From an uncultured Clostridia bacterium (GTDB taxonomy: Bacteria > Bacillota > Clostridia > Christensenellales > Borkfalkiaceae), in the NCBI GenBank assembly GCA_945949395.1, contig CAMFEK010000004.1, positions 26,960 to 90,959 of the forward strand: a DNA stretch of 64,000 bases, read 5' to 3'. Position 1 is the first letter of the stretch; each line of letters opens with the position of its first letter. Both the position numbers and the translations under genes were made by a program. Positions 1-64,000 of the stretch are shown piece after piece. The notes under the pieces were generated by a model. The model was given only the letters and a program-made list of their open reading frames with translations, searched no databases and was not told the origin of the DNA.

Positions 1-39
1 AAATACATGACCGGAAAATCTCATACCATATATTGATTG

Positions 40-89
40 AAAAGGATATAAGATGCGCGATAGGTAGTACTTCTTATATCCTTTTTTTA
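40..89 (+). terminator. Rho-independent terminator of the upstream gene
   Basis: A perfect 14-bp stem (AAAAGGATATAAGA at 40-53 pairs with 72-85) is followed by a T run. It probably ends transcription of a gene lying left of the window. Confidence 0.75.
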
Positions 90-90
90 T

Positions 91-491
91 TTGCCTCGTG
101 ATGCCTTTTTGATGCCTTTTCTTTAAAAATAAAAAAATTGGCTGATAGAGACAAAGTTATCGTGGAAACGATATTGTTCCGCCATAGGGATAGGAGACGA
201 CGTTTTCTTCCCCTAAAGTTGCCCCACGACAGTTCGCTCCGTCCCTGTCGCGCGCCCACCCAAGCGGGAAATCCGCTTTGATTCATACTTCAATAACTTA
301 AAAAAAATAATATGCCGATAACGGCAAAAAACCTCAAAAGTAATTTGTGCAAAATATTGCTTTTTTGCCGATGGTGTGATATATTTTTTATTGAGGTGTA
401 AGTTTGAGGTAAAGTACTGATGATAGGAAAATCAAACGATTTTCGGCATGAATTTCGATCTTGAGTATGCGAGATATTTGGTAAAGAAGAA
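91..491. other. Intergenic stretch, no gene recognised
   Basis: About 400 bases without a convincing ORF. The only long frame, on the minus strand, gives an Arg/Lys-rich product with no plausible start context and no recognisable family. A short inverted repeat GAAAATC-N4-GATTTTC lies near 427-445, upstream of the permease gene. I see nothing else to annotate. Confidence 0.5.
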
Positions 492-1325
492 ATGATCATT
501 CTGTATATTGTAATCGTATTTGCCGCTACGTTCGTCGGCTCGATTTGCGGTATGGGCGGCGGTGTTATCATAAAGCCCTTGCTCGATGCGCTCAGCCCGT
601 ATTCGACCTTTCAAATCAATCTTGCTTCCTCGCTTTGCGTGTTGTGCATGGCAATTTCCTCGTTGGGAAAGCGTGTTTTTGGAAAAGCAAAGTTTTGCAT
701 CAAAACTGCTGTTTCGGCGAGCGCCGGCGCTTTGATCGGCGGCGTATTCGGAGAATTTATTTTTGATGCGGTAAAGAGCGCTGCGATCCATGCGGCAGGC
801 GATGAATTTGAATTTCAAATGAAGATCATTCAAAATTCCGTGCTTGCCGTCCTGATGATCGCCGTTCTCGTTTATATGTCGCGGAAGAAACCTTCCGGAG
901 AGTATACGCAAACAAATGCAAAATTGCTTTCGGTCTTTCTGTTTTGCGTCATTCTCGGCGTGATCTCCACGTTTTTGGGGATCGGCGGAGGACCGATCAA
1001 CGTCTGCGTTTTGTGTATGGTAATGAAGGCGGGGACGAAAGAAGTGGGTATCTACTCGCTTTTTACGGTCATGTTCGCTCAAATCGCAAAATATATCAAA
1101 CTTGCGGCGACGGGTGGTCTGTTTTCGGGAAGGATATTCGACGCCGATTTTAGTCGGATCGTATTGTCCTTGTTGGCAATCGTTGCCGTGATCGGCGGTA
1201 TTTTGGGCGCTATCGTCAATAAAAAGTTTTCCGCAAAGACCGTAACGGGACTGTATTTTTCAGCCATTGCCCTGGTGATTGTTTTGAATATATATAATAT
1301 TATCGTTAACGTGATAAACGGATAA
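492..1325 (+). CDS. TSUP (TauE/SafE) family membrane permease
   Basis: A 277-residue integral membrane protein of the TSUP family, which exports or imports small organic or sulfur-containing anions such as sulfite, sulfoacetate or taurine derivatives. Both family halves are visible: a first copy near residues 5-30 with the glycine-rich GMGGGVI motif, and a second near 145-175 with GIGGGPINV, each within hydrophobic helices. About eight helices are apparent. The length is normal for the family. The start follows a purine-rich AAAGAAGA. It stands alone, with a terminator just downstream and no sulfur-metabolism neighbours, so the substrate cannot be inferred. Confidence 0.85.
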   Translation: MIILYIVIVFAATFVGSICGMGGGVIIKPLLDALSPYSTFQINLASSLCVLCMAISSLGKRVFGKAKFCIKTAVSASAGALIGGVFGEFIFDAVKSAAIHAAGDEFEFQMKIIQNSVLAVLMIAVLVYMSRKKPSGEYTQTNAKLLSVFLFCVILGVISTFLGIGGGPINVCVLCMVMKAGTKEVGIYSLFTVMFAQIAKYIKLAATGGLFSGRIFDADFSRIVLSLLAIVAVIGGILGAIVNKKFSAKTVTGLYFSAIALVIVLNIYNIIVNVING

Positions 1326-1355
1326 AATAGGGAGAGAAAGGGTTATCGGTTAAAA

Positions 1356-1396
1356 AAGAAAATCGGGCGAAGCGTCGTGCTGCGCCTGATTTTCTT
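1356..1396 (+). terminator. Terminator after the TSUP permease
   Basis: The stem AAGAAAATCGGGCG (1356-1369) pairs with 1383-1396 with one G-T pair. The T-rich 3' arm serves as the U tract. Confidence 0.7.
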
Positions 1397-1706
1397 GTGA
1401 TAGCGGAATGATTTTTTAATTCGTTGAATAGAATCATAGAGGATGGATTTTACAGCGAAAATCGTGAAGTTTCCTCTTTTTTCGATAATTGATTCTTTGT
1501 TTATAATATTTTTTTGTCAATTTGTGAGGCAATAACACTTCTTGAATACTGCGTTGAGAAAAATACCTTCAAAAAATTTTTTTATTTTTTGAATATTTTT
1601 TTTATGAAAATAGTTTATAATGATAGATGTAAGAAGCCTTCAGTCTCCCATCGGAGAGTATCCCGACCCATAGGCGAAAGCCGCAATTTTTTTTGGAGGT
1701 GGAAGT

Positions 1707-1778
1707 ATGTTACTTACACTTTACATTCTTTGCAAAATGCTGAAGGCGTATTCTAAAAAGTATGCTTATTGCAAGTAA
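1707..1778 (+). CDS. 23-residue small peptide (hydrophobic N-terminus, Lys/Tyr-rich C-terminus)
   Basis: The reading frame starts MLLTLYILCK and ends KKYAYCK. The start is preceded by a textbook Shine-Dalgarno GGAGG at 1695-1699 with 7-nt spacing, and the stop lies 7 nt before a strong terminator. The peptide has a hydrophobic first half, two cysteines and a basic tail. It could be a small membrane peptide, a type I toxin-like peptide, or a secreted signal for the nearby AgrC-like kinase. None of these can be shown from sequence alone. The ORF is too short for ordinary gene callers. Confidence 0.45.
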   Translation: MLLTLYILCKMLKAYSKKYAYCK

Positions 1779-1785
1779 CAAAGAG

Positions 1786-1819
1786 AAAAAGATCCGCACC
1801 GCGCGTGCGGATCTTTTTT
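1786..1819 (+). terminator. Strong terminator of the small transcript
   Basis: A perfect 14-bp stem (AAAAAGATCCGCAC at 1786-1799 pairs with 1805-1818) with a five-base loop and a T6 tail. Confidence 0.9.
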
Positions 1820-1927
1820 ATGCAAAGGCGCTGCCTTTGAAGAATACGTGAAATTTCGTCTACCGCTATTGACGGGAGGTCTCCCTTTATTTTCGCGAAA
1901 TCATCTGAAAAAGATTATAGGAAGTAT

Positions 1928-1980
1928 TTTTTACAGTTTGTGCCGAGATTATGGAAGAGAGAGAATTTTTGTATTATGAT
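1928..1980 (+). promoter_or_regulatory. LytTR-type box and promoter of the acetylesterase gene
   Basis: The box TACAGTTTGTGCC (1932-1944) fits the published AgrA/LytTR half-site pattern [TA][AC][CA]GTTN[AG][TG]. It lies 20 bp before a weak -35 (TGGAAG, 1952-1957), with 17 bp to the -10 TATGAT (1975-1980). The same geometry recurs at four other promoters of this region, and the weak -35 suggests activation. Confidence 0.6.
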
Positions 1981-2008
1981 TCTGTAAAAGAAAAATAAGG
2001 AGAAGAAT

Positions 2009-2947
2009 ATGAGACTCTTAAAAATGTTTTTCAAGATCGCTGCTTTAGCGGTAGCTGTCGTGATGAGTTTGAGTTTGTTTGCTTGCGAAAACGGCGCTAT
2101 CGATTCCGACGAACAGGAAGGAAACGAGGAAAACGTATACGATCTGATCTTATTCACCGGTCAGTCGAATATGGTCGGCAGAGAAACGGAACGTTATCCC
2201 GTAGAGATCCCCGAAGGAATGGCTTACGAGTACAAAGCGTCTACGAATAAGCTTTATCCTGTACGAAATCCGGCAGGAGAGCCTTTTGGCTCGTTGGAAT
2301 CTTCCTCCGGTTCGAGCATTCTCCCCCGTTTCGTTGAAAAATACGTGGAGACGACCGGTCGTAAAGTCATTGCGCTACACGCAGGCTGTGGAGGCAGCTC
2401 CGTCAACCGCTTTGTAAAAGGAGCCGACGTCGGGAACGATATTATGAAGAAGGTCGATGCTTGTACGACGTATTTACAGGAGAATAACTATACGATCGGT
2501 AAATGCTTTTATCTCTACTTTCAAGGCTGTACCGACGTTTCGATGTCGAGCGAGTATTACGAAAAATTATTCTTAAAATTCCATACCGAGCTGAAGAATC
2601 ACCTGGACTATGAGTTCGGGGCACAAATCTTTACGGGGGAAGATAAGGACAATCTTTCACAAGAGCTTATCGAAAACGTCCTCCGCATCGACGGCGTCAA
2701 GAGTAAAATGGCGAGAGAACACGACGATCTCATCGTCTGCAATAAGCAAGCCGCCGTATACTTTGTGGAAAATCCCGAATATATGAGGGAGGATAATCTC
2801 CATTATAATACGCAAGGACTGTTAAAAATTGCAGAGGATAGTTGTGACGTGGTGTTGGATTATCTTGGCTTTGGTGATCCGAGCAAAAAGGGAATCGATC
2901 CCGAAACTTATCTTTCCGAACCCGTCTTTACCGATTTCGCAAAATAA
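2009..2947 (+). CDS. Lipoprotein acetylesterase, SASA/SGNH (sialate O-acetylesterase-like) family
   Basis: A 312-residue secreted lipoprotein. Residues 1-26 form a signal peptide with lipobox LFAC and lipidated Cys26. From about residue 44 the SASA domain (CE6-like carbohydrate esterases) is evident. It has GQSNM with nucleophile Ser53, a GGSSVN block, FQGCTD, and the C-terminal EDNLH with Asp262/His265 completing the triad. The family removes O-acetyl groups from glycans such as sialic acid or xylan. The ribosome binding site is AAGGAGAAG. The promoter carries the same box as the LytTR regulators and the GH3 operons, so it probably belongs to that regulon as a cell-surface deacetylase. Confidence 0.85.
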   Translation: MRLLKMFFKIAALAVAVVMSLSLFACENGAIDSDEQEGNEENVYDLILFTGQSNMVGRETERYPVEIPEGMAYEYKASTNKLYPVRNPAGEPFGSLESSSGSSILPRFVEKYVETTGRKVIALHAGCGGSSVNRFVKGADVGNDIMKKVDACTTYLQENNYTIGKCFYLYFQGCTDVSMSSEYYEKLFLKFHTELKNHLDYEFGAQIFTGEDKDNLSQELIENVLRIDGVKSKMAREHDDLIVCNKQAAVYFVENPEYMREDNLHYNTQGLLKIAEDSCDVVLDYLGFGDPSKKGIDPETYLSEPVFTDFAK

Positions 2948-2982
2948 GGCGGATAGATCCATTAAAAAATTTCGCGAAGAAA

Positions 2983-3035
2983 AAACGACGAAATTTGCCA
3001 AATAAGTAGATTTCTAAGGCAAAATATAGTATCAT
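2983..3035 (+). promoter_or_regulatory. LytTR-type box and promoter of the first response regulator
   Basis: The box AAACGACGAAATTTGCC (2983-2999) is followed by -35 TAGATT (3007-3012), 17 bp, and -10 TATCAT (3030-3035). The start codon at 3042 is only six bases after the -10, so the mRNA is predicted to be leaderless. The box also overlaps one arm of an inverted repeat (AAATTTCG 2967-2974 with CGAAATTT 2989-2996). Confidence 0.6.
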
Positions 3036-3041
3036 GCAGTC

Positions 3042-3743
3042 ATGTTGAAAATAGCGATCGTTGAAGATAATAAAACAGAATTAAACGATTTAAAGAGTCT
3101 TTTAGCTTCGTATCAGGAAGAGAAGAAGGTCGATTTCAGCGTGGAGAGCTTTGAAAGGGGAGAGGATCTCTTATCCCGTTCCGACTTCTCCTACGACCTT
3201 CTTTTTCTCGATATCGAACTGCCCGGTAGGAACGGCATGGACGTTGCGCGAAAGATACGGGAAACCAACGGCAACGTTGCGATCATCTTCGTCACCTGCG
3301 TGACGGCGCTCGCCGTGGAGGGCTACTCCGTGGATGCGTTCGATTATATCGTAAAGCCGATCGAAAAATATCCCTTCTTTACGACGATGATGCGAGTGAT
3401 AAAAAATATCGAGCGCAAAGGAAGCGATAGGATCATACTCTGTACGCCGGAAGGATACGTGTACCTGAATACGAATCAAATTTCCTATATTGAATCGTTC
3501 GGTCATTCTATCGTATATCATGCGGAAGGAAAGGAATATCGAGAATGGACGTCCCTTGCAAAGCCGGAAAAAATATTAGGCGCGAAGGGCTTTTATCGGA
3601 TCAGTAAATCTTTTTTGATTAACCTTCGCTACGTACAAAAAATCGCGGGAGACGAAGTATACGTCGCAGGGGTTCCTATCAAGATCGGTAAGACGAAAAA
3701 GAAAGATTTTCTCACGAAACTCAATATCTATTTCAGCGTCTGA
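3042..3743 (+). CDS. LytTR-family response regulator (AgrA/VirR type), first copy
   Basis: A 233-residue cytoplasmic transcription regulator. Residues 1-125 form the receiver domain: acidic pocket Glu8/Asp9, phospho-acceptor Asp57 in LLFLDIELP, and the conserved Lys in YIVKPIEK. Residues about 135-233 form the LytTR DNA-binding domain, including the ISYIESFGHS and FYRISKSFLINL motifs. No Shine-Dalgarno precedes the ATG. The promoter geometry places +1 at or next to the A of the ATG, so translation is probably leaderless. A second regulator and a histidine kinase follow, and the gene's own promoter carries the putative LytTR box, implying autoregulation. Confidence 0.9.
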   Translation: MLKIAIVEDNKTELNDLKSLLASYQEEKKVDFSVESFERGEDLLSRSDFSYDLLFLDIELPGRNGMDVARKIRETNGNVAIIFVTCVTALAVEGYSVDAFDYIVKPIEKYPFFTTMMRVIKNIERKGSDRIILCTPEGYVYLNTNQISYIESFGHSIVYHAEGKEYREWTSLAKPEKILGAKGFYRISKSFLINLRYVQKIAGDEVYVAGVPIKIGKTKKKDFLTKLNIYFSV

Positions 3744-3762
3744 TCGGTCTTTCAGGAAATAA

Positions 3763-3814
3763 AATCGACCGATTCTGTCAGCATATTGACTTTTTTCTCG
3801 TTTTCTGTCATAAT
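3763..3814 (+). promoter_or_regulatory. LytTR-type box and promoter of the second response regulator
   Basis: The box AATCGACCGATTCTGTC (3763-3779) is followed by -35 TTGACT (3786-3791), a 17-bp spacer and -10 CATAAT (3809-3814). This places +1 near 3821. Confidence 0.65.
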
Positions 3815-3845
3815 TACGATATATCATGAGACGAGAATGGATAGG

Positions 3846-4559
3846 ATGAAATTTGCGATTGTAGACGATGAGAAGTTAGAATCTGAAGAGTTAAAGAAAA
3901 ATTTAGAAGAGTACTTTCAAACAAGAGATACAGAATGTCATGTAGCTCTTTTTTCGGACGTGCTCTTTTTTCTGTCCGATTATCGTTTTCAGTTCGATTG
4001 CGTCTTTATGGATAACGATATGCCGGGGCTGAACGGGATCGCAGGCAGTAAAAAACTTCGCAGTATGGATCCCAACGTTCCCATTGTGTTCGTTACAAAA
4101 ATGGAGCGGTACGCCGCAGACGGCTATGAAGTAAACGCCGTGGAATATCTTGTGAAGCCATACTCCATAGAAGGATTTCATCGTATGATCGCTCACGTGG
4201 AAAAAGTCATTCAAATGAATAGGAAAAAACAGGATTTTTTGATCCTTACGACGCAGGATGCGTCCATCAAGATCCCTTATTCTTCTCTTTATTATGCAGA
4301 GGTTGAGAAACATAACGTCATCTATCATACCGAATACGGTACGTATTCAGTAAGGGGAAGCATGGCGGCAACGAAGGCGATGCTTCCGAATGATTTGTTT
4401 GCGTTATGCAATTCGGGATATCTCGTTAATCTTGCATACGTAACTTTTATCGGGCAAAACTACGTGCAGGTGGGGACGGAGAAACTTGGCGTCTCCCGCG
4501 CAAAGAAAAAAGCGTTTATCGAGGCAATGCATAGGTTCGTAGAGGGGGAAAACGTATGA
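3846..4559 (+). CDS. LytTR-family response regulator, second copy
   Basis: A 237-residue paralogue of the preceding regulator. The receiver domain has Asp7/Asp8 and phospho-acceptor Asp56 (VFMDNDMPG), and a LytTR domain follows from about residue 140 (SLYYAEVEKHNVIYH, FALCNSGYLVNL). The frame is open further upstream, but the promoter at 3786-3814 starts transcription near 3821 and excludes starts before that. I chose the ATG giving the family-typical MKFAIVDDE; ATG 3837 is the alternative. A seven-codon frame (3826-3849) ends in an ATGA overlap with this start, which may couple translation. The kinase gene overlaps its stop by 4 nt. Confidence 0.88.
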   Translation: MKFAIVDDEKLESEELKKNLEEYFQTRDTECHVALFSDVLFFLSDYRFQFDCVFMDNDMPGLNGIAGSKKLRSMDPNVPIVFVTKMERYAADGYEVNAVEYLVKPYSIEGFHRMIAHVEKVIQMNRKKQDFLILTTQDASIKIPYSSLYYAEVEKHNVIYHTEYGTYSVRGSMAATKAMLPNDLFALCNSGYLVNLAYVTFIGQNYVQVGTEKLGVSRAKKKAFIEAMHRFVEGENV

Positions 4560-5917
4560 ACAGTGAAGCGTTATTTTACTATATCCGATTGCAGACGATC
4601 TTCTGTTTATTCCTTGCCAACGCTCTGTTCGTCGTCTTTTTAGAGAGAAAGGATAGGTTTGCGCTTCGTGCTATCGTCACGGTCGCGGGCGGGATCTTAT
4701 TGGCGATCCTCATTGCCTATCTCAATATACGGCTCTTATATTTTTTGATCGATCGAAACGTACGGACAACGCAGGCATTCCCGTGGATCAATATTGTTTC
4801 TCATTTTATTCTGTATTTATATAGTCTGTTCGGACTGTGGTTCTGTTTTCGGGAAAAGATGATCACGCTCATCCACGTCAGTATCGCCGCGTATGCAACG
4901 GATAATATCGCCATTTTACTGATTAGTTTGTGTTCGCTGATCGATCCGAGAGTGAGTATCGATATCGGACAATCCGTCGGCGTGATCAACGTATCCGCTT
5001 TAATTCTGAGCGTGGGGATCACGTATTCTATTATCTATTTTACCTTTGCAAGGGTATTAAAAGATTTCAAACAGGTGGCGGAATTTAATCCCTCCGGAAC
5101 GAGGGTTTTATTTTTCGTCATGCTGATCGTCGTGATCATTCTTCGCAGTTACGTCTCTAACTTAAAAATCGAGAATAAGCAATTTTTTGCAATCGTCTGC
5201 ATTCTCAATATCATCGTTTGCTTTGTCATTTTGGCGGAACAATTTATGACGACGAAATATATCATTCAGAAGCGAGAGATGGAGACGATCATACATCTAA
5301 AGGAAATGCAGCTTGCGCAATACGAGTTTACGAAGGAAAACATCGAGCTCATTAACTTAAAGTGCCACGACATCAAGCATCAGTTGCTTGCCTTAAAGCA
5401 AAACGGCTCCATCGACGAGGAGTATATGAAGAAACTGAACGATTCCGTTTCTTTCTATGACTCTATCGCAAAGACGGGTAATCAAGCTCTGGATACCGTT
5501 ATTACGGAAAAGAAACTGTACTGCGCGAAAAATAAGATCCCTATGACGGTGATCGCCGATGGAGAACAGGTGTCTTTTCTCGCCGTCTCGGATCTCTATT
5601 CCCTCTTTGGCAATGCGCTCGACAATGCGATCGAATACGTTTCCCGATTAGAGCCGGAAAAGAGGAGCGTCAAATTGATCGTGAAAAAGGCGGGAAATTT
5701 CGTCAGCATCTGCACCTATAATTATTATGAGGGCGGTGCGTTAAAGCTCGTGAACGGACTTCCCAAAACGAGTAAACCCGATTCAAGTTTGCACGGATTC
5801 GGCATGAAATCCATCAAACTGATCGCCGAGCAATACGGGGGAAGCATCCATATCCGTACGGAAGAAAATCAATTCATTTTAAGCGTTCTCTTGCCTCTTC
5901 CAAATCCCAAAAATTAA
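4556..5917 (+). CDS. AgrC-like sensor histidine kinase (HPK10, GHKL ATPase)
   Basis: A 453-residue membrane sensor kinase. Residues 10-235 hold about seven hydrophobic helices, the peptide-sensing layout of AgrC/ComD-type kinases. A coiled-coil linker follows (residues about 240-275), then the H-box CHDIKHQL and a GHKL ATPase domain with N-box GNALDNAIEY and G-box HGFGMKSI. It should phosphorylate Asp57/Asp56 of the two adjacent LytTR regulators. The ATGA overlap with the second regulator indicates co-translation. No AgrB/AgrD pair is in the window, so the ligand is unknown. Confidence 0.88.
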   Translation: MNSEALFYYIRLQTIFCLFLANALFVVFLERKDRFALRAIVTVAGGILLAILIAYLNIRLLYFLIDRNVRTTQAFPWINIVSHFILYLYSLFGLWFCFREKMITLIHVSIAAYATDNIAILLISLCSLIDPRVSIDIGQSVGVINVSALILSVGITYSIIYFTFARVLKDFKQVAEFNPSGTRVLFFVMLIVVIILRSYVSNLKIENKQFFAIVCILNIIVCFVILAEQFMTTKYIIQKREMETIIHLKEMQLAQYEFTKENIELINLKCHDIKHQLLALKQNGSIDEEYMKKLNDSVSFYDSIAKTGNQALDTVITEKKLYCAKNKIPMTVIADGEQVSFLAVSDLYSLFGNALDNAIEYVSRLEPEKRSVKLIVKKAGNFVSICTYNYYEGGALKLVNGLPKTSKPDSSLHGFGMKSIKLIAEQYGGSIHIRTEENQFILSVLLPLPNPKN

Positions 5918-5940
5918 ATCCCGTTTCGACGGGATTTTTT
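5916..5940 (+). terminator. UUCG-loop terminator after the two-component operon
   Basis: AAATCCCGT-TTCG-ACGGGATTT followed by a T run. The stem overlaps the kinase stop codon. Confidence 0.92.
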
Positions 5941-5951
5941 TTGCGTGTTGA

Positions 5952-6003
5952 AAACGACAGTTTTTGCCTTTTTTATTGTAAATAGCTCGCATTATATTAA
6001 AAT
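5952..6003 (+). promoter_or_regulatory. LytTR-type box and promoter of the first GH3 operon
   Basis: The box AAACGACAGTTTTTGCC (5952-5968) lies 20 bp before -35 TTGTAA (5976-5981), with 16 bp to -10 TAAAAT (5998-6003). Confidence 0.6.
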
Positions 6004-6052
6004 TTGAAACAGGCTACAGAGTGGTCAAAGAAAAAAATAAATTAAGGAGAAC

Positions 6053-8986
6053 ATGATGAGAATTTTCAAAACGAAGGCATGGAAATGCGTTTCTATGGTT
6101 TCCATTGCTTTGTCGGCTTTGCTCGTCGCGGGTACGACGGTTGCGAATAATTACTCTCCTATGGTAAACGGCTTTCTCGGTCTTCAGACGAGTAAGGTGG
6201 TAGATAGTGAGAACGGCAATTCGCAATACTATACCTCGGACTATGCAAATCTGGAAGAAATGTACCAAAATAAGGTAAAGCACATTCGAGAAGAAGCTCG
6301 TGAAGGCACGGTACTTCTCAAGAATAACGGCATCTTACCTCTCGCAAAGGGCAAAAAAGTAGGCGTTCTTGGTGCAAACAATTTAATGTTTGACGCAACT
6401 TCGGGCGGCGGTGGCTTTCACAGCGACGAAGTGGACGCCAAAAAGACGGGTCTCATAGACGCGTTAAAGTTTGACGGACTCACCGTTACCGAAGAGAAAA
6501 GTGAATTCGCTTCCGCGGACGCCGTTATCGTCGTCTTAGGTCGTCATTGGGGGGAAGGCAGCGATATGCCGGTCGGCAACCTCATCCTAACGCAGGATGA
6601 AGTCGAGCGTATCAACACCGCAAAAGCTGCCAATAAAAATATGATTTTCCTTGTCAGCGGTGACTATTCCATTGAAATCGGCGCCTACGTCAAGGACTGC
6701 GCCGCCATCGTAAAGGCGGGCAATATGGGCTTCCGTGGGGCTTACGGTCTTGCCGACGTCCTCACAGGCGTCGTTTCTCCTTCGGGTAAACTCGTTGATA
6801 CTTGGGCGGCAAGCTCCTATTCCTCTCCCGCAATGGAGAATTGGGGCGACTTTGAATATGCGAATAAGAATAAAATCATGGCGTCTCAGGCAAATAAATA
6901 CGTCTCCTACAACGAAGGCATCTATACCGATTATCGTTATTACGAAACGAGATACGAAGATTGTGTCCTCTCGCAGGGGAATGCCAATGGGAGCGCCGGC
7001 GTACAGAAGAGCAGCGGCGGTTGGAGCTATTCCTCCGAAGTGCTCTATTCCTTCGGTTTCGGCTTGAGCTATACTACGTTTGAAAAGAAGATCGAAGACG
7101 TTTCCTTCCATCCGGAACAGAGAACGGCGACTGTCACGGTCAACGTCAAAAATACGGGTAACGTGGACGGGAAAGAAGTTGTAGAAGTCTATGCTCAGAC
7201 GCCCTATACGCAGTACGATAAGCAGAATAAGGTGGAAAAATCTTCCGTTCAACTTGTCGGGTTTGAGAAGACGTCAACCCTAAAGGCGAACGGTGGAGAG
7301 GAAACGGTCAAGGTGGAGATCCCCATGCAATGGCTCGCTTCCTTCGACTACACGGGAGCCAAGACGTATATCATGGATGCGGGAGACTATTATTTCTCTA
7401 TCGGCAACGGGGCTCACGATGCGCTCAATAATATCTTAGAAGTTAAGGGAAAAACGGTCGCTAATGGGATGACGGCAAAGGGGAATGCTTCTCTCGTATA
7501 TTCCTGGAAGCAAAACGCCCTGGATACGACGACCTACTCCACTTCCGTCTATACGGGCGCAAAAATCGATAATCGTTTCGATGACGCCGACTTGAACTAT
7601 TGGATAAACGGAAAAGTGACCTATCTTACGAGAAGCGATTGGCAGGGTACCTATCCCGTTACGGTAAAACTCTCCGCGTCGGACGATATGATTGCTTCCC
7701 TCAACGATACCAAAAAGTACGAGAACGGAAAGTGGAACGACTTAAAGGATCGCGTCAAGGAACAAGAGGTAGAATGTCTTGAACTCTACGACGACGCTTC
7801 CGTCAACAGCTATCTCGCCGCGAACGCTGCGGAAAATGTTGTGGCTATGCGTGGTAAGGACTACGACGATCCTGCTTGGGAAACAATTCTAAACCGCCTG
7901 AGCATTTACGAAATGTCCCGTTTGGTAGCGGAAGGGAGATACTTCATCAACGCTTGTCCCTCCGTTACCTTTGCACAGGGGACGGGTGGTGACGGCCCCG
8001 TCGGTATCCTCAAAAATTATCGTTACTACTCCATCGATCAGACGACGGGGGAAGCGGTTGAACTCAAAAAGGATCAAACCATGCAGGACGGCATCACCAA
8101 CGACGTCGTGACGGCTACTCTCCTCGATGCCGGTATGTACACTTCCGAATGTGTTCTTGCCGCTACGTGGAATAAAGATTTGGCGTTTGAAAGAGGAAAG
8201 TTTATCGGCGAAGACGGTCTTTACACCGGTACTTCCTATCTTTGGGGTCTTGGTACCAACTTACATAGAACGCCTTACACCGGTCGTATGGCGGAATACT
8301 TCTCAGCCGACGGCGTATTGAACTCCATGATCGGCGCACCCGTCACCCGTGGCAGCAAAGAGAAGGGCGTCGTTCTCGTCGTAAAACACTTTGCCGGCAA
8401 CGAACAGGATCAAAACCGTATCGGCGTTGCTACCTTTACCAACGAGCAGGCGTTTCGAGAAAATTATCTTCGCGCCTTTGAAGGTATCGCTACTTACGGT
8501 GAAATGCAGGGTATCATGACGGCATATAACCGTATCGGTATTTTGTCTTGTACCGCGGAATACGACCTGATTACGGGCGTATTGAGAGAAGAATGGGGCA
8601 GCACCGCTTATACGATGTCTGACTTGAACTCTCCTACCAGCGGTCTTTACGACGGCAACGCCGCTATCGTAGCGGGTCTTTCCAATTTCCTCAATAACGG
8701 CAATTTCAATGCAACCAGCGGTTCCTACGCCAACTGTACGTTAAATCCTAAGAATATCGGTGCGGATCCTCTCCTTTTGGCGGCGGCAAGAGAAGCGAGC
8801 CATAGAATTTTGTATAACTTCATCCACTCCAATCAGGTAAACGGAATATCAGAAACCTCTCACGTAGAATTTATCACACCTTGGTGGCAGCCTACTCTCA
8901 TTACGCTCGACGTGTTATGCGTCTTGGCGGCGGTTGCCTCTTCGGCGCTCTACGTAATTTCCGCAAATAGAAAGGAGGAAAACTAA
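6053..8986 (+). CDS. Membrane-anchored GH3 glycosidase with inverted domain order (GH3-A)
   Basis: A 977-residue predicted beta-glycosidase of family GH3 acting outside the membrane. An N-terminal helix (residues 10-31) is followed by a conserved EGTVLLKNNGILPL start of the GH3 C-domain, then an Fn3-like domain with the YSFGFGLSYTTF motif (about 345). The (beta/alpha) barrel comes last, with KHF at 778-780 and nucleophile Asp857 in TMSDLN. A second helix (949-970) ends in a basic tail. Normal GH3 order is barrel first. Reversed order is known in a few Firmicutes enzymes such as Butyrivibrio BglA. ATG 6056 is equally good, with better spacing from AAGGAG. The substrate is unknown. Confidence 0.85.
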   Translation: MMRIFKTKAWKCVSMVSIALSALLVAGTTVANNYSPMVNGFLGLQTSKVVDSENGNSQYYTSDYANLEEMYQNKVKHIREEAREGTVLLKNNGILPLAKGKKVGVLGANNLMFDATSGGGGFHSDEVDAKKTGLIDALKFDGLTVTEEKSEFASADAVIVVLGRHWGEGSDMPVGNLILTQDEVERINTAKAANKNMIFLVSGDYSIEIGAYVKDCAAIVKAGNMGFRGAYGLADVLTGVVSPSGKLVDTWAASSYSSPAMENWGDFEYANKNKIMASQANKYVSYNEGIYTDYRYYETRYEDCVLSQGNANGSAGVQKSSGGWSYSSEVLYSFGFGLSYTTFEKKIEDVSFHPEQRTATVTVNVKNTGNVDGKEVVEVYAQTPYTQYDKQNKVEKSSVQLVGFEKTSTLKANGGEETVKVEIPMQWLASFDYTGAKTYIMDAGDYYFSIGNGAHDALNNILEVKGKTVANGMTAKGNASLVYSWKQNALDTTTYSTSVYTGAKIDNRFDDADLNYWINGKVTYLTRSDWQGTYPVTVKLSASDDMIASLNDTKKYENGKWNDLKDRVKEQEVECLELYDDASVNSYLAANAAENVVAMRGKDYDDPAWETILNRLSIYEMSRLVAEGRYFINACPSVTFAQGTGGDGPVGILKNYRYYSIDQTTGEAVELKKDQTMQDGITNDVVTATLLDAGMYTSECVLAATWNKDLAFERGKFIGEDGLYTGTSYLWGLGTNLHRTPYTGRMAEYFSADGVLNSMIGAPVTRGSKEKGVVLVVKHFAGNEQDQNRIGVATFTNEQAFRENYLRAFEGIATYGEMQGIMTAYNRIGILSCTAEYDLITGVLREEWGSTAYTMSDLNSPTSGLYDGNAAIVAGLSNFLNNGNFNATSGSYANCTLNPKNIGADPLLLAAAREASHRILYNFIHSNQVNGISETSHVEFITPWWQPTLITLDVLCVLAAVASSALYVISANRKEEN

Positions 8987-8987
8987 T

Positions 8988-9371
8988 ATGTCAACTGAAA
9001 AAAGAAAAAAGGGCCTGCCCGTTACCTCTTCCGTTTTCGCCTTCCTCAGCTTGTTCTGTTATTGGCTCTTGACGATCGTATCGAAGGAATCGGGCGAAAA
9101 TACCACGTTGGTACTCATTCTGCTCGGCATCTCTTTTGCGGTGCATTTGGTCAACGTCTTTACGGACGTATTCAAGATCCCGACGCTTCTATGCTATGCG
9201 TTTGACTTTATCGGTCTGTTTGGCGCACTTGCCGGAAGAGTGAGCTACTTGGCATTCTTCTTTTGCGGAGATATTATGAATACGGGGCTTTCCGTATATC
9301 TACTTTCCGTCGTTCTATACAGCATTATTTCCATCGTACTTGATAGCATTCAGGTCGCAAAAAACAAATAA
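8988..9371 (+). CDS. Four-helix membrane protein, partner of GH3-A
   Basis: A 127-residue hydrophobic protein with four predicted helices (about 12-31, 40-59, 63-84, 99-118) and a basic N-terminus. It starts one base after the GH3-A stop. No known domain is recognised. It resembles the 143-residue protein that overlaps GH3-C: both carry an IPTLxxxxAF motif at the start of helix 3. It also resembles in layout the N-terminal 130 residues of GH3-B. The recurring pairing and the fusion imply that it works in a complex with the membrane GH3 enzymes, perhaps as a stabilising or export subunit. Confidence 0.75.
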   Translation: MSTEKRKKGLPVTSSVFAFLSLFCYWLLTIVSKESGENTTLVLILLGISFAVHLVNVFTDVFKIPTLLCYAFDFIGLFGALAGRVSYLAFFFCGDIMNTGLSVYLLSVVLYSIISIVLDSIQVAKNK

Positions 9372-9386
9372 TAAGGGGTAAATTTT

Positions 9387-10724
9387 ATGAGAAAAACTTC
9401 TAAAAAGATTTTATGTTGCTTGATGGCGGCATCCATGCTGGCATGTGCGGTAACGCTTACAGGTTGCACCGTCAACATCGTGATTCCCAATATCGTCATC
9501 GGAACCAACGGTACCAATATCAATACCGACCGTCCTTCTAACGATTCTAATGGCGATACGCCCGTCGTACAGACCAAATACAAGACGCCGACGAAGAGCG
9601 TAGAATACTGGCAGGATAAGACGCCCGAAGAACAGGTGAAGGAGAAGAGAAACGATAAGGTAGTTGCTTATCAGTTCTATCTCGAAAACGTAAATATCAA
9701 CGGCGAAAACACTCCTAAATATTATAGCGTGGTCATGAACCTCTACGAGGATGGTTTTGCCTCCATAGCGCAGTATAATACGGATAGTAAATACGTAACG
9801 GACTATTACGGTTACTGGACGAGTATAAACGACGAGCATTTGTACGTCGGTTTTACGAACCATACCAACAGTACGCAACCGGGCGTCATCTACGGTATTT
9901 CCTATTCCTTTGAACTCGTCGAAGCGGACGGCGCGTTTGAAACCTTCGGCATCAATTTAGCCCTTGGCTTTGGAGAAGGCGGCGTGTACGTTAGAAACTA
10001 CGACGTTTCCGGTGATGGCAAGGTGACTTTTGCAACGCTTACCGATTTCGAAAAGAAAATCGGATACGTGAGAGCGGACGCTCCTGCCGAGGAGACTCCT
10101 GCCGAAGCTAAAATCCTTTTCTCCTTCGATTCCGGTAACGAGAATAACTTGATGGATATCTATGACGACGGTACTTACGTATTTACCTTTAAGTCTGTCG
10201 GCTTGACCGATAAGGGGACTTGGGCATGGGAGAACGGTAAATTCACCATAACGGATAAAGAGGGGCATACCTGCGAAGCTACCAAGGAAGAGGATAATTC
10301 TCTCAAGCTCGAATACACCGAATACGTTACCAGCAAGGGTAAGGTAAAGAGAACTTTCGTCTGCGAACATTCTATTTGGAGCGCCGCGCTTGACGGAAAG
10401 ACAGAGACGGAAGCAAGCGTGCTCTTTGCCTTTACTTCGGATAGCGAGAACTATCTTCTCGACGTGTATACCGATGGTACCTACGTCTTTACGTTTAAGA
10501 CGGCGGGACTCACGGATAAGGGTACATGGACGTGGCAGGGTTGGAATTTTGCCTTGACGGACAGCAAAGGAAACGTGACCGAAGCCACGAAAGGGGAAGA
10601 TCATTCGCTAAATCTGACCTATGTAGAACATAACTTGAGCAACGGCAGAGTTACGAGAGATTTCACTTGTCCCAGTTCCGTTTGGGGACCTGCCTTTAAC
10701 GGTCAAGGCGACTATCAAAAATAA
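9387..10724 (+). CDS. Lipoprotein with two tandem ~100-residue repeats
   Basis: A 445-residue lipoprotein: signal peptide, then lipobox LTGC at residues 24-27, then a Thr/Asn-rich linker and a beta-rich region. Two homologous repeats follow, at about 241-335 and 343-437. Each reads (I/V)LFxFxSxxEN...DGTYVFTFKxxGLTDKGTW with a conserved C-terminal SxW. The repeats look like small beta-barrel or sandwich modules. No named family is recognised. It is the third gene of the GH3-A operon (16 nt after the four-helix protein, SD AAGGGG), suggesting a surface glycan-binding or enzyme-docking role. Confidence 0.75.
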   Translation: MRKTSKKILCCLMAASMLACAVTLTGCTVNIVIPNIVIGTNGTNINTDRPSNDSNGDTPVVQTKYKTPTKSVEYWQDKTPEEQVKEKRNDKVVAYQFYLENVNINGENTPKYYSVVMNLYEDGFASIAQYNTDSKYVTDYYGYWTSINDEHLYVGFTNHTNSTQPGVIYGISYSFELVEADGAFETFGINLALGFGEGGVYVRNYDVSGDGKVTFATLTDFEKKIGYVRADAPAEETPAEAKILFSFDSGNENNLMDIYDDGTYVFTFKSVGLTDKGTWAWENGKFTITDKEGHTCEATKEEDNSLKLEYTEYVTSKGKVKRTFVCEHSIWSAALDGKTETEASVLFAFTSDSENYLLDVYTDGTYVFTFKTAGLTDKGTWTWQGWNFALTDSKGNVTEATKGEDHSLNLTYVEHNLSNGRVTRDFTCPSSVWGPAFNGQGDYQK

Positions 10725-10813
10725 TACGTAGAGCATACGTTTCTTCTTCCGGAAAGGGTCGTTGCTCTTTTCGTGAAACGAGCCTGAGAAGCCGGACGAA
10801 GATTATACTTTCC

Positions 10814-10855
10814 TCTTGCGAATGAGTTCCGCATCCCACGGGACTCATTCCTTTT
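10814..10855 (-). pseudogene. Relic of an IS3-family transposase 3' end
   Basis: Read on the minus strand, this stretch encodes KGMSPVGCGTHSQE, matching KGMSPVQYRTHSQD at the end of the IS3 transposase remnant at 17.3 kb. The DNA arms CTTGnGAATGAGTTC and GGACTCATTCCTTTT are shared between the sites. The same bases form a hairpin (AATGAGTTCC/GGGACTCATT) with a T-rich tail on the plus strand, so the relic may now serve as terminator of the GH3-A operon. Confidence 0.5.
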
Positions 10856-10872
10856 ATACTTATGAGAAATGG

Positions 10873-10925
10873 AAACGACCGATTTTGACGCTTGTGTTGA
10901 ATTTATGCCGTAATTCTTCTAAAAT
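10873..10925 (+). promoter_or_regulatory. LytTR-type box and promoter of the second GH3 operon
   Basis: The box AAACGACCGATTTTGAC (10873-10889) is followed by -35 TTGAAT (10897-10902), exactly 17 bp, and -10 TAAAAT (10920-10925). Confidence 0.65.
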
Positions 10926-10975
10926 GAATGTAACAGGATAAGGTTTAATCCTATCACATTTTTGGAGGAATTATT

Positions 10976-11665
10976 ATGAAGAACATCAAAAAAGCAATCG
11001 CCCTCGTTTTAGCGTCGGCATCCCTCGCAACCGTAATGGTAGGCGCAACTTCTTGCGGGAAAAAGATCGACGGCACTTATACCGTAGTCGTGGATTCCGT
11101 TTCTTACTTCAACAACGCCGAAGTAAAATCCGATCTCGCAGCGGATCCCGGCAAGTACGTAAAACTCGACAAACTCTATACCTACCTTAACGGTAACATC
11201 GCCGAAAAGGATGGAGATAACTATGTAATCAAAACGAGCGGTACGGGCGTTGCGGATTTCTATACGGCAAAACTTGACCTCAGCGGTTCTACCTACACGC
11301 TCACCAAGACGATCAAGGTTGACACGACTGCCGCTACCTATTCGTCTTTAGGCTTGGCTGAAGATAAGACGGCTTGCATGGAACTCGTATTCAGCGGCTC
11401 TTTCACAAGCGAAAAGGAAACCGTAACGTTAGCAAAGCCCGAAAAAGTGACGGGCAACATGACGCTCGCAGGAGCAGGCGCAGCGTATACGAGATTTGCT
11501 GCCAACTTTGAAGAAATCGACGTGTCTTCTGCCGAATACGACGATATCATGTATCCCGGTAGGTTCTTCAACTACTTTGATTCCTTGTATTTCGTAGATA
11601 CGACAAAGTATGAAGATATGACGGTAGTGGTAAGCACCGACACGATGACCTTCTCCGTTCAGTAA
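10976..11665 (+). CDS. Secreted lipoprotein of unknown function
   Basis: A 229-residue protein with a Lys-rich start, a hydrophobic segment and lipobox-like ATSC ending near residue 27. The mature part is rich in Thr, Ser, Val and aromatic residues in alternating patterns, suggesting a beta-sandwich. No family is recognised. It is the first gene after the boxed promoter at 10.9 kb, followed by the SGNH lipoprotein and GH3-B. The 194-residue lipoprotein ahead of GH3-C occupies the same position in its operon. SD is TTGGAGGAA. Confidence 0.65.
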   Translation: MKNIKKAIALVLASASLATVMVGATSCGKKIDGTYTVVVDSVSYFNNAEVKSDLAADPGKYVKLDKLYTYLNGNIAEKDGDNYVIKTSGTGVADFYTAKLDLSGSTYTLTKTIKVDTTAATYSSLGLAEDKTACMELVFSGSFTSEKETVTLAKPEKVTGNMTLAGAGAAYTRFAANFEEIDVSSAEYDDIMYPGRFFNYFDSLYFVDTTKYEDMTVVVSTDTMTFSVQ

Positions 11666-11724
11666 AACAGATGGGCGGTACCTAAACGTATCGCCCTTAT
11701 TTTTTAGCATAAGGAGAAAAATAG

Positions 11725-12729
11725 ATGAAAAAAACGATCGCTCTTTTATTGACAGGGATCTGTTCTTTGACGATCTTTGCTTCTTGTCAAAAAGTAGTAG
11801 AAAAGAAGTTGGATCACTTGGAGGTCGTAAACGGTGCCGATACCTTGATTTATGAGGAAGGGGAATTCTTCAGCACGGCAGGCATGAGAGTGGACGCCTA
11901 TTATTCGGACGGCACGAAGGAGGAAGACGTAGCGTTTGAAACGCCGAATACGGAATTGGTACGAGACAAACAGTACGTGAAATTGACGTATCAGACGAAA
12001 TCGATCAACTATCCCATCACGGTTACGTATAAAGGCAATAACGAAAAGTACGCCGTAGGTAGCGTACAAAAGACGCCCTCTTTGTTAGAGGGAAAGACCA
12101 TCTTTTTCCTTGGCTCTTCCGTTACGTATGGACACGGCTCGCAGGGAGAAGCCTTCCCTGACTTTTTAGCGGCTAAGGATGGGTGTCATTCGATCAAGGA
12201 AGCCGTTTCGGGTACCGCTCTTGCCGATCGGGAAGGAATGGGAAGCGGCGAATCCTATATCACGCGCCTGGAGAAGTATTTACAGCGAGAGGATAAGGCG
12301 GAAACGCTCGATCTGTTCGTCTGTCAGCTTTCCACGAACGATATCAAAAAGCCGGAATATTTCGGCGAGGTGACGGCAAACGACGTATACGACCGTTCCG
12401 AATTTGATCGGACGACTTCGATTGGAGCCTTGGAAAACATTCTTTCTTTGGTAAAAGAAACGTGGGATTGTCCCGTATTGCTCTATACGAGCAACGACAT
12501 TAAAAATGAAAAGTACGCTAAAATGGTTACGCTCGCGCATCAGGTAGCGGATAAGTGGGATAGCGTAACGATTTTGGACTTGTATCACGATAAGGAATTT
12601 AATACCATCACCAAGGAAGAGGAGATCCTGTATTTGACGGATAACGTACATCCGACGAAAGCCGGCTATCTCTTGTGGTGGTTGCCGAAATTCGAAACGA
12701 CCATTTCAGATTTGATCGGTGAAGATTGA
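11725..12729 (+). CDS. Lipoprotein esterase: bacterial Ig-like domain plus SGNH hydrolase
   Basis: A 334-residue lipoprotein. Lipobox FASC places the lipidated Cys at 21. Residues about 29-103 resemble bacterial Ig-like domains (YxxGExF...G(M/V)xVxAxYxDGT). From 123 an SGNH/GDSL esterase follows: block I LGSSVTYG with nucleophile Ser132, block III LSTND, and block V DNVHPTKAGY with the catalytic Asp/His. It probably removes acyl groups from glycans at the cell surface, like the SASA lipoprotein at 2 kb. The gene lies between the unknown lipoprotein and GH3-B in one operon, with SD AAGGAG. Confidence 0.8.
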   Translation: MKKTIALLLTGICSLTIFASCQKVVEKKLDHLEVVNGADTLIYEEGEFFSTAGMRVDAYYSDGTKEEDVAFETPNTELVRDKQYVKLTYQTKSINYPITVTYKGNNEKYAVGSVQKTPSLLEGKTIFFLGSSVTYGHGSQGEAFPDFLAAKDGCHSIKEAVSGTALADREGMGSGESYITRLEKYLQREDKAETLDLFVCQLSTNDIKKPEYFGEVTANDVYDRSEFDRTTSIGALENILSLVKETWDCPVLLYTSNDIKNEKYAKMVTLAHQVADKWDSVTILDLYHDKEFNTITKEEEILYLTDNVHPTKAGYLLWWLPKFETTISDLIGED

Positions 12730-12761
12730 TAACAAAAGAATCCATATTTAAGGAGTAGAAA

Positions 12762-15700
12762 ATGATCCAAAAATTTTTTAGTAACAGAGAAAAGGGTAAA
12801 TTTATTCCCTTATTGATCGCTACTTTTTTCGCTTTGATCGGCGACGTATTGTACGCGGTCTTCTATGGCGCCGGTAACGGCACGATGAAGTTGATGTCTT
12901 GGCCTGCCTTCGTCGCGTTCCTACTCGGTGTGGCGGCAGCCGTCCTCTTTATCGCCCTGCGCAGAGACGTTTTGGCAAGCATCACGCTTTCAATCGGCTC
13001 TTTGGTGGGGTTTATGCTCTATATCTACGGAATGTATACCTACATCTCCGCAGCATTCACGGGCATCGACTCCACTTGGGAAGCGTCCTTCTTCGTATGC
13101 ACCTTTAGCTTCCTGATTGCGTTGATTCTCGGCATTCTGTCTTTCTGCTTAAATTACAAGGCCGCGTATAGAACGCAAAAGGCTTTGGTAAGTACGTTCA
13201 GCGTATTGCTCGCTATTATTTGCCTCGGCAACGTCATAGCCGGTGAAAACTCTGCGGCGATCAACTCCGCATTGAAAATCGACACTTTCGAAACGATCGG
13301 CGACAACGACGGCGACAGCGAATATTATAAGAGCAAATATAAGAATCTGAAGGAATTGAAGGCTGCCGGCGAAGCCAAGGTGGAAGAGGCTATGGCGGAA
13401 GGCGCCGTACTGTTGAAAAATAACGAGAAAGCCCTTCCTTTGAATCAAAACGCAAAGGTTTCCCTCTTTGGCGTCGCATCCGTCGATCCCGTTTACGGCG
13501 GTACGGGTTCCGGCTCTGTGGAAGTTTCTTCCGCGCCCACTTGGAAGAGCGCTATGGAAAAAGCGGGCTTTACCATCAATCCTACCTTGTGGGATTTCTA
13601 TTCCACGGGAGCGGGACACAATTATTTGCGCAAGACCGGTTCCACGGGTGCGGGCGTCGTTGGCATTAAAGTCATCGGCGAAGCGCCTTGGTCGGAGATC
13701 AACTCCGCTTGCGGTTCTTCCGTTGCCGCCTACGGCGATGCCGCTATCGTTACGTTAGCGAGAATCGGCGGCGAAGGCGCCGATATGCCCAGAGGCGAAA
13801 AGTCTATCAGTAAGATGGACGACGTCACGGGCGCCTTGGGAGATACGACTGAAGGCGATTATCTCAAACTTTCCCCCAAGGAAAAGGAAATGCTTGCCGG
13901 CGTCAAGGCTTTGAAGGATAGCGGCGCCGTGAAAAAGATCATCGTCGTCCTCAATACGACCAACCAGATCGAAGCAAAATTCTTAGACGACGCGGAATAC
14001 GATATCGACGCCGCTCTCTGGATCGGTACGACGGGTACGACCGGTCTGAATGCCGTTGCCAAAATTTTGTCCGGCGAGATCTCGCCTTCTGGTTCGCTCT
14101 CTGCGACCTTCTGGAAGCAACACGACAAAAACCCCTCTTTGGCAAACTTTGGCACCTATGCTTACGACGGTGCAAAGAACGTCGTGAACAGCGACGGATC
14201 TTTGCAACAGGACAGCTATTACGTATACTATCAGGAAGGCGTTTACGTCGGCTATCGTTATACGGAAACGAGATACGAAGATTTCGTCATGAATACGGCA
14301 AACGTAGGCAGCTACCGCTATGCCGACGTGGTAAGTTATCCCTTCGGGCACGGTCTTTCCTATACGACGTTTGATTATTCCGATTATCAGGTCGAAAAAA
14401 TCGGCGAAGGCGCCGACGCAAAATATACCGTTTCCGTTAAGGTCACGAACAGCGGCGACGTTGCCGGAAAAGAACCCGTACAGATATACTTGCAGAAGCC
14501 TTACGGCAATTATAATAAGCAGAATCAGGTGGAAGCTCCCGCCGTCGAGCTCGTAGGCTTTGCCAAGACGAAGACGTTAAATCCCGGGGAAAGCCAGATC
14601 GTAAAAGTCACCGTAGACGAAAGACAGTTTGCTTCCTACGATGCAAACGGCGCCAAAACGTACGTGTTGACGGGTGGGGATTATTATCTCACGGCGGCAA
14701 CCGACGCGCACCACGCCGTCAATAATATCTTGGCAAAGAAGAACTACACGGTAGAAAATACTTCCGCTCGTATGGACGGTAACGGCAATACGGAACTCGT
14801 TTCCGACGCCATTACCCTCGGTATCGATACGACGACTTTCTCTACTTCTGAAGCGACGGGGGCAACGATCACGAACGCCTTTGCGTTTGCCGATTATAAT
14901 CAATATGCCAATAAGCAGAGCACCGTAAATTATCTTACAAGAAGCGACTGGGAAAGCACGATGCCTAAGTCCTTAGACGATCACGTAATCCTCAAGTGGA
15001 ACCAACAGCTTACCGACGATATGAACTATTACGGCAAGCAGGGCGAAACCAAGTTGCCCGAAGTCAAGGGCGATTATCCCGCTTATTCCACCTATCAGAA
15101 GGATGAAAAGGGCAACGAAGTGAAGTTACAGCTCATCGATTTGAGAGTCGATCAGGACGGCAACGAGATCGCCTATAACGATCCGAAATGGGAACAGCTT
15201 CTCGATCAGCTCTCCTGGAACGAATGCGTAGAACTCGTTCGTTACGGTATGAGAAGAACGGGGCTTATCGAAAGCATCGGTAAACCCGAAACGCTCGATC
15301 ACAACGGACCTTCCGGCCTGACGGAAAACTACGTGGCAAGCAAGGTTGGTCTCGCCAATCAAACCAAGGATCCCGACAGAGCTTCGCACGCCGTATGTTA
15401 TCCCTCCGGCGGTATCTTAGCCGCGAGTATGAACATCGATCTTCTCTATGAGATCGGCGATTTGATCGGTGAAGACGGACTTTGGGCCGGTTATGCCGGT
15501 TTGTACGGCCCCGGTTCCAACATCCAAAGAACCCCTTATTCCGGTAGAAACTTTGAATATTATTCCGAAGACGGCTATCTCAGCGGCAGAATCTGCGCTT
15601 ATGAATGCGCCGGCATCGAAAGTCACGGCATTTATGTCTACAACAAGCATATCGGCTTGAACGATCAGGAAGATCTCCGTCGCGGCGTATGCACTTGGGC

Positions 15701-16262
15701 AAACGAACAGGCAATTCGTGAAGTCTATATGAAGGCGTTTGAACTCCCTATCACCATTGAGGGGACGGAATATCATCATAACGAAGAAACGATCACCTTA
15801 AAGGGCGCAAGCGGCGTTATGACGGCATTCAATAGAATGGGCTTGTACTGGAGTAGTTTGAATAAGGGACTCATGACGACCTTCCTTCGGGAAGAATGCG
15901 GCATGAAGGGTATCGCCGTTACCGATATGTGGTACGGTACCGCGTCTACCTACATGAATCTTCCTCAGATGCTCGTCGCAGGTTGCAACCTCATCGACGG
16001 TCAGCAGGAAGCTTCTCAGCTCGACGCAAGCAAAACGAATCATGCGGATGTAGCTTGGGGGATGAGAGAATCCGTACATAGAATTCTCTATACCGTCGTA
16101 CACTCCAGAGCCATGAACGGTATCTCCGCGAACACCGTGATAAAGCAGTTGACGCCTTGGTGGCAGACGCTCTTGAACGGTTTGGAGATCGGCTTCGGCG
16201 TCATCGTCCTTGCAAGCGTTGCTTGGATCATCGTGACGGAAGTAAAGAAGAAAAGGAAATAA
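12762..16262 (+). CDS. GH3 glycosidase with inverted domain order fused to a four-helix membrane domain (GH3-B)
   Basis: A 1166-residue membrane enzyme. Residues 1-130 carry four helices (14-36, 47-66, 73-97, 108-129) equivalent to the separate small protein that accompanies GH3-A. A fifth helix (141-160) corresponds to the GH3-A anchor. The GH3 C-domain follows (EGAVLLKNN near 215), then an Fn3-like domain (SYPFGHGLSYTTF), and the barrel last, with KH at 962-963 and nucleophile Asp1055 in AVTDMW. A C-terminal helix at about 1137-1160 ends in KKKRK. It is the last gene of the second boxed operon, 32 nt after the SGNH lipoprotein, with a terminator downstream. The fusion links the small membrane protein to GH3 function. 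Confidence 0.87.
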   Translation: MIQKFFSNREKGKFIPLLIATFFALIGDVLYAVFYGAGNGTMKLMSWPAFVAFLLGVAAAVLFIALRRDVLASITLSIGSLVGFMLYIYGMYTYISAAFTGIDSTWEASFFVCTFSFLIALILGILSFCLNYKAAYRTQKALVSTFSVLLAIICLGNVIAGENSAAINSALKIDTFETIGDNDGDSEYYKSKYKNLKELKAAGEAKVEEAMAEGAVLLKNNEKALPLNQNAKVSLFGVASVDPVYGGTGSGSVEVSSAPTWKSAMEKAGFTINPTLWDFYSTGAGHNYLRKTGSTGAGVVGIKVIGEAPWSEINSACGSSVAAYGDAAIVTLARIGGEGADMPRGEKSISKMDDVTGALGDTTEGDYLKLSPKEKEMLAGVKALKDSGAVKKIIVVLNTTNQIEAKFLDDAEYDIDAALWIGTTGTTGLNAVAKILSGEISPSGSLSATFWKQHDKNPSLANFGTYAYDGAKNVVNSDGSLQQDSYYVYYQEGVYVGYRYTETRYEDFVMNTANVGSYRYADVVSYPFGHGLSYTTFDYSDYQVEKIGEGADAKYTVSVKVTNSGDVAGKEPVQIYLQKPYGNYNKQNQVEAPAVELVGFAKTKTLNPGESQIVKVTVDERQFASYDANGAKTYVLTGGDYYLTAATDAHHAVNNILAKKNYTVENTSARMDGNGNTELVSDAITLGIDTTTFSTSEATGATITNAFAFADYNQYANKQSTVNYLTRSDWESTMPKSLDDHVILKWNQQLTDDMNYYGKQGETKLPEVKGDYPAYSTYQKDEKGNEVKLQLIDLRVDQDGNEIAYNDPKWEQLLDQLSWNECVELVRYGMRRTGLIESIGKPETLDHNGPSGLTENYVASKVGLANQTKDPDRASHAVCYPSGGILAASMNIDLLYEIGDLIGEDGLWAGYAGLYGPGSNIQRTPYSGRNFEYYSEDGYLSGRICAYECAGIESHGIYVYNKHIGLNDQEDLRRGVCTWANEQAIREVYMKAFELPITIEGTEYHHNEETITLKGASGVMTAFNRMGLYWSSLNKGLMTTFLREECGMKGIAVTDMWYGTASTYMNLPQMLVAGCNLIDGQQEASQLDASKTNHADVAWGMRESVHRILYTVVHSRAMNGISANTVIKQLTPWWQTLLNGLEIGFGVIVLASVAWIIVTEVKKKRK

Positions 16263-16305
16263 TATCTTTGTTTACACTTGTAATTTAATACAAATCTTCC
16301 TCCTA

Positions 16306-16338
16306 AAAATACCTCTCGTTTCCAACGGGAGGTATTTT
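16306..16338 (+). terminator. Terminator after GH3-B
   Basis: A 15-bp stem (AAAATACCTCTCGTT with AACGGGAGGTATTTT, one G-T pair) and a three-base loop. Confidence 0.85.
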
Positions 16339-16432
16339 ACAGGGCGAAAAGGGAACATCTTTTTAAAAAATCCACTTCCCAAAGGGGAGATTTTGTGTTA
16401 TACTATAACAAAAACGAAAGGATGAAAGGGAT

Positions 16433-17191
16433 ATGAAATTGATCAGTTGGAATGTAAACGGCATTCGAGCCTGTATCGAAAAGGGGTTTAACGACTATGT
16501 CATACAAGAAAATGCCGACTTCTTTAGCGTACAGGAAACGAAGATACAGGAAGGGCAAGCCAACCTCGATTTACCCGGCTACTATCGCTATATGAATTCT
16601 GCCGAAAAGAAGGGATATAGCGGTACGCTCATCTACGCCAAAAAGCAACCCTTATCCGTTACGTACGGGATCGAGGCGGAACTCTATAACGACGAGGGGC
16701 GAGTCATTACACTCGAGTATGAAAATTTTTATTTGATCAACGCCTACGTGCCCAATTCGCAGGACGAATTAAAGCGATTGCCCTATCGTATGGAATACGA
16801 GGACCATTTAAGAAATTATCTCAGTAGACTCAATCAAACGAAGACGGTGATTTACTGTGGCGATCTGAACGTGGCGCACGAACGTATCGACTTAAAGAAT
16901 CCCGATTCCAACACGAAAAATGCAGGGTTTTCGATAGAAGAGAGAAACAAGATGACGGAACTCTTATCGGCAGGGTTCGTCGATTCTTACCGCTATCTGT
17001 ACCCCGAAAAGGTGGAGTATTCCTGGTGGAGCTATCGTTTCCAAGCAAGAGCGAAGAATGCAGGCTGGAGAATTGATTACTTCCTCGTATCGGAAAAGTC
17101 CAAACATCTCATTCGCGACGCTAAAATCCACACGGATATTTTCGGTAGCGATCATTGCCCCGTTGAACTGGATATAGACTTGACGTATTGA
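16433..17191 (+). CDS. xth: Exodeoxyribonuclease III (AP endonuclease)
   Basis: A 252-residue DNA repair enzyme of the EEP nuclease superfamily. It cleaves at abasic sites and degrades duplex DNA from 3' ends. The motifs are complete: ISWNVNGIRA at the N-terminus, the metal-binding Glu in QETKIQ, GYSGTLIY, the catalytic GDLNVAHERIDL, and the C-terminal RIDYF and GSDHCPVEL. The length is typical for the Gram-positive ExoA branch. A TATACT -10 box lies at 16399-16404 and the SD is AAAGGG. It stands alone. This housekeeping gene marks the left border of the mobile region. Confidence 0.95.
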   Translation: MKLISWNVNGIRACIEKGFNDYVIQENADFFSVQETKIQEGQANLDLPGYYRYMNSAEKKGYSGTLIYAKKQPLSVTYGIEAELYNDEGRVITLEYENFYLINAYVPNSQDELKRLPYRMEYEDHLRNYLSRLNQTKTVIYCGDLNVAHERIDLKNPDSNTKNAGFSIEERNKMTELLSAGFVDSYRYLYPEKVEYSWWSYRFQARAKNAGWRIDYFLVSEKSKHLIRDAKIHTDIFGSDHCPVELDIDLTY

Positions 17192-17300
17192 GAGGTCGAA
17201 ATGAAACATTACCTCGAGAAAAAAGCAATATTCGACTACGAGGAATAACTGCCTGCCTTTACGAAAAACGATAAAACAAAAAGCCACCCGCGGGGTGAAG

Positions 17301-17500
17301 TGAACCCAAAAAGTTGGACAAAAAATTAAATTTTAATCTTGTGAATGAGTTCTGTATTGTACAGGACTCATTCCTTTTCGTTTGAGAGAAATTCTCTCGT
17401 TGTTGTAGTAATAGATGTGGGAATGTAGTTTGTCTATAAAATCTTCAACAGAATCAAATTTCTCACCGTAAAACATTTCAGCTTGCAAAATACACTCTCG
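17301..17500 (-). mobile_element. IS3-family insertion sequence remnant (transposase C-terminus and one inverted repeat)
   Basis: The minus strand encodes about the last 55 residues of an IS3/IS150-type OrfB transposase, including the conserved YYYNNERI...KGMSPVQYRT, ending with TAA at 17333-17335. Beyond the stop lies TGAACCCAAAAAGTTGGACA (17301-17320), a typical IS3-family terminal inverted repeat. The catalytic DDE core, OrfA and the other end are missing. The frame upstream of about 17500 no longer resembles a transposase. Confidence 0.8.
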
Positions 17501-17602
17501 ATACGAATCCGTCGTTAACGCGCACCAAAGCGCCGCCTCCCAAAGAAAGGCGCGTTCCGTTTTCCAAGACAAGGCGCAATGTAAGAAATCTCTCCTCCGT
17601 TC

Positions 17603-17650
17603 GGTTACGACATCACGAGTAAGCCCCCCGCAACCATCGAGTGGGAATAA
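17603..17650 (+). pseudogene. guaA: Displaced 3' end of guaA (GMP synthase)
   Basis: The frame reads YDITSKPPATIEWE then TAA, the nearly invariant C-terminus of GMP synthase (E. coli ends YDVSGKPPATIEWE). Upstream of about 17603 the similarity stops, and a stop codon lies in frame at 17582-17584. Only the last 14-16 codons remain. The guaA 3' end is a known integration site for genomic islands, so this is best read as an attachment-site scar. Confidence 0.8.
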
Positions 17651-17668
17651 TTGATAGTGGCTTTGAGG
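17639..17668 (+). repeat. Attachment-site-like direct repeat at the guaA end (left copy)
   Basis: GAGTGGGAATAAT followed after six bases by GTGGCTTTGA. It recurs at 36098-36127 with 25 of 30 identical positions, and both copies are followed by a terminator about 60 bp further on. Confidence 0.65.
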
Positions 17669-17715
17669 CCGTAAAAATAACTTAAAATCATCTAAAAACA
17701 ATACCAAATAGGTTA

Positions 17716-17752
17716 AAAAGTATCGAAAATCATTGATTTTCGGTACTTTTTT
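17716..17752 (+). terminator. Terminator downstream of the guaA end
   Basis: The stem AAAAGTATCGAAAATC pairs with GATTTTCGGTACTTTT around a three-base loop, followed by T's. It is probably the original guaA terminator. Confidence 0.75.
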
Positions 17753-17881
17753 TATGCAAATTTATAGTATCAAGTGCTTCTCAATTCAAATGGCACCATA
17801 TCTATTGGGACGGGAGCTCTACTGATAACAAAACGATAACAAGAAAGTCGGAAAAGACTATGTTATATTTATTACAAGAAA

Positions 17882-17915
17882 TTGTAATTACAAATTTAAA
17901 AAAACGTGTTAAAAT
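17882..17915 (+). promoter_or_regulatory. Promoter of the recombinase pair with overlapping palindrome
   Basis: -35 TTACAA (17888-17893), 16 bp, -10 TAAAAT (17910-17915). The -35 is half of a perfect 12-bp palindrome TTGTAATTACAA (17882-17893), a possible operator. The rest of the gap 17753-17991 shows nothing else. Confidence 0.4.
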
Positions 17916-17991
17916 ATTAATGTAACATAAATCGAGGCAAATTTATTGCTAAAATTTATGAAATTTATGATAAGACTAAGGAGAACAAAAG

Positions 17992-20583
17992 ATGAGCAAA
18001 GAAAATTTTTTTGAAACTGAATTACCTGAAATTAAAGCGGTTGAAATAAGCCTAGTTAGTAAAATAATGATGAAGGCGTATTCAGAGTTAGGACTTGATG
18101 AAATTCAGTTGATAGGAGATGCTGAGTTCGCGTTGTATTTTCGCAATAAAGAGGTAATCCCTTGCAGTTGTACAGGAAATAAGGGTGCGGATAAATATAG
18201 ACTTAAATTAGATAACAAAGCCAAAGAAAGCTCTAAGCAATTTTTAAAGTTGGAACCTACTAGAATGATAAGGGAGACTTCATCCTTTGAGATGGAAAAA
18301 AGGTTGGATTCTGTTCTTTTAGATATGTATAAGGTTAAGATTGAGACTGAGATTGATAAAACGAGCGATGTCGTAAATGTTTTAATCGTGAATCCGTCTT
18401 TTTATTTTATTGATGAATGGATTAGATATTTCTATGAAAACGATAGATATAGTAAAAGATTATGTACTGGTTTTATCTTAGAGACAAGAGGTCTATGGGA
18501 ATATTTAAGATTATTAAGAAAAGCCTTCGCTCCCCATAGGAATGTCTTTTTTCGATCTGCTGATGAAATTCCAGAATTGAAAAGTAAAATGAATGGGATG
18601 AAAAATCTCTATTATTTTCTGGGTTGCTTCTTTTATCGGAATAAGTTCAATTCTATTGCAAATGAAAGAATAAAGAGTATTTTTCGGTGTTGCGATGAAG
18701 TGATTGCAACATATGAGTATGAAAAAATATGTGAAGATGCTAATGAAAATCTTTGGACGATATCGAAAAACGAAGGAATGTCGGTTGCATCGATTTGGAA
18801 AGTACATAAATACCTGAAAGCTGAAAATTGTGAAAAAATAGTTGTATCGTTGAAAAAAGATAGCGAAGTTAATCATCCAATAGAAGTATTAGTTTCAAGT
18901 ATTGAGCATAAAAAATATTTTAGTTTAAGATTGGGTCAAGTAGTTGATTTCCTAAAACTGGTGGATTCGAGAAGTTTTGATCAGCTGTTGGAGAAAAATG
19001 AGGAAATCGAGAAAAGAAATAAATTTGTTTTCTCTTATTCCAAAGAGATTAAAATGAAATATACGATTGATAAACAGGAAGGAAGAAATAATAGATTGGG
19101 TATTTATTATCATTACTTGCTTCCGCAACCTTTGGAAGAAGGGTCTAAAAGGAAAATAAGAAAGACGAAAACAAAGTTTTACTATGGATTGAAAGAGAAA
19201 GACCTTGAAGAAAAGGAAAAGTATTTTTTAGAAGAAATAGAATCTTGCAGAGGGGAGATTGTTGATGACATTTTTCGAAATGCAACAGGATTGACAAGAG
19301 AAGAGCTTTATAACTTGAATGATAAAGAGAGATTTCAGAGTTGTTTGCAGGAGATTGGGAAATTATCTTTCAAAACTATTTGGTATTGTTTTCAGGACTT
19401 ATTTGTTGCATGTGATAAGTATGATAATGAATTGACGAAAAAGGTTTTAGAAAATAAAGGAATTGCAGACTTAGGAATTTCTAATTTTAATTACGAGAGT
19501 TTTATACAGGAAATAGGTAAGCTCGCAGAACAAGATTTGAGTGAATGGATAGATAATTCTTTGGATTGTATCATTGCTGTATTATTTGAATACAAGGTCT
19601 TAAAGGATGATTTTTTTAATGGGGATGAAGATCAAGTTCATTCAAATGTTAGGGCTCGCTACATTCTTAAGTGTTTAAGAAAATCTGCGTTCACCAAGGC
19701 GGAGTTAAATAGATTTGTCGGTATTGTTTTCCAAAAAGATGAAGAGGGCAACTATGAAATCGTTAAAAATCAAGTCTTACTTTTTTCCGTATTTAAGATG
19801 TATTTGGGAATGAAAAATGGTGAAATTTTGGCTCTTAAATGGAAGGATATATCGAAGTGCGAGGAAATAGATATTAGTAAAATTGAGATTTACAAGACCA
19901 TAAAGAATGATGAGGTAGTATCCTATCTTGAATTAAAAGAATTAAATAAATGTAGACCAATTCCATGTTCCAAAATCTTACGATATTTCCTGAGAGAACG
20001 ATATAGGTTGATAAAAAAAGTTTTTCATAAATCTGATGATATTTTAAAAGAAGAATACATTTTTATGAGTGAAGAGGAGATTCGGATCAGGTTGGATGAA
20101 ATCCTGAAAGGATATAAGCATGTGCTTAAAGAAATGAACTTTTCCGATCTTTTTATAGCGTTGATGACTTCGGACTTGGAAACGGAAGAGACAAAAACTG
20201 TAAATTTAAATTCGGGAAGAAAGGATATCGCGAGAGCAAATTTTCAGTATTACTGTCGAGAGGTTGGAATGACGGAGGGACAAATCGGTTATTTGTTAGG
20301 ATTAAAGATAGGGGACCCTTTGAATCGTAATTATTGCGATTATTCAAATGAAATTATGTTGTACAATTTGTATATTATGATGTCGCGGTGGTGGCCAATG
20401 TTGCCGGAGATAGCTAAAAAGAAAATTGTGTCGATTTATTTGAATGGAACGGAATTCAAAAGTAAAGAAATTTTTGTTCAAAAGGAAAAGACTGTTTTAA
20501 GATTTGATGTTAATTTTAAGTCTGACTCAAACATACGTATCATATCGGAATCAAATTATGGAAATAAAGGAGAAGTTTTTTAA
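17992..20583 (+). CDS. Large tyrosine-recombinase-like protein with degenerate active site
   Basis: An 863-residue protein. The N-terminal 550 residues are unrecognised, apart from a possible helix-turn-helix near 255-275 (MSVASIWKVHKYL). Residues about 590-820 resemble the tyrosine recombinase fold. YLGMKNGEILALKW aligns with the box I motif (T)GLRxGEL(L)AL, but Lys608 replaces the catalytic Arg. ARANFQYY aligns with the box II LRHTFAT with Arg748 kept, and LLGLK replaces the usual LGH. This suggests an accessory or inactive recombinase subunit. The next gene follows without a gap. The coding is very AT-rich, unlike the flanks. SD is AAGGAGA. Confidence 0.55.
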   Translation: MSKENFFETELPEIKAVEISLVSKIMMKAYSELGLDEIQLIGDAEFALYFRNKEVIPCSCTGNKGADKYRLKLDNKAKESSKQFLKLEPTRMIRETSSFEMEKRLDSVLLDMYKVKIETEIDKTSDVVNVLIVNPSFYFIDEWIRYFYENDRYSKRLCTGFILETRGLWEYLRLLRKAFAPHRNVFFRSADEIPELKSKMNGMKNLYYFLGCFFYRNKFNSIANERIKSIFRCCDEVIATYEYEKICEDANENLWTISKNEGMSVASIWKVHKYLKAENCEKIVVSLKKDSEVNHPIEVLVSSIEHKKYFSLRLGQVVDFLKLVDSRSFDQLLEKNEEIEKRNKFVFSYSKEIKMKYTIDKQEGRNNRLGIYYHYLLPQPLEEGSKRKIRKTKTKFYYGLKEKDLEEKEKYFLEEIESCRGEIVDDIFRNATGLTREELYNLNDKERFQSCLQEIGKLSFKTIWYCFQDLFVACDKYDNELTKKVLENKGIADLGISNFNYESFIQEIGKLAEQDLSEWIDNSLDCIIAVLFEYKVLKDDFFNGDEDQVHSNVRARYILKCLRKSAFTKAELNRFVGIVFQKDEEGNYEIVKNQVLLFSVFKMYLGMKNGEILALKWKDISKCEEIDISKIEIYKTIKNDEVVSYLELKELNKCRPIPCSKILRYFLRERYRLIKKVFHKSDDILKEEYIFMSEEEIRIRLDEILKGYKHVLKEMNFSDLFIALMTSDLETEETKTVNLNSGRKDIARANFQYYCREVGMTEGQIGYLLGLKIGDPLNRNYCDYSNEIMLYNLYIMMSRWWPMLPEIAKKKIVSIYLNGTEFKSKEIFVQKEKTVLRFDVNFKSDSNIRIISESNYGNKGEVF

Positions 20584-22032
20584 ATGAATCTTAAAAGATT
20601 GACTGTAAAAGAGTTGGAAAAGATGTCACTTGGAATTCCAAGCACAGAAGGTGTGTGTACGGTTCATAAATTTTGCTATGATAATTGGATCGAAATTAAA
20701 AATCGAAAAAGAAAGTGGATAGCTGAATCTGTATGCGAAACATATTTGAGATACTATAATGAAATATTTAATAAATTACCGGAACTGGAAAGTAAAGATA
20801 TTTCGGATTACGTAGCAAGCGATTTTGAAGATGCGATTCGTAAAATTCAAAAAGAAAATTTACTGATATATGATGAAGAATCAAAGGGAAAGATCCATAT
20901 CTGTAAACGACTGGTTCGAGATTTAATTGATTATGCCGTTTATCTTGGAAAATGTGAAGATATTTTGCGTTATTCTGAATTTTTTGCCGACGTATTGGGT
21001 GAGGAAAAAACGAAAACGATTATCACGCAAAGATTCGCGAAAAGAAGTGAAAAAATCAAAAGAAGTTTTACAGCGAAACAAGAAAAAAAGATCGCTTCGT
21101 TTTTACTGAATGACAATATTGTTTATGGGGAAGGTGTAAATTACGGACTTCTGCTTATGTATGCACTTGGGTTAAGAAATGCGGAGGCTTGTGCTATAAA
21201 ATTTTCTAACTTCTTTACTTTTGAATCCTATCCCGATATGGTCGTGTGCGTCGTTTATACGAGTGCAAGAGATGGAAAGGTAAGGAACGGTGGTAAAACA
21301 TCGAATATGCCTCGTTTTATTGTTGTTCCGTCAAAGGTATGGAGACTGATTCAAAAAAGAATTGATTATATTGAGTCAAAAATAGGAGGAGAGAATGTGG
21401 AAGATTTCCCCGTCGCTTGTTCTTCAGAAGGATTTAAGATTCATCTGCGTTCGAATGAATTAACGGATGGTGCTGAAATCTTATTTGAAGAGGTTGGTAT
21501 TACGTCTGCAGATTTGGTCGTAGTAGCAAAGGAAATGAATCAAGAGGAAATAGAATATATTTTATCCGAAAAAGATCCTACCGCATATTTGTTTAGAAGA
21601 AATTTTGCAACGCAAATGGCGAGTATCGGTATGGAAGAAGAAATGATACGCTATTTGATGGGGCATAGAATGGGGGAAGAATATAAAAGGAATTTCTATT
21701 CGAATGAAGAGAAAGTATATGAAATTTCATTGATTATGTCAAGACGTGCACTTGTAAATGACGGCGTCTCTTTTGAAAAGTATTATGATAGAAATACCGA
21801 AGAAGTTTTTGAGTTTTATTCCGGGGATAAAGTAAGTATTAAAGAAAAACAAGGGGATTCCTTCACGGTTACCGTTGAAACAAATGAACCGAATGACGGT
21901 ATTCAAGTTAGTATTTTTGGAGAATGTAAAATACCAGAGGAAAAGATTCAAGTTAGGTATAAGAAATGTAGTAAATTTATACAACCAGCAAAAGCTTTGG
22001 AAAAATATTACGAAATATATAACAAAGAATAA
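20584..22032 (+). CDS. Tyrosine recombinase, partner of the preceding gene
   Basis: A 482-residue site-specific recombinase. Residues about 20-150 look like a SAM-like core-binding domain, and 165-400 form the catalytic domain. Box I has Arg198 in ALGLRNAEA. Box II is YLFRRNFAT, with Arg338 present but Tyr335 where the usual His of HxxR sits. Then come MGH and a candidate nucleophile Tyr in KRNFY, spaced two residues further than usual. A C-terminal extension of about 80 residues is beta-rich and unusual. It is translated directly after the 863-residue protein (SD AAGGAG inside its end). Its place next to the guaA end suggests that it integrates there. Confidence 0.75.
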   Translation: MNLKRLTVKELEKMSLGIPSTEGVCTVHKFCYDNWIEIKNRKRKWIAESVCETYLRYYNEIFNKLPELESKDISDYVASDFEDAIRKIQKENLLIYDEESKGKIHICKRLVRDLIDYAVYLGKCEDILRYSEFFADVLGEEKTKTIITQRFAKRSEKIKRSFTAKQEKKIASFLLNDNIVYGEGVNYGLLLMYALGLRNAEACAIKFSNFFTFESYPDMVVCVVYTSARDGKVRNGGKTSNMPRFIVVPSKVWRLIQKRIDYIESKIGGENVEDFPVACSSEGFKIHLRSNELTDGAEILFEEVGITSADLVVVAKEMNQEEIEYILSEKDPTAYLFRRNFATQMASIGMEEEMIRYLMGHRMGEEYKRNFYSNEEKVYEISLIMSRRALVNDGVSFEKYYDRNTEEVFEFYSGDKVSIKEKQGDSFTVTVETNEPNDGIQVSIFGECKIPEEKIQVRYKKCSKFIQPAKALEKYYEIYNKE

Positions 22033-22061
22033 GAAAGACAGAAATTATTCCTGTCCTTCTT
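22031..22061. terminator. Bidirectional terminator between convergent operons
   Basis: AAGAAAGACAG (22031-22041) and CTGTCCTTCTT (22051-22061) pair with one mismatch. The hairpin overlaps the 3' ends of both convergent genes. Confidence 0.45.
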
Positions 22062-22392
22062 GATTTGATTCAATATTAAGTTGCATAGAATCCAATATAT
22101 GTAACACTAATTCTATTTTATCCGCTACAAAAGGGCTTAACTCGTCAGAAGAGGATAGACGGGATAATTCTTTATGAATGGATGAAAGAATCGTCTTGAG
22201 CTGAAAATAGGTACGAGGATTGGCGTATATTGTCATTCCTTCGTTCTCCAAACGATGGAGAATATAGTCCTGCTTATTCATGCCAGATAATTGCACGAGT
22301 GCGTTGAGTCGTTCATCCTCTTCTTTGGATACACGGAATCCTACGGTTATATCACGGAGACGGTTATTTTTGTCAGTATTCTTTTTTGACAT
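22045..22392 (-). CDS. Ribbon-helix-helix, MobC-like accessory protein
   Basis: A 115-residue protein. Residues 14-50 (ITVGFRVSKEEDERLNALV, then SGMNKQDYILHRL) show a strand-helix-helix pattern like MobC-type relaxosome proteins and related RHH regulators. The rest is helical. The ATG directly abuts the integrase stop, with AAGGAG inside the integrase end, so the two are co-translated. No relaxase is nearby, so the mobilisation role is inferred from family resemblance only. Confidence 0.6.
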   Translation of the reverse strand: MSKKNTDKNNRLRDITVGFRVSKEEDERLNALVQLSGMNKQDYILHRLENEGMTIYANPRTYFQLKTILSSIHKELSRLSSSDELSPFVADKIELVLHILDSMQLNIESNQEGQE

Positions 22393-23469
22393 TTAAAACT
22401 CCTTGAATTCGTTTAATTTAGCGACCATATCTTTTTGAACGGAGGGGAATAGATGAGCATAACGGTATGTAATATCCGAGGATTCGTGTCCCATACGATC
22501 TGCGATTGCAACGGCAGAGAATCCTAAGTTGATTAAAAGAGATACGTGTGAATGCCTAAGGTCGTGAATACGTATCCTTTTAACGCCGGATTGATTACAG
22601 CCGAACTTCATAGCATTCGCTAAACTAAATTTACTGATTGTAAAAAACTGTGCTTTTGGATCAAGCTGGTATAGCATTGAAAAATAAACCTCAACATCGC
22701 TAACTAGATCATCTGTTAAAAGAATCGTACGGTTGCTCTTTCTCGTTTTAGGTGGAGTGATTTTAGTCTTTCCGTTTTTATGATAAAGAGTCTTATTGAT
22801 CGTAAGTGTTTTTGCTTCGAAATCGAAGTCCGCAGGGGTGAGGGCTAATAACTCCCCTTCACGAATGCCTGTCCAATAGAGAATTTCAAACGCTAAATAT
22901 TCTTCAGGACGACTAGCAAGAGTGGGGATAAACGCTTCATATTCTTCCGGTGTCCAAAAGTCTACTTTGCAGTCGTCTTTGTATTTAAAACCTTTTAAGC
23001 CGTCTAAAACGTTATTAGGTAGATTATAGTTGTCGACGGCGTGATTGAGCATTGTGCTCAAAATCGTTCGAATTGTTTTTAAATACGAACTTTTATAGGG
23101 CTTTCCATTTTTGGAATCGGTATATTTAAGTAGGTCGTTTTGCCAATCCTTGATATCCTTCTTCGTGATTTCATTGAGTTTCTTTTTTCCAAAGGCAGGA
23201 ATCAACTTAGTGAGAATAACATTGTTTCGCATATCCAATGTACTCTCTTTAAGCGATGGAGAGACGTCATTGATGAATAATGTGGCATATTCTTGAAAGG
23301 TCATTTCAGGGGAACCGTTTCGCAAAACTTGATAATTCTTTTCGTATTCAAGAGCTTCGCGCTTTGTTGCAAAGCCTCGTTTAAGTTTCTGCTTGGTAGT
23401 TCCTGTATAATCGGTCACTCTGAAAGTGACAAACCATTTTCCTGTTTTGCTATCTTTATAAGCAGGCAT
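22393..23469 (-). CDS. int: Tyrosine integrase of the Tn916 type
   Basis: A 358-residue integrase. The N-terminal arm-binding domain (residues 1-45, GKWFVTFRVTDYTG) is followed by a core-binding SAM-like domain (55-150) and a complete catalytic domain: Arg in WTGIREGELLAL, HDLRHSHVSLL, MGHESSDITYRYAH with the nucleophilic Tyr. Nothing is missing and the length is normal, so it should be active. SD is AAAGGAG. It is preceded by a small excisionase gene, the usual xis-int order. Confidence 0.92.
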   Translation of the reverse strand: MPAYKDSKTGKWFVTFRVTDYTGTTKQKLKRGFATKREALEYEKNYQVLRNGSPEMTFQEYATLFINDVSPSLKESTLDMRNNVILTKLIPAFGKKKLNEITKKDIKDWQNDLLKYTDSKNGKPYKSSYLKTIRTILSTMLNHAVDNYNLPNNVLDGLKGFKYKDDCKVDFWTPEEYEAFIPTLASRPEEYLAFEILYWTGIREGELLALTPADFDFEAKTLTINKTLYHKNGKTKITPPKTRKSNRTILLTDDLVSDVEVYFSMLYQLDPKAQFFTISKFSLANAMKFGCNQSGVKRIRIHDLRHSHVSLLINLGFSAVAIADRMGHESSDITYRYAHLFPSVQKDMVAKLNEFKEF

Positions 23470-23471
23470 AA

Positions 23472-23654
23472 TTACGCTCCTTTACCATAGATTTTTTCTT
23501 CAAAGTAGGCACGACTGATGCGTCCTGCTATTGTGATGTAGCCTTTGCCTTTTAATTCATCATTCAAGCTCTGAATGATCTTATACGCCTTGGGGGTAGA
23601 TACTTCTAAATACTCGGCAACTTCCGATGCCGTTAAAAAATTCTTGTTCTTCAT
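23472..23654 (-). CDS. xis: Excisionase-like helix-turn-helix protein
   Basis: A 60-residue protein starting MKNKNFLTASEVAEYLEVST. It has the winged helix-turn-helix (HTH_17) pattern typical of excisionases. It lies two bases before the integrase start on the same strand. A longer upstream frame exists, but the ATG with GAGGAA about ten bases before it gives the family length. It should direct the integrase towards excision. Confidence 0.75.
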   Translation of the reverse strand: MKNKNFLTASEVAEYLEVSTPKAYKIIQSLNDELKGKGYITIAGRISRAYFEEKIYGKGA

Positions 23655-23683
23655 AAATATTAATTCCTCATTCTTTAATTTTC

Positions 23684-23721
23684 GGAAAGGCTTGCGGTTG
23701 GAACAAGCCTTTTCCTTTTTT
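23684..23721 (+). terminator. Hairpin between excisionase and upstream gene
   Basis: GGAAAGGCTTG and CAAGCCTTTTCC pair. A T6 run follows on the plus strand, and on the minus strand the hairpin sits in the operon as a possible partial terminator or processing site before xis. Confidence 0.4.
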
Positions 23722-23724
23722 CTG

Positions 23725-23970
23725 TTACGCGGCTTTAAATAACGCCCTCTGTAAATAATCTTGATAGTAGTTATCCGTTTTAGGTTCGTAGAACCACAAT
23801 AAACCGCTATAATCCAAGCCAATACGATCGGGATAAATACCATCTTCTCCGTTTTTCAAATACGCCCAGTAGATATTTACAAAGTCCGGGAATAAGTCCA
23901 CTAGACTACTCTTCACGGGGACGATAATCATTCTCCCCTTATAACGATTCCTATTCTTAAAAGTCTTCAT
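23725..23970 (-). CDS. Small element protein, unknown function
   Basis: An 81-residue protein starting MKTFKNRNRYKGRM, with a basic N-terminus and an aromatic-rich middle (YWAYLKNGEDG, LLWFYEPKTDNYYQDY). The start overlaps the end of the preceding gene by 14 nt, with GAGG as a weak SD. No family is recognised. It belongs to the minus-strand element operon. Confidence 0.55.
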   Translation of the reverse strand: MKTFKNRNRYKGRMIIVPVKSSLVDLFPDFVNIYWAYLKNGEDGIYPDRIGLDYSGLLWFYEPKTDNYYQDYLQRALFKAA

Positions 23971-24394
23971 AACAAACCTCATCTTCAGGAAGTTCGGGAC
24001 CTTCATAAAAATACCAAGGAATCTCAAGGCAATCAAAACGAATCGCTCTTTCCACCTCAACACTTAACAACTGCTTAGCGAGTTCCAGCTCGGCAAGAAG
24101 TTGCAATGTCATCATGGGCTTTTCCGTTTTTTCAATCAATTCCTTGTAGTCGCTTGCACTTGCCGAAGCTTTAAATCCGCTGTTAGTCAAATAAGTCACA
24201 GTGAGGAGCTCATCTTCGGGGAACGGAAAAGTCCTTTCAACGATATTACCTTTCTCTGTTTTCACGGTATAGTTATAAGAATTAGTAAAACGATATTTTT
24301 CGAGGAGTTTTCTCTCAAAAAGGATACTAGCATTTTCGAGACCAGTTAAAATCTGAGCTTTGGTTGCAGTTGCAGGGATATTTACTTTAATCAT
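23957..24394 (-). CDS. Element protein, unknown function
   Basis: A 145-residue protein, start chosen at MIKVNIPATATK because AAGGAG lies nine bases before it; the frame extends seven codons further up. The content is helical and acidic at the C-terminus (PELPEDEVCYEDF). No family is recognised. It begins four bases after the stop of the previous gene, so it is translationally linked to it. Confidence 0.6.
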   Translation of the reverse strand: MIKVNIPATATKAQILTGLENASILFERKLLEKYRFTNSYNYTVKTEKGNIVERTFPFPEDELLTVTYLTNSGFKASASASDYKELIEKTEKPMMTLQLLAELELAKQLLSVEVERAIRFDCLEIPWYFYEGPELPEDEVCYEDF

Positions 24395-24398
24395 AATT

Positions 24399-24803
24399 TT
24401 ATTCTCCTTCGCCATTATAGGCGGTGTAATTCATATGTCCGAGGCCATCATTTTCGACCACGCGAGGAGTATAGATACGGTTTGCAAGCTGTTTTTCACG
24501 CTTACGCATTTCGCCGATCACCTGTGCTAAGGCGCCGAACGCTTTGTTATTCTTTTCAATCCAATCAATAAGAGGAACAGAAAGATAAATTTGATCTTTA
24601 AAACCTCTACGGGCACGAAGATTTTGAGTGAACTCTTCTAACATTTTATCGTCGCAAAGACCGAACTCAAGGTAGTGCTGAAAGTCGCAAGTGCGCTTAT
24701 CAGCGAGGGAAAGATTCGCTTCAGCGACTTTATATTCATTTTTCAACTGAAGCACATTTTTTACAAACTCGGAAACTTGTTCCGATGATATTGTTTTACA
24801 CAT
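24399..24803 (-). CDS. Element protein, unknown function (helical)
   Basis: A 134-residue, mostly helical, charged protein (EFVKNVLQLKNEYKVAEANLSLADK) that may form a coiled coil. SD is GGAGATAACC. It is the first full-size gene of the minus-strand element operon, behind the leader peptide and hairpins at 24.86-24.98 kb, so its expression is probably attenuated. No known domain is recognised. Confidence 0.6.
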   Translation of the reverse strand: MCKTISSEQVSEFVKNVLQLKNEYKVAEANLSLADKRTCDFQHYLEFGLCDDKMLEEFTQNLRARRGFKDQIYLSVPLIDWIEKNNKAFGALAQVIGEMRKREKQLANRIYTPRVVENDGLGHMNYTAYNGEGE

Positions 24804-24861
24804 GGTTATCTCCTAAAAAAAGGTTGTGTTTTTCATAATAATTTGGTATAATGTTGCCATC

Positions 24862-24941
24862 GAAAAATAACGACGATTCGTTATCTTTTCGACTTCTGTA
24901 CCGTTGCAAGTTTTAAGTTTCCTAGGCTCATCTTGCAACGG
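24862..24941 (-). promoter_or_regulatory. Candidate attenuator behind the leader peptide
   Basis: Two hairpins in the minus-strand mRNA. The first, CCGTTGCAAG with CTTGCAACGG (24932-24941 and 24901-24910), contains the last codons and stop of the leader peptide. The second, GAAAAGATAACGA with TCGTTATTTTTC (24878-24890 and 24862-24873), has a T-rich 3' arm. Ribosomes on the leader would melt the first hairpin. Confidence 0.5.
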
Positions 24942-24984
24942 TCATTTCATTTTTTGGTGGTGCGTTGGGATGATAGTAGCTCAT
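24928..24984 (-). CDS. 18-residue leader peptide of the element operon
   Basis: The peptide is MSYYHPNAPPKNEMTVAR, behind an excellent Shine-Dalgarno AAGGAGGT five bases upstream. It lies about 47 nt after the predicted transcription start and ends inside a hairpin, as leader peptides of attenuated operons do. Tn916 is known to use a comparable leader-based attenuation upstream of its operon. The regulatory signal is unknown. Confidence 0.5.
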   Translation of the reverse strand: MSYYHPNAPPKNEMTVAR

Positions 24985-25011
24985 CGCTTACCTCCTTTTT
25001 TCTCTATTAAT

Positions 25012-25090
25012 TCGAGATATTCTTGAATTATATTATCATTATAAACGAGATAATCTTGAATGTCAAGTAAATATTCGAGAACTTCTTGAT
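25012..25090 (-). promoter_or_regulatory. Element operon promoter with three repressor operators
   Basis: Minus-strand promoter TTGACA (25061-25066), 17 bp, TATAAT (25038-25043): full consensus. Three near-palindromic sites CGAGAnnnTCTTG (within 25012-25027, 25045-25060, 25075-25090) are spaced 33 and 30 bp, about three helical turns. They lie just after +1, in the spacer, and upstream of the -35. They are the likely binding sites of the adjacent XRE repressor. Confidence 0.75.
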
Positions 25091-25162
25091 TTTTTTTAAG
25101 ATTTTTTATATAATTTTTATAACATGAGAATGAAAATAATAGATATACTTTCTCTTTACCCC

Positions 25163-25190
25163 TTGATTTTTACGAGGGGAGGTGTATAAT
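25163..25190 (+). promoter_or_regulatory. Promoter of the XRE repressor gene
   Basis: -35 TTGATT (25163-25168), 16 bp, -10 TATAAT (25185-25190). The short leader rules out starts before 25197. Confidence 0.6.
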
Positions 25191-25208
25191 ATAGGAAAGA
25201 GGTTATTT

Positions 25209-25532
25209 ATGATCCGTCTTAAAGAATTAAGAAAAGAAAGAAAAATAACACAAGGTGAAATTGCAAAACTTTGTAATACAAGCGTATCAAATGTTTCAGG
25301 TTGGGAATTAGGTAAATGGGATCCCGATCCGTCTATGCTTGTCCTTTTAGCGAGCTTCTTTAGCGTAAGCGTTGATTACTTGATCGGACACGATTTAAAC
25401 GAACCTTCTTTAGGTGAGTTTACCTTTTTATCTGAAGATGAAAAAGATATTCTTCGAAGTTATCGAAACCTTTCCACTGAAAAGAAAAAGTCTGCAACCG
25501 CTATGATAAAGGCTTTAGTTGAGATAAAATAA
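25209..25532 (+). CDS. XRE-family repressor of the mobile element
   Basis: A 107-residue regulator. Residues 3-58 form a lambda-repressor-like helix-turn-helix (LKELRKERKITQGEIAKLC, SVSNVSGWELGKWDPDPSML, FFSVSVDYLIG). The C-terminal 45 residues are helical and probably mediate dimerisation. There is no peptidase domain, so it is unlikely to be RecA-cleaved. The start ATG was chosen because the promoter begins transcription near 25197; SD GGAAAGAGG. It is divergent from the integrase operon and probably binds the three CGAGAnnnTCTTG sites. Confidence 0.85.
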   Translation: MIRLKELRKERKITQGEIAKLCNTSVSNVSGWELGKWDPDPSMLVLLASFFSVSVDYLIGHDLNEPSLGEFTFLSEDEKDILRSYRNLSTEKKKSATAMIKALVEIK

Positions 25533-25584
25533 TCTTATATTAAAGCAATTCTTCATCTCTGTATTTCATTTATCTTATGGTTAA

Positions 25585-25729
25585 ATTATACACTAAGCAT
25601 GTAATAATGTCAATTATTTATACACACTTAGTATATATCTATTACTTATACACTTAGTGTATAAATGACTCAATTATCCTTTCTTTCATAAGTCTAAATT
25701 ATAATTTTAAAATATACACTTTGTATTTT
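25585..25729 (+). repeat. Four palindromic repeats of the type TATACACTTAGTGTATA
   Basis: The central copy is a perfect 19-bp palindrome TTATACACTTAGTGTATAA (25646-25664). Related copies lie near 25585-25605, 25617-25636 and 25711-25729. They fill the gap upstream of a small DNA-binding protein gene and may be its operators or iterons. Confidence 0.65.
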
Positions 25730-25739
25730 TTCAAGACTC

Positions 25740-25768
25740 TTGACGAAAAAGGAAATAAATGATAAAAT
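25740..25768 (+). promoter_or_regulatory. Promoter of the RHH protein gene
   Basis: -35 TTGACG (25740-25745), 17 bp, -10 TAAAAT (25763-25768), about 28 bp before the start codon and just after the palindromic repeats. Confidence 0.6.
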
Positions 25769-25795
25769 TGAATTATATAAAAGGAAAGAAATAAT

Positions 25796-26002
25796 ATGGC
25801 ACTTAGTGAATCTCAAGCAAGAGCAAATAAAGCATATCGTCAAAGAAATAAGGGTAAACAAAAAGCTGTTAATATTGTTTTGCCTGCCGATGAGCTTGAA
25901 AAAGACAAGGCAAGGATCAAAGCAGCCGGATATGATACGTTACCTGCTTTTTGGAGATATGCCGTCGATACTTTGCCTCCTTTAGAAAAAGAAAATGAAT
26001 AA
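25796..26002 (+). CDS. Small ribbon-helix-helix-like DNA-binding protein
   Basis: A 68-residue protein with a basic N-terminus (RANKAYRQRNKGKQK). A strand VNIVLP is followed by two helices (ADELEKDKARIKAAG, LPAFWRYAVDTL), the MetJ/Arc ribbon-helix-helix pattern. SD is AAGGAAAG. It has its own promoter and terminator. The palindromic repeats directly upstream are its likely target, making it an autoregulator or a replication/partition accessory protein. Confidence 0.65.
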   Translation: MALSESQARANKAYRQRNKGKQKAVNIVLPADELEKDKARIKAAGYDTLPAFWRYAVDTLPPLEKENE

Positions 26003-26005
26003 TCA

Positions 26006-26040
26006 AAAAGCGTTGACATATTCAGTCAACGCTTTTGGCT
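26006..26040 (+). terminator. Terminator after the RHH gene
   Basis: A perfect 12-bp stem (AAAAGCGTTGAC with GTCAACGCTTTT) and a T-rich tail. Confidence 0.88.
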
Positions 26041-26071
26041 TTTATAGGATGTCTCTTCGACACAATATTTT

Positions 26072-26233
26072 ATAATTTTTCCGAAAGTAAAGGTACAAAG
26101 ATGTATCGTACATTTGATCCGAAATTCGATCAAGTATGTACCGAGTAAGGATTACAAGGCATTCACAGCACAACTAAAGAAAATATACGGAGCAGCATCG
26201 TTAAAGGCAGCACAGGCAGAAAATGAACTGTAG
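26072..26233 (+). pseudogene. IS256-family transposase fragment
   Basis: An uninterrupted frame of about 53 residues reads FPKVKVQRCIVHLIRNS, then IKYVPSKDYKAFTAQLKKIY. This is the conserved mid-region of IS256 (mutator-type) transposases. It ends at a TAG, and nothing of the N-terminal or C-terminal parts remains. 26234-26375 holds only AT-rich sequence. Confidence 0.8.
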
Positions 26234-26375
26234 TTTTAATTCGGGACAGAAAAAAGAATAAACAAGATTCTTCGGAAACAGACAAAAAGAAAGATGATGA
26301 AAATAAATAAATTTTTCTAATTGTGACATATGGGTGCGTATTTAATGCGCTATAATGAAGAAAAGGAGATTAAAT

Positions 26376-27023
26376 ATGACACGTGAAATAGAGTTTTTAC
26401 CATGGGGACTTAGAGGGGCCGTATTTTCATTTCAGGCGGTAGATTATCCACGAAATAGAACGTTATGTTACGACGATGATTTCAAATGCAGTGATGTCGG
26501 AATGTTTTGTTTTGACGAAGATGATATCGAGTTCTTCATGTATTTCATGGATAAGTATTTCGATGATGAATTCTATGCCAATAGGTTTGATTATGAACGG
26601 CAGATCGGAGGCTTTGAAGGCTTTGAACATTGGGGATGCTCTAATCATTTTTCTTACGAATCGCTTAAACAGATGTGTGATGAAATTTTACAAATAGAAC
26701 CGCAGTTGGGGCGGAATCGTCGGCTACTGCAACGCAAACGCCAAAGTAACGTCCTGCAAAGTTTCTTCCGCGACGTTCGAGTATCGAGGGGAGGAATCGG
26801 GGTTGCACCACAAAAATATTTTCGGCACGCACGTCAATTGCGATTTGCAGCCGCATGTGGGAATTATTTGCGGGAGCGCGGCGAAGAGCGATTCCTTCTC
26901 GGGCAATTCCCATTCGAGTACCGCAAAATCCCTTCAAATCAAGGGCGGAAACTTCCACAACGGCGACCGCGAAAAGGCTATCTCTTTAAGCAGTTGGACG
27001 GAATGGTCGGAAGTATCGCTTGA
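26376..27023 (+). CDS. Chimeric ORF: hypothetical protein joined to unrelated sequence
   Basis: The start has a good SD (AAGGAG, 7-nt spacing). Residues 1-108 form an acidic, aromatic-rich protein (MTREIEFLPWGLRGAVFSF, FDEDDIEFFMYFMDKYF) without a known family. After about position 26697 the frame becomes Arg-rich and unnatural, because it runs out of frame through the fragment of another gene. The real protein is therefore truncated at a DNA junction near 26.70 kb. This is the left edge of the GC-richer segment. Confidence 0.45.
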   Translation: MTREIEFLPWGLRGAVFSFQAVDYPRNRTLCYDDDFKCSDVGMFCFDEDDIEFFMYFMDKYFDDEFYANRFDYERQIGGFEGFEHWGCSNHFSYESLKQMCDEILQIEPQLGRNRRLLQRKRQSNVLQSFFRDVRVSRGGIGVAPQKYFRHARQLRFAAACGNYLRERGEERFLLGQFPFEYRKIPSNQGRKLPQRRPRKGYLFKQLDGMVGSIA

Positions 27024-27138
27024 ATTTGATCGAAATTTTTTTGAAACAGAACGCGCGGCGCCGCCCAAATTATGGGCGGCGCCGCGTTGCATTGTATCAA
27101 AATACCGAACGGGAAAGCGAGAAGTGTACCGCATTTAG
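26698..27138 (+). pseudogene. Truncated surface-protein fragment with a GLUG-like motif
   Basis: In a different frame from the preceding ORF, this fragment reads WGGIVGYCNANAKVTSC at its start, like GLUG repeats of bacterial surface proteins, followed by a Ser/His/Gly-rich tail. It has no start codon and is preceded by a stop at 26695-26697, so only the 3' part of a gene is left. The last 25 or so codons may be run-on. Confidence 0.5.
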
Positions 27139-27264
27139 GCTCCCCCTACTACGGGGAGCCTTCCGTAGAGCCCGCGCGCACTATTTGGAAAAGCGAGGGG
27201 AAGCCAAGAGTAAGGTGAGCAGTTTCACTGCATTCGCCCCCCAAGGGGGAAGCCAAGAAGGGGG

Positions 27265-27380
27265 CGGTCATCCTGACCGTAGGGAAGGATCCCAAATTAC
27301 AAAGTCCGACTATATGGACTTCGTACGGGGGATTCTTCAATCGCTCGCTTTGCTCGCTCAATCAGAATGACCGAAAGCGG
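27265..27380 (+). repeat. Dispersed palindromic repeat, copy 1
   Basis: It begins GGTCATCCTGAC and ends CAATCAGAATGACCGAAAG. The inside shares GGATCCCAAATTAC, AAGTCCGACTATATG and GGGGATTCTTCAATCGCTC with the copies at 32.6 and 33.9 kb. The preceding 27139-27263 carries a second repeat type (CTCCCCCTACTACGGGGAG, GGGGGAAGCC). Confidence 0.75.
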
Positions 27381-27385
27381 CAATT

Positions 27386-28261
27386 TTAATATTCGCTCGG
27401 TTTTAACAAAATGGAGCGGGCGTCGGTCGGGTCGACGGCGTTTTCCACCTCGTAGGTCGGGTGAATTTGCAGTTGACTGTAAGTCGCGGGGAGCGTGCTG
27501 GGGCTGTAACCCGTAATGCGCTTAAACATACGGTTAAAATTGCGAATGGTGCCGAATCCGCAGGCAATCGCAATCTTCGTCATGTTCAGTTTCGTTGTGC
27601 GCAGAAGGTCGATCGCCTTTTCCACCCGCACGAGGTTCAAATATTGCGTAAACGTCATATCGGTGCGTCGCTTGAAAAAACGGGAGAAGTACGATTCGCT
27701 GAGCGCCATAAAGCGGGCGGCGTTTGCCAACGAGTAATTGGCGTAATGCAAATCGATTTCCTTAATGAGCGCTTTGTATTGCTCTTCCAAATATCCCTCG
27801 TCGCGCTCCTTTTGTTGCGTTTTCTCCCCCATAAAAATATCGAGGATAAGCCGCTCGATGCGGTTATTGACCGAGATCGTAAAAAGGGGAAGCTCGCCCG
27901 AGAGCTCCTCGTCCAAGGCTTGAAAAATTTGCGAAAAAGAATAATCCTTCGAAAGCAAAGGGAAAACGAGTTCTTTTTCGCCGATGACGTTTTTTGTAAG
28001 CTCGTTATCGAAGAGAATGAAAGCGAGAATACTCCCGTTCGCCCCCTGAATGAAGTGCGTACTACGCGGGGCGATAAAGGCGCATTGCCCTTTCGCGAGG
28101 ATAAAATCCCGCCCGTTTACATTGCATTTTGCTTCGCCCGTTTCGCAATAGACGATCTCGCAATCGGAATGCCAATGGGGCAGGTTGATTAAATTTTTGT
28201 ATTTTCCCACCCAAACGCGCCGCTCGCTCGAATAGCTGCGAAGTTCTCTGTTCACAATCAT
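27386..28261 (-). CDS. AraC-family transcription regulator (GH3-C locus)
   Basis: A 291-residue regulator. The N-terminal cupin-like sensor domain (residues about 20-95) contains HWHSDCEIVYCETGEA. The C-terminal double helix-turn-helix (about 180-275) contains NAARFMALSESYFSRFFKRRT and KIAIACGFGTIRNFNRMFKRITG. The frame extends far upstream, but the ATG at 28261 with AAAGGAG about 11 bases before gives the family length. It is divergent from the lipoprotein-GH3-C operon and probably activates it in response to a sugar. Confidence 0.88.
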   Translation of the reverse strand: MIVNRELRSYSSERRVWVGKYKNLINLPHWHSDCEIVYCETGEAKCNVNGRDFILAKGQCAFIAPRSTHFIQGANGSILAFILFDNELTKNVIGEKELVFPLLSKDYSFSQIFQALDEELSGELPLFTISVNNRIERLILDIFMGEKTQQKERDEGYLEEQYKALIKEIDLHYANYSLANAARFMALSESYFSRFFKRRTDMTFTQYLNLVRVEKAIDLLRTTKLNMTKIAIACGFGTIRNFNRMFKRITGYSPSTLPATYSQLQIHPTYEVENAVDPTDARSILLKPSEY

Positions 28262-28339
28262 ATGTCCGATTTCTCCTTTGCTGACGCTTCCATTATAGCA
28301 CATTGAGCAGAAAATGTCCATAAAACGGCAAAAAAATTC

Positions 28340-28367
28340 TTGAATGAAAAAATAAATGTGATATGAT
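28340..28367 (+). promoter_or_regulatory. Promoter of the GH3-C operon
   Basis: -35 TTGAAT (28340-28345), 16 bp, -10 TATGAT (28362-28367). The LytTR box of the other GH3 operons is absent, matching control by the divergent AraC protein. A leader of about 125 nt follows. Confidence 0.5.
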
Positions 28368-28498
28368 AGTGTCAGAAGCGATTCGTAAACGGGTTTCGTG
28401 GAAAAAAATTCCCTTCGGGCGGAAAAGTTTGTGGGACAAATGAGTACAGGAGTTCGGTTGCGAGAGCAAAAAATTACCATATTTTTGGAGGTGTTGTT

Positions 28499-29083
28499 AT
28501 GAAAGGTTTCAAAAAATTTGCAGTGGCGCTCGGCGTAGCGTCGGTAATGGCGGCGTCTCTCGGGACAATGGCGGGTTGCGGAGAACCTGCGGTCGAGAAC
28601 CTCGGAACGTATTCGTTCACGCAATCGACAGTTAGAGCCATTGAATATGGCGGTACCGGATATTGGGTTATGAATACCGTTGCGGATACGATTGCGGTAA
28701 AATCGGACAATACTTTCGAAGTAAAGTCGGATTATCAGTGGTACGCTTCCGATAACGGAAAAGTTTATAATCGCCAAGACTATCTTTCCTATGGCGTTTA
28801 CGGCACCTATGAAATTGTAAGCGAAGATAAAGATTTGAACGAAATGACGATTAAAATTGTCGACGTAACCGCATTTTGGTCCAATCAGGGCGAAGAGGAC
28901 GACAAATATAAGTTATTCGAAAAAGGTGCCTTCCCTGCGGGCGGAGAGGACGAAGCCAATAATAAGATAACGAATCGCGCAATCGGTTTAATCGGAAAAC
29001 AATTCATTCTCTGTGGAGATTATACTATCAGCGAGACGCTCAAAGTTGCAAGCTCAAACGGTAGCGATACTACGTACAACTAA
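28499..29083 (+). CDS. Lipoprotein of unknown function preceding GH3-C
   Basis: A 194-residue lipoprotein with lipobox MAGC (lipidated Cys near 27). The mature part is beta-rich with many Tyr/Trp residues (GTGYWVMNTVADTIAV, DYQWYASDNGKVY). No family is recognised. SD is TTGGAGGTG. It occupies the same place relative to GH3-C as the 229-residue lipoprotein upstream of GH3-B, which suggests a shared role such as substrate binding or enzyme docking. Confidence 0.7.
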   Translation: MKGFKKFAVALGVASVMAASLGTMAGCGEPAVENLGTYSFTQSTVRAIEYGGTGYWVMNTVADTIAVKSDNTFEVKSDYQWYASDNGKVYNRQDYLSYGVYGTYEIVSEDKDLNEMTIKIVDVTAFWSNQGEEDDKYKLFEKGAFPAGGEDEANNKITNRAIGLIGKQFILCGDYTISETLKVASSNGSDTTYN

Positions 29084-29106
29084 ATTAGAATGTGGAGAGG
29101 TTTTTT

Positions 29107-32034
29107 ATGAAAAGGAATTTTCTTTCCGCTTTGTTTCGCGGTCTTACTGCGGTGTTCGCATTTCTCTTTATCGTGCTTATTTTCTTTACGATTGTTGCGA
29201 ACGCAAATGCGGGCGGAATTAACAACTTTCTTGGAATTTCCGCGAGCAATAAAAACGAGGGAAGCGGCGAAATTCGCTTTAAGAGCTCGTACGGCGATTT
29301 GAGCGACGAGAACCTCAAAAAGCTCATTGCCGACGAGATGGCGTACTGCACCGAGCAGCTCGAAGAGGGTTCCGTTCTTTTGAAGAACGACGGCGCGCTT
29401 CCGCTTGCAAAAACGGAGCGCAACGTAACGCTGTTCGGTCGGTGGAGCGTAGATATCCGCTACCGCAATTCCAACGGCGGCGGCTCTGCCGATCCCGCGC
29501 GGGAAATCAATTTGAAAAAGGCGTTCAACGACAAGGGATTCACGATCAACGATACTTTGTATGATGCCTATAAAGCAAGCAAAACGGAACGTGTGAAAGA
29601 GGGCGACGAAACGGCGAGCGTAGGGGAAGAGGCGGCAAGCTTTTACACTCCCGCTCTCAAAAGCACCTTCTCAAGCCATAACGACGCAGCAATCGTATTG
29701 CTTTCCCGTTGGGGCGGCGAGGGAACGGATATGTCGCGCAAGACGGTGGAGGGCGTTTCCCAGCTTGCCCTGCAACCCACCGAGCGTGCGATGCTCCAAA
29801 TGATTAAGGATTCAGGTGCGTTCAGTAAAATTATCGTACTCGTCAACAGCGTATATCCGATCGAGCTTACCTGGCTCGACGAGCTCGGCGTAAACGCTTG
29901 CCTTTGGATCGGCAATCCCGGTTATTACGGACTTCCCGGCGTGGTAAACGTTTTAACGGGCGATGCGAATCCTTCGGGCAAACTCGTCGATACGTTTGCT
30001 GCAAATTCTCTCTCGGCGCCTGCCGTACAAAACTTCGGATATAACGCTTACGAAAACGGGAACGATCTGGACGTCGATTTCGCAAGGAATTACGTTGTAT
30101 ACCAAGAGGGAATCTACATAGGCTATAAGTACTACGAAACCCGCTATGCCGACGGCGTATTGGGTCAGGGCAACGCAACGGGTAATGCCGGTGTGTATGC
30201 TTCCAAAAATAACAGCTGGAACTACGCGGACGAAATCGACTATCCCTTCGGATACGGGCTTTCGTACACGACCTTCTCGCAGACGCTCGATTCCGTCGTC
30301 TACAACGAAGCGGACGATACGTTCAAGGCAACCGTCACCGTAGAAAACACGGGGACGGTAGCGGGAAAAACCCCCGTTCAGCTCTACGTTCAGCTTCCCT
30401 ACACGGCGGGCGGCGTAGAAAAAGCGGCAATCCAGCTCGTGGCATACGGCAAAACAAAGGAGATCGCGGCGGGCTCTTCCGACAAGGTTGAAATTACCTT
30501 CAACCGCTATTTGATGGCGAGCTACGATATTTCCGCGCACGAGGGCAAGGGCGGCTATATCCTCGATCAGGGTACCTATTACTTTGCAGTCGGTAACGAT
30601 TCGCACAACGCATTGAATAACGTACTTGCGGCGCAAAACGCAACGGGCATGTTCGATCAGTTCGGCAATCCCGTAGAGGGCAATACGGGCGCGGTGAAAA
30701 CGTACGAGCTCGCCGCAAAGGACGATACAAGCTACCGCATTTCCCAATACACGGAAAACGAGGTGAATAACCTCTTCGATTATGCGGACGTCAATTATTA
30801 TTACGATACCCCCGTCGTCACCTATCTGACGCGGAGTGATTGGCAGGGAACCTTCCCCGAAAAGGTCGTGCTTACGGCAAATGCAAAAATTAAAAATGCT
30901 TTGAACATGAGCAAGTATGATATTACGAAAGGGAAAAAATCGCTGGATTCCGTCCCTTACGAAAAGCCCGCGAATCTGACGTTGGCGGATATGTGGGACG
31001 TTCCGTTCGAAGATGCTAAATGGACGAAATTCGTTCAACAACTTTCCATCGAAGATCTTTGTTTGCTTGCCAACGAGTATTACGGTAACGGAAAACTTGA
31101 TTCCATTAATAAACCGCCCACGGTTACGTCGGAAGGTTCGGAGGGGTGTTCTCAACGCTATCTATACGGCGATAAGGGGATTGCTACGGGTTATGCGAGC
31201 GATACCTTGCTTGCGGCAACCTGGAACCACGCATTGCAGGCGAAGTACGGCGATTTCTACGCCGAAGACGCTCTCTACTGCGGCGTGCACACCGTGCACG
31301 GTCCCGGGGCGGGTATGCACCGTACGCCGTTTAGCGGCAGAAACGCGGAGTACTTCTCCGAGGATAGCGTAGTTTCCTACTACTGCGGCAAAGAATTGAT
31401 AGAGGCAATGAGCGCGAAAGGGCTTGCCAATAACTTTAAGCACTTTTTCTTAAACGATCAGGAGAGTGGACGGAGAGGCGTTTCTACTTTCTCGAATGAG
31501 CAAGCGATTCGCGAAATTTATTTGCGTGCATTTGAAGGTGGTGTAACGAGCAATAGCGCCATTGCAATGATGACTTCGTACAATCGCGTGGGACCCATTT
31601 ACATGGCTGCGGATGCTACGGTGCAGTTTAAGCTGTTGCGCGGTGAATGGGGATATAAAGGTTATACTATGACCGACTATATTCAGGCTAACGATTATTC
31701 GGTTACGGTGGATGCGCTAATGAACGGAACCGATCAGTTCGGCGGAAACAAAAGGCAAACCGAAATCAAGCAGTTGCTACTGCGCAATAAAGCAACGAGC
31801 GGCGATTTGATGGAAGCAATGCAAGAAAGCGCACACCGCATTCTTTGGGCGTATTCGCGCACATCCATGATGAACGGATTAACGAGCAATGCATCGTTTG
31901 AAGATTTTACAGCATGGTGGCAGAACGCACTCGTCGCAATCGACGTCGTTATGGGCGTGATTACGGTAGGACTCTGCGGTACGTACGTATTCTTCCATTA
32001 TTTCAAAAAGAATCGTGAGGAGGTGCAGGCATGA
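29107..32034 (+). CDS. Membrane-anchored GH3 glycosidase with inverted domain order (GH3-C)
   Basis: A 975-residue homologue of GH3-A. An N-terminal helix (residues about 10-34) is followed by the C-domain first (EGSVLLKNDGALPL), an Fn3-like domain (DYPFGYGLSYTTF), and the barrel last, with KHF at 778-780 and nucleophile Asp857 in TMTDYI, the same residue numbers as GH3-A. A C-terminal helix at about 938-962 precedes a basic tail. The start at ATG 29107 follows GGAGAGG; the GTG five codons upstream is less likely. Codon use is GC-richer than in GH3-A and GH3-B. The downstream four-helix gene overlaps by four bases. Confidence 0.85.
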   Translation: MKRNFLSALFRGLTAVFAFLFIVLIFFTIVANANAGGINNFLGISASNKNEGSGEIRFKSSYGDLSDENLKKLIADEMAYCTEQLEEGSVLLKNDGALPLAKTERNVTLFGRWSVDIRYRNSNGGGSADPAREINLKKAFNDKGFTINDTLYDAYKASKTERVKEGDETASVGEEAASFYTPALKSTFSSHNDAAIVLLSRWGGEGTDMSRKTVEGVSQLALQPTERAMLQMIKDSGAFSKIIVLVNSVYPIELTWLDELGVNACLWIGNPGYYGLPGVVNVLTGDANPSGKLVDTFAANSLSAPAVQNFGYNAYENGNDLDVDFARNYVVYQEGIYIGYKYYETRYADGVLGQGNATGNAGVYASKNNSWNYADEIDYPFGYGLSYTTFSQTLDSVVYNEADDTFKATVTVENTGTVAGKTPVQLYVQLPYTAGGVEKAAIQLVAYGKTKEIAAGSSDKVEITFNRYLMASYDISAHEGKGGYILDQGTYYFAVGNDSHNALNNVLAAQNATGMFDQFGNPVEGNTGAVKTYELAAKDDTSYRISQYTENEVNNLFDYADVNYYYDTPVVTYLTRSDWQGTFPEKVVLTANAKIKNALNMSKYDITKGKKSLDSVPYEKPANLTLADMWDVPFEDAKWTKFVQQLSIEDLCLLANEYYGNGKLDSINKPPTVTSEGSEGCSQRYLYGDKGIATGYASDTLLAATWNHALQAKYGDFYAEDALYCGVHTVHGPGAGMHRTPFSGRNAEYFSEDSVVSYYCGKELIEAMSAKGLANNFKHFFLNDQESGRRGVSTFSNEQAIREIYLRAFEGGVTSNSAIAMMTSYNRVGPIYMAADATVQFKLLRGEWGYKGYTMTDYIQANDYSVTVDALMNGTDQFGGNKRQTEIKQLLLRNKATSGDLMEAMQESAHRILWAYSRTSMMNGLTSNASFEDFTAWWQNALVAIDVVMGVITVGLCGTYVFFHYFKKNREEVQA

Positions 32035-32462
32035 AAGAGATGCTTTTATGGAAATTGAAAACGGCGGGAATCGGCGTTTGGCTCGGAATCGGCGCGGGGA
32101 TTATCGCATTCGTGTGCATGATCATGGGCGCAACCGGAAAGGCACTTCTCGATAATACGGGCTTCGGTGCGGATATTATTATCTTCGTCATCGTCGGTAT
32201 GCTCCTTTCGTTTGCGGCATTTTTCCTGCGCTTCGATTTCTGGCAGCTCATTCCTACGCTTTTCTACTCGTTGGCGTTCGGCAGTGTCATTAACGGCGGC
32301 GCGGCGGTGATTATGGACAAGATCAATAACGTTGTATATTCGGGCGGCGATTTTAATTCCGTCGTAATCTATCTCGTGTTGTTCGGCATTTCCTGTATCC
32401 TTTCGATTGTCGCATGCTTTATGCGCCCTTCTCGGCAAACGAAAAGCGAAGCGATAGCATAA
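32031..32462 (+). CDS. Four-helix membrane protein, partner of GH3-C
   Basis: A 143-residue protein with four helices (about 11-33, 47-66, 71-95, 111-131). It overlaps the GH3-C stop (ATGA). It is homologous in layout to the 127-residue protein after GH3-A, sharing the IPTLxxxxAF pattern at helix 3 and a charged residue pair before it (RFD), which is also seen as RRD in the GH3-B fusion. No database family is recognised. It is the last gene before a strong terminator. Confidence 0.75.
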   Translation: MKEMLLWKLKTAGIGVWLGIGAGIIAFVCMIMGATGKALLDNTGFGADIIIFVIVGMLLSFAAFFLRFDFWQLIPTLFYSLAFGSVINGGAAVIMDKINNVVYSGGDFNSVVIYLVLFGISCILSIVACFMRPSRQTKSEAIA

Positions 32463-32518
32463 TCATCATTCAATGGTAATTGTCTGTTAAAAACGATTAC
32501 TCATTCTTCTCATAAACG

Positions 32519-32550
32519 AACGCCCGCGGAGCAATCCGCGGGCGTTTGCC
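32519..32550 (+). terminator. Terminator of the GH3-C operon
   Basis: A perfect 12-bp GC-rich stem (AACGCCCGCGGA with TCCGCGGGCGTT) and a four-base loop. Confidence 0.85.
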
Positions 32551-32631
32551 CCTTTTGTGGCACAGGCCGCGGGCGGATTACCGTAAGGCAAGACGAATGG
32601 GGGAAACCTTCCCCTGCTCCTGCGGTCATCC

Positions 32632-32740
32632 CGAGCGTAGTCGAGGGATCCCAAATTACGAAGTCCGACTATATGCGCTTCGTACGGGGGATTCTTCAAT
32701 CGCTCGCTTTGCTCGCTCAATCAGAATGACCGAAAGCGGT
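32632..32740 (+). repeat. Dispersed palindromic repeat, copy 2
   Basis: Nearly identical to copy 1 over the GGATCCCAAATTACgAAGTC and GGATTCTTCAATCGCTCGC cores and the AATCAGAATGACCGAAAGCGG end. Confidence 0.75.
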
Positions 32741-33060
32741 GAGCCCTACCCTCATCAGGCTCGCTTCGCTCGCCAGCTTCTCCCTTCCCATAATTGGGGA
32801 AGGGGGAAGCCAAGACGGGGTACCGCATTTAGGCTCCCCGTAGTAGGGGGTGGAAAAGCGATGTTCTGCAAATAGCCCGGTGGGCTGTTTGCCTCGCTTT
32901 TCCGAGAGTGCGCGCATTACGTCCGCGCGCACGGCGACCAAGGACGGGATTCCACCCGCCCGCGACAGGTGGATTGCCAAAGGCAAGACGAATGAGGGGT
33001 TTGCACAACCAAATTCCCAAAAAAAGAATAGGACAAATTTCCGCTTTCATACAATAGCCG
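32741..33060. repeat. Second type of intergenic repeats (GGGGGAAGCC / TTGGAAAAGCG families)
   Basis: No gene. It holds inverted motifs such as CTTCTCCCTTCCCATAATTG, GGGGAAGGGGGAAGCC, CCGCATTTAGGCTCCCCGTA, and a hairpin around TGTTTGCCTCGCTTTTCC. Related pieces occur at 27.12-27.26 kb and 34.04-34.13 kb. The short ORFs across it are repeat artefacts. Confidence 0.6.
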
Positions 33061-33073
33061 TGAGGTGATTGGA

Positions 33074-33769
33074 ATGTTGGAAATTTTCTATGCCGTCCTC
33101 GGACGGCTTTTCTTTTTTACGGGTGCCTTTCAAAACGCTTACCCCAAACCGCTCACGAAGGAAGAGGAAGAAAAATATCTCGCGCTTGCCAAGGCGGGCG
33201 ATAAGCACGCCAAGGATATGCTCGTCAAACACAATATGCGGCTCGTTGCGCATATCGTAAAAAAATACAACGGGGCGGCGGAAATGGACGACATGATTTC
33301 CGTTGGCAGTATCGGGCTCATCAAGGCAATCAACTCCTACGAGGCGGGGCGCGGAACCCGCCTTGCAACGTACACCGCGCGCTGTATCGAAAACGAAATT
33401 TTAATGCTCATTCGCGCGGGAAAAAAGCACAAAAACGACGTTTCGCTCGGTGACCCCGTGGGAACGGATAAGGACGGGAACGAGCTTACCATTATCGATT
33501 TGTTGTTCGAAAAGGAAGATAAGGTTTTTGCGGGAGTGGAGCGTTCGCTCATGCAGGAAAAGTTTTTGCGCGCCGTAAAGGAGCTCTTAACCGAACGGGA
33601 AATGCAAATTATTTGTTTGCGCTATGCCCTCGTTACCGACGTTCCGCTCACGCAGCGGGAAGTCGCGCGGAAAATGAAAATTTCGCGTTCTTACGTTTCG
33701 CGGATTGAAAAGCGCGCGCTCGAAAAACTGCGCGAGGGCTTAAAGCGGGAATCCTTTTTATCGGAATAG
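33074..33769 (+). CDS. sigK: RNA polymerase sporulation sigma factor SigK
   Basis: A 231-residue late mother-cell sigma factor. The hydrophobic N-terminus (FYAVLGRLFFFTGAF) followed by YPKPLTKEEEEKYL matches the pro-SigK layout. Region 2 has HNMRLVAHIVKKY, MISVGSIGLIKAI and RLATYTARCIENEILM. Region 4 has LTEREMQIICLRYA and a helix-turn-helix (LTQREVARKMKISRSYVSRIEKRA). The ATG follows TGAGGTGATTGG; a GTG three codons upstream is the alternative. The gene is intact, with no skin-type interruption. It lies alone between repeats, inside a region bounded by mobile-element features, which is unexpected for a core sporulation gene. Confidence 0.9.
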   Translation: MLEIFYAVLGRLFFFTGAFQNAYPKPLTKEEEEKYLALAKAGDKHAKDMLVKHNMRLVAHIVKKYNGAAEMDDMISVGSIGLIKAINSYEAGRGTRLATYTARCIENEILMLIRAGKKHKNDVSLGDPVGTDKDGNELTIIDLLFEKEDKVFAGVERSLMQEKFLRAVKELLTEREMQIICLRYALVTDVPLTQREVARKMKISRSYVSRIEKRALEKLREGLKRESFLSE

Positions 33770-33855
33770 TGAGATGTCATAGCGAGGCGCCGCTTATTGT
33801 CATTTCGCCCCGCCAAAGGCGGCACGAGCCGAAGGCGAAGTAGAGTAGCGTCCCA

Positions 33856-34030
33856 CGGTCATCCTGAACCCCCTTGTGGGGTGTAAGGAACGCAATGACG
33901 GAATAGCGTATCGTTGCGCGGTTTGACATATGCCGCGCCGATCGCGTCAGGATCCCAAATTACGAAGTTCGAATATACCCCGAGGGATTCTTCAATCGTT
34001 CGCGTTGCTCGCTCAATCAGAATGACCGAA
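33856..34030 (+). repeat. Dispersed palindromic repeat, copy 3 (with internal insertion)
   Basis: It has the same ends (GGTCATCCTGA and CAATCAGAATGACCG) and the GGATCCCAAATTACGAAGT core as copies 1 and 2, with about 60 extra bases inside. A GGGGGAAGC-type repeat follows to 34130. Confidence 0.65.
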
Positions 34031-34137
34031 AAAAGGGGCGGAAAAGCGAATTTTCCTCTTGGCTTCCCCCTTTCCCAATGATGGGAAGGGGGAAGCTGTC
34101 CGCGTTTTTTGCGGACTGATGAGGGTTCACCTTGTGA

Positions 34138-34461
34138 AAGGAGCCCCCTAGTATCATCGACAAAGTGAATGAACACTTCGCTGGCGAATTCAGCGACGGT
34201 GACAGGGTAATCGTTGAAAGCATCTTCCAAATGTTTATGAACGATAAAGATGCGCAGAAGTTCAAGAGGCTAGCAAACGAGAATCCGATCGAGATGTTTA
34301 TGCAGTCGTTGTTCCCTGACAAGTTCAAAGATATTGCAACCCAATGCTGGGTCGAGAATTCTGAGGCATATCAAAAGTTGTTCAATAACGCCGAGTTCTA
34401 TCAGGTCGTAATGGAGTCTTTGGCTCGCGAGCTTTATCGTTCGTGGAATAAGAAATCTTAG
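34138..34461 (+). pseudogene. hsdR: Type I restriction enzyme HsdR, C-terminal remnant
   Basis: The open frame gives about 107 residues: HFAGEFSDGDRVIVESIF, LFPDKFKDIATQC, FYQVVMESLAREL. These match the helical C-terminal end of HsdR subunits. The ATPase and nuclease parts are absent and the frame begins directly at the repeat boundary. GTG 34165 could act as a start but has no SD. It is the right edge of the GC-richer segment. Confidence 0.6.
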
Positions 34462-34470
34462 AAAGTCACA

Positions 34471-34515
34471 AAACGCCGAACAAAAACGCCTCAAAACGCC
34501 GAACAAAAATGCCTC
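34471..34515 (+). repeat. Two tandem 22-23-bp repeats
   Basis: AAACGCCGAACAAAAACGCC is repeated immediately with one change, and a third partial copy follows. The repeats lie between the hsdR remnant and the ATPase promoter. Confidence 0.6.
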
Positions 34516-34533
34516 AAATCACCGAAAACAAAG

Positions 34534-34562
34534 TTGACAGATTGAATCCCTTGTGCTATAAT
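34534..34562 (+). promoter_or_regulatory. Consensus promoter of the DUF4143 ATPase gene
   Basis: TTGACA (34534-34539), 17 bp, TATAAT (34557-34562): a full consensus match. The leader is only about 13 nt, containing SD AAGGAG (34569-34574). Confidence 0.85.
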
Positions 34563-34581
34563 CAAAGCAAGGAGTGATAAG

Positions 34582-35853
34582 ATGAAGGAATATAAAAGAC
34601 GAATTGCAGATAAATTGTTAATAGATGCGTTGGAAGCAAAGGGCGCTGTGTTGATAGAGGGACCTAAATGGTGCGGTAAGACAACTACAGCGGAACAGTT
34701 TGCTAAAAGCGTTATCTATATGCAGGATCCTTCTAAAAAGGATCAGTATATCCAAATGGCATCTATCAGCCCGAATTATTTGTTACAGGGTGAAGTTCCG
34801 CATTTGATCGATGAATGGCAACTTGCACCTTCACTTTGGGATAGTATTCGTTATGAGGTTGACCGCCGTGACGAATTTGGCCAATTCATTTTAACAGGCT
34901 CGGCTGTTCCTCCTAAAAAAGACGAAACTTCACATACGGGAACGGGTAGAATTTCAAGAATTAAAATGAGCCCGATGACTCTTTATGAATCGGGAGATTC
35001 AAACGGAAGTGTATCCCTTCAAGAACTCTTTAATGGAAACAGAGAAATTTCAGGGATCAATGAGTCCACGATAGAAACACTAGCTTTTTTAGTTTGCAGA
35101 GGCGGTTGGCCAAAAGCGATAGGACAGAAAGAAAGTGTGGCTCTTCGTCAGGCGATCGATTATTATGACGGGCTTACATCCTCGGATATATCAAGAGTAG
35201 ACGGTGTTTCTAGAAGTGAGGAAAGGGTCAAGAGATTGCTTCGTTCTTATGCTCGAAATATCTGTACACAGATAAAGAATGTTGAATTAAAAAAGGATAT
35301 AATGGTGAATGATTCCTCTTCCTTGAATGAAGATACCGTTGTTTCTTATATCGATGCTCTTAAGAAACTATATGTCGTTGCCGATATACCTGCTTGGAAT
35401 CCTAACCTTCGTTCCAAAGCGGCAGTTAGAACTTCAGATACCAGACAGTTTATCGACTCCTCGATTGCAACGGCAGCATTAGGTATCGGACCACAGGATC
35501 TGATCAACGATCTAAACACTTTTGGCTTTATGTTTGAGTCAATGTGTGATCGAGATTTACGAGTATATGCTCAGTATTTGGATGGTAATCTTTATCATTA
35601 TAGAGATAGTAATAATTTGGAATGTGATGCCGTTATCCATTTGAGAAATGGAAATTGGGCAGCGTTTGAGGTCAAGCTTGGCATCGATAAAATCGATGAA
35701 GGCGCGAAACATCTCTTGAAATTGGCAGAACTGATTGACGAAGAGAAGATGAAGAAACCATCATTCTTGATGGTTATCTCGGGAACGGTACCTTTTGCCT
35801 ACCGTCGTCCCGACGGTGTATACGTGTGCCCGATTACCTGCTTGAAATATTGA
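34582..35853 (+). CDS. AAA_14/DUF4143 family ATPase
   Basis: A 423-residue protein of the widespread AAA_14-DUF4143 family, often found in genomic islands. The N-terminal ATPase has Walker A GPKWCGKTT (residues 27-35), Walker B HLIDEW (about 74), and sensor-like FILTGSA. The C-terminal DUF4143 domain carries ECDAVIHLRNGNWAAFEVKLG, the D-x(n)-ExK pattern of restriction-endonuclease-like folds. Its function is not established; links to defence or toxin-antitoxin-like systems are speculative. The strong promoter suggests constitutive expression. It is the last intact gene before the right-hand att-like repeat. Confidence 0.85.
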   Translation: MKEYKRRIADKLLIDALEAKGAVLIEGPKWCGKTTTAEQFAKSVIYMQDPSKKDQYIQMASISPNYLLQGEVPHLIDEWQLAPSLWDSIRYEVDRRDEFGQFILTGSAVPPKKDETSHTGTGRISRIKMSPMTLYESGDSNGSVSLQELFNGNREISGINESTIETLAFLVCRGGWPKAIGQKESVALRQAIDYYDGLTSSDISRVDGVSRSEERVKRLLRSYARNICTQIKNVELKKDIMVNDSSSLNEDTVVSYIDALKKLYVVADIPAWNPNLRSKAAVRTSDTRQFIDSSIATAALGIGPQDLINDLNTFGFMFESMCDRDLRVYAQYLDGNLYHYRDSNNLECDAVIHLRNGNWAAFEVKLGIDKIDEGAKHLLKLAELIDEEKMKKPSFLMVISGTVPFAYRRPDGVYVCPITCLKY

Positions 35854-36097
35854 TTGGAGGATAGTAGGTGCGACCAAAACCCCGCCAAAAATGATTTTCT
35901 GCGCACTAATTTTTGAAATTATCATTTTTTCAGTGAAAAATAGTGTGCGCAAATCAATGTTATCGTGATAACAGATTGATAACAAAAATTTAGCGAAAAG
36001 AAAATAACCTCGATAATATGGATAAAATACCCGCAAAAAGAGGCTTAAAACGCTATCTATCATGGGATTTTGAGCGATTTTTACAAAAATAGTGCTT
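35854..36097. other. Gap before the att-like repeat, with an imperfect palindrome
   Basis: No gene. GCGCACTA and TAGTGTGCGC arms (within 35898-35951) flank an AT-rich loop and form an imperfect palindrome. It is a possible terminator of the ATPase gene or an element-end binding site. Confidence 0.4.
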
Positions 36098-36127
36098 GAG
36101 TGGGAATAATCGCGTGTGGCTTTGAAG
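36098..36127 (+). repeat. Attachment-site-like direct repeat (right copy)
   Basis: GAGTGGGAATAAT-N6-GTGGCTTTGA, matching 17639-17668. The frame ends LEWE-stop, as expected when an element supplies the last guaA codons. The terminator at 36180-36210 mirrors the one behind the left copy. Confidence 0.65.
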
Positions 36128-36179
36128 TGTGAATAATTCACAAGAATCAACCAAAAAACCATTCAAAATAAGGTAAAAT

Positions 36180-36210
36180 CCCGATAAATTTAGGTTTATC
36201 GGGGTTTTTT
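36180..36210 (+). terminator. Terminator behind the right att-like repeat
   Basis: CCCGATAAA pairs with TTTATCGGG around a six-base loop, followed by T6. Confidence 0.88.
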
Positions 36211-36317
36211 GTCGCAGATTATCATATTGAAAATGGTATCAAGGCGTGCCAATGCCTTTCGTCGTACATTTTTCGTACAATTCTCGTTCATTTTTTATAA
36301 AGGATTGAATCGAAAAG

Positions 36318-36358
36318 CTTCTCTTGTTGTGATCAAGCCGTGACAAGAGAAGTTTTCT
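36318..36358 (+). terminator. Hairpin with T-rich tail
   Basis: CTTCTCTTGT (36318-36327) and ACAAGAGAAG (36343-36352), followed by TTTTCTT. Confidence 0.6.
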
Positions 36359-36463
36359 TCGTGTAGCCATGTTCGATTTATTACATTTACATGTAATTAC
36401 TTTTTTTTAATATTTTGTATAATGAGATATCAAAAAATAATTAAAAGATTTAATGAGGTTTAC

Positions 36464-36573
36464 ATGATGGAAATAACAAAAAATGAATTTATAATTGAAT
36501 CTCTTTCTAAAAGGTTTTGAACGATATAGTTGTCGCGACGGACGAATTGCGGGAATTTGAGAAACAATCCTGA
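36464..36573 (+). pseudogene. Small ORF broken by a one-base deletion
   Basis: The frame MMEITKNEFIIESLSK ends prematurely at 36518. Adding one A to the AAAA run at about 36509-36512 would extend it to a 36-residue product ending DELREFEKQS. A GAGG-type SD and a TATAAT at about 36419 precede it. It is either a decayed small gene or a homopolymer sequencing error. Confidence 0.35.
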
Positions 36574-36579
36574 TATAGG

Positions 36580-37407
36580 TTAGTTTATCGAGTCGTGCGT
36601 GGAGGCGCCCGGAGAAGAAAGCATATTATGATAGGCGCGGTAAAAGCTGGAAACGCTGTTAAATCCGCATTGAAATGCTAACTCGATAATACTTTTTTCG
36701 TTGTTTTCGGGAAGATTTTTCAATGCGAGCACATGCTGGATGCGAACGTTATTAATAAAATTCCGGATATCGATTTTTATATAGCGACCGAATAATCTAC
36801 TCAAAGATAAAGGGGCGTAATGGAAATGCTCGGCAAGTGAGGAAAGCGTAATCGGTTGATTGTAATTATCATAAATATATTGAATAATCTGCGGCAGGAC
36901 TGAAAACCCTTTCTTTTTGACGGAATCAGGTCTAACGTGAACGCCATATTCGGACGTGATGAGGTGAAGAAACATATTGGTATAAGAGTAACATTCCAAA
37001 GGAGAAAAAGTATTATTTTTCTTGGAGAGAAAAGTCATATAATCTAAAAGTTCTTTATTCTTCTCTTTGTCATTCAAAAAAACGGGAGGAAAGAGATCGG
37101 GAAAAAGCTCGTAGAAAGTTTTCATATAACGGCTTCCCAAGAGCGCAAATCCGACTTCAGTTCCCTCTTCACATTTATAGGAATGTATTTGCCAACTACG
37201 GATAAACACCGCATCTCCTGACGAAAGCTCGAATTCTGTGTCGTCGATGAAAACTTGAGCAGAACCGGAGAAGATACAAAAAATCTCCACATTGCGATGA
37301 AAATGAGCATAATATCCGTTCGAAACATATTTTTCGACGTGAAAATAGTCGCTTTGATCGCGTTGCGTTTCTATTTGAAATTGAGACTCTATCATATCGT
37401 GTAACAT
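36580..37407 (-). CDS. AraC-family regulator of the glycan-utilisation locus
   Basis: A 275-residue regulator. The N-terminal cupin-like domain contains NGYYAHFHRNVEIFCIFSG and HSYKCEEG. The C-terminal double helix-turn-helix (residues about 180-270) contains SSLAEHFHYAPLSLSRLFGR and IIELAFQCGFNSVSSFYRAY. The long upstream frame is excluded by the promoter: its -10 is six bases before ATG 37407, so the message is predicted leaderless. ATG 37395 is an alternative start. It is divergent from the sugar-binding protein gene and is the likely activator of the 37.6-59 kb locus. Confidence 0.88.
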   Translation of the reverse strand: MLHDMIESQFQIETQRDQSDYFHVEKYVSNGYYAHFHRNVEIFCIFSGSAQVFIDDTEFELSSGDAVFIRSWQIHSYKCEEGTEVGFALLGSRYMKTFYELFPDLFPPVFLNDKEKNKELLDYMTFLSKKNNTFSPLECYSYTNMFLHLITSEYGVHVRPDSVKKKGFSVLPQIIQYIYDNYNQPITLSSLAEHFHYAPLSLSRLFGRYIKIDIRNFINNVRIQHVLALKNLPENNEKSIIELAFQCGFNSVSSFYRAYHNMLSSPGASTHDSIN

Positions 37408-37413
37408 GCAAAT

Positions 37414-37442
37414 ATAATATCGTAAAAAGAGGAAAAAGTCAA
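37414..37442 (-). promoter_or_regulatory. Promoter of the AraC regulator (leaderless)
   Basis: On the minus strand: TTGACT (37437-37442), 17 bp, TATTAT (37414-37419). Transcription would begin at or beside the start codon. Confidence 0.65.
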
Positions 37443-37504
37443 CAAATAATAGAAATAAATAACAAAAAAAGCATATATTTGGGAAAAAAGGGAACATTTT
37501 CGGG

Positions 37505-37534
37505 TTGAAATTCGAGAAAAATATATGCTATAGT
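37505..37534 (+). promoter_or_regulatory. Promoter of the sugar ABC importer operon
   Basis: -35 TTGAAA (37505-37510), 18 bp, -10 TATAGT (37529-37534). A leader of about 95 nt precedes the binding-protein gene. The 63 bp to the AraC promoter is the likely operator region. Confidence 0.6.
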
Positions 37535-37637
37535 ATATCTATAAAAGGTGAATGAAAATATTGGTTTAAGTATGATATTTTTTGCAGAGAACAGCTTCTC
37601 TGCTTATAGATAAAATTAATGATATGAGGAGGTTATT

Positions 37638-39476
37638 ATGAAAAAAATGATCAAGAAAGTAGCGGTAGTGCTTTGTTCGGCTTTGCTGTTTTCGGTGGTC
37701 GGGTGTACAGGGGAAACGGATGATGATGCGTCGAGCGATCTTACGACTATCACATTCTATTACGATCCGCAAACGCGCGGAGATGCCGAATATCGGCAGT
37801 TGATAGATACGTACAATAAAACGCAAGGACAAGCGGACAAGGTTAAGATTTCCGGTCGTCCCGTGTCGGGCGTAACCAATAGCGCGCAATCGCATATGAT
37901 GCGGAATAATGCGCCTAACGTGATTATGGTAGGCGATAAATCATTTAAGTCATTGGCGGTACAAGATCTGATGGTTTCATTGGAAGATTATGATAAAAAA
38001 ACCGACGCAACTTCAGATATGCCGGCAGAATTACTGAATCGATTCCGTTACTCCTACGATACCAAGCAAGCGGGGGCAGGGGCAGATCTACTCGGTGTTC
38101 CCAACGGAAATGATCCCAAAATGTTCTATTATAACGTTGCATATTTCAGACAGCAAAATATCAACATAATTTCCGTCGCAGAGCAAGACTTGGACAACTA
38201 TAATAAAGAAAACGGGACAAACTTTATGCCTCACGGTTATGCGGAATACGACGCAAGCAATGCGCAAATAAAATCGTGGGCGAGCACAGCCGGGTTAGCA
38301 GCGTCGAAAAATCTTGCGGGCGATAACGTATATAAAGTTTTTAACGAGCAGATTCCTACCAACTGGGAAGAATTGCGCTATCTTTCCAAGTGTTTTACTC
38401 AAACATATAACACCGGTTCCCCTTCAAAGTTCGGGTTTATGACCGAATGGTGGTTCCCGTTTGGTTGGTCAGTCGGTGGAGATTGTATCGGGTATAACGG
38501 CAAACAGTATGAATTTACCATTCTTGATGATACGCCGAATTATCTCGTAACGGGCGACGAAGCGACGGTGAACGGCAGAACCTATCAAAGAGGCGAGGTT
38601 GTTTTATATGAAGACAAGATCAAAGATTCGACGGTTGCATCCAACGCGGATCTCTATGCGATAAAGTCTCAGTACGATGCCTTTTTGGAATTTAATCGCT
38701 ATACGAAAACTCAGTCCAGCGTAGTAGATGAGAAAACCGTCGACGGCGTAAAGGTAACGTATAAAGGTTATGGACTTATCGATTCGGGGAATTTGTCTAA
38801 TAGAGACGGCGAATTCATCGCAGGAAACGCCGCAATCCTTTCGCGTGATTATTCGTTCGGCTATACGCTTCAAGCGAGCGGACTGAAAGAATGGGACGTT
38901 GCGCCGGAAGTGCAATATAGAGAATATGTTGGCGGTAGTGTTTATTACAAGAACGGAACCAATAATTTTGCTGATGAATATTTGAAAGTTATCGGAAAGA
39001 CCTATGACGGTGAAACGTATACCGGTGAGCTTAATACGGTCAACGGAACTGCAGTCGTAGGACTCAGGGCGGTTAATTCCATTTCGGAGGCTTACGTGAT
39101 TCCCAAGCGTTCTGAACCTGACAAATATGATGCAGCTTGGAAATTCATTACGTGGGCGTCTGGGCGTGAAGGGCAGCTGATCCTTGCGGGATGCAATCTG
39201 TGCGTACCCAACCAGATTTCTTTGGCGGTAAGTGATGAGTTTGTAAAGAATCAGAATCGAATTGTAGACAATCTTGCGGCCGTCGGGGCATCGGTCGTTG
39301 ATGGCAGAATAGGAGACTGGGGATATTTCGAAGAGGGCTCGTGGGTAACTGCATGGGCAAACGTGCTCAACGGTTCGGTTCGTGCCGGCAATATGACGTT
39401 GTCGCAGTTCTATGAAAATACCAAAGCTAACGCAAACAGCGCCCTTGCAAAAAAAGAAATGGTTATTCGGAGATAA
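37638..39476 (+). CDS. Sugar ABC transporter substrate-binding lipoprotein
   Basis: A 612-residue extracellular solute-binding protein (family 1-like). Signal peptide with lipobox VVGC (lipidated Cys23), then TTITFYYDPQTRGDAEYRQL opening the binding fold. At the C-terminus, SEAYVIPKRSEPDKYDAAWKF, then WASGREGQ, is the family signature. It is longer than typical (about 430), with extra segments in the middle, suggesting a large oligosaccharide ligand. SD is AGGAGG. First gene of the importer operon; two permeases follow directly. Confidence 0.9.
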   Translation: MKKMIKKVAVVLCSALLFSVVGCTGETDDDASSDLTTITFYYDPQTRGDAEYRQLIDTYNKTQGQADKVKISGRPVSGVTNSAQSHMMRNNAPNVIMVGDKSFKSLAVQDLMVSLEDYDKKTDATSDMPAELLNRFRYSYDTKQAGAGADLLGVPNGNDPKMFYYNVAYFRQQNINIISVAEQDLDNYNKENGTNFMPHGYAEYDASNAQIKSWASTAGLAASKNLAGDNVYKVFNEQIPTNWEELRYLSKCFTQTYNTGSPSKFGFMTEWWFPFGWSVGGDCIGYNGKQYEFTILDDTPNYLVTGDEATVNGRTYQRGEVVLYEDKIKDSTVASNADLYAIKSQYDAFLEFNRYTKTQSSVVDEKTVDGVKVTYKGYGLIDSGNLSNRDGEFIAGNAAILSRDYSFGYTLQASGLKEWDVAPEVQYREYVGGSVYYKNGTNNFADEYLKVIGKTYDGETYTGELNTVNGTAVVGLRAVNSISEAYVIPKRSEPDKYDAAWKFITWASGREGQLILAGCNLCVPNQISLAVSDEFVKNQNRIVDNLAAVGASVVDGRIGDWGYFEEGSWVTAWANVLNGSVRAGNMTLSQFYENTKANANSALAKKEMVIRR

Positions 39477-39479
39477 ACC

Positions 39480-40412
39480 ATGAAAGAAAAAACAATTTCA
39501 AAGAAAAAAAGAAAATTTCGCGCTGAATCCGCCGTCGGATTAGCCGGAGCATTGATTCCGATTATCGGTTTTATATTTTTTAATTTCTTCCCGATCGTTG
39601 TTTCTTTTCTTGCGATGTTTTGCGATATGGAATATTACGATCTCGGATCGATGAAGTGGAACAACTTTCAAAATTTTATCAATGTTTTCCGGGACGCGCG
39701 TTTTTACAAATCGTTAGGCATCACTTTTTGGATAGCATCGGCGCAGTTTGTTTCGTTAGCGATCGCGTTGCTGATCGCGGTTCTTTTGAAACGCAACCGT
39801 AAGGGTTCAAAACTGTTTTTAGTGCTGTTCTTTATCCCTTATATATGTTCTTCGGTAGCCGTCGCTATTATGTGGGGATGGATTTTCGACTGGCAACATG
39901 GTATTCTCAACAGCATATTGGGAACAAATATCAACTGGTTGAATAATCCGGTAACGCCATCTACGCTAACTTGGGCGATCATCATAACTATTATCTGGCA
40001 AGCGCCCGGCTATGGAATCGTAATGTATCGGGTTGCGTTTGCCGCTATCGATCCGTCTCTTTATGAGGCGTCTTCGCTGGACGGAGCCGGAGGTTTTTCG
40101 CAATTCTGGCACATTACGCTTCCCAGCGTTGCACCCACGACGTTTTTCCTTTTGATGGCAGGTATTTTAGCGGGATTGATGACCTTTGATGCAGCAACGA
40201 TTCTCGCTCCGATAAGCTGGACGGGTATAGCGGGACAGGACGATATGGCGTTGACGTTGGTATATTATATCTATGTTTTAACAGGATTTAATGCACCGAG
40301 TTATATGGATATGCCAAAAGCTTCCGTTATATCCTGGGTACTCTTCCTGATGACGTTCATTTTTGCTTTCGGCACGTTTATAGTTCGTAATAGGAGAATG
40401 AAAAATGACTGA
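39480..40412 (+). CDS. Sugar ABC transporter permease, MalF/UgpA type
   Basis: A 310-residue inner-membrane permease with six or so helices. The cytoplasmic EAA loop reads LYEASSLDGAGGFSQFWHITLP (residues about 198-219), the ATPase-docking motif. It starts three bases after the binding-protein stop. It pairs with the next permease. The ATPase is not adjacent: the two candidates lie at 59.6 and 62.5 kb. Confidence 0.92.
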   Translation: MKEKTISKKKRKFRAESAVGLAGALIPIIGFIFFNFFPIVVSFLAMFCDMEYYDLGSMKWNNFQNFINVFRDARFYKSLGITFWIASAQFVSLAIALLIAVLLKRNRKGSKLFLVLFFIPYICSSVAVAIMWGWIFDWQHGILNSILGTNINWLNNPVTPSTLTWAIIITIIWQAPGYGIVMYRVAFAAIDPSLYEASSLDGAGGFSQFWHITLPSVAPTTFFLLMAGILAGLMTFDAATILAPISWTGIAGQDDMALTLVYYIYVLTGFNAPSYMDMPKASVISWVLFLMTFIFAFGTFIVRNRRMKND

Positions 40413-41322
40413 CTTAAAAAACGTGATAGAGGAACGCAATTTGAGAAAGGCGATTCGTAAACGGAATCCGAAGAAGAGCATCACCGACGTCGTTGTGTTT
40501 TTCTGTTTGATATTATATACTCTATTCCTGTTTGTTCCGTTTTATACAATCATCGTTTCTTCTTTTACGAGTAACACGGAAATCAATAGTTCATTGGACT
40601 TCGTATGGATACCTTCGCATATCTCATTGGAAGGTTATGAAAAGATTTTTTCCGCCGATTCTTCGTCGGGCTCTGTTTTATTTCTTTCCGGTCTGTTAAA
40701 TACGTTATGGCAGACGCTTCTTCCGCTTGTAATAGGCTTATTTGTTTCCGGATTTTCGGCGTATTGTTATTCCAAACTTAAATTTCCTTTCAAAGAAAAA
40801 TTATTTTTGGTTGAAATTGCAACTATGACAATGCCTCTTGGGGCTTTTGGTATTATTTCTTATCTGTTTTATTCTTGGCTCGGATGGGAAAGCTCCGCAT
40901 TGCCCATTATAATTCCCGGCATGTTTGGTTCTGCCACTATGATCTTTTTCCTGCGAACTTATTTTGACGGGATTTCGGACGGAATCATCGAGGCGGCAAA
41001 AATAGACGGAGCTGGAATTTTTCACATATTTTTTAAGGTAATCATTCCGATGGCTCTCCCTGCTTTTGTAGCGCAATTCATTTTCGGATTTGTAAGCGGT
41101 TACAATAACTATGTGAGTGCATTGATGTATCTTCCTTCCGAAAAAGGTTTATGGCCTTTGCAGTTGGTACTGTCCAATACGATTACCGATTCTTTGATTG
41201 CTCCGTATATTAACGCAAAATGTGCCGCGGCACTTGTCGGAATGCTTCCTTTGATTGTTTTATATTGCTTTATGCAAAAGTTTTTCATTGAAGGCATTTC
41301 GGTTGGCGGCGTCAAAGAATAG
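40405..41322 (+). CDS. Sugar ABC transporter permease, MalG/UgpE type
   Basis: A 305-residue permease, overlapping the previous gene by eight bases with SD AGGAGA. It has a hydrophobic six-helix layout, an EAA motif IIEAAKIDGAGIFHIFFKV followed by IIP, and a C-terminal FIEGISVGGVKE typical of the MalG branch. It forms the transmembrane channel with the upstream permease. Confidence 0.92.
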   Translation: MTDLKNVIEERNLRKAIRKRNPKKSITDVVVFFCLILYTLFLFVPFYTIIVSSFTSNTEINSSLDFVWIPSHISLEGYEKIFSADSSSGSVLFLSGLLNTLWQTLLPLVIGLFVSGFSAYCYSKLKFPFKEKLFLVEIATMTMPLGAFGIISYLFYSWLGWESSALPIIIPGMFGSATMIFFLRTYFDGISDGIIEAAKIDGAGIFHIFFKVIIPMALPAFVAQFIFGFVSGYNNYVSALMYLPSEKGLWPLQLVLSNTITDSLIAPYINAKCAAALVGMLPLIVLYCFMQKFFIEGISVGGVKE

Positions 41323-41371
41323 ATTGATATGCGTAATATGGCATTTTGAAAAAAATAAAGGAAATAATCAT

Positions 41372-43237
41372 ATGAAAATAAAACCGAAAATAACGGCGTT
41401 GGTCGGGCTGGCCATTGCCTCCGCCTTGATGTTGACCGGGTGCGAGGGAGGCGTTCGAACCGTTTATGAATTAGCGCATTATAACGGTACGGAATTTGAG
41501 GAATTGACCGGTAAACCCGTTTACAATCAAGAACTATGGAATCTCAATACCGGTGAAATCGGACTCCCGGATCCGTTTGTGCTCGATAATACACAAAGGG
41601 ACGGCTACTATTATGTATACGGTACAGGCGGATTATTCGGTTGTTATCGTTCGCAAGACCTTTCCGTGTGGGAGCCGATGGGGGAAGTATTAAATCTGCC
41701 TGCAAGCTTAATCGGGGCAAGAGATCTTTGGGCTCCGGAGGTCGTATTCGACGCCGGTGATACCCAAACGACGGATGACGATTGCTATTACATGTTTTTT
41801 AGCGCAACGCCCGTAAGCGATGGATTAACGGGGAAATATGAGGGTGCCGCACAGTATATGATGATGGCAGCGCGTGCAAAAGATCCTTTCGGTCCGTTCG
41901 CCCTCATCGATTTCACGGATGAAAATAGTTGCGGGAAGGGGAATGTTCATACTTATCAGACGAGCGATTTCCCGCATTACTATGCGAAATACGCCTATTT
42001 TGATCCTCAGATCCATTACGATAAGATTCAGGAGATCGATCCTTTGTTGTATGAGGAAAACGGACAGAAGGGCGGATATCTCGACAATATCGATCCGCAT
42101 CCGTATGTGACGCCGGACGGACAAAAATATTTATATTTTATCCGAAACAATCCCTATGGCAGTATCATCGGCGTTAAAATGAAGGACAATAATTGGATGA
42201 CGCCCGATTATGACACGTACACGATTCTCACTCGCTCATTGTATTATACAACGGAAGAGTATGAAAAAGCACAGAGCGGAGAGACGGTAGAAAAAGTGTC
42301 GTACGAAATGTGGGGTAGCGGTCCTGTGAATGAGGGTCCCCAAATGTATTGCCATAACGGCAAATATTATTTGGCGTTTTCTGCTAACGGATACGGAGAT
42401 GCCGGTTACTGTGTAGCGCAGGCTGTCGGGGATACTCCGTTGGGACCTTTCCGCAAATTGAGAGAGGAAGAGGGCGGCGTTGTGATTTCTGGCGATCTCG
42501 GCATGAATCCAAACGTCTCCGGTAGCGGACATAATTCCTTTTTCAACGTTGGCGATAAACTTTATATTGCTTATCACAAACATAATGATGTTTCGACCGT
42601 AGAAGCCGGCAGACATTTCTGTATCGACGAAGTAAAATGGGTAAAGATTGAGGGTATTAACGGGGAAGAATTCGAAGTAATGTATTCCACTCCGACTACC
42701 ACTGTTCAACCCAAGATTGTTTCAGATTATAAGAACATAGCAGCGGAAGCCAAGGTGAGTTTGAAAAGCGGCTCGTTGGAAGACGGTTCGTCTCTCGGTT
42801 GTTTGACCGACGGATTACTGTCATTCTATAAATATGTAAATACGGATTTTATCGAACGATACGTGAATGAAACGAAGATTACGAAGAAATCGACGTTTTC
42901 TTTGACGTTTAACACGCCCAGACAGGTAAGGGCCGTAATGCTTTACAACTCAAAAAATGAAACGGATATTTTTACGGAAATTGACGAAATCCGTCTGTAC
43001 TGTGAAGAAAACGGAAAAGAAAAGATCTATGTAATCCGCGATGTTCCGTTCCTTGTGGAGCGATTTGCAGATGTTACGCAGATGGAAGAAGAGATCGGTA
43101 TAGAGATGCTTGTGCCCGGAGCAACGGCTTATGCGGAATTTAAGGAAGTTCGCGTCAGAAGCATGGATATAACCGTTTCGGTGCCTGATTCAAACAAATG
43201 CGTAGGAATTTCTGAAATCGCGGTACTCGGGAAATAG
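41372..43237 (+). CDS. GH43-family glycosidase lipoprotein with C-terminal binding domain
   Basis: A 621-residue surface lipoprotein (lipobox LTGC). The five-bladed propeller of GH43 spans about 55-440. The general base is Asp67 in LPDPFVLD, followed by DLWAPEVVF, the pKa-modulating Asp241 in NIDPHPY, and the acid Glu321 in NEGPQ. The family cleaves arabinofuranosyl or xylosyl residues. The last 170 residues resemble an F5/8-type carbohydrate-binding domain (IAAEAKVSLKSGS, RAVMLYNSKNE). The upstream in-frame start lies inside the permease gene; ATG 41372 with AAAGGA is right. The next gene begins 15 nt later. Confidence 0.87.
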   Translation: MKIKPKITALVGLAIASALMLTGCEGGVRTVYELAHYNGTEFEELTGKPVYNQELWNLNTGEIGLPDPFVLDNTQRDGYYYVYGTGGLFGCYRSQDLSVWEPMGEVLNLPASLIGARDLWAPEVVFDAGDTQTTDDDCYYMFFSATPVSDGLTGKYEGAAQYMMMAARAKDPFGPFALIDFTDENSCGKGNVHTYQTSDFPHYYAKYAYFDPQIHYDKIQEIDPLLYEENGQKGGYLDNIDPHPYVTPDGQKYLYFIRNNPYGSIIGVKMKDNNWMTPDYDTYTILTRSLYYTTEEYEKAQSGETVEKVSYEMWGSGPVNEGPQMYCHNGKYYLAFSANGYGDAGYCVAQAVGDTPLGPFRKLREEEGGVVISGDLGMNPNVSGSGHNSFFNVGDKLYIAYHKHNDVSTVEAGRHFCIDEVKWVKIEGINGEEFEVMYSTPTTTVQPKIVSDYKNIAAEAKVSLKSGSLEDGSSLGCLTDGLLSFYKYVNTDFIERYVNETKITKKSTFSLTFNTPRQVRAVMLYNSKNETDIFTEIDEIRLYCEENGKEKIYVIRDVPFLVERFADVTQMEEEIGIEMLVPGATAYAEFKEVRVRSMDITVSVPDSNKCVGISEIAVLGK

Positions 43238-43251
43238 TGGAGGGAAAGAGT

Positions 43252-44259
43252 ATGAAAATAAAAAAAATAGTCGGCGGATTGCTCGCCTCGGCTCTGTTGT
43301 GTTGTACCTTTCTTCTCGGATCTTGCGAAAAAAACGTGACTGAGAAATTGATTGAAACAAACGAAACGTATTCTTTTGTCAATCCGCCGTATTCTTTGGC
43401 TGCTACGGATGAGGATGTGACGATTGACGGAAAATTCGATGAGCCTTGTTGGTCGGAAGCGAGAGGACGCAGGTGGTTGCATGCGAAAAAAATTTCCGGC
43501 ACGCACACGGCAGACGTGGGAATCGCTTCTTATTTCGGAAATAACGGTCTGTATTTTGCATTTACGGTCAGCGAAAGTACCCCTATCAGTTTTAATCCCG
43601 TCCGATCTTCCCCCTATAACAGCGGTCTGGAATTATATTTTGCATTCGGTGACGCATCATCATGGATGGACGGATTATACGAAATCGACGTGACTGCCGG
43701 TGAGCAGTTCAAAATTCGTAAATACGAAACCGGCGGATATAGATACTACGGTTACAAGAGGGAAAGCGCTCCTATTATGGCTGTAGTTCGGAATGGGGAT
43801 ATTTATGCGGGTACTTGTACCGCATACGATATCGAATTGTTTTTGCCGTATTCGATGTTTGGGCGAACGACAAAACCGACGTCAATCTATTTGAATCCCA
43901 CGCATATCGCACCGACCGATTCTACGTCGCAGAATCGTGACTGGTATTGTTTCGGGCAAAGACAAATTTCTTTCTACGGTTGGGAGAAAACGCATCAAGC
44001 CTATACGTTTGATATGGGAGGATTCGTAAGCGATAAGTTGATTTTGGAGTATAAAGGAGGAGTCGTTTCCGAAGAATGGGGTTACGATTTCGTGGTGGCG
44101 GGAGATACGGTAAATCTATTTCTTACGCCCGACGACGGGAAGGAGCTGAAAGTTTTTACGGTCAACGGAATCGATCGACTCTCTGAGGTCAAAAACTCGG
44201 TTTACAGTTTCACGCACGACGGAATGGGACAAGTTCTTGTGCATGCCGAATTTGCCTAA
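43252..44259 (+). CDS. Lipoprotein with CBM9-like carbohydrate-binding domain
   Basis: A 335-residue lipoprotein (lipobox LGSC near residue 24). From about residue 45 it resembles family 9/DOMON-like binding modules: VTIDGKFDEPCWSEA, then LYFAFTVSES, SGLELYFAFGD, and YDIELFLPYSMFG. A small beta domain closes the protein. It probably captures glycans at the cell surface for the co-encoded hydrolases. The start is after GGAGGGAAAGAGT. Confidence 0.75.
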   Translation: MKIKKIVGGLLASALLCCTFLLGSCEKNVTEKLIETNETYSFVNPPYSLAATDEDVTIDGKFDEPCWSEARGRRWLHAKKISGTHTADVGIASYFGNNGLYFAFTVSESTPISFNPVRSSPYNSGLELYFAFGDASSWMDGLYEIDVTAGEQFKIRKYETGGYRYYGYKRESAPIMAVVRNGDIYAGTCTAYDIELFLPYSMFGRTTKPTSIYLNPTHIAPTDSTSQNRDWYCFGQRQISFYGWEKTHQAYTFDMGGFVSDKLILEYKGGVVSEEWGYDFVVAGDTVNLFLTPDDGKELKVFTVNGIDRLSEVKNSVYSFTHDGMGQVLVHAEFA

Positions 44260-44374
44260 ATAAATTTTTCGTTCGGTATAGCGCAGGTATCCTATGTCGT
44301 TTCTCGGGTAGTGTGCTCGTGATCTTTCAGAAAAACAGAAACTCATTTAATTGATATATATTAAGGGAGAAATT

Positions 44375-46030
44375 ATGAAGAGAAAACCAATAAACATTTT
44401 ATTCGTTTGTATGGTGGCGGCAACGGTATTAGGCGTTGCTAGCTGCGGAAACAAACATAACCATGAGTTGCGCTTGGTCGAAGGAAAAGACTCAAGTTGC
44501 TACGAGACAGGCTTCGATTCCTATTATGTATGTGATTGTGGTATCATGTATGCAGATGAAGCGGGGAAACAACAGATAGAAGAACCCGCTATCAAGCCTT
44601 TGAAAGCTCATACATTGACAGAGGTGGCAGAGCAAGAAGTTACTTGTACGGAAAACGGAACGCTCCACCATTGGAATTGCACCGTTTGCAACAAAAAGTT
44701 CTCTGACGAAGAGGGTAGAAACGAAACGACCGATGTTGTGGTATACGCTCTGGGGCACGATGTTACATATTACCCCGGGGAGATGCCCACCACGGAATCC
44801 GATGGTATAAAGGAACATTACGAATGTAATAAATGCGGACAAATATTCTTAGATAGAGCTTGTTCCAAACCGACGTCGGAAGAAGGTCTTAGTATTCCAA
44901 AGGCGGAAGAAGGTTTAGACGGCACGTTGACGGAGTCCTTTTATTCTCCCAAAACCGCTTTATATCTCGGTGGAGATGATTTGAAAGATGGTGGTGTCGG
45001 TTTAATCGTCAATGCCCGGACGGGAGAAAATGGCGTTTATCTGCATATGCAGCTCAACCATAGTTATCGGCATACAACTCAGGACGGAACACCGATCTCT
45101 TGTATCCGACTTTTCTTGGCTGCGAACAACAACGAGACGAATTCTTATACCGGAAGAGGTGTGGGAGAGACAGGTCGTGACGTCGAGATAGATTTCTGTT
45201 TGAACGAAACGATGGGCGGAGACTCATTGTCTTTGGCGAAATATCAAAGAACGGTCGAGAATCCGGCAGGTAGTAAAACGCCTTATACGTCGGTATGGGA
45301 AGCGTTTATTCCTTATGAAGAAGTTGCTTCTGCGAACAACGGTGCGCTTGCCGAGGCTTTTGAACGAAACAACGGCGTTTGCTCCGTCAAGAAAGGATAT
45401 AACATGTTCTTTACAGTCGTGGGTAGCATGTTCGTCGATACGCAGGGACAGGCTGAAATCTTTACGTCAACAGATACTTCCGGTTGCGACCAAAAGGATA
45501 ATTGGTATTTCTGGTATGTGAAAGGCTATGGGGATTGGAGCCGTGATCAGAAAATGTTGGTTTTGAGCGAGAAAGGACTTGTTCCCGAAATCCCCAACGC
45601 TTATGATTCTTTAACGATACATACAAAATCGAATGAGCACGTAACGAGTTGGAAAGTTCCCGAAACGCTCGACTACGACGGCGCTGTCAGCGGTTCGGTT
45701 ACGGCGGAAAAAGGATATGTCGTCAGAGGATTAAAAATCAACGGAAAGATTTATACGCTGAATTCCGATCTTGTCGAAGGAGAAATCAAATTCGGTCCGA
45801 TCAGCACTGCCGATATAGGGATTCGTTGGTTCGACTCGGCTATTGAAGTCGAAGCGCTTGTAATAGAGTTAGCATTCCAGGATGTTGAGATGAACTTAAA
45901 CGTGCGTAAAGATGGCGCCACAACCGTCTTGGCTCAAGGCACTTCCGTAGTCCTTACCGATATCGGGGGCAATCAATATGTCGGAACTGTCAGCGACGAT
46001 AACGGTAGGTGGTATTCCGTAACGTTTTGA
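44375..46030 (+). CDS. Large repeat lipoprotein, N-terminal part (frameshifted from the next ORF)
   Basis: 551 codons to a TGA at 46028-46030. Lipobox VASC. Residues about 27-180 contain three or so Cys-rich modules with paired CxxC (WNCTVCNKKF, YECNKCGQIF), separated by His/Thr linkers. A CBM9-like binding region follows (about 195-400), then an Ig-like module that matches the one repeated in the next ORF. The frame breaks at TTTT (46025-46028): with one more T it would continue into the following ORF. The intact protein would be about 1600 residues. Confidence 0.75.
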   Translation: MKRKPINILFVCMVAATVLGVASCGNKHNHELRLVEGKDSSCYETGFDSYYVCDCGIMYADEAGKQQIEEPAIKPLKAHTLTEVAEQEVTCTENGTLHHWNCTVCNKKFSDEEGRNETTDVVVYALGHDVTYYPGEMPTTESDGIKEHYECNKCGQIFLDRACSKPTSEEGLSIPKAEEGLDGTLTESFYSPKTALYLGGDDLKDGGVGLIVNARTGENGVYLHMQLNHSYRHTTQDGTPISCIRLFLAANNNETNSYTGRGVGETGRDVEIDFCLNETMGGDSLSLAKYQRTVENPAGSKTPYTSVWEAFIPYEEVASANNGALAEAFERNNGVCSVKKGYNMFFTVVGSMFVDTQGQAEIFTSTDTSGCDQKDNWYFWYVKGYGDWSRDQKMLVLSEKGLVPEIPNAYDSLTIHTKSNEHVTSWKVPETLDYDGAVSGSVTAEKGYVVRGLKINGKIYTLNSDLVEGEIKFGPISTADIGIRWFDSAIEVEALVIELAFQDVEMNLNVRKDGATTVLAQGTSVVLTDIGGNQYVGTVSDDNGRWYSVTF

Positions 46031-49000
46031 TTTCTGACTGTACGATTTCGACGGAAGAATGTTTGGAAAGCGCTCCGATTACGATCAAGAAAGGGACAAC
46101 CAAATACGGTCCGATCACGTTGGAATATCGGTACGCAACGTCTACGGGTACCGACGGATACGGCAAGGTCGATTTCTCGAAGATGAACGAAGAAAACCAT
46201 GCGTTGACGCTGGACGGAGAGGGGAAAGCAACGGGTACGAACGTATACGTGGAGACAAAGTTGAACCTCCCCGACGCTATTGCAGACTCGAAGTATGTGA
46301 CGGTGGAAACGACGTTGAAATTCAACGGAAACGTAGGATTCTGGTCGCATCGTTTCGGAATCAAGATGGCTCAGAACAAGGGAATAGGCGTGACGGTGCT
46401 TCCTTCGGACTGGGGAGATCCTCGTTTGCAGGTATTCGGACTGTACGAAGAAAATGCAAACGACGCATTTGCAGGATGGAGCGATACATATACGCAGTAT
46501 TATGATGCGGTTGCTGCGGCACTCAATGGCAAAGGATTAAAACTTCGTATCGTCCGTTCGGACACGCAGATCATTCAGTACGCATATATAGACGGAGCAT
46601 GGGTACAACTCGGAGATGCGGTAACGTGTGATACGAACGCAAAGACGGATATTCGCTTCCTCGTATGCGACGGCTCGTGGACGGTTGGCAATATCGAATA
46701 CGGTACTCTCGAATACGTAGATGTGAAGGTTCCTCAAATCGGCGTAAGCGGATACTATGCGCATTTGCGTGCGAAAGACGGAACGTTATATACGGTTGAC
46801 GGACTCGAAACAACGGAAGAGGCAATTACGATTGCGGCATTCACAGAGTTTGATCTTGCACTTACAATAAACGCTAAAAAGGATGGAACGACGAGCATAC
46901 TTCCCGACGGAACGGTTGTAGTTTTGCATCCTGAAATCGGTGAATCGGTAGAAGGGACGATAAGAGATGGCAAGATTGAAGCAAAATTGCTGTTCTATGG
47001 CGCTTATAAGGTCACGGCAGGAGATTTTGTCGGAACGCTATCTGTAGCAAAAGAATCTCTTCCTACAGAAATGACTTTGGAATATAACTATGCAACTTCT
47101 ACGGGTAACAGTAGATATGGTGAGATTGATTTCTCGAAGATGAACGATGCAAACCATGCGTTGACGTTAGACGGACGCGGGAAGGCAACGGGTACGAACG
47201 TATATGTGGAAGCAAAATTGAATCTTCCCGATTCCGTTGCGAACTCAAAATACGTGCTTATGGAAACGACGGTGAAGTTCAACGGAAACGTAGGCTACTG
47301 GTCGCATCGTTTCGGAATCAAAATGACGGAAAATAGCGGCATAGGCATGACGGTGCTTCCTTCGGACTGGGGAGACCCTCGTTTGCAAGTATTCGGGCTG
47401 TACGCAGAAAATGCAAACGACGTATTTGCAGGATGGAGCAATACGTATACGTATTATTATGCTAAGGTTGTAGAGGCTCTCAACGGAGACGGACTGCCCC
47501 TTCGGTTGCTTCGTGTGGATTCGAGTATTATGCAGTACGCATATTTAGACGGAGAATGGGTACAACTCGGAGAAGTTTCGTGCGATTGGAGTATGAACAC
47601 GGATATTCGCTTCCTCGCATGCGACGGCTCGTGGACGCTTGACAATACCGTGTTTGGTACGCTTGAATACGTAAGGGCAAAGGCTCCTCGTGTGGGCGTA
47701 CAAGGAAATCGTGCGCATTTGCGCGCTGAAGACGGAACGTTGTATACGACTTCCGGCTTCGAAACAACGAAATCGGCAATTACGATTGCTGCGTTGGAAG
47801 AGGTTGAGCTGGAACTTGCGGTAAACGGTAAAAAGGATGGAACGACAAAGGTACTTCCCAACAGAACGGTTGTAGTATTGAGCTCTAAAAACGGTGATTC
47901 GGCAGAAGGGACGATAACGGACGGAAAGCTCTCAGTGAGATTGCTGAAGAATTGCTCTTACACGGTTACCGCAGGAGATTATGAAGGAACTTTATCCGTT
48001 TCAGGTAGTTCTCTTCCTACAGAAATGACTTTGGAATATCGGTATGCAACGTCTACGGGTACCGACGGATACGGCAAGGTCGATTTCTCGAAGATGAACG
48101 AAGGAAACCACGCGTTGACGCTGGACGGACTTGGTGGCGCAACGGGTACGAACGTATACGTGGAAACAAAGTTAAATCTCCCCGACGCTATCGCAAGCTC
48201 GAAGTATGTGACGGTAGAAACGACGTTGAAATTCAACGGAAACGTAGGACTCTGGTCGCATCGTTTCGGAATCAAGATGACGGAAAACAAGGGCGTAGGC
48301 GTGACGGTGCTTCCTTCTGATGCATGGGACCCTCGTTTGCAAGTATTTGAACTGTACAAAGAAAACGGCAACGTATTCGACGGATGGAGCAACACGTTTA
48401 CGCAATATTATGCAAAGGTTGTGGAGACACTCAACGGAAACGGACTACAACTTCGTATCGTCCGTTCGGACACGCAGATCCTTCAGTACGCATATCTGAA
48501 CAATGCATGGGTACAATTTGGACCCGCAGTAACGTGTGACACGAACGCGAATACGGATATTCGCTTCCTCATTTGTGACGGTTCGTGGACTTTCAGCAAC
48601 ACTTCGTATGAGATTAATAGCTTTTACCTTACGAATGCGGACCCTCTGACTTTAGATGGAAACGGACAGGCAACCTCAACAGGTAAAAACGATAATTATT
48701 GTGTGGAAACAAAGCTGGATATACCCGACGCTATTGCAAACTCGAAGTATGTGACGGTAGAAGCTACGTTGAAGTTCAACGGCGGAGCAGATGATGCTCC
48801 CTGGTGGCGTCGTTGCGGAATCAAGATAACGGAAAGCGACGGATTAGGACTGTTGTATCTTAACGGTGTGAATCCGTTCGAATTATACGGCAATCCGGAC
48901 GTTATATTTGCTAATGAAGTCGGAATAGTTTATCCCGATTACAACGAAGCAGTAATAGCGGCTCTTACCGGAGAAGGATTAAAACTTCGTATCGTTCGTT

Positions 49001-49158
49001 CGGACGCGCAGATCATTCAGTACGCATATCTGAACAATGTATGGGTACAATTCGGACCCGTGGTGGCGTGCGATGCGAACGCGAATACGGATATTCGTTT
49101 CCTCGTATGCGACGGTTCGTGGACGCTTGGCAATATTGTAATTTCTTACAATACCTGA
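46009..49158 (+). CDS. Large repeat lipoprotein, C-terminal part with LamG-like repeats
   Basis: About 1040 residues in a second frame, without a credible own start (only a GTG without SD), so it is the continuation of the preceding lipoprotein. It holds tandem units of about 318 residues beginning TLEYRYATSTG at 46117, 47074 and 48028, and a shortened fourth unit from about 48.62 kb. Each has a concanavalin/LamG-like module (KYVTVETTLKFNGNVG, WSHRFGIKM, LQYAYL-type strands). The first two also carry an Ig-like linker (KKDGTT...GTVVVL). Units 1 and 3 are nearly identical in DNA, showing recent duplication. Likely glycan-binding. Confidence 0.7.
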   Translation: MVFRNVLISDCTISTEECLESAPITIKKGTTKYGPITLEYRYATSTGTDGYGKVDFSKMNEENHALTLDGEGKATGTNVYVETKLNLPDAIADSKYVTVETTLKFNGNVGFWSHRFGIKMAQNKGIGVTVLPSDWGDPRLQVFGLYEENANDAFAGWSDTYTQYYDAVAAALNGKGLKLRIVRSDTQIIQYAYIDGAWVQLGDAVTCDTNAKTDIRFLVCDGSWTVGNIEYGTLEYVDVKVPQIGVSGYYAHLRAKDGTLYTVDGLETTEEAITIAAFTEFDLALTINAKKDGTTSILPDGTVVVLHPEIGESVEGTIRDGKIEAKLLFYGAYKVTAGDFVGTLSVAKESLPTEMTLEYNYATSTGNSRYGEIDFSKMNDANHALTLDGRGKATGTNVYVEAKLNLPDSVANSKYVLMETTVKFNGNVGYWSHRFGIKMTENSGIGMTVLPSDWGDPRLQVFGLYAENANDVFAGWSNTYTYYYAKVVEALNGDGLPLRLLRVDSSIMQYAYLDGEWVQLGEVSCDWSMNTDIRFLACDGSWTLDNTVFGTLEYVRAKAPRVGVQGNRAHLRAEDGTLYTTSGFETTKSAITIAALEEVELELAVNGKKDGTTKVLPNRTVVVLSSKNGDSAEGTITDGKLSVRLLKNCSYTVTAGDYEGTLSVSGSSLPTEMTLEYRYATSTGTDGYGKVDFSKMNEGNHALTLDGLGGATGTNVYVETKLNLPDAIASSKYVTVETTLKFNGNVGLWSHRFGIKMTENKGVGVTVLPSDAWDPRLQVFELYKENGNVFDGWSNTFTQYYAKVVETLNGNGLQLRIVRSDTQILQYAYLNNAWVQFGPAVTCDTNANTDIRFLICDGSWTFSNTSYEINSFYLTNADPLTLDGNGQATSTGKNDNYCVETKLDIPDAIANSKYVTVEATLKFNGGADDAPWWRRCGIKITESDGLGLLYLNGVNPFELYGNPDVIFANEVGIVYPDYNEAVIAALTGEGLKLRIVRSDAQIIQYAYLNNVWVQFGPVVACDANANTDIRFLVCDGSWTLGNIVISYNT

Positions 49159-49297
49159 CGGAATTCGTCTGAAAACGGTAGATTGAATAGCGAAGGCCGC
49201 TATTGCGGCTTTCGCTAAACGATCCATCGAATTCAAAAAGTTAAAAATACGTCGACCGTTTGAAATGAGAAGATAAATATGGGTGTTGGAAACAATT

Positions 49298-49334
49298 TTA
49301 AGGCGGGTGGATTGTGCCGTTCGCCTTAATTTTT
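49298..49334 (+). terminator. Terminator after the repeat lipoprotein
   Basis: TTAAGGCG (49298-49305) pairs with CGCCTTAA (49322-49329), followed by T's. A second hairpin GCGAAGGCCGC/GCGGCTTTCGC (49190-49215) lies closer to the stop. Confidence 0.6.
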
Positions 49335-49385
49335 CGGTTTTGAAAATGAAATTCGTTTACCGAGAAGAACAATAAAGGAAATGAT

Positions 49386-51395
49386 ATGAAAAGAATTACA
49401 ATAAAAGAGTTGACCGTAGAAGAGAAACTGCGTCTTATTTGTGGAAAAGATTTTTGGCATACCGAAGACTTAAACAAAAAAATACCCTTCGTTCGCATGA
49501 CAGATTCCAGCATGGGCGTGCGCATGCCGATCGATCCCGAAAAGTGGGACGGGGTTAAGCCTTCGATAGCCTATCCGTCTATGCAGATATTGTCGCATAG
49601 CTGGAACCTGGAAATGGTTCGCGAGTATGCCGAATGTGTGGCTGACGACTGTCTCGATGCGGGAGCGGATATTCTTCTCGGACCCGGTGTAAATATTAAG
49701 CGGTCGCCCTTATGCGGACGTAGTTTCGAGTACTTCTCTGAAGACCCGTATTTAGCAGGGGTAATGGCGCGGGAGTATATCACTGGGATGCAAAACGAAG
49801 GAGTCGGAGCTTGCGTCAAACACTTCTGCTGTAACAATGCGGAAACGAACCGACTGCAGCAGTCGAGTGAAGTGGACGAACGCACCTTGCGCGAAATATA
49901 CTACAAACCCTTTGAAATCGCTTGCGAGGCAAAACCCTTGAGCGTAATGTGCAGTTATAACCGAATTAACGGTGTTTATGGTTCAGAAAACAAAAAAGGA
50001 TACGACGTTTTGCGCAAAGAATACGGTTTTGATGGCGCAATCATTTCTGACTGGGACGCCGTTCGCAATAGAACGAATTCTGCGAAAGCGGGATTAGATC
50101 TGGAGATGCCCTTTCATCCCGAACATTACGATGCTCTCGTTGCGGATTATGAGGCGGGAAAAATTACCGATGAAGAACTCGATGGCTGTGCCGAACGTGT
50201 TCTTGACCTTATATATGCTTGTAAAGAATTGCAACAGGATAAAACGCGTAGTCATACACAGGAAGAGCGTATCGCCTTTACGCAAAAAGCGGAAGAAGAA
50301 GGAATTGTACTTTTGAAAAATAACGGCGTTTTACCCCTAAAAAAGGGTCAGAGTCTTTCCCTCTGCGGGTGGTTTAGTCGACCCTGTGCCCATGACAAAA
50401 AACGTCCCGAGTTGATTTCCGGCGGAGGATCGGGAATGGTGGAGCGCATAACGCCTATGTTTGATATGCTGGAAATCCTGCAAAAACAACACGGCGAAAA
50501 TATTACATACGAGCCTGCTTTTTACGAGAAAGGAGTAGACAGCTCATTTATGAATCCCGGTATCGCAGTCGAGAATGCGGCGGAAAGCGACGTGAATATT
50601 GTCTTTGCCGGAACGGGAGCGGTTATCGAAAGTGAAGGCAGCGACAGAGCGACGATGAAACTCGATAACGCTATCGTGCAAACCATTTTAGATACGGCAG
50701 CGGTCAATCCGAATACGGTGGTGGTTCTATTTGCCGGTTCGCCAATCGATATGAGAGAATGGGTTGACGAGGTTAGTGCAATCGTTTACGTCGGATTTCC
50801 CGGCGAAAAAGGAGGCGAAGCGATTGCAAACGTCTTAACGGGAAAAGTCAATCCAAGCGGAAAACTCACGGAAACATTCCCGCTTGCCTATGAAGATACG
50901 CCTGCTGCACAAGGCTACTCTGACAGTAAAGTTACCCGCTATGGGGAAGGAACGGACGTAGGTTATCGTTTTTTTGATACTTACGGCGTACCCGTTCTGT
51001 TTCCGTTCGGACATGGCGTAAGTTATTCGCAGTTCGTTTACGGCGGGTTGAGTCTGAAAACAGACGGTAAAACGTTGGAAGTCGATTACGAGATCGAAAA
51101 CCGATCGGAGATCGATGGGAAAGAAATATCTCAGATTTATGTGAGAGCGATGAGTTCCTACATCTATCGTCCTTATAAAGAGTTGAAAGGATTTGCAAAA
51201 ACGTTTGTGGGGGCAGGTGTAAAGCAGTCTGTTTGCGTGAAACTCGATATGCGTGCTTTCGAATATTGGTCAACGGCATACGATAAGTGGACGATTGAAG
51301 ATGGCGTTTACGAAATTATCGTCGGGGCGTCGGCGAAGGATGAAAAGCTCAGAGCAAAAGTAAAGATCAAAGGAGAAAAGATTTTCCTTTTGTGA
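49386..51395 (+). CDS. Intracellular GH3 glycosidase with normal domain order
   Basis: A 669-residue cytoplasmic enzyme without signal peptide. The barrel comes first: TDSSMGVRMP, GPGVNIKRSPLCGRSFEYFSEDP, KHFCCNNAETNR, nucleophile Asp222 in IISDWDAV. The C-domain (EEGIVLLKNNGVLPL) and an Fn3-like domain (LFPFGHGVSYSQF) follow. It is a typical beta-glucosidase or beta-xylosidase for imported oligosaccharides. It is in conventional order, unlike the three membrane-bound GH3 proteins of the window. GH42 follows after 13 nt. Confidence 0.93.
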   Translation: MKRITIKELTVEEKLRLICGKDFWHTEDLNKKIPFVRMTDSSMGVRMPIDPEKWDGVKPSIAYPSMQILSHSWNLEMVREYAECVADDCLDAGADILLGPGVNIKRSPLCGRSFEYFSEDPYLAGVMAREYITGMQNEGVGACVKHFCCNNAETNRLQQSSEVDERTLREIYYKPFEIACEAKPLSVMCSYNRINGVYGSENKKGYDVLRKEYGFDGAIISDWDAVRNRTNSAKAGLDLEMPFHPEHYDALVADYEAGKITDEELDGCAERVLDLIYACKELQQDKTRSHTQEERIAFTQKAEEEGIVLLKNNGVLPLKKGQSLSLCGWFSRPCAHDKKRPELISGGGSGMVERITPMFDMLEILQKQHGENITYEPAFYEKGVDSSFMNPGIAVENAAESDVNIVFAGTGAVIESEGSDRATMKLDNAIVQTILDTAAVNPNTVVVLFAGSPIDMREWVDEVSAIVYVGFPGEKGGEAIANVLTGKVNPSGKLTETFPLAYEDTPAAQGYSDSKVTRYGEGTDVGYRFFDTYGVPVLFPFGHGVSYSQFVYGGLSLKTDGKTLEVDYEIENRSEIDGKEISQIYVRAMSSYIYRPYKELKGFAKTFVGAGVKQSVCVKLDMRAFEYWSTAYDKWTIEDGVYEIIVGASAKDEKLRAKVKIKGEKIFLL

Positions 51396-51408
51396 ATAGG
51401 AGAGAATT

Positions 51409-53349
51409 ATGAGTAAAACAATATATATCGGTGCGGCGTATTATCCCGAATTATGGGAGGAAAGCGAACTTGAGAAAGATATTGTACGTTGCAAAGAACT
51501 TGGCGTGAACACTCTGCGCGTAGGAGAATTTGCCTGGGGTAAGATGGAGCCCAAAGAGGGCGAATACGATTTTTCCTGGCTCCTGCGTGTGGTGGAAGCG
51601 TTGCATAAAAACGGGATTTACACGGTGATGTGCACGCCCACATGCACTCCGCCGCGTTGGATGCTGAATAAATATCCCGAAATGCGCCGAGTGATGCCCG
51701 ATCTGATTCGCTCGGACGTCTCTTCGCGTTGCCATGTTTGTAAGTCCGCTAAGATCGCAAGAGAGAAAAATGCGCAGATCGTAACGGAGATGGCAAAGAC
51801 GTTTGCGGGCGTAAAAGGGATTATCGGCTGGCAGATCGACAACGAACTCTTTCCTTACGGCGACGGTTGTTTTTGCGAAAGTTGTAAAAAGGGATTTCGT
51901 TCGTATCTGAAAGAAAAATTCGGAACGACGGAAAAGCTCAATAAGGCGTGGGGCATGTCGCGCTGGTCTTTGGATTACAACTCGTTTGAAGAGATCGAAC
52001 CGCCGTATCCCGGTCAGTGGCGACATCCGTCTTTAAGAAAAGCGTGGTGGGATTATCAGTGCAATCTTATTAAGACGTTTTCTACCGAGCAGGCTGAAAT
52101 TTTGCATGACTACGGCTGTAGCAATGTCGGAACCGATATGATGCCGCATAACTTCCTGGATTACTATGCGATCAATGAAAAGCTTGACGTGGTACAGTAT
52201 AACCATTACGACGCGGCGGACGGATTATTTAGGAATGCTTTTGCGTACGATTTTTTACGTTGCGTAAAGGATAAACCGTTTTGGGTGACGGAGACGCAGG
52301 TCGGTTGGAACGGTAGCGAATTTGCGGAATGCGGATACCGCCCTGTGGGAAATTGCTATGTAAACACATGGCTTCCGATCGCAAAGGGTGCGCAGATGAA
52401 TCTGTACTGGCTGTTCCGCGCGCATCCGAACGGTCATGAAATCGGGCATGGCGCATTGTATTCTTCGGGGGGACGAGCATACCGCGTTTCGGAAGAAGTA
52501 AAAAAAGCGGGCGAAGAGTTCGCAAAATATGAAAAGTATTTGACTGAAACAACAATAAAAAGTAAAATAGCATTGCACTATTCGGCGACAGCAATGAATA
52601 TGTTTAATGCCGCTCCGCTCTTGAAAAATTTGAACTATCGCGAAACCATATTGGCGAAATATCATGATGCATTCCGCCATTACAATGTGGACGTGATCGA
52701 TACGCCGCACGCTCTGGATGATTACGAAGTCATCGTATCGCCGTTTCTTGCTTGTGCGGATGAAAACGGGTTCAAGGAACGCATAACCGAATGGGTCAAA
52801 GCGGGCGGAACGTGGATCGTAGGCCCGATGAGCGATATCATGGATTCCAACATAAGCAAGTATACGCATGCACCGTATTCTTTTCTGGAAGAGATCGCAG
52901 GTGTTTATACCAAATATCAAAAGCCTATCGACAATGACGTTTTCAAAGCAGAGTGGCAAAGCGGTGAAGATTGTTTTGTTTCCGTGTGTTACGACGCTTA
53001 CGAGTGCAAGGAAGGAACGACGAGTTTGGCACGGTATGTCGTCGGCGAATTTGCGCCGCTTTCGGTTATTACCGAACGGAACGTGGGAAAAGGAAAAGTT
53101 ATTCTTGTGGGGAGCGTAATCTCTCACGAGGACTTACGCCGTCTGATCAATATCCCGCCGATTGCGGAAGCAAGCAAAAACGTTGTTTTAACCGAACGTA
53201 CGGGCGAGCATAACTGTCTGATTGCAATAGAAATCGAAAATAAGCACGGATATCTCATGTTGGACAGAGTATATACGGATATTCTTAGCGGCAGAGCTTT
53301 ACAAGGCAAGGTTGTCGTTAATCCCTACGAGGTATTAGTTTTGAAATAA
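51409..53349 (+). CDS. GH42 beta-galactosidase
   Basis: A 646-residue cytoplasmic enzyme. The N-terminal barrel starts with YIGAAYYPELWEE, has acid/base Glu146 in WQIDNELF and nucleophile Glu295 in WVTETQVGWNG. The CESCKKGF segment holds two Cys of the family's structural zinc site. The trimerisation domain (about 390-590) contains YEVIVSPFLACADE and GTWIVGPMSD. A short beta domain ends it. It removes galactosyl side groups from imported oligosaccharides. In operon with GH3 and GH31. Confidence 0.94.
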   Translation: MSKTIYIGAAYYPELWEESELEKDIVRCKELGVNTLRVGEFAWGKMEPKEGEYDFSWLLRVVEALHKNGIYTVMCTPTCTPPRWMLNKYPEMRRVMPDLIRSDVSSRCHVCKSAKIAREKNAQIVTEMAKTFAGVKGIIGWQIDNELFPYGDGCFCESCKKGFRSYLKEKFGTTEKLNKAWGMSRWSLDYNSFEEIEPPYPGQWRHPSLRKAWWDYQCNLIKTFSTEQAEILHDYGCSNVGTDMMPHNFLDYYAINEKLDVVQYNHYDAADGLFRNAFAYDFLRCVKDKPFWVTETQVGWNGSEFAECGYRPVGNCYVNTWLPIAKGAQMNLYWLFRAHPNGHEIGHGALYSSGGRAYRVSEEVKKAGEEFAKYEKYLTETTIKSKIALHYSATAMNMFNAAPLLKNLNYRETILAKYHDAFRHYNVDVIDTPHALDDYEVIVSPFLACADENGFKERITEWVKAGGTWIVGPMSDIMDSNISKYTHAPYSFLEEIAGVYTKYQKPIDNDVFKAEWQSGEDCFVSVCYDAYECKEGTTSLARYVVGEFAPLSVITERNVGKGKVILVGSVISHEDLRRLINIPPIAEASKNVVLTERTGEHNCLIAIEIENKHGYLMLDRVYTDILSGRALQGKVVVNPYEVLVLK

Positions 53350-53380
53350 TAAAAATTCAAATTGATTCAGGAAAAGAAAT

Positions 53381-55897
53381 ATGGAACAATTTATCTTCAA
53401 TCATATCAGAGTGCAGTTTTTAAGCGAACAAATTGTACGTATAGAGTACGCCTCAAAAGGCAAGTTCTGCGACAAAAGCACCTTTTTAATTCCCGACAGG
53501 GAACAATTCGGGAATATCAGCGTAGGATATTCGTTTCATGAAAACGTGCTTTGTTTCGGCGATTACGAGCTTTATTTGCCGTATGGCACGCGCTCGCTCT
53601 TGGGAGTAAGACTCGAAAAGAAGGGGAAAAGGGTATATACTTACAAAAAACTTAAAAACAGCGGAGAGTTGCCGCCTTTGAACAAAACGCCCGAGGTATT
53701 TCCCGTTTCGGATTCGCCGCGCATCATCGTACCGGAAGGCGGATATTCGGCAGACAGAAAAAGCGATTATAAAATCACCGAAAACGTGCAGGATATTTAT
53801 CTGTTGCTCTGCGAGAAAGACGCAAAAAAACTGCGTAAATTATACGTGGAGTTGACGGGAAGGGTGGAGTTCGTGCGCTTGTCTACCCTCGGTTGCTGGA
53901 ATTCCAAATATTACGCTTACACCGAGGAAGAGGCGAAACGGCTTATCTTAGACTATGAAGCGTACGACGTACCGCTCGACAATATGGTAATCGATACCGA
54001 TTGGCGCTCATGCGAACACGGTTGGGGATACGATATCAATACGAAACTCTTCCCGGATATGAAGCGTTTCTTGGACTTTTCGCATGCACATGGCGTAGAA
54101 ATCATGTTTAACGATCACCCCGAGCCCGTTGAAGGTGCTCAGGTGTTCGATCCCGACGAAATAGACTATCGTGAAAAGAATCTTCAGGCGTTGATGAATA
54201 TAGGTCTCGATACTTGGTGGTATGACAGAAATTGGACGAGTAACCTCGTGTCTCCCACAAAAAATATCCGTTGGGAGACCTGGGGATTGTATTTGTTTAA
54301 TGATATCACGAAACATTTTTATCAGAAACAGTCGGGTAACAAAGAAGTATATCGTCGCCCGGTAATCATGGGTAACGTTGTAAATATTGTAAACGGCAGT
54401 TATTACGGCATTACAGATACCGCTTCGCATAGGTATTCCATTCAATGGACGGGCGATATCGCAAGTAATCCGCAAGATCTCGGTCAGGAAGTTGTGAATT
54501 TGATAAGAGGCGGTAATAACTGCATTTCATACATCAATGCCGATTGTGGCGGACATATCGGTAATCCGTCCAAAGAGGTGTTTATTCGTTGGATGCAGTT
54601 CGGGACGCTTTCTCCCGTTTTCCGACCTCATTGCACGAACTGCGTCGAACGTACGCGAGAACCATGGGTTTTTGACGAACAGACGCTCAATATCGTGCGC
54701 GAGTACGTTCATTTAAGATACAGATTGCTCCCCGTAATTTATAAAAACGCGTACAATAATTACGTTACGGGCGAACCGATTTTTAAGGGGTTGGGCTGGG
54801 AATATCCCTCGGACAAGCACGCATTGACCTGCACGGATGCGTATATGCTCGGCAACGATTTATTAATAAAGCCGATAGTAGGCGTTTCCCGCCGTCCCGT
54901 TGCGAAGAGATATTTTATCAAGCCGGTCAAGGCGACTTACTTCGATGGCGCGTATTTTAAGGGTGAACCGTTAGCCTGCGCCCAATACTCCGATCTTGAT
55001 ATCAAGCTCATTCATCAATCTCCCGAAAAGGGCGTGCCTACGTTCAATTTTTCGGCTCGTTTCGAAACCGAAATCGCATTTGATAAGGAAACGGATCTTT
55101 ACTTGCGCAATACGGATGGCGCAATCGTTTGGATAGACGGCGAAAAGGTGTATGAGGAAAAGTCTATTCACGCTGCGATGGATACGAGATTAAAAAGATT
55201 AGAGGGCGGAAAGACCTATAAGATTAAAATTGAGTATTTACAGACATGCGGTGAAACCGCAATCGGACTATACTATGACAGAGGGGTTAAAAATGACGGC
55301 AAGACGGATGTATATCTTCCGAACGGAAAGTGGCTTGACGTATTCGACGGTAAAATCTATACGGGCGGCAAGAGGATAAGAAAGGCTTACGGCTTGCGCG
55401 AAATGCCCATCTTCGTGCGTTTAGGCGCGCTCATTCCCCTCGCATATGAGGCAAGGAACACCAAGGAGCAGAAGTGGAACAGGCTCGTCTACGACTTTTA
55501 TCCAGACAAGGGGAGCAAGGAGTGCGGATATCTGTACGAGGATGACGGCGAAACAACGGCATACAAGTACGGAAAGTACAGAAAGAGCGCGTATGAAGCG
55601 CAATTCAGCGAGGAGTGTAACGCTTACGTCATAAAACTTCACGCGGCAAACGGGGCGTTTGAGGGCGAAAGAGCCTATGCTATGCGCAATTTAACGCTTA
55701 AATATCATCTGTTACATGGTTCGGAACAGGTTAAAAAGGTTACGGTAAACGGTGAAGAAGTAGGGCACAAAATGGTCGCGGCAGATAAGGGCGCATTTCC
55801 CCTTAACGTAGGAGAATGTGCGCCCGATGGTAAGATTGTATTAGTCAATCTTAACGTAGATGCAAATACGGAATATGAAATCAGATTTTATCTGTAA
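53381..55897 (+). CDS. GH31 alpha-glycosidase (alpha-xylosidase or alpha-glucosidase) with PA14-like insert
   Basis: An 838-residue cytoplasmic enzyme. An N-terminal beta-sandwich is followed by the barrel with DNMVIDTDWR, nucleophile Asp282 in WWYDRNW and acid Asp359 in WTGDIASN. Between about 540 and 640 lies an insertion resembling PA14 domains (FNFSARFETEIAF, LYLRNTDGAIVWIDG, GLYYD), a known carbohydrate-binding addition in GH31. C-terminal beta domains close the protein. The nucleophile motif is unusual, so alpha-xylosidase versus alpha-glucosidase cannot be settled. The cluster favours xylosyl side chains. Confidence 0.88.
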   Translation: MEQFIFNHIRVQFLSEQIVRIEYASKGKFCDKSTFLIPDREQFGNISVGYSFHENVLCFGDYELYLPYGTRSLLGVRLEKKGKRVYTYKKLKNSGELPPLNKTPEVFPVSDSPRIIVPEGGYSADRKSDYKITENVQDIYLLLCEKDAKKLRKLYVELTGRVEFVRLSTLGCWNSKYYAYTEEEAKRLILDYEAYDVPLDNMVIDTDWRSCEHGWGYDINTKLFPDMKRFLDFSHAHGVEIMFNDHPEPVEGAQVFDPDEIDYREKNLQALMNIGLDTWWYDRNWTSNLVSPTKNIRWETWGLYLFNDITKHFYQKQSGNKEVYRRPVIMGNVVNIVNGSYYGITDTASHRYSIQWTGDIASNPQDLGQEVVNLIRGGNNCISYINADCGGHIGNPSKEVFIRWMQFGTLSPVFRPHCTNCVERTREPWVFDEQTLNIVREYVHLRYRLLPVIYKNAYNNYVTGEPIFKGLGWEYPSDKHALTCTDAYMLGNDLLIKPIVGVSRRPVAKRYFIKPVKATYFDGAYFKGEPLACAQYSDLDIKLIHQSPEKGVPTFNFSARFETEIAFDKETDLYLRNTDGAIVWIDGEKVYEEKSIHAAMDTRLKRLEGGKTYKIKIEYLQTCGETAIGLYYDRGVKNDGKTDVYLPNGKWLDVFDGKIYTGGKRIRKAYGLREMPIFVRLGALIPLAYEARNTKEQKWNRLVYDFYPDKGSKECGYLYEDDGETTAYKYGKYRKSAYEAQFSEECNAYVIKLHAANGAFEGERAYAMRNLTLKYHLLHGSEQVKKVTVNGEEVGHKMVAADKGAFPLNVGECAPDGKIVLVNLNVDANTEYEIRFYL

Positions 55898-55910
55898 GGA
55901 AAGGTATGAT

Positions 55911-58076
55911 ATGATACGGTTTAATCCTGAAACAAAAAGTTTTTTATTGAGCGGCAAAAATTACAGTTACGCAATGTTCGTAAATTCGGCAGGCTTTTTA
56001 CAGCAATTGTATTACGGGAAAAAGATTGCTGAAGGCGATTTATCCTTTTTAATATCGCAATCCGATTCGCCCGACCCCGAAGATCTTAATATGGATATGT
56101 CGACAGATTGGATGCCGTCCGAGTGCGGCAGTTTCGGCAGAGGCGACTTTAAGTCCGCGACGGTAATCGTAAAGCGCAACGACGGCGCGGCGATGAGCAG
56201 GTTCAAATATCAGTCGCATAAAATATTTGACGGCGTAAAACCGCTGGCAGGTATGCCCTGTGTAAGGCGCGCCGAAAATACGCTTACCGTGACCATAAAG
56301 GACGATTTTTCTGATATTGAAATTGATTTGAACTATTCCGTTTCGGAAGATTCCGACGTGCTGGTGCGCAACGCCACGATTAGGAATACGGGCGAAGAAA
56401 GTGCGGATATCGTCAAGGCGTTTTCCTTCTGTATCGATCTGCCCGATTCAGGCAAGCTCTCTGCGCTGCGCCTTGCAGGCAACTGGGCGAGCGAGAGAAA
56501 ACCCGTAACCACACCTCTTGCGGACGGCACTCTGCGAATCGAATCTACGCGCGGACATTCCTCTCACGCAATGAATCCGTTTATGGCACTTCTTTCCGCG
56601 GATTGCAACGAAAATTTTGGCGATTGCTACGGTTTTGCTCTCATATATAGCGGTTCTTTCGCTATTTCTGCGGAGACAAGCTGTCATCAGCGCATTCGCA
56701 TGCAAGGCGGTATAAACGACTATATGTTCGGCTGGAAATTGGGCGCAGGAGAAAGCTTTGAAACGCCGCAGGCGGCTATGTGCTTTTCCGCACATGGTTT
56801 GGGGGGAATGTCGAGGGCATATCACGACTTCTTCCGTGAATATGTAATTAACCCTGCTAAAGTATATAAACGCCGTCCCATAGTCGTCAACAATTGGGAG
56901 GCGACCTACTTCGATTTCAGCAACGAAAAACTGTTTTCTATCATAGACGAGGCGGCAAAACTGGGCGTGGACACATTCGTTTTAGACGACGGCTGGTTCG
57001 GTAAGCGCGACGACGACAGGAGCGGTCTTGGCGACTGGGTCGTAAACGAAAGCAAGCTGAAAGGCGGACTGAAAACGGTAATCGACCGTTGCAAAGAAAA
57101 AGGATTGAAGTTCGGGCTTTGGTTTGAACCCGAAATGATTTCGGAAGACAGTGACCTATACCGTGCGCATCCCGATTGGGCGATAAAGAAAGAGGGCGTA
57201 CCCCCGTGCAGAAGCCGCAATCAGCTGGTTTTGGACTTTTCCAGAAAGGAAGTCGTGGATTACGTTTACAATGTAGTTAGCAAAATTCTTAACGAAAATG
57301 AGATTTCCTACGTCAAGTGGGATAAGAACAGGGATATAACAGAAAACTTTACTTCTTCTCTTCCTGCGGACAGACAGGGCGAATTTCTGCACCGCTATAT
57401 GCTGGGCGTTTACGACCTCGCCGAAAGGCTCACTTCGTCTTTCCCGAATGTATTGTTCGAGGGCTGTGCCGGCGGAGGCGGAAGATTTGACGGCGGAATG
57501 CTGTATTACTTCCCCCAAATATGGACGAGCGACGACACCGACGCTCTGGAGCGAACCAAAATTCAATGGGGCACTTCGATTTGTTATCCGGCAAGTGCAA
57601 TGAGTTGTCACGTTTCTGCCTGTCCGAATCACCAGACGGGCAGGATCACGCCATTTGAAACGCGGGGCGCGATCGCCTCTCTGGGGGCGTTCGGGTACGA
57701 ATTAGACCTTTCCAAGCTTTCCGAAAAAGAAAAAGAGCTCGTAAAGGAGCAGATTAAGGACTACAAAAAAATAGATGATTTGGTATTAAAGGGCGATTTG
57801 TACCGTCTTTCCGATCCGTTTGAAAGCAATTATTTTTGTGAAATACTCGTTTCAAAGGATAAAACAAAAGCCTATCTTGTGGGCGAACGATTCCGAGCCG
57901 AGCCCTCCTACCACGAGAGACTTTTGAAAATTCATGGCTTGGCCGATGAAAAGATCTATCGTATAGCCGAACTTAACATCATTGTCAGCGGCAAGGCATT
58001 ATCAGGCAAGGGAATCGTTCTTCCCCGAATCGGCGACTGTGGCAGTTGGATTTGGCACATAGAGGAAGTAAAATGA
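55911..58076 (+). CDS. GH36 alpha-galactosidase
   Basis: A 721-residue cytoplasmic enzyme. An N-terminal beta-supersandwich is followed by the barrel with LDDGWFGKRDDDRSGLGDW, LWFEPEMIS, nucleophile Asp471 in YVKWDKNRDI, and acid/base in TSDDTD (Asp541/542). The SCHVSACPNHQTGR motif is also present. The length is typical of group I bacterial enzymes. It cleaves alpha-1,6-galactosyl residues. The upstream in-frame start lies within the GH31 gene; ATG 55911 follows AAGGAAAGG. The next gene overlaps by four bases. Confidence 0.95.
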   Translation: MIRFNPETKSFLLSGKNYSYAMFVNSAGFLQQLYYGKKIAEGDLSFLISQSDSPDPEDLNMDMSTDWMPSECGSFGRGDFKSATVIVKRNDGAAMSRFKYQSHKIFDGVKPLAGMPCVRRAENTLTVTIKDDFSDIEIDLNYSVSEDSDVLVRNATIRNTGEESADIVKAFSFCIDLPDSGKLSALRLAGNWASERKPVTTPLADGTLRIESTRGHSSHAMNPFMALLSADCNENFGDCYGFALIYSGSFAISAETSCHQRIRMQGGINDYMFGWKLGAGESFETPQAAMCFSAHGLGGMSRAYHDFFREYVINPAKVYKRRPIVVNNWEATYFDFSNEKLFSIIDEAAKLGVDTFVLDDGWFGKRDDDRSGLGDWVVNESKLKGGLKTVIDRCKEKGLKFGLWFEPEMISEDSDLYRAHPDWAIKKEGVPPCRSRNQLVLDFSRKEVVDYVYNVVSKILNENEISYVKWDKNRDITENFTSSLPADRQGEFLHRYMLGVYDLAERLTSSFPNVLFEGCAGGGGRFDGGMLYYFPQIWTSDDTDALERTKIQWGTSICYPASAMSCHVSACPNHQTGRITPFETRGAIASLGAFGYELDLSKLSEKEKELVKEQIKDYKKIDDLVLKGDLYRLSDPFESNYFCEILVSKDKTKAYLVGERFRAEPSYHERLLKIHGLADEKIYRIAELNIIVSGKALSGKGIVLPRIGDCGSWIWHIEEVK

Positions 58077-59128
58077 AAAATTACAAAGTTTTTGACGCTT
58101 ATAAGACAAATTCTGTCGGCGTATGGTTTTTCGCTCCGAAAGAGGGTGTGTATAAAGAGGGCAAACCCTGCAAAGGGTTCGGCTCGGTAAAATATCCCGA
58201 AGGCTCGGTATATACGGGCGATATCTATTACGACGGAAAAAATTTCAACAAAATCGGCTATGGTCAGCAGGATTTTTCCCGTTCCGTGATAGGCTATACC
58301 GACAGCCGCATAAACGAGAAAAAATATAAATTCGTAGGCAGCTACGACTATCGCAAGACCGAATGGATATACGGCAACGGCGTACTTTACTATACGGACG
58401 AAAGCGGCAAGCCTTCGCACTTTGCCAAAGGATTTTTTTCGGGACTTACAAGGATAGGCGACTATCGTGGAGAATTCGACTATTCCTTGCTTTTAGACGG
58501 ATATTCGGCGGATATGGAGTTTTCTTACGACGAAAACACCGAATATATTCGCGAAGTATTTGAAAAGGCGCATAGGATTTGCGACAGACTTAAGTGTATA
58601 GATACGCTGTTTGTAGGAGATTCCTATTTTGGGCTTTCAAACGAGACGGAGTTCGCAGGAAGGTTCACATTCGGCAAAATCTTCCCCGATAATTTCGTCA
58701 ACTGCGGCATAAACGGCTCTCGCTTTTGCGATTGGCATAAGTATTTATCGCAGTTAACCGACCTTCCTCAGCCCGAAAAGATAATCGTAAATCTCGGCTT
58801 CAACGACCTTCATCATGGAAAAAGCGTAAAGAGCGCATATTCGGATTACAGAAAATTTCTTTCGCAGATAAGGGTGATTTTTCCTAAATCTCGCTTATAT
58901 CTTATGCAGGTCGTTCACGCTCCGGAATTTCCGAGCTTTTATGAAAGTGAGAACGAATTTAATGCACTTACCGCAAAGACGGCGGAAAGTCTCGGCGTTA
59001 CCGTCGCCGATTGGAACGACGAAATAACCGCCTGTGCGGAAAACTGTTTCCATTCCGACGGCATACATCCCAACGAAAAGGGCTATGGTCTATTTACGGA
59101 GAAAATAAAGCGGTTGCTCGATGGTTAA
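58073..59128 (+). CDS. MORN-repeat and SGNH-hydrolase fusion protein
   Basis: A 351-residue cytoplasmic protein. Residues about 35-165 contain MORN-like repeats (GFGSVKYPEGSVYTGDIYYDG, YGNGVLYYTDESG). From about 180 an SGNH esterase follows: block I LFVGDSYFG with the catalytic Ser, NLGFNDLHHG as block III, and SDGIHPNEKGY with the Asp/His pair. It overlaps the GH36 stop (ATGA). It probably deacetylates imported oligosaccharides. The MORN-esterase combination is uncommon. Confidence 0.78.
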   Translation: MKNYKVFDAYKTNSVGVWFFAPKEGVYKEGKPCKGFGSVKYPEGSVYTGDIYYDGKNFNKIGYGQQDFSRSVIGYTDSRINEKKYKFVGSYDYRKTEWIYGNGVLYYTDESGKPSHFAKGFFSGLTRIGDYRGEFDYSLLLDGYSADMEFSYDENTEYIREVFEKAHRICDRLKCIDTLFVGDSYFGLSNETEFAGRFTFGKIFPDNFVNCGINGSRFCDWHKYLSQLTDLPQPEKIIVNLGFNDLHHGKSVKSAYSDYRKFLSQIRVIFPKSRLYLMQVVHAPEFPSFYESENEFNALTAKTAESLGVTVADWNDEITACAENCFHSDGIHPNEKGYGLFTEKIKRLLDG

Positions 59129-59258
59129 TATGACTTAAAATACGACTGAAGTCAGGATATCATGCAGATTTTTGACGAATCTATGAAATCATGCAAACCA
59201 TTAGTATTACAGGAAAGAATTATGATCCGGTTTATCGCGATTTTATGATAGCTTTTTG

Positions 59259-59408
59259 GCAACCGTAAACCCTGCAAAACAAATAGGAATATTTGGAGAT
59301 ACCGGAAGTTTCGCCAAAGGCAAAAGAGCCGACTTCACGGTTTTGGATGAACGCTTCGACATACTTATGACCGTGGTGGCGGGAGAAATCGTATATTCAC
59401 ACAATTAA
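59259..59408 (+). pseudogene. nagA: Remnant of N-acetylglucosamine-6-phosphate deacetylase (nagA) 3' end
   Basis: The frame reads ATVNPAKQIGIFGDTGSFAK, then GKRADFTVLD and VVAGEIVYSHN-stop, the conserved C-terminus of NagA-type amidohydrolases. A stop in frame at 59223-59225 and loss of similarity upstream show that the rest has been deleted. The region 59129-59258 shows no other gene. Confidence 0.6.
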
Positions 59409-59461
59409 GCATACACTTGAAAATATTTTTTTCATTCATCACTTTCCTCTTACTGTATTGA

Positions 59462-59485
59462 CCTCCGCCGCTTAAGCGGCGGAGG
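59462..59485. repeat. Perfect 24-bp GC-rich palindrome
   Basis: CCTCCGCCGCTT followed directly by its reverse complement. There is no loop and no T tract on either side, so it is not a standard terminator. It lies in the 444-base gap before the ABC ATPase gene, next to TTGAC. Confidence 0.7.
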
Positions 59486-59572
59486 AGAAATACAAAATTA
59501 CGCTACATGTTTCTTTTCGATAGCAGTACGGGCATAAAGAAAAGAGGAAATACAAGGGAGAGTAAGAGCAAA

Positions 59573-60298
59573 ATGTCGGAAATCCAAATAAGAGATCTAA
59601 GCGTTACCTTCAAAAGTAAAAAGAGAGAAGTCTTGGCGCTGGACGAATTCAGCGCAACGTTTCAGGACGGAATGAACGTCATCGTCGGGTATTCGGGTTG
59701 CGGAAAGACAACTCTTTTAAGGTGCATAGCCGGACTTGAAAACTACGAGGGCGAGATAATTTTCGATGGGGAAGATTTAGATAACGTGCCCACGAAAGAC
59801 AGGAACTTTGCGTTTGTCGCGCAAAACTACGTGCTATATCCGAACTATACGGTATTTGAAAATATCGCATTTCCGCTAAAAATCATGCGGGCGAGCAGAG
59901 AAGAGATTACGGAAAGAGTGCGCGAAATGGCGGAAATACTCGATCTGACCGCGTGCTTAAACCGTAAACCCAAGCATATCTCGGGAGGACAGCAGCAACG
60001 CGTCGCAATTGCTCGCGCGTTGGTGAAAAATCCATCCGTTTGCCTTATGGACGAGCCTTTTTCCAATACGGACGATGTTACGCGCACGCATTCTGTAAGG
60101 TGGCTAAAGACCGCATTCGAAGCCAAGGGTTGTATGGGAATATATGTTACCCACGATTTTAAGGAGGCGCTTATGCTGGCGGATACTCTTTATGTAATGA
60201 ACGAAGGGAAACTGGAACTTGTCGGCACGCCCGATGAGGTCTATGAATCGGATAATCATGTGGTAAAGACGTTGAAGGAGAGTAGTTTGCTTTTATGA
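59573..60298 (+). CDS. Short sugar-type ABC transporter ATP-binding protein
   Basis: A 241-residue ATPase with Walker A GYSGCGKTT, Q-loop AQNYVLYPNYTV, signature SGGQQQR, Walker B VCLMDEPF and switch His in YVTHDF. It resembles the ATPase half of MalK/UgpC proteins but lacks the C-terminal TOBE regulatory domain. The usual SNLDAKLR after Walker B is changed to SNTDDVTRTHSVRW. The start at MSEIQIRD was chosen because the upstream part of the frame is low-complexity. It overlaps the next gene (ATGA). Possible partner of the importer at 37.6 kb or of the membrane proteins behind it. Confidence 0.82.
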   Translation: MSEIQIRDLSVTFKSKKREVLALDEFSATFQDGMNVIVGYSGCGKTTLLRCIAGLENYEGEIIFDGEDLDNVPTKDRNFAFVAQNYVLYPNYTVFENIAFPLKIMRASREEITERVREMAEILDLTACLNRKPKHISGGQQQRVAIARALVKNPSVCLMDEPFSNTDDVTRTHSVRWLKTAFEAKGCMGIYVTHDFKEALMLADTLYVMNEGKLELVGTPDEVYESDNHVVKTLKESSLLL

Positions 60299-60780
60299 CG
60301 AAGCGGTTATATTCCAAAGAAGATGTAGAAAAATTGAGCTCGCTTATGTGGAAATATGCGGCGCTTTGTATCGCACTCGTTGTGATAGCCGTAAACGTAA
60401 GCGTGATTTTCTGCTTTTTTGTGACCGACGACAATGCGAATATGCTGAAAAACATAAATATAATTTTATGTTCTGTCTTCGGCTGTGTAGCGCTGTATTT
60501 TCTGTTCAATGGCGTGACACCCGTTCGCGCCAAGAAAAATTATGTTGAAAAGATGCTCAATTCTCCCTGCAAAAAGGTGCGCGGCAGAGTGATAGATAAT
60601 GGAAAGGATATCACCGCCGTAAAACATATTACCCTTTCCGAGATACGACTAACGGATGAAAACGGCAAGGAACGGATACTGTACTGGGACAAGCAAATAG
60701 CTCTGCCCGAGTTTGCGTCTCATTTCGTCGAATTCGAGGTAGTCAATAATAAAATAGTCGGATACGGAGATGTGCAATGA
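60295..60780 (+). CDS. Small membrane protein with two helices, unknown function
   Basis: A 161-residue protein with two hydrophobic segments (about 19-42 and 51-73) and a C-terminal cytoplasmic beta-rich domain (VRGRVIDNGKDITAV, LTDENGKERILYWD). No family is recognised. It is translationally coupled (ATGA overlaps) to the ABC ATPase before it and to the gene behind it, so it belongs to that complex or its regulation. Confidence 0.65.
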   Translation: MTKRLYSKEDVEKLSSLMWKYAALCIALVVIAVNVSVIFCFFVTDDNANMLKNINIILCSVFGCVALYFLFNGVTPVRAKKNYVEKMLNSPCKKVRGRVIDNGKDITAVKHITLSEIRLTDENGKERILYWDKQIALPEFASHFVEFEVVNNKIVGYGDVQ

Positions 60781-61382
60781 AAGAGGTTTTGCACAGGATA
60801 GGAAGGGATATCTGGGCATACATTTCGTGTATTCTCGTTGTAGTGTTGGCGTGGAACTGTGTGTTCGGCGCAATCACGAAGATAAAGACTGAAGAGAAGG
60901 TCTGCGTTTTTATTGGAAGTTATTCTGCGAGCTTTGAAAAATACGAAGAACTCAATGCGGGCAGACCTGAATATTTAAGGAAAATTGAAGTCAATGCTTA
61001 TTCGGTGAACATCGGAATGTTTGCGGGTCTTTTAAGCGTATTTGGCTATGAGACGGGGGATATACTCATATTACCCGAAAAATATATTAACGAAGAGCAC
61101 TGTATCAGCTTATATGCAGAAATATCTGAGAAATACCGAGAGCAGTTCGAAAACATAGGATTCTATGATTTTGAAGGCAAGGCGTATGGCATAAAGATAC
61201 ATGATAAAGAAACGCACGAAAGCTTGATAGACTGTATCGACTTTGGCGAGGGTGAAAATGAAGAGAACTTTTATCTGCTATTCAATAAAAAATCTCTGCA
61301 CCTTGGCGATTTGTCTGACGAGAACAAACGAAACGATATGGATGGCGCGATAAAAGCAGCACAGAGGTTGTTGACGTTATGA
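60777..61382 (+). CDS. Membrane-anchored extracytoplasmic protein, unknown function
   Basis: A 201-residue protein with one N-terminal helix (about 12-33) and an acidic soluble part (VCVFIGSYSASFEKYEELN, GDILILPEKYINEEHC). The pattern is reminiscent of a small periplasmic-binding fold facing outside, but no family is recognised. It is coupled by ATGA overlaps to both neighbours. Confidence 0.6.
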   Translation: MKEVLHRIGRDIWAYISCILVVVLAWNCVFGAITKIKTEEKVCVFIGSYSASFEKYEELNAGRPEYLRKIEVNAYSVNIGMFAGLLSVFGYETGDILILPEKYINEEHCISLYAEISEKYREQFENIGFYDFEGKAYGIKIHDKETHESLIDCIDFGEGENEENFYLLFNKKSLHLGDLSDENKRNDMDGAIKAAQRLLTL

Positions 61383-62236
61383 GGAAAATGAAATGCACGA
61401 CAGAAGATTATACGGAAAAGGATTTCCCCGCAACGCGCAAGGATGTTTTTTTCGACTGTTACAGGGAACATTTTTCTCTTTTGTTCCGCATCGGATGTAT
61501 GTGTCTTGTGTTTTTAATTCCCGTTCTGCTTCTTGTCATGATGCGTGATTTATATATTATCACGGCGATCAGTGGGTTAAAAGAACAGACTGTTGAAAAT
61601 ATTGCAACGGTATATTATTGGGCCGATATGGTATTCGGATTGTTTCAGGTGCTCGCTATTACGTTGTTTGCGGTGTTGTTTGCAGGCGTAGCGCAGATAA
61701 TCCGTCAGATCTGCTGGAATGTGCCCGTGTTTTTCGGCGACGACCTTAAAAAGGGAATAAAAAGCAATGCTTTAAGGTTCGGCTTTACAGCATTTGTAAT
61801 AGCGTCAATAAGCTATATCCTCAATCTTTTCACCGCTTCGATAATAGTTTATATTTTGTTTGCGGTGTTTGCTGTATTTATTCTTCCCGTGGCGATATGG
61901 TTTGTACTGCAGGGGCTGTACTATAAACTGGGTGTTTCGGCAAGCGTAAAAAATGCCTTGTTGCTGTATTTAAGGACTGTTCCGTATACCATACTGTTGA
62001 TAGTATGCTCGGTCGTGCCATTCTGGCTGGTTATGAATACTATAACTTTGTTAATCGTAAAGTATCTCATATTTATCGCACTCGCACTGTTTTACATGGT
62101 TCCCATAACTTTGTGCTGGATTCTTTATGCACTGCATATATTCGATAAATATATAAACAAACAGCATTATCCCGAGATCTACCGCAAAGGTATGAGAAGG
62201 GAAACCGAGGCGGAGAAGAAGGAAGGGTTGTTTTGA
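61379..62236 (+). CDS. Multi-pass membrane protein, YesL/DUF624-like
   Basis: A 285-residue protein with five or six hydrophobic helices and a cytoplasmic C-terminus (KQHYPEIYRKGMRRETEAEKK). The layout resembles DUF624/YesL proteins that accompany sugar importers in Bacillota. It ends the four-gene unit started by the short ATPase. The family assignment rests on layout and context. Confidence 0.6.
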   Translation: MRKMKCTTEDYTEKDFPATRKDVFFDCYREHFSLLFRIGCMCLVFLIPVLLLVMMRDLYIITAISGLKEQTVENIATVYYWADMVFGLFQVLAITLFAVLFAGVAQIIRQICWNVPVFFGDDLKKGIKSNALRFGFTAFVIASISYILNLFTASIIVYILFAVFAVFILPVAIWFVLQGLYYKLGVSASVKNALLLYLRTVPYTILLIVCSVVPFWLVMNTITLLIVKYLIFIALALFYMVPITLCWILYALHIFDKYINKQHYPEIYRKGMRRETEAEKKEGLF

Positions 62237-62513
62237 GAATATTGATCATCCATCGCAGCGAACCCGATTATGTGAGCGCTTTGCTTACCGAAAATAGGTA
62301 AGGGAAGTTGAACTTCTTTTCAGACGCCTTATAGATTAAGTAGATGGTGAATGTTTTTGCAATTGCGTGCGTAACGACATGGAAACAGAAACTTATTTAA
62401 CCATATCATTGCGTGATCTCCCACGGTTTATGGTGAGGGGACAAAGCAGGGAGCTTAAAACGAAATAAATACGCATATATGCGGCAACTAAATAAAAACA
62501 AAGGAGCAAAAAG
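62237..62513. other. Gap before the second ABC ATPase
   Basis: No gene recognised. A short frame (ILIIHRSEPDYVSALL) ends at 62301 and may be a remnant. No clear promoter or terminator is seen. Confidence 0.4.
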
Positions 62514-63902
62514 ATGGCAGGATTAACGTTAAAACACATTTACAAGGTCTATCCCGGCAAGGGAAAGAAGGTCAAAAAGAAGGACGGCGAGGCGCAGCAG
62601 CGTAGCGGCGATTTCCTTGCGGTTAAAGATTTCAATATGGAAATCAAAGACGGCGAGTTTATCGTATTCGTAGGACCTTCCGGCTGCGGCAAATCTACGA
62701 CGCTCCGTATGATAGCAGGTCTTGAAGAAATCACTGCAGGTGAGCTATATATAGGCGATCGTCTTGTAAACGACGTAGAACCTAAGGATAGGGATATAGC
62801 AATGGTATTCCAGAACTACGCTCTGTACCCTCATATGATCGCACGCGATAACATCTCATTCGGTCTTAAGATGAGAAAAGTTCCCGTCGAAAGAAAGGAT
62901 AAGTTTGGAAAACCCATTCTTGCGATAGACAAGAAGAAGATAAAGGAATTACAACGCAGACTTTCGGGCGTGGAGGCAGACCTTACCTCGACCGAACTTG
63001 ACGACGAGTTGAAGACAAGTCTCGAATTAAAGAAGGCAAAGCTCGAAGAGGATTTGAAATATTATACCGAAACCCCCGTGCAGACCTATGAGTATAGGCG
63101 CATACCCAAGGCAGAGATAGCCGAAAAGGTAAAGTGGGCGGCAGAGGTATTGGGCGTTGAAGATTTGCTTGACAGCAAGCCCAAAGCAATGTCGGGCGGA
63201 CAGAGACAACGTATAGCTTTGGGACGAGCAATCGTGCGTGAACCCAAGGTAATGCTTTTGGACGAACCGCTTTCTAACCTCGACGCAAAGTTGAGGACTT
63301 CTATGAGAGCGGAAATCGTCAAACTTCACGACCAGCTCAAAACTACGTTCATCTACGTAACCCACGACCAGATTGAAGCAATGACGATGGGAACGAGAAT
63401 AGTGGTAATGAAGCTGGGCGTAGTACAACAAATAGACACACCTACAAACCTGTTCGATTTTCCCGAAAACAAGTTCGTGGCAGGATTTATCGGTACGCCG
63501 CAGATGAATTTCTTCGACGTAAAGATTAAGAAAGAAGGGGAACAGCTTGTAGTAACCTTTGTTAACGGTGAAACGCAGAGCTACAATCTTAAAAATATGC
63601 GGAAGATAGAGGAGAGTTACCTGGACGGTGAAGAGCACGAAGCGACGCTCGGTATAAGGGGAGAAAATATCATTCTTGACGACAGCGGACTTACGACGAC
63701 TCTTACTATCAAGGAAATACTCGGCAACACGACCCAGATGTTCGTAAAAATAGCTCCCGATGCATCGGATTGTATTGTATGCCTTTCCGAGCGCAACGAC
63801 ATAAAGGCAGGAGATGCTGTAAAAATCAAGTTTGACGAAAGAAAACTCCATTTCTTCGACAAGGAAACCGAACTTGCTATTATGTCGCGCGATAGAAGTT
63901 GA
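62514..63902 (+). CDS. msmX: MsmX/UgpC/MalK-type sugar ABC ATPase with a helical insertion
   Basis: A 462-residue ATPase energising sugar importers. It has Walker [12 protein letters not shown]-loop [10 protein letters not shown], signature SGGQRQR, Walker [17 protein letters not shown] and THDQIEAM, followed by a C-terminal TOBE domain (about 335-455). The family normally has about 370 residues. Here about 75 extra, highly charged helical residues (about 127-200, [18 protein letters not shown]) sit between the Q-loop region and the signature, in the helical subdomain that contacts permeases. Such multitask ATPases often serve several importers. SD is AAAGGAG. Confidence 0.9.
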
Positions 63903-63974
63903 GTTGTTTTGAATATTCGCCGTATTCAAGAATAAAGAACAGGACATCGCATTCTTAAAGGAGTTGAATTTGAT

Positions 63975-64000
63975 ATGATAGACGAAAGAGAATATACCTA
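63975..64000 (+). CDS. Start of a further gene, cut by the window end
   Basis: ATG with AAAGGAG 11 bases upstream, followed by eight codons (MIDEREYT). Too short to identify. Confidence 0.5.

What the first reader, a model, noticed from the sequence alone, without database searches (positions are those of the whole stretch)
1928..10925. Five promoters with the same upstream box: a LytTR regulon
Boxes at 1928, 2983, 3763, 5952 and 10873 fit AAACGACnGwTTTTGnC. In each, the -35 begins 19-20 bp after the G of GAC and the -10 lies 42-43 bp after it. They precede the acetylesterase, both LytTR regulators, and both GH3 operons, and no other promoter in the window has one. The first copy fits the known LytTR half-site pattern fully. 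This ties signalling, esterase and membrane GH3 enzymes into one circuit with autoregulation.
Basis: partly seen in the sequence, partly recalled or inferred. Interest (0 to 1): 0.78.

Follow-up and report, generated by a model that had tools for sequence, protein, structure and literature searches.

The report
LytTR-controlled membrane GH3 enzyme regulon
A bacterium appears to switch on surface sugar-cutting enzymes and esterases together through one shared DNA switch next to its own sensor genes, and some relatives carry many similar sensor-enzyme sets.

Summary
The genome holds three more such sites. In leave-one-out scoring 7 of 8 sites beat every other position of 284,640 held bases, both strands; the acetylesterase site has two above it. 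In another species' orthologous locus the matrix finds four sites: before RR1, RR2, an esterase and the same lipoprotein. Geometry is that of LytTR operators. An autoregulated LytTR regulon is very likely; binding is untested. More widely, LytTR genes sit near membrane GH3 genes (12 of 13 here, 39 of 43 in one relative). In other modules, promoters after the kinase carry LytTR-like repeats (23 of 44; control 20 of 218), but regulator promoters do not (9 of 64). A LytTR-GH3 link was noted for Butyrivibrio in 2010 (PMC2914790, passage).

The parts
1912..1980 (+). Operator-promoter S1 (left half 1912-1920, box 1928-1944, -10 TATGAT 1975-1980) before the SASA acetylesterase
   Evidence: leave-one-out 19.9, two non-site positions higher; right half ACAGTTTGT fits all 8 informative positions of the LytTR consensus (consensus recalled)
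2009..2947 (+). SASA-family acetylesterase (312 aa), lipoprotein-like N-terminus
   Evidence: Pfam PF03629, 1.7e-9; N-terminus read
2967..3035 (+). Operator-promoter S2 (box 2983-2999, -10 TATCAT 3030-3035) before RR1; -10 ends 6 nt before the ATG
   Evidence: no non-site position scores as high
3042..3743 (+). RR1, receiver + LytTR response regulator
   Evidence: PF00072, PF04397; clade with C15 and G004 RR1, support 0.99
3747..3814 (+). Operator-promoter S3 (box 3763-3779, TTGACT-17-CATAAT) before RR2-HK
3846..4559 (+). RR2, receiver + LytTR response regulator (likely start 3846; open frame from 3786)
   Evidence: PF00072, PF04397; clade support 0.99; start judged by eye
4556..5917 (+). GHKL sensor histidine kinase with several hydrophobic segments
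   Evidence: PF14501, 4.5e-23; hydrophobicity scan
5936..6003 (+). Operator-promoter S4 (box 5952-5968, -10 TAAAAT 5998-6003) before the GH3a operon
6053..8986 (+). GH3a, domain-permuted GH3 with hydrophobic segments near both ends
   Evidence: PF01915 before PF00933; nucleophile Asp column kept; ends printed
8988..9371 (+). Small membrane protein (127 aa) in the GH3a operon
   Evidence: no Pfam match; hydrophobic segments
9387..10724 (+). Lipoprotein-like 445 aa protein in the GH3a operon
   Evidence: no Pfam match; signal and Cys read by eye
10857..10925 (+). Operator-promoter S5 (box 10873-10889, TTGAAT-17-TAAAAT) before lip229-GDSL-GH3b
   Evidence: counterparts at C15:11400- and L159:10462
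10976..11665 (+). lip229, lipoprotein-like protein of unknown function conserved with the two-regulator system
   Evidence: no Pfam match; 62% and 37% identical to the C15 and G004 copies
11725..12729 (+). GDSL-type esterase
   Evidence: PF13472
12762..16262 (+). GH3b, 1166 aa membrane GH3
   Evidence: PF01915, PF14310, PF00933; 60% identical to the G004 copy, 77.5% to the C15 copy

Best explanation
The five boxes are the right-hand, better conserved part of tandem LytTR operators. Each operator is two 9-bp half-sites (left near TTWYRG, right near ACCGATTTT) 12 bp apart, ending 9-10 bp before the -35. One or both of the neighbouring LytTR regulators (RR1, RR2), phosphorylated by the GHKL kinase in answer to an unknown outside signal, bind as a dimer centred near -60. 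They recruit RNA polymerase to promoters, two of which have a weak -35. This switches on the acetylesterase, RR1, RR2-kinase, the GH3a operon and the lip229-GDSL-GH3b operon together, with positive feedback on both regulators. Shown here: the sites, their geometry, their non-randomness, and their conservation before the same genes in a paralogous and an orthologous locus. Inferred: operon limits, binding, dimer make-up, activation, and the signal (perhaps a glycan fragment, from the gene content).
For: Alignment and information profile of 8 sites: conserved left half, box, -35 and -10, with near-random spacer and flanks (mean pairwise identity box 0.68, left half 0.56, spacer 0.28, upstream 0.26). 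Leave-one-out specificity. Of 81 9-mer offsets, the LytTR half-site consensus fits best at +5 and second best at -16, 21 bp apart. A scan of 1,758,792 positions in loci of relatives with the matrix built from G000 sites only: four of the nine best hits lie in 16-kb L159, before RR1, RR2, an esterase lipoprotein and the lip229 relative; the lip229 one had not been seen before. RR1 and RR2 form clades across C4, C15 and L159, support 0.99 each. Published LytTR operators have the same geometry (passages).
Against: No binding or expression data. The half-site pair test compares aligned sites with unaligned shuffles, which favours the observed value. The left and right halves resemble each other only weakly: matrix self-similarity at lag 21 is not outstanding, and lag 23 is higher at the left element. 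By hand, the right half of S2 meets 3 of 8 consensus positions and the left half of S6 2 of 8 (strings). S1 is outscored by two unrelated positions. In L159, two of the four sites (6090, 9204; score 21.1) are outscored by five positions in other loci. The box was not seen before RR1 of the C15 copy.
Confidence: 0.85

Rival explanations
1. The box is the operator of some other, non-LytTR regulator that happens to control the same operons.
For: The right half of S2 and the left half of S6 fit the recalled LytTR consensus poorly and the two halves are weakly alike.
Against: Geometry (9-12-9, 9-10 bp to the -35, centre near -60) is that of LytTR operators. The box tracks the RR1/RR2 lineage into another species. 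Promoters after the kinase in other LytTR modules carry LytTR-like repeats at the same place.
Confidence: 0.08
2. The sites are alike only because the promoters were copied with the genes (segmental duplication), without regulation.
For: S5/S6 and the regulator promoters do sit before homologous genes in duplicated loci.
Against: The five window sites mostly precede unrelated genes; half-sites and promoter boxes are conserved, spacers and flanks are not; the pattern persists in a species whose GH3b is 60% identical.
Confidence: 0.03
3. RR1 and RR2 compete on the same operators, one activating and one repressing, as PlnC and PlnD do (a form of the best explanation, not an alternative to it).
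For: Two LytTR regulators with one kinase, both regulator promoters carrying the operator of the targets; PlnC/PlnD precedent (PMC2714321, passages), where the right repeat is also the better conserved one.
Against: RR1 and RR2 are only 32% identical, against 59% for PlnC/PlnD (abstract), so they may differ in specificity or form a mixed dimer on the two unlike half-sites.
Confidence: 0.35

Closest known systems
Butyrivibrio proteoclasticus LytTR regulators beside secreted GH3 with C-terminal TM helix (PMC2914790; passages)
   Same: LytTR response regulator close to a membrane-anchored GH3 gene
   Different: Three loci, noted in one sentence; the passages seen give no operator, two-regulator form or expansion. 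Here 13 LytTR matches in this genome, up to 43 in a 2.0-Mb relative, and defined operators
Lactobacillus plantarum PlnC/PlnD bacteriocin regulon (PMC2714321; passages)
   Same: Two co-expressed LytTR-type regulators, promoters sharing 9-12-9 tandem repeats before the -35, autoregulated; right repeat better conserved (that one kinase, PlnB, serves both is recalled)
   Different: Targets are bacteriocin genes under quorum sensing; PlnC and PlnD are 59% identical and the repeat is TACGTTAAT
Staphylococcus AgrCA (PMC4227749; passages)
   Same: LytTR regulator (GHKL kinase partner recalled); operator centred near -60
   Different: agr uses the AgrB/AgrD peptide (recalled); no AgrB match in this genome
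LytTR Regulatory Systems HdrRM/BrsRM (PMC6193735; passages)
   Same: Direct repeats mostly 12 bp apart, most often 10 bp before the -35, positive autoregulation
   Different: Those pair a LytTR regulator with a membrane inhibitor protein; here there are receiver domains and a kinase
Roseburia/E. rectale gpPULs (PMC5320581; passages) and a LytTR gene linked to cellulase genes in Cellulosilyticum (PMC5733062; passages)
   Same: LytTR regulators near glycan-degrading genes: Ros-7 lists RR[LytTR] and HK; the Cellulosilyticum LytTR gene was raised on filter paper and xylan relative to cellobiose
   Different: gpPULs list transport systems and mostly LacI/AraC regulators; no sugar transporter family was matched among the 14 window proteins scanned from 492 to 22032

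Membership tests
LytTR two-component system | Receiver + LytTR response regulator | tested here: met
   PF00072 and PF04397 over cut-off in RR1 and RR2
LytTR two-component system | Adjacent multi-pass GHKL kinase | tested here: met
   PF14501; hydrophobic segments
LytTR two-component system | Two conserved elements 21 bp apart just upstream of the -35 | tested here: met
   Left element and box at fixed distance from -35/-10 in 8 sites; leave-one-out
LytTR two-component system | Both 9-bp halves match the LytTR consensus | tested here: inconclusive
   Means 5.9 and 5.0 of 8 at +5 and -16, the two best of 81 offsets; pair sum 10.9 versus 9.4 at the 99th percentile of (unaligned) shuffles; some single halves fit poorly; consensus recalled
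LytTR two-component system | Regulator binds the operator | not testable with these tools
   needs a DNA-binding assay
agr quorum sensing | AgrB peptide-processing protein | tested here: not met
   No PF04647 match at E<=0.001 in the own genome, a 95.75% complete draft
PlnC/PlnD-type two-regulator regulon | Two LytTR regulators beside one kinase, same operator at the target operons and at their own | tested here: met
   conserved in L159; in the C15 copy seen at RR2 and lip229 but not RR1
PlnC/PlnD-type two-regulator regulon | One activates, the other represses | not testable with these tools
   needs genetics
LytTR Regulatory System (LRS) | LytTR regulator with membrane inhibitor instead of a phosphorelay | tested here: not met
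   Receiver domains and a GHKL kinase are present
Polysaccharide utilization locus | Glycan transporter in the locus | tested here: not met
   No sugar transporter family among the 14 window proteins scanned from 492 to 22032, four of which had no Pfam family at E<=0.001; one TauE-type exporter

The most novel reading that the evidence does not exclude
Some members of this bacterial family run a battery of parallel LytTR circuits, up to about 40 in a 2-Mb genome. Each has its own kinase, its own tandem-repeat operator and its own membrane-anchored GH3 enzyme: a Gram-positive-type counterpart of the sensor arrays of Bacteroides glycan loci. The GH3 may take part in making or presenting the kinase's signal.
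Probability: 0.4. Interest if true: 0.72.

Novelty: new variant of a known kind. Interest (0 to 1): 0.52.

Why it matters
LytTR systems are best known (recalled) for quorum sensing, bacteriocins and virulence. Here one very likely governs surface glycan enzymes, with a defined operator that lets regulon members be called from sequence. The scale (13 LytTR matches in this genome, 43 in one relative) makes these bacteria a natural test of how many parallel kinase-regulator pairs stay insulated, and may help assign substrates in uncultured bacteria by operator.

Tried and rejected
Rejected as further sites: C50:3804- (reads as coding by eye, no matching -10); C7:3219+ (scores 25.3, but is a hairpin with a T-run at a gene end; the only open frames downstream on that strand lie opposite the gene); C2:120611- and hairpin-like hits such as C28:13355- and C1:209795- (by eye).

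Within-module shared boxes: for 53 modules the regulator promoter and the stretch after the kinase were compared with cross-module pairs. 11 of 53 were at or below 0.05 and 3 of 53 at or below 0.01. The 11 include three of this system in G000 (C4 twice, C15 once) and L159, so general evidence for private boxes is modest.

A looser scan that chose promoter and half-sites together put both groups above shuffles (regulator promoters 0.21 and post-kinase stretches 0.36 over the 95th percentile). That mixes promoter strength with half-sites, so I rely, where the promoter is chosen first and regulator promoters are not enriched. One search left out C4 and C15, stretches without a recognisable promoter and identical stretches; related loci (for example L163 and L169) were not thinned, so its p-value is optimistic.

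GH3 as a dead sensor: not supported. The nucleophile column is Asp in 73 of 74 aligned GH3 proteins, the other a gap.

An AgrB-type peptide system: no match. Structure prediction of lip229 was not available.

Not done: a matrix scan of the whole genome (held G000 stretches are 284,640 of 1,955,678 bases, chosen around LytTR and GH3 genes); naming of the organism (nearest named RR1 match by order of the listing: a Candidatus Borkfalkia MAG, 38% identity).
Full report
WHAT WAS CHECKED. The 17-mer AAACGACnGwTTTTGnC is exact at 5952 and 10873, two mismatches off at 2983 and 3763, and six off at 1928 (by hand). With up to three mismatches the window has 10 matches against 6.84 expected, and 14 of 100 shuffles do as well. 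So the string alone is weak evidence.

MORE SITES IN THE SAME GENOME. The window is part of a 1.96-Mb draft genome of 63 contigs. The 17-mer with up to two mismatches has 34 matches, against 11 for the reversed pattern. I read 30 of the 34 contexts, and three of the other four were later scored with the matrix. Besides window sites, two are promoter-type: C15:11400- and C4:4266+, both followed after 7 nt by TTGAAA and then a -10. A search with the -35 letters TTG added, up to three mismatches, gives 15 matches against 4 reversed; three are exact (5952, 10873, C15) and two have two mismatches (C4:4266, and C50:3804, rejected). A further site, C15:13597- before the RR2 copy, came from promoter comparison.

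THE OPERATOR IS BIPARTITE. Mean pairwise identity is 0.68 in the box, 0.56 in the left half, 0.28 in the promoter spacer and 0.26 further upstream. A leave-one-out matrix over left half, box, -35 and -10 ranks seven of eight sites above every other position in 284,640 held bases, both strands; 1928 is beaten by two positions. Two caveats: the sites were picked by likeness, and the held bases are LytTR/GH3 neighbourhoods, 15% of the genome.

LytTR GEOMETRY. Scored against the LytTR half-site consensus (recalled, not from a call), the best of 81 offsets is +5 (5.9 of 8) and the second best is -16 (5.0 of 8). These are two 9-bp halves 12 bp apart, ending 9-10 bp before the -35. Their sum, 10.9, exceeds the 99th percentile of shuffles, 9.4, though shuffling also breaks the alignment. 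Published LytTR operators have this layout: 9-bp direct repeats, mostly 12 bp apart and most often 10 bp before the -35 (PMC6193735, passages), centre near -60 (PMC4227749, passages). In the PlnC/PlnD regulon the right repeat is the better conserved one (PMC2714321, passages), as here. Against this: the two halves resemble each other only weakly, matrix self-similarity at lag 21 is not outstanding, and some single halves fit the consensus poorly.

CONSERVATION. RR1 and RR2 each form a clade with their C15 and G004:C20 (L159) counterparts, support 0.99, in a tree of 68 regulators. The matrix from the G000 sites alone was run over 1,758,792 positions of loci from relatives. Four of its nine best hits lie in the 16-kb L159: first and second, 6866 (before RR2) and 10462 (before the lip229 relative); eighth and ninth, 6090 (before RR1) and 9204 (before an esterase lipoprotein, PF00756). 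Three of these had been seen; 10462 was new. L159 has the order RR1-RR2-kinase-esterase-lip229-GH3b, with GH3b 60% identical to the window's and lip229 37%. This footprint at matching promoters also keeps the theme of esterase plus GH3.

THE WIDER PATTERN. The genome has 13 LytTR matches and 25 GH3 matches. 12 of 13 LytTR matches lie within 8 kb of a GH3, while at most 14% of the genome does; in G014 it is 39 of 43 against at most 39%. In the fetched loci, 53 of 72 LytTR regulators have both a kinase and a GH3 downstream; most of these loci were fetched because they hold a LytTR regulator. Among 101 genomes of the family, 35 have a LytTR match, and counts there run from 1 to 43, so the expansion is patchy. 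Of 67 GH3 proteins over 900 aa, 61 have a hydrophobic segment near the N-terminus, 61 near the C-terminus and 56 both; the catalytic Asp column is kept in 73 of 74. Leaving out C4 and C15, the strongest promoter after the kinase has LytTR-like repeats at the right place in 23 of 44 cases, against 20 of 218 promoters of other genes (p=1.3e-7, related loci not thinned). Promoters before the regulators do not: 9 of 64, p=0.36. So control of the GH3 operon by a LytTR operator looks general, whereas autoregulation is a mark of this two-regulator lineage.

HOW IT PROBABLY WORKS. An outside signal acts on the GHKL kinase; one or both regulators bind the tandem half-sites and activate promoters, two of which (S1, S2) have poor -35 boxes. 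The output is two membrane GH3 enzymes, two esterases and lipoproteins, plus more of both regulators and the kinase. The signal is unknown; no AgrB match was found. Which regulator binds, and whether one represses as PlnD does, cannot be told from sequence.

WHAT IS KNOWN. A LytTR-GH3-TM link is in print for Butyrivibrio (PMC2914790, passages); LytTR regulators near glycan genes also appear for Roseburia (PMC5320581, passages) and Cellulosilyticum (PMC5733062, passages). Four searches of the held library (LytTR with glycoside hydrolase family 3, beta-glucosidase, polysaccharide utilization plus two-component, and glycoside hydrolase plus histidine kinase plus Clostridia) listed 0, 10, 4 and 1 papers. 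I saw passages of three of these papers and only listings of the rest, and found no operator described for such loci. The library lacks most subscription journals, so this is weak evidence of absence.

Noticed in passing
3030-3044; L159 from 6136: The RR1 -10 box ends 6 nt before the ATG in both the window and the G004 orthologue (read, and the frame start), which would give a leaderless or nearly leaderless RR1 message.
   Followed up: partly
L031:3523-6553 (-): In the C15 copy of the system GH3 matches run over two overlapping frames; it may be a broken gene or a draft error. Described only.
   Followed up: no
L032:4340-5110 (+) and 3171-4142 (-): The C4:4266 operator precedes a 256-aa protein of which about 100 residues match GH3b, perhaps a relic of another copy; an esterase-type lipoprotein-like gene lies beside it on the other strand.
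   Followed up: partly
8988-9371 and after other GH3 genes: A small protein (94-157 aa) with two or more hydrophobic segments follows 17 of 67 GH3 genes within 80 nt; function unknown.
   Followed up: partly
17992-23469: Downstream of the cluster: a large protein without Pfam match, a tyrosine-recombinase-type integrase (22393-23469) and a sub-threshold integrase match (20584-22032) suggest a mobile element.
   Followed up: no
L162 (G004:C49), boxes near 6862 and 4705 (-), further match at 7107 (-): A single-regulator module in the same genus has AAACGACC boxes before both regulator and GH3, close to the window box; possible cross-talk or recent divergence.
   Followed up: partly
L137:8307: An Erysipelotrichaceae-labelled MAG carries a perfect ACAGGTTGT-12-ACAGGTTGT repeat before its LytTR regulator, next to two GH3 genes.
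   Followed up: no
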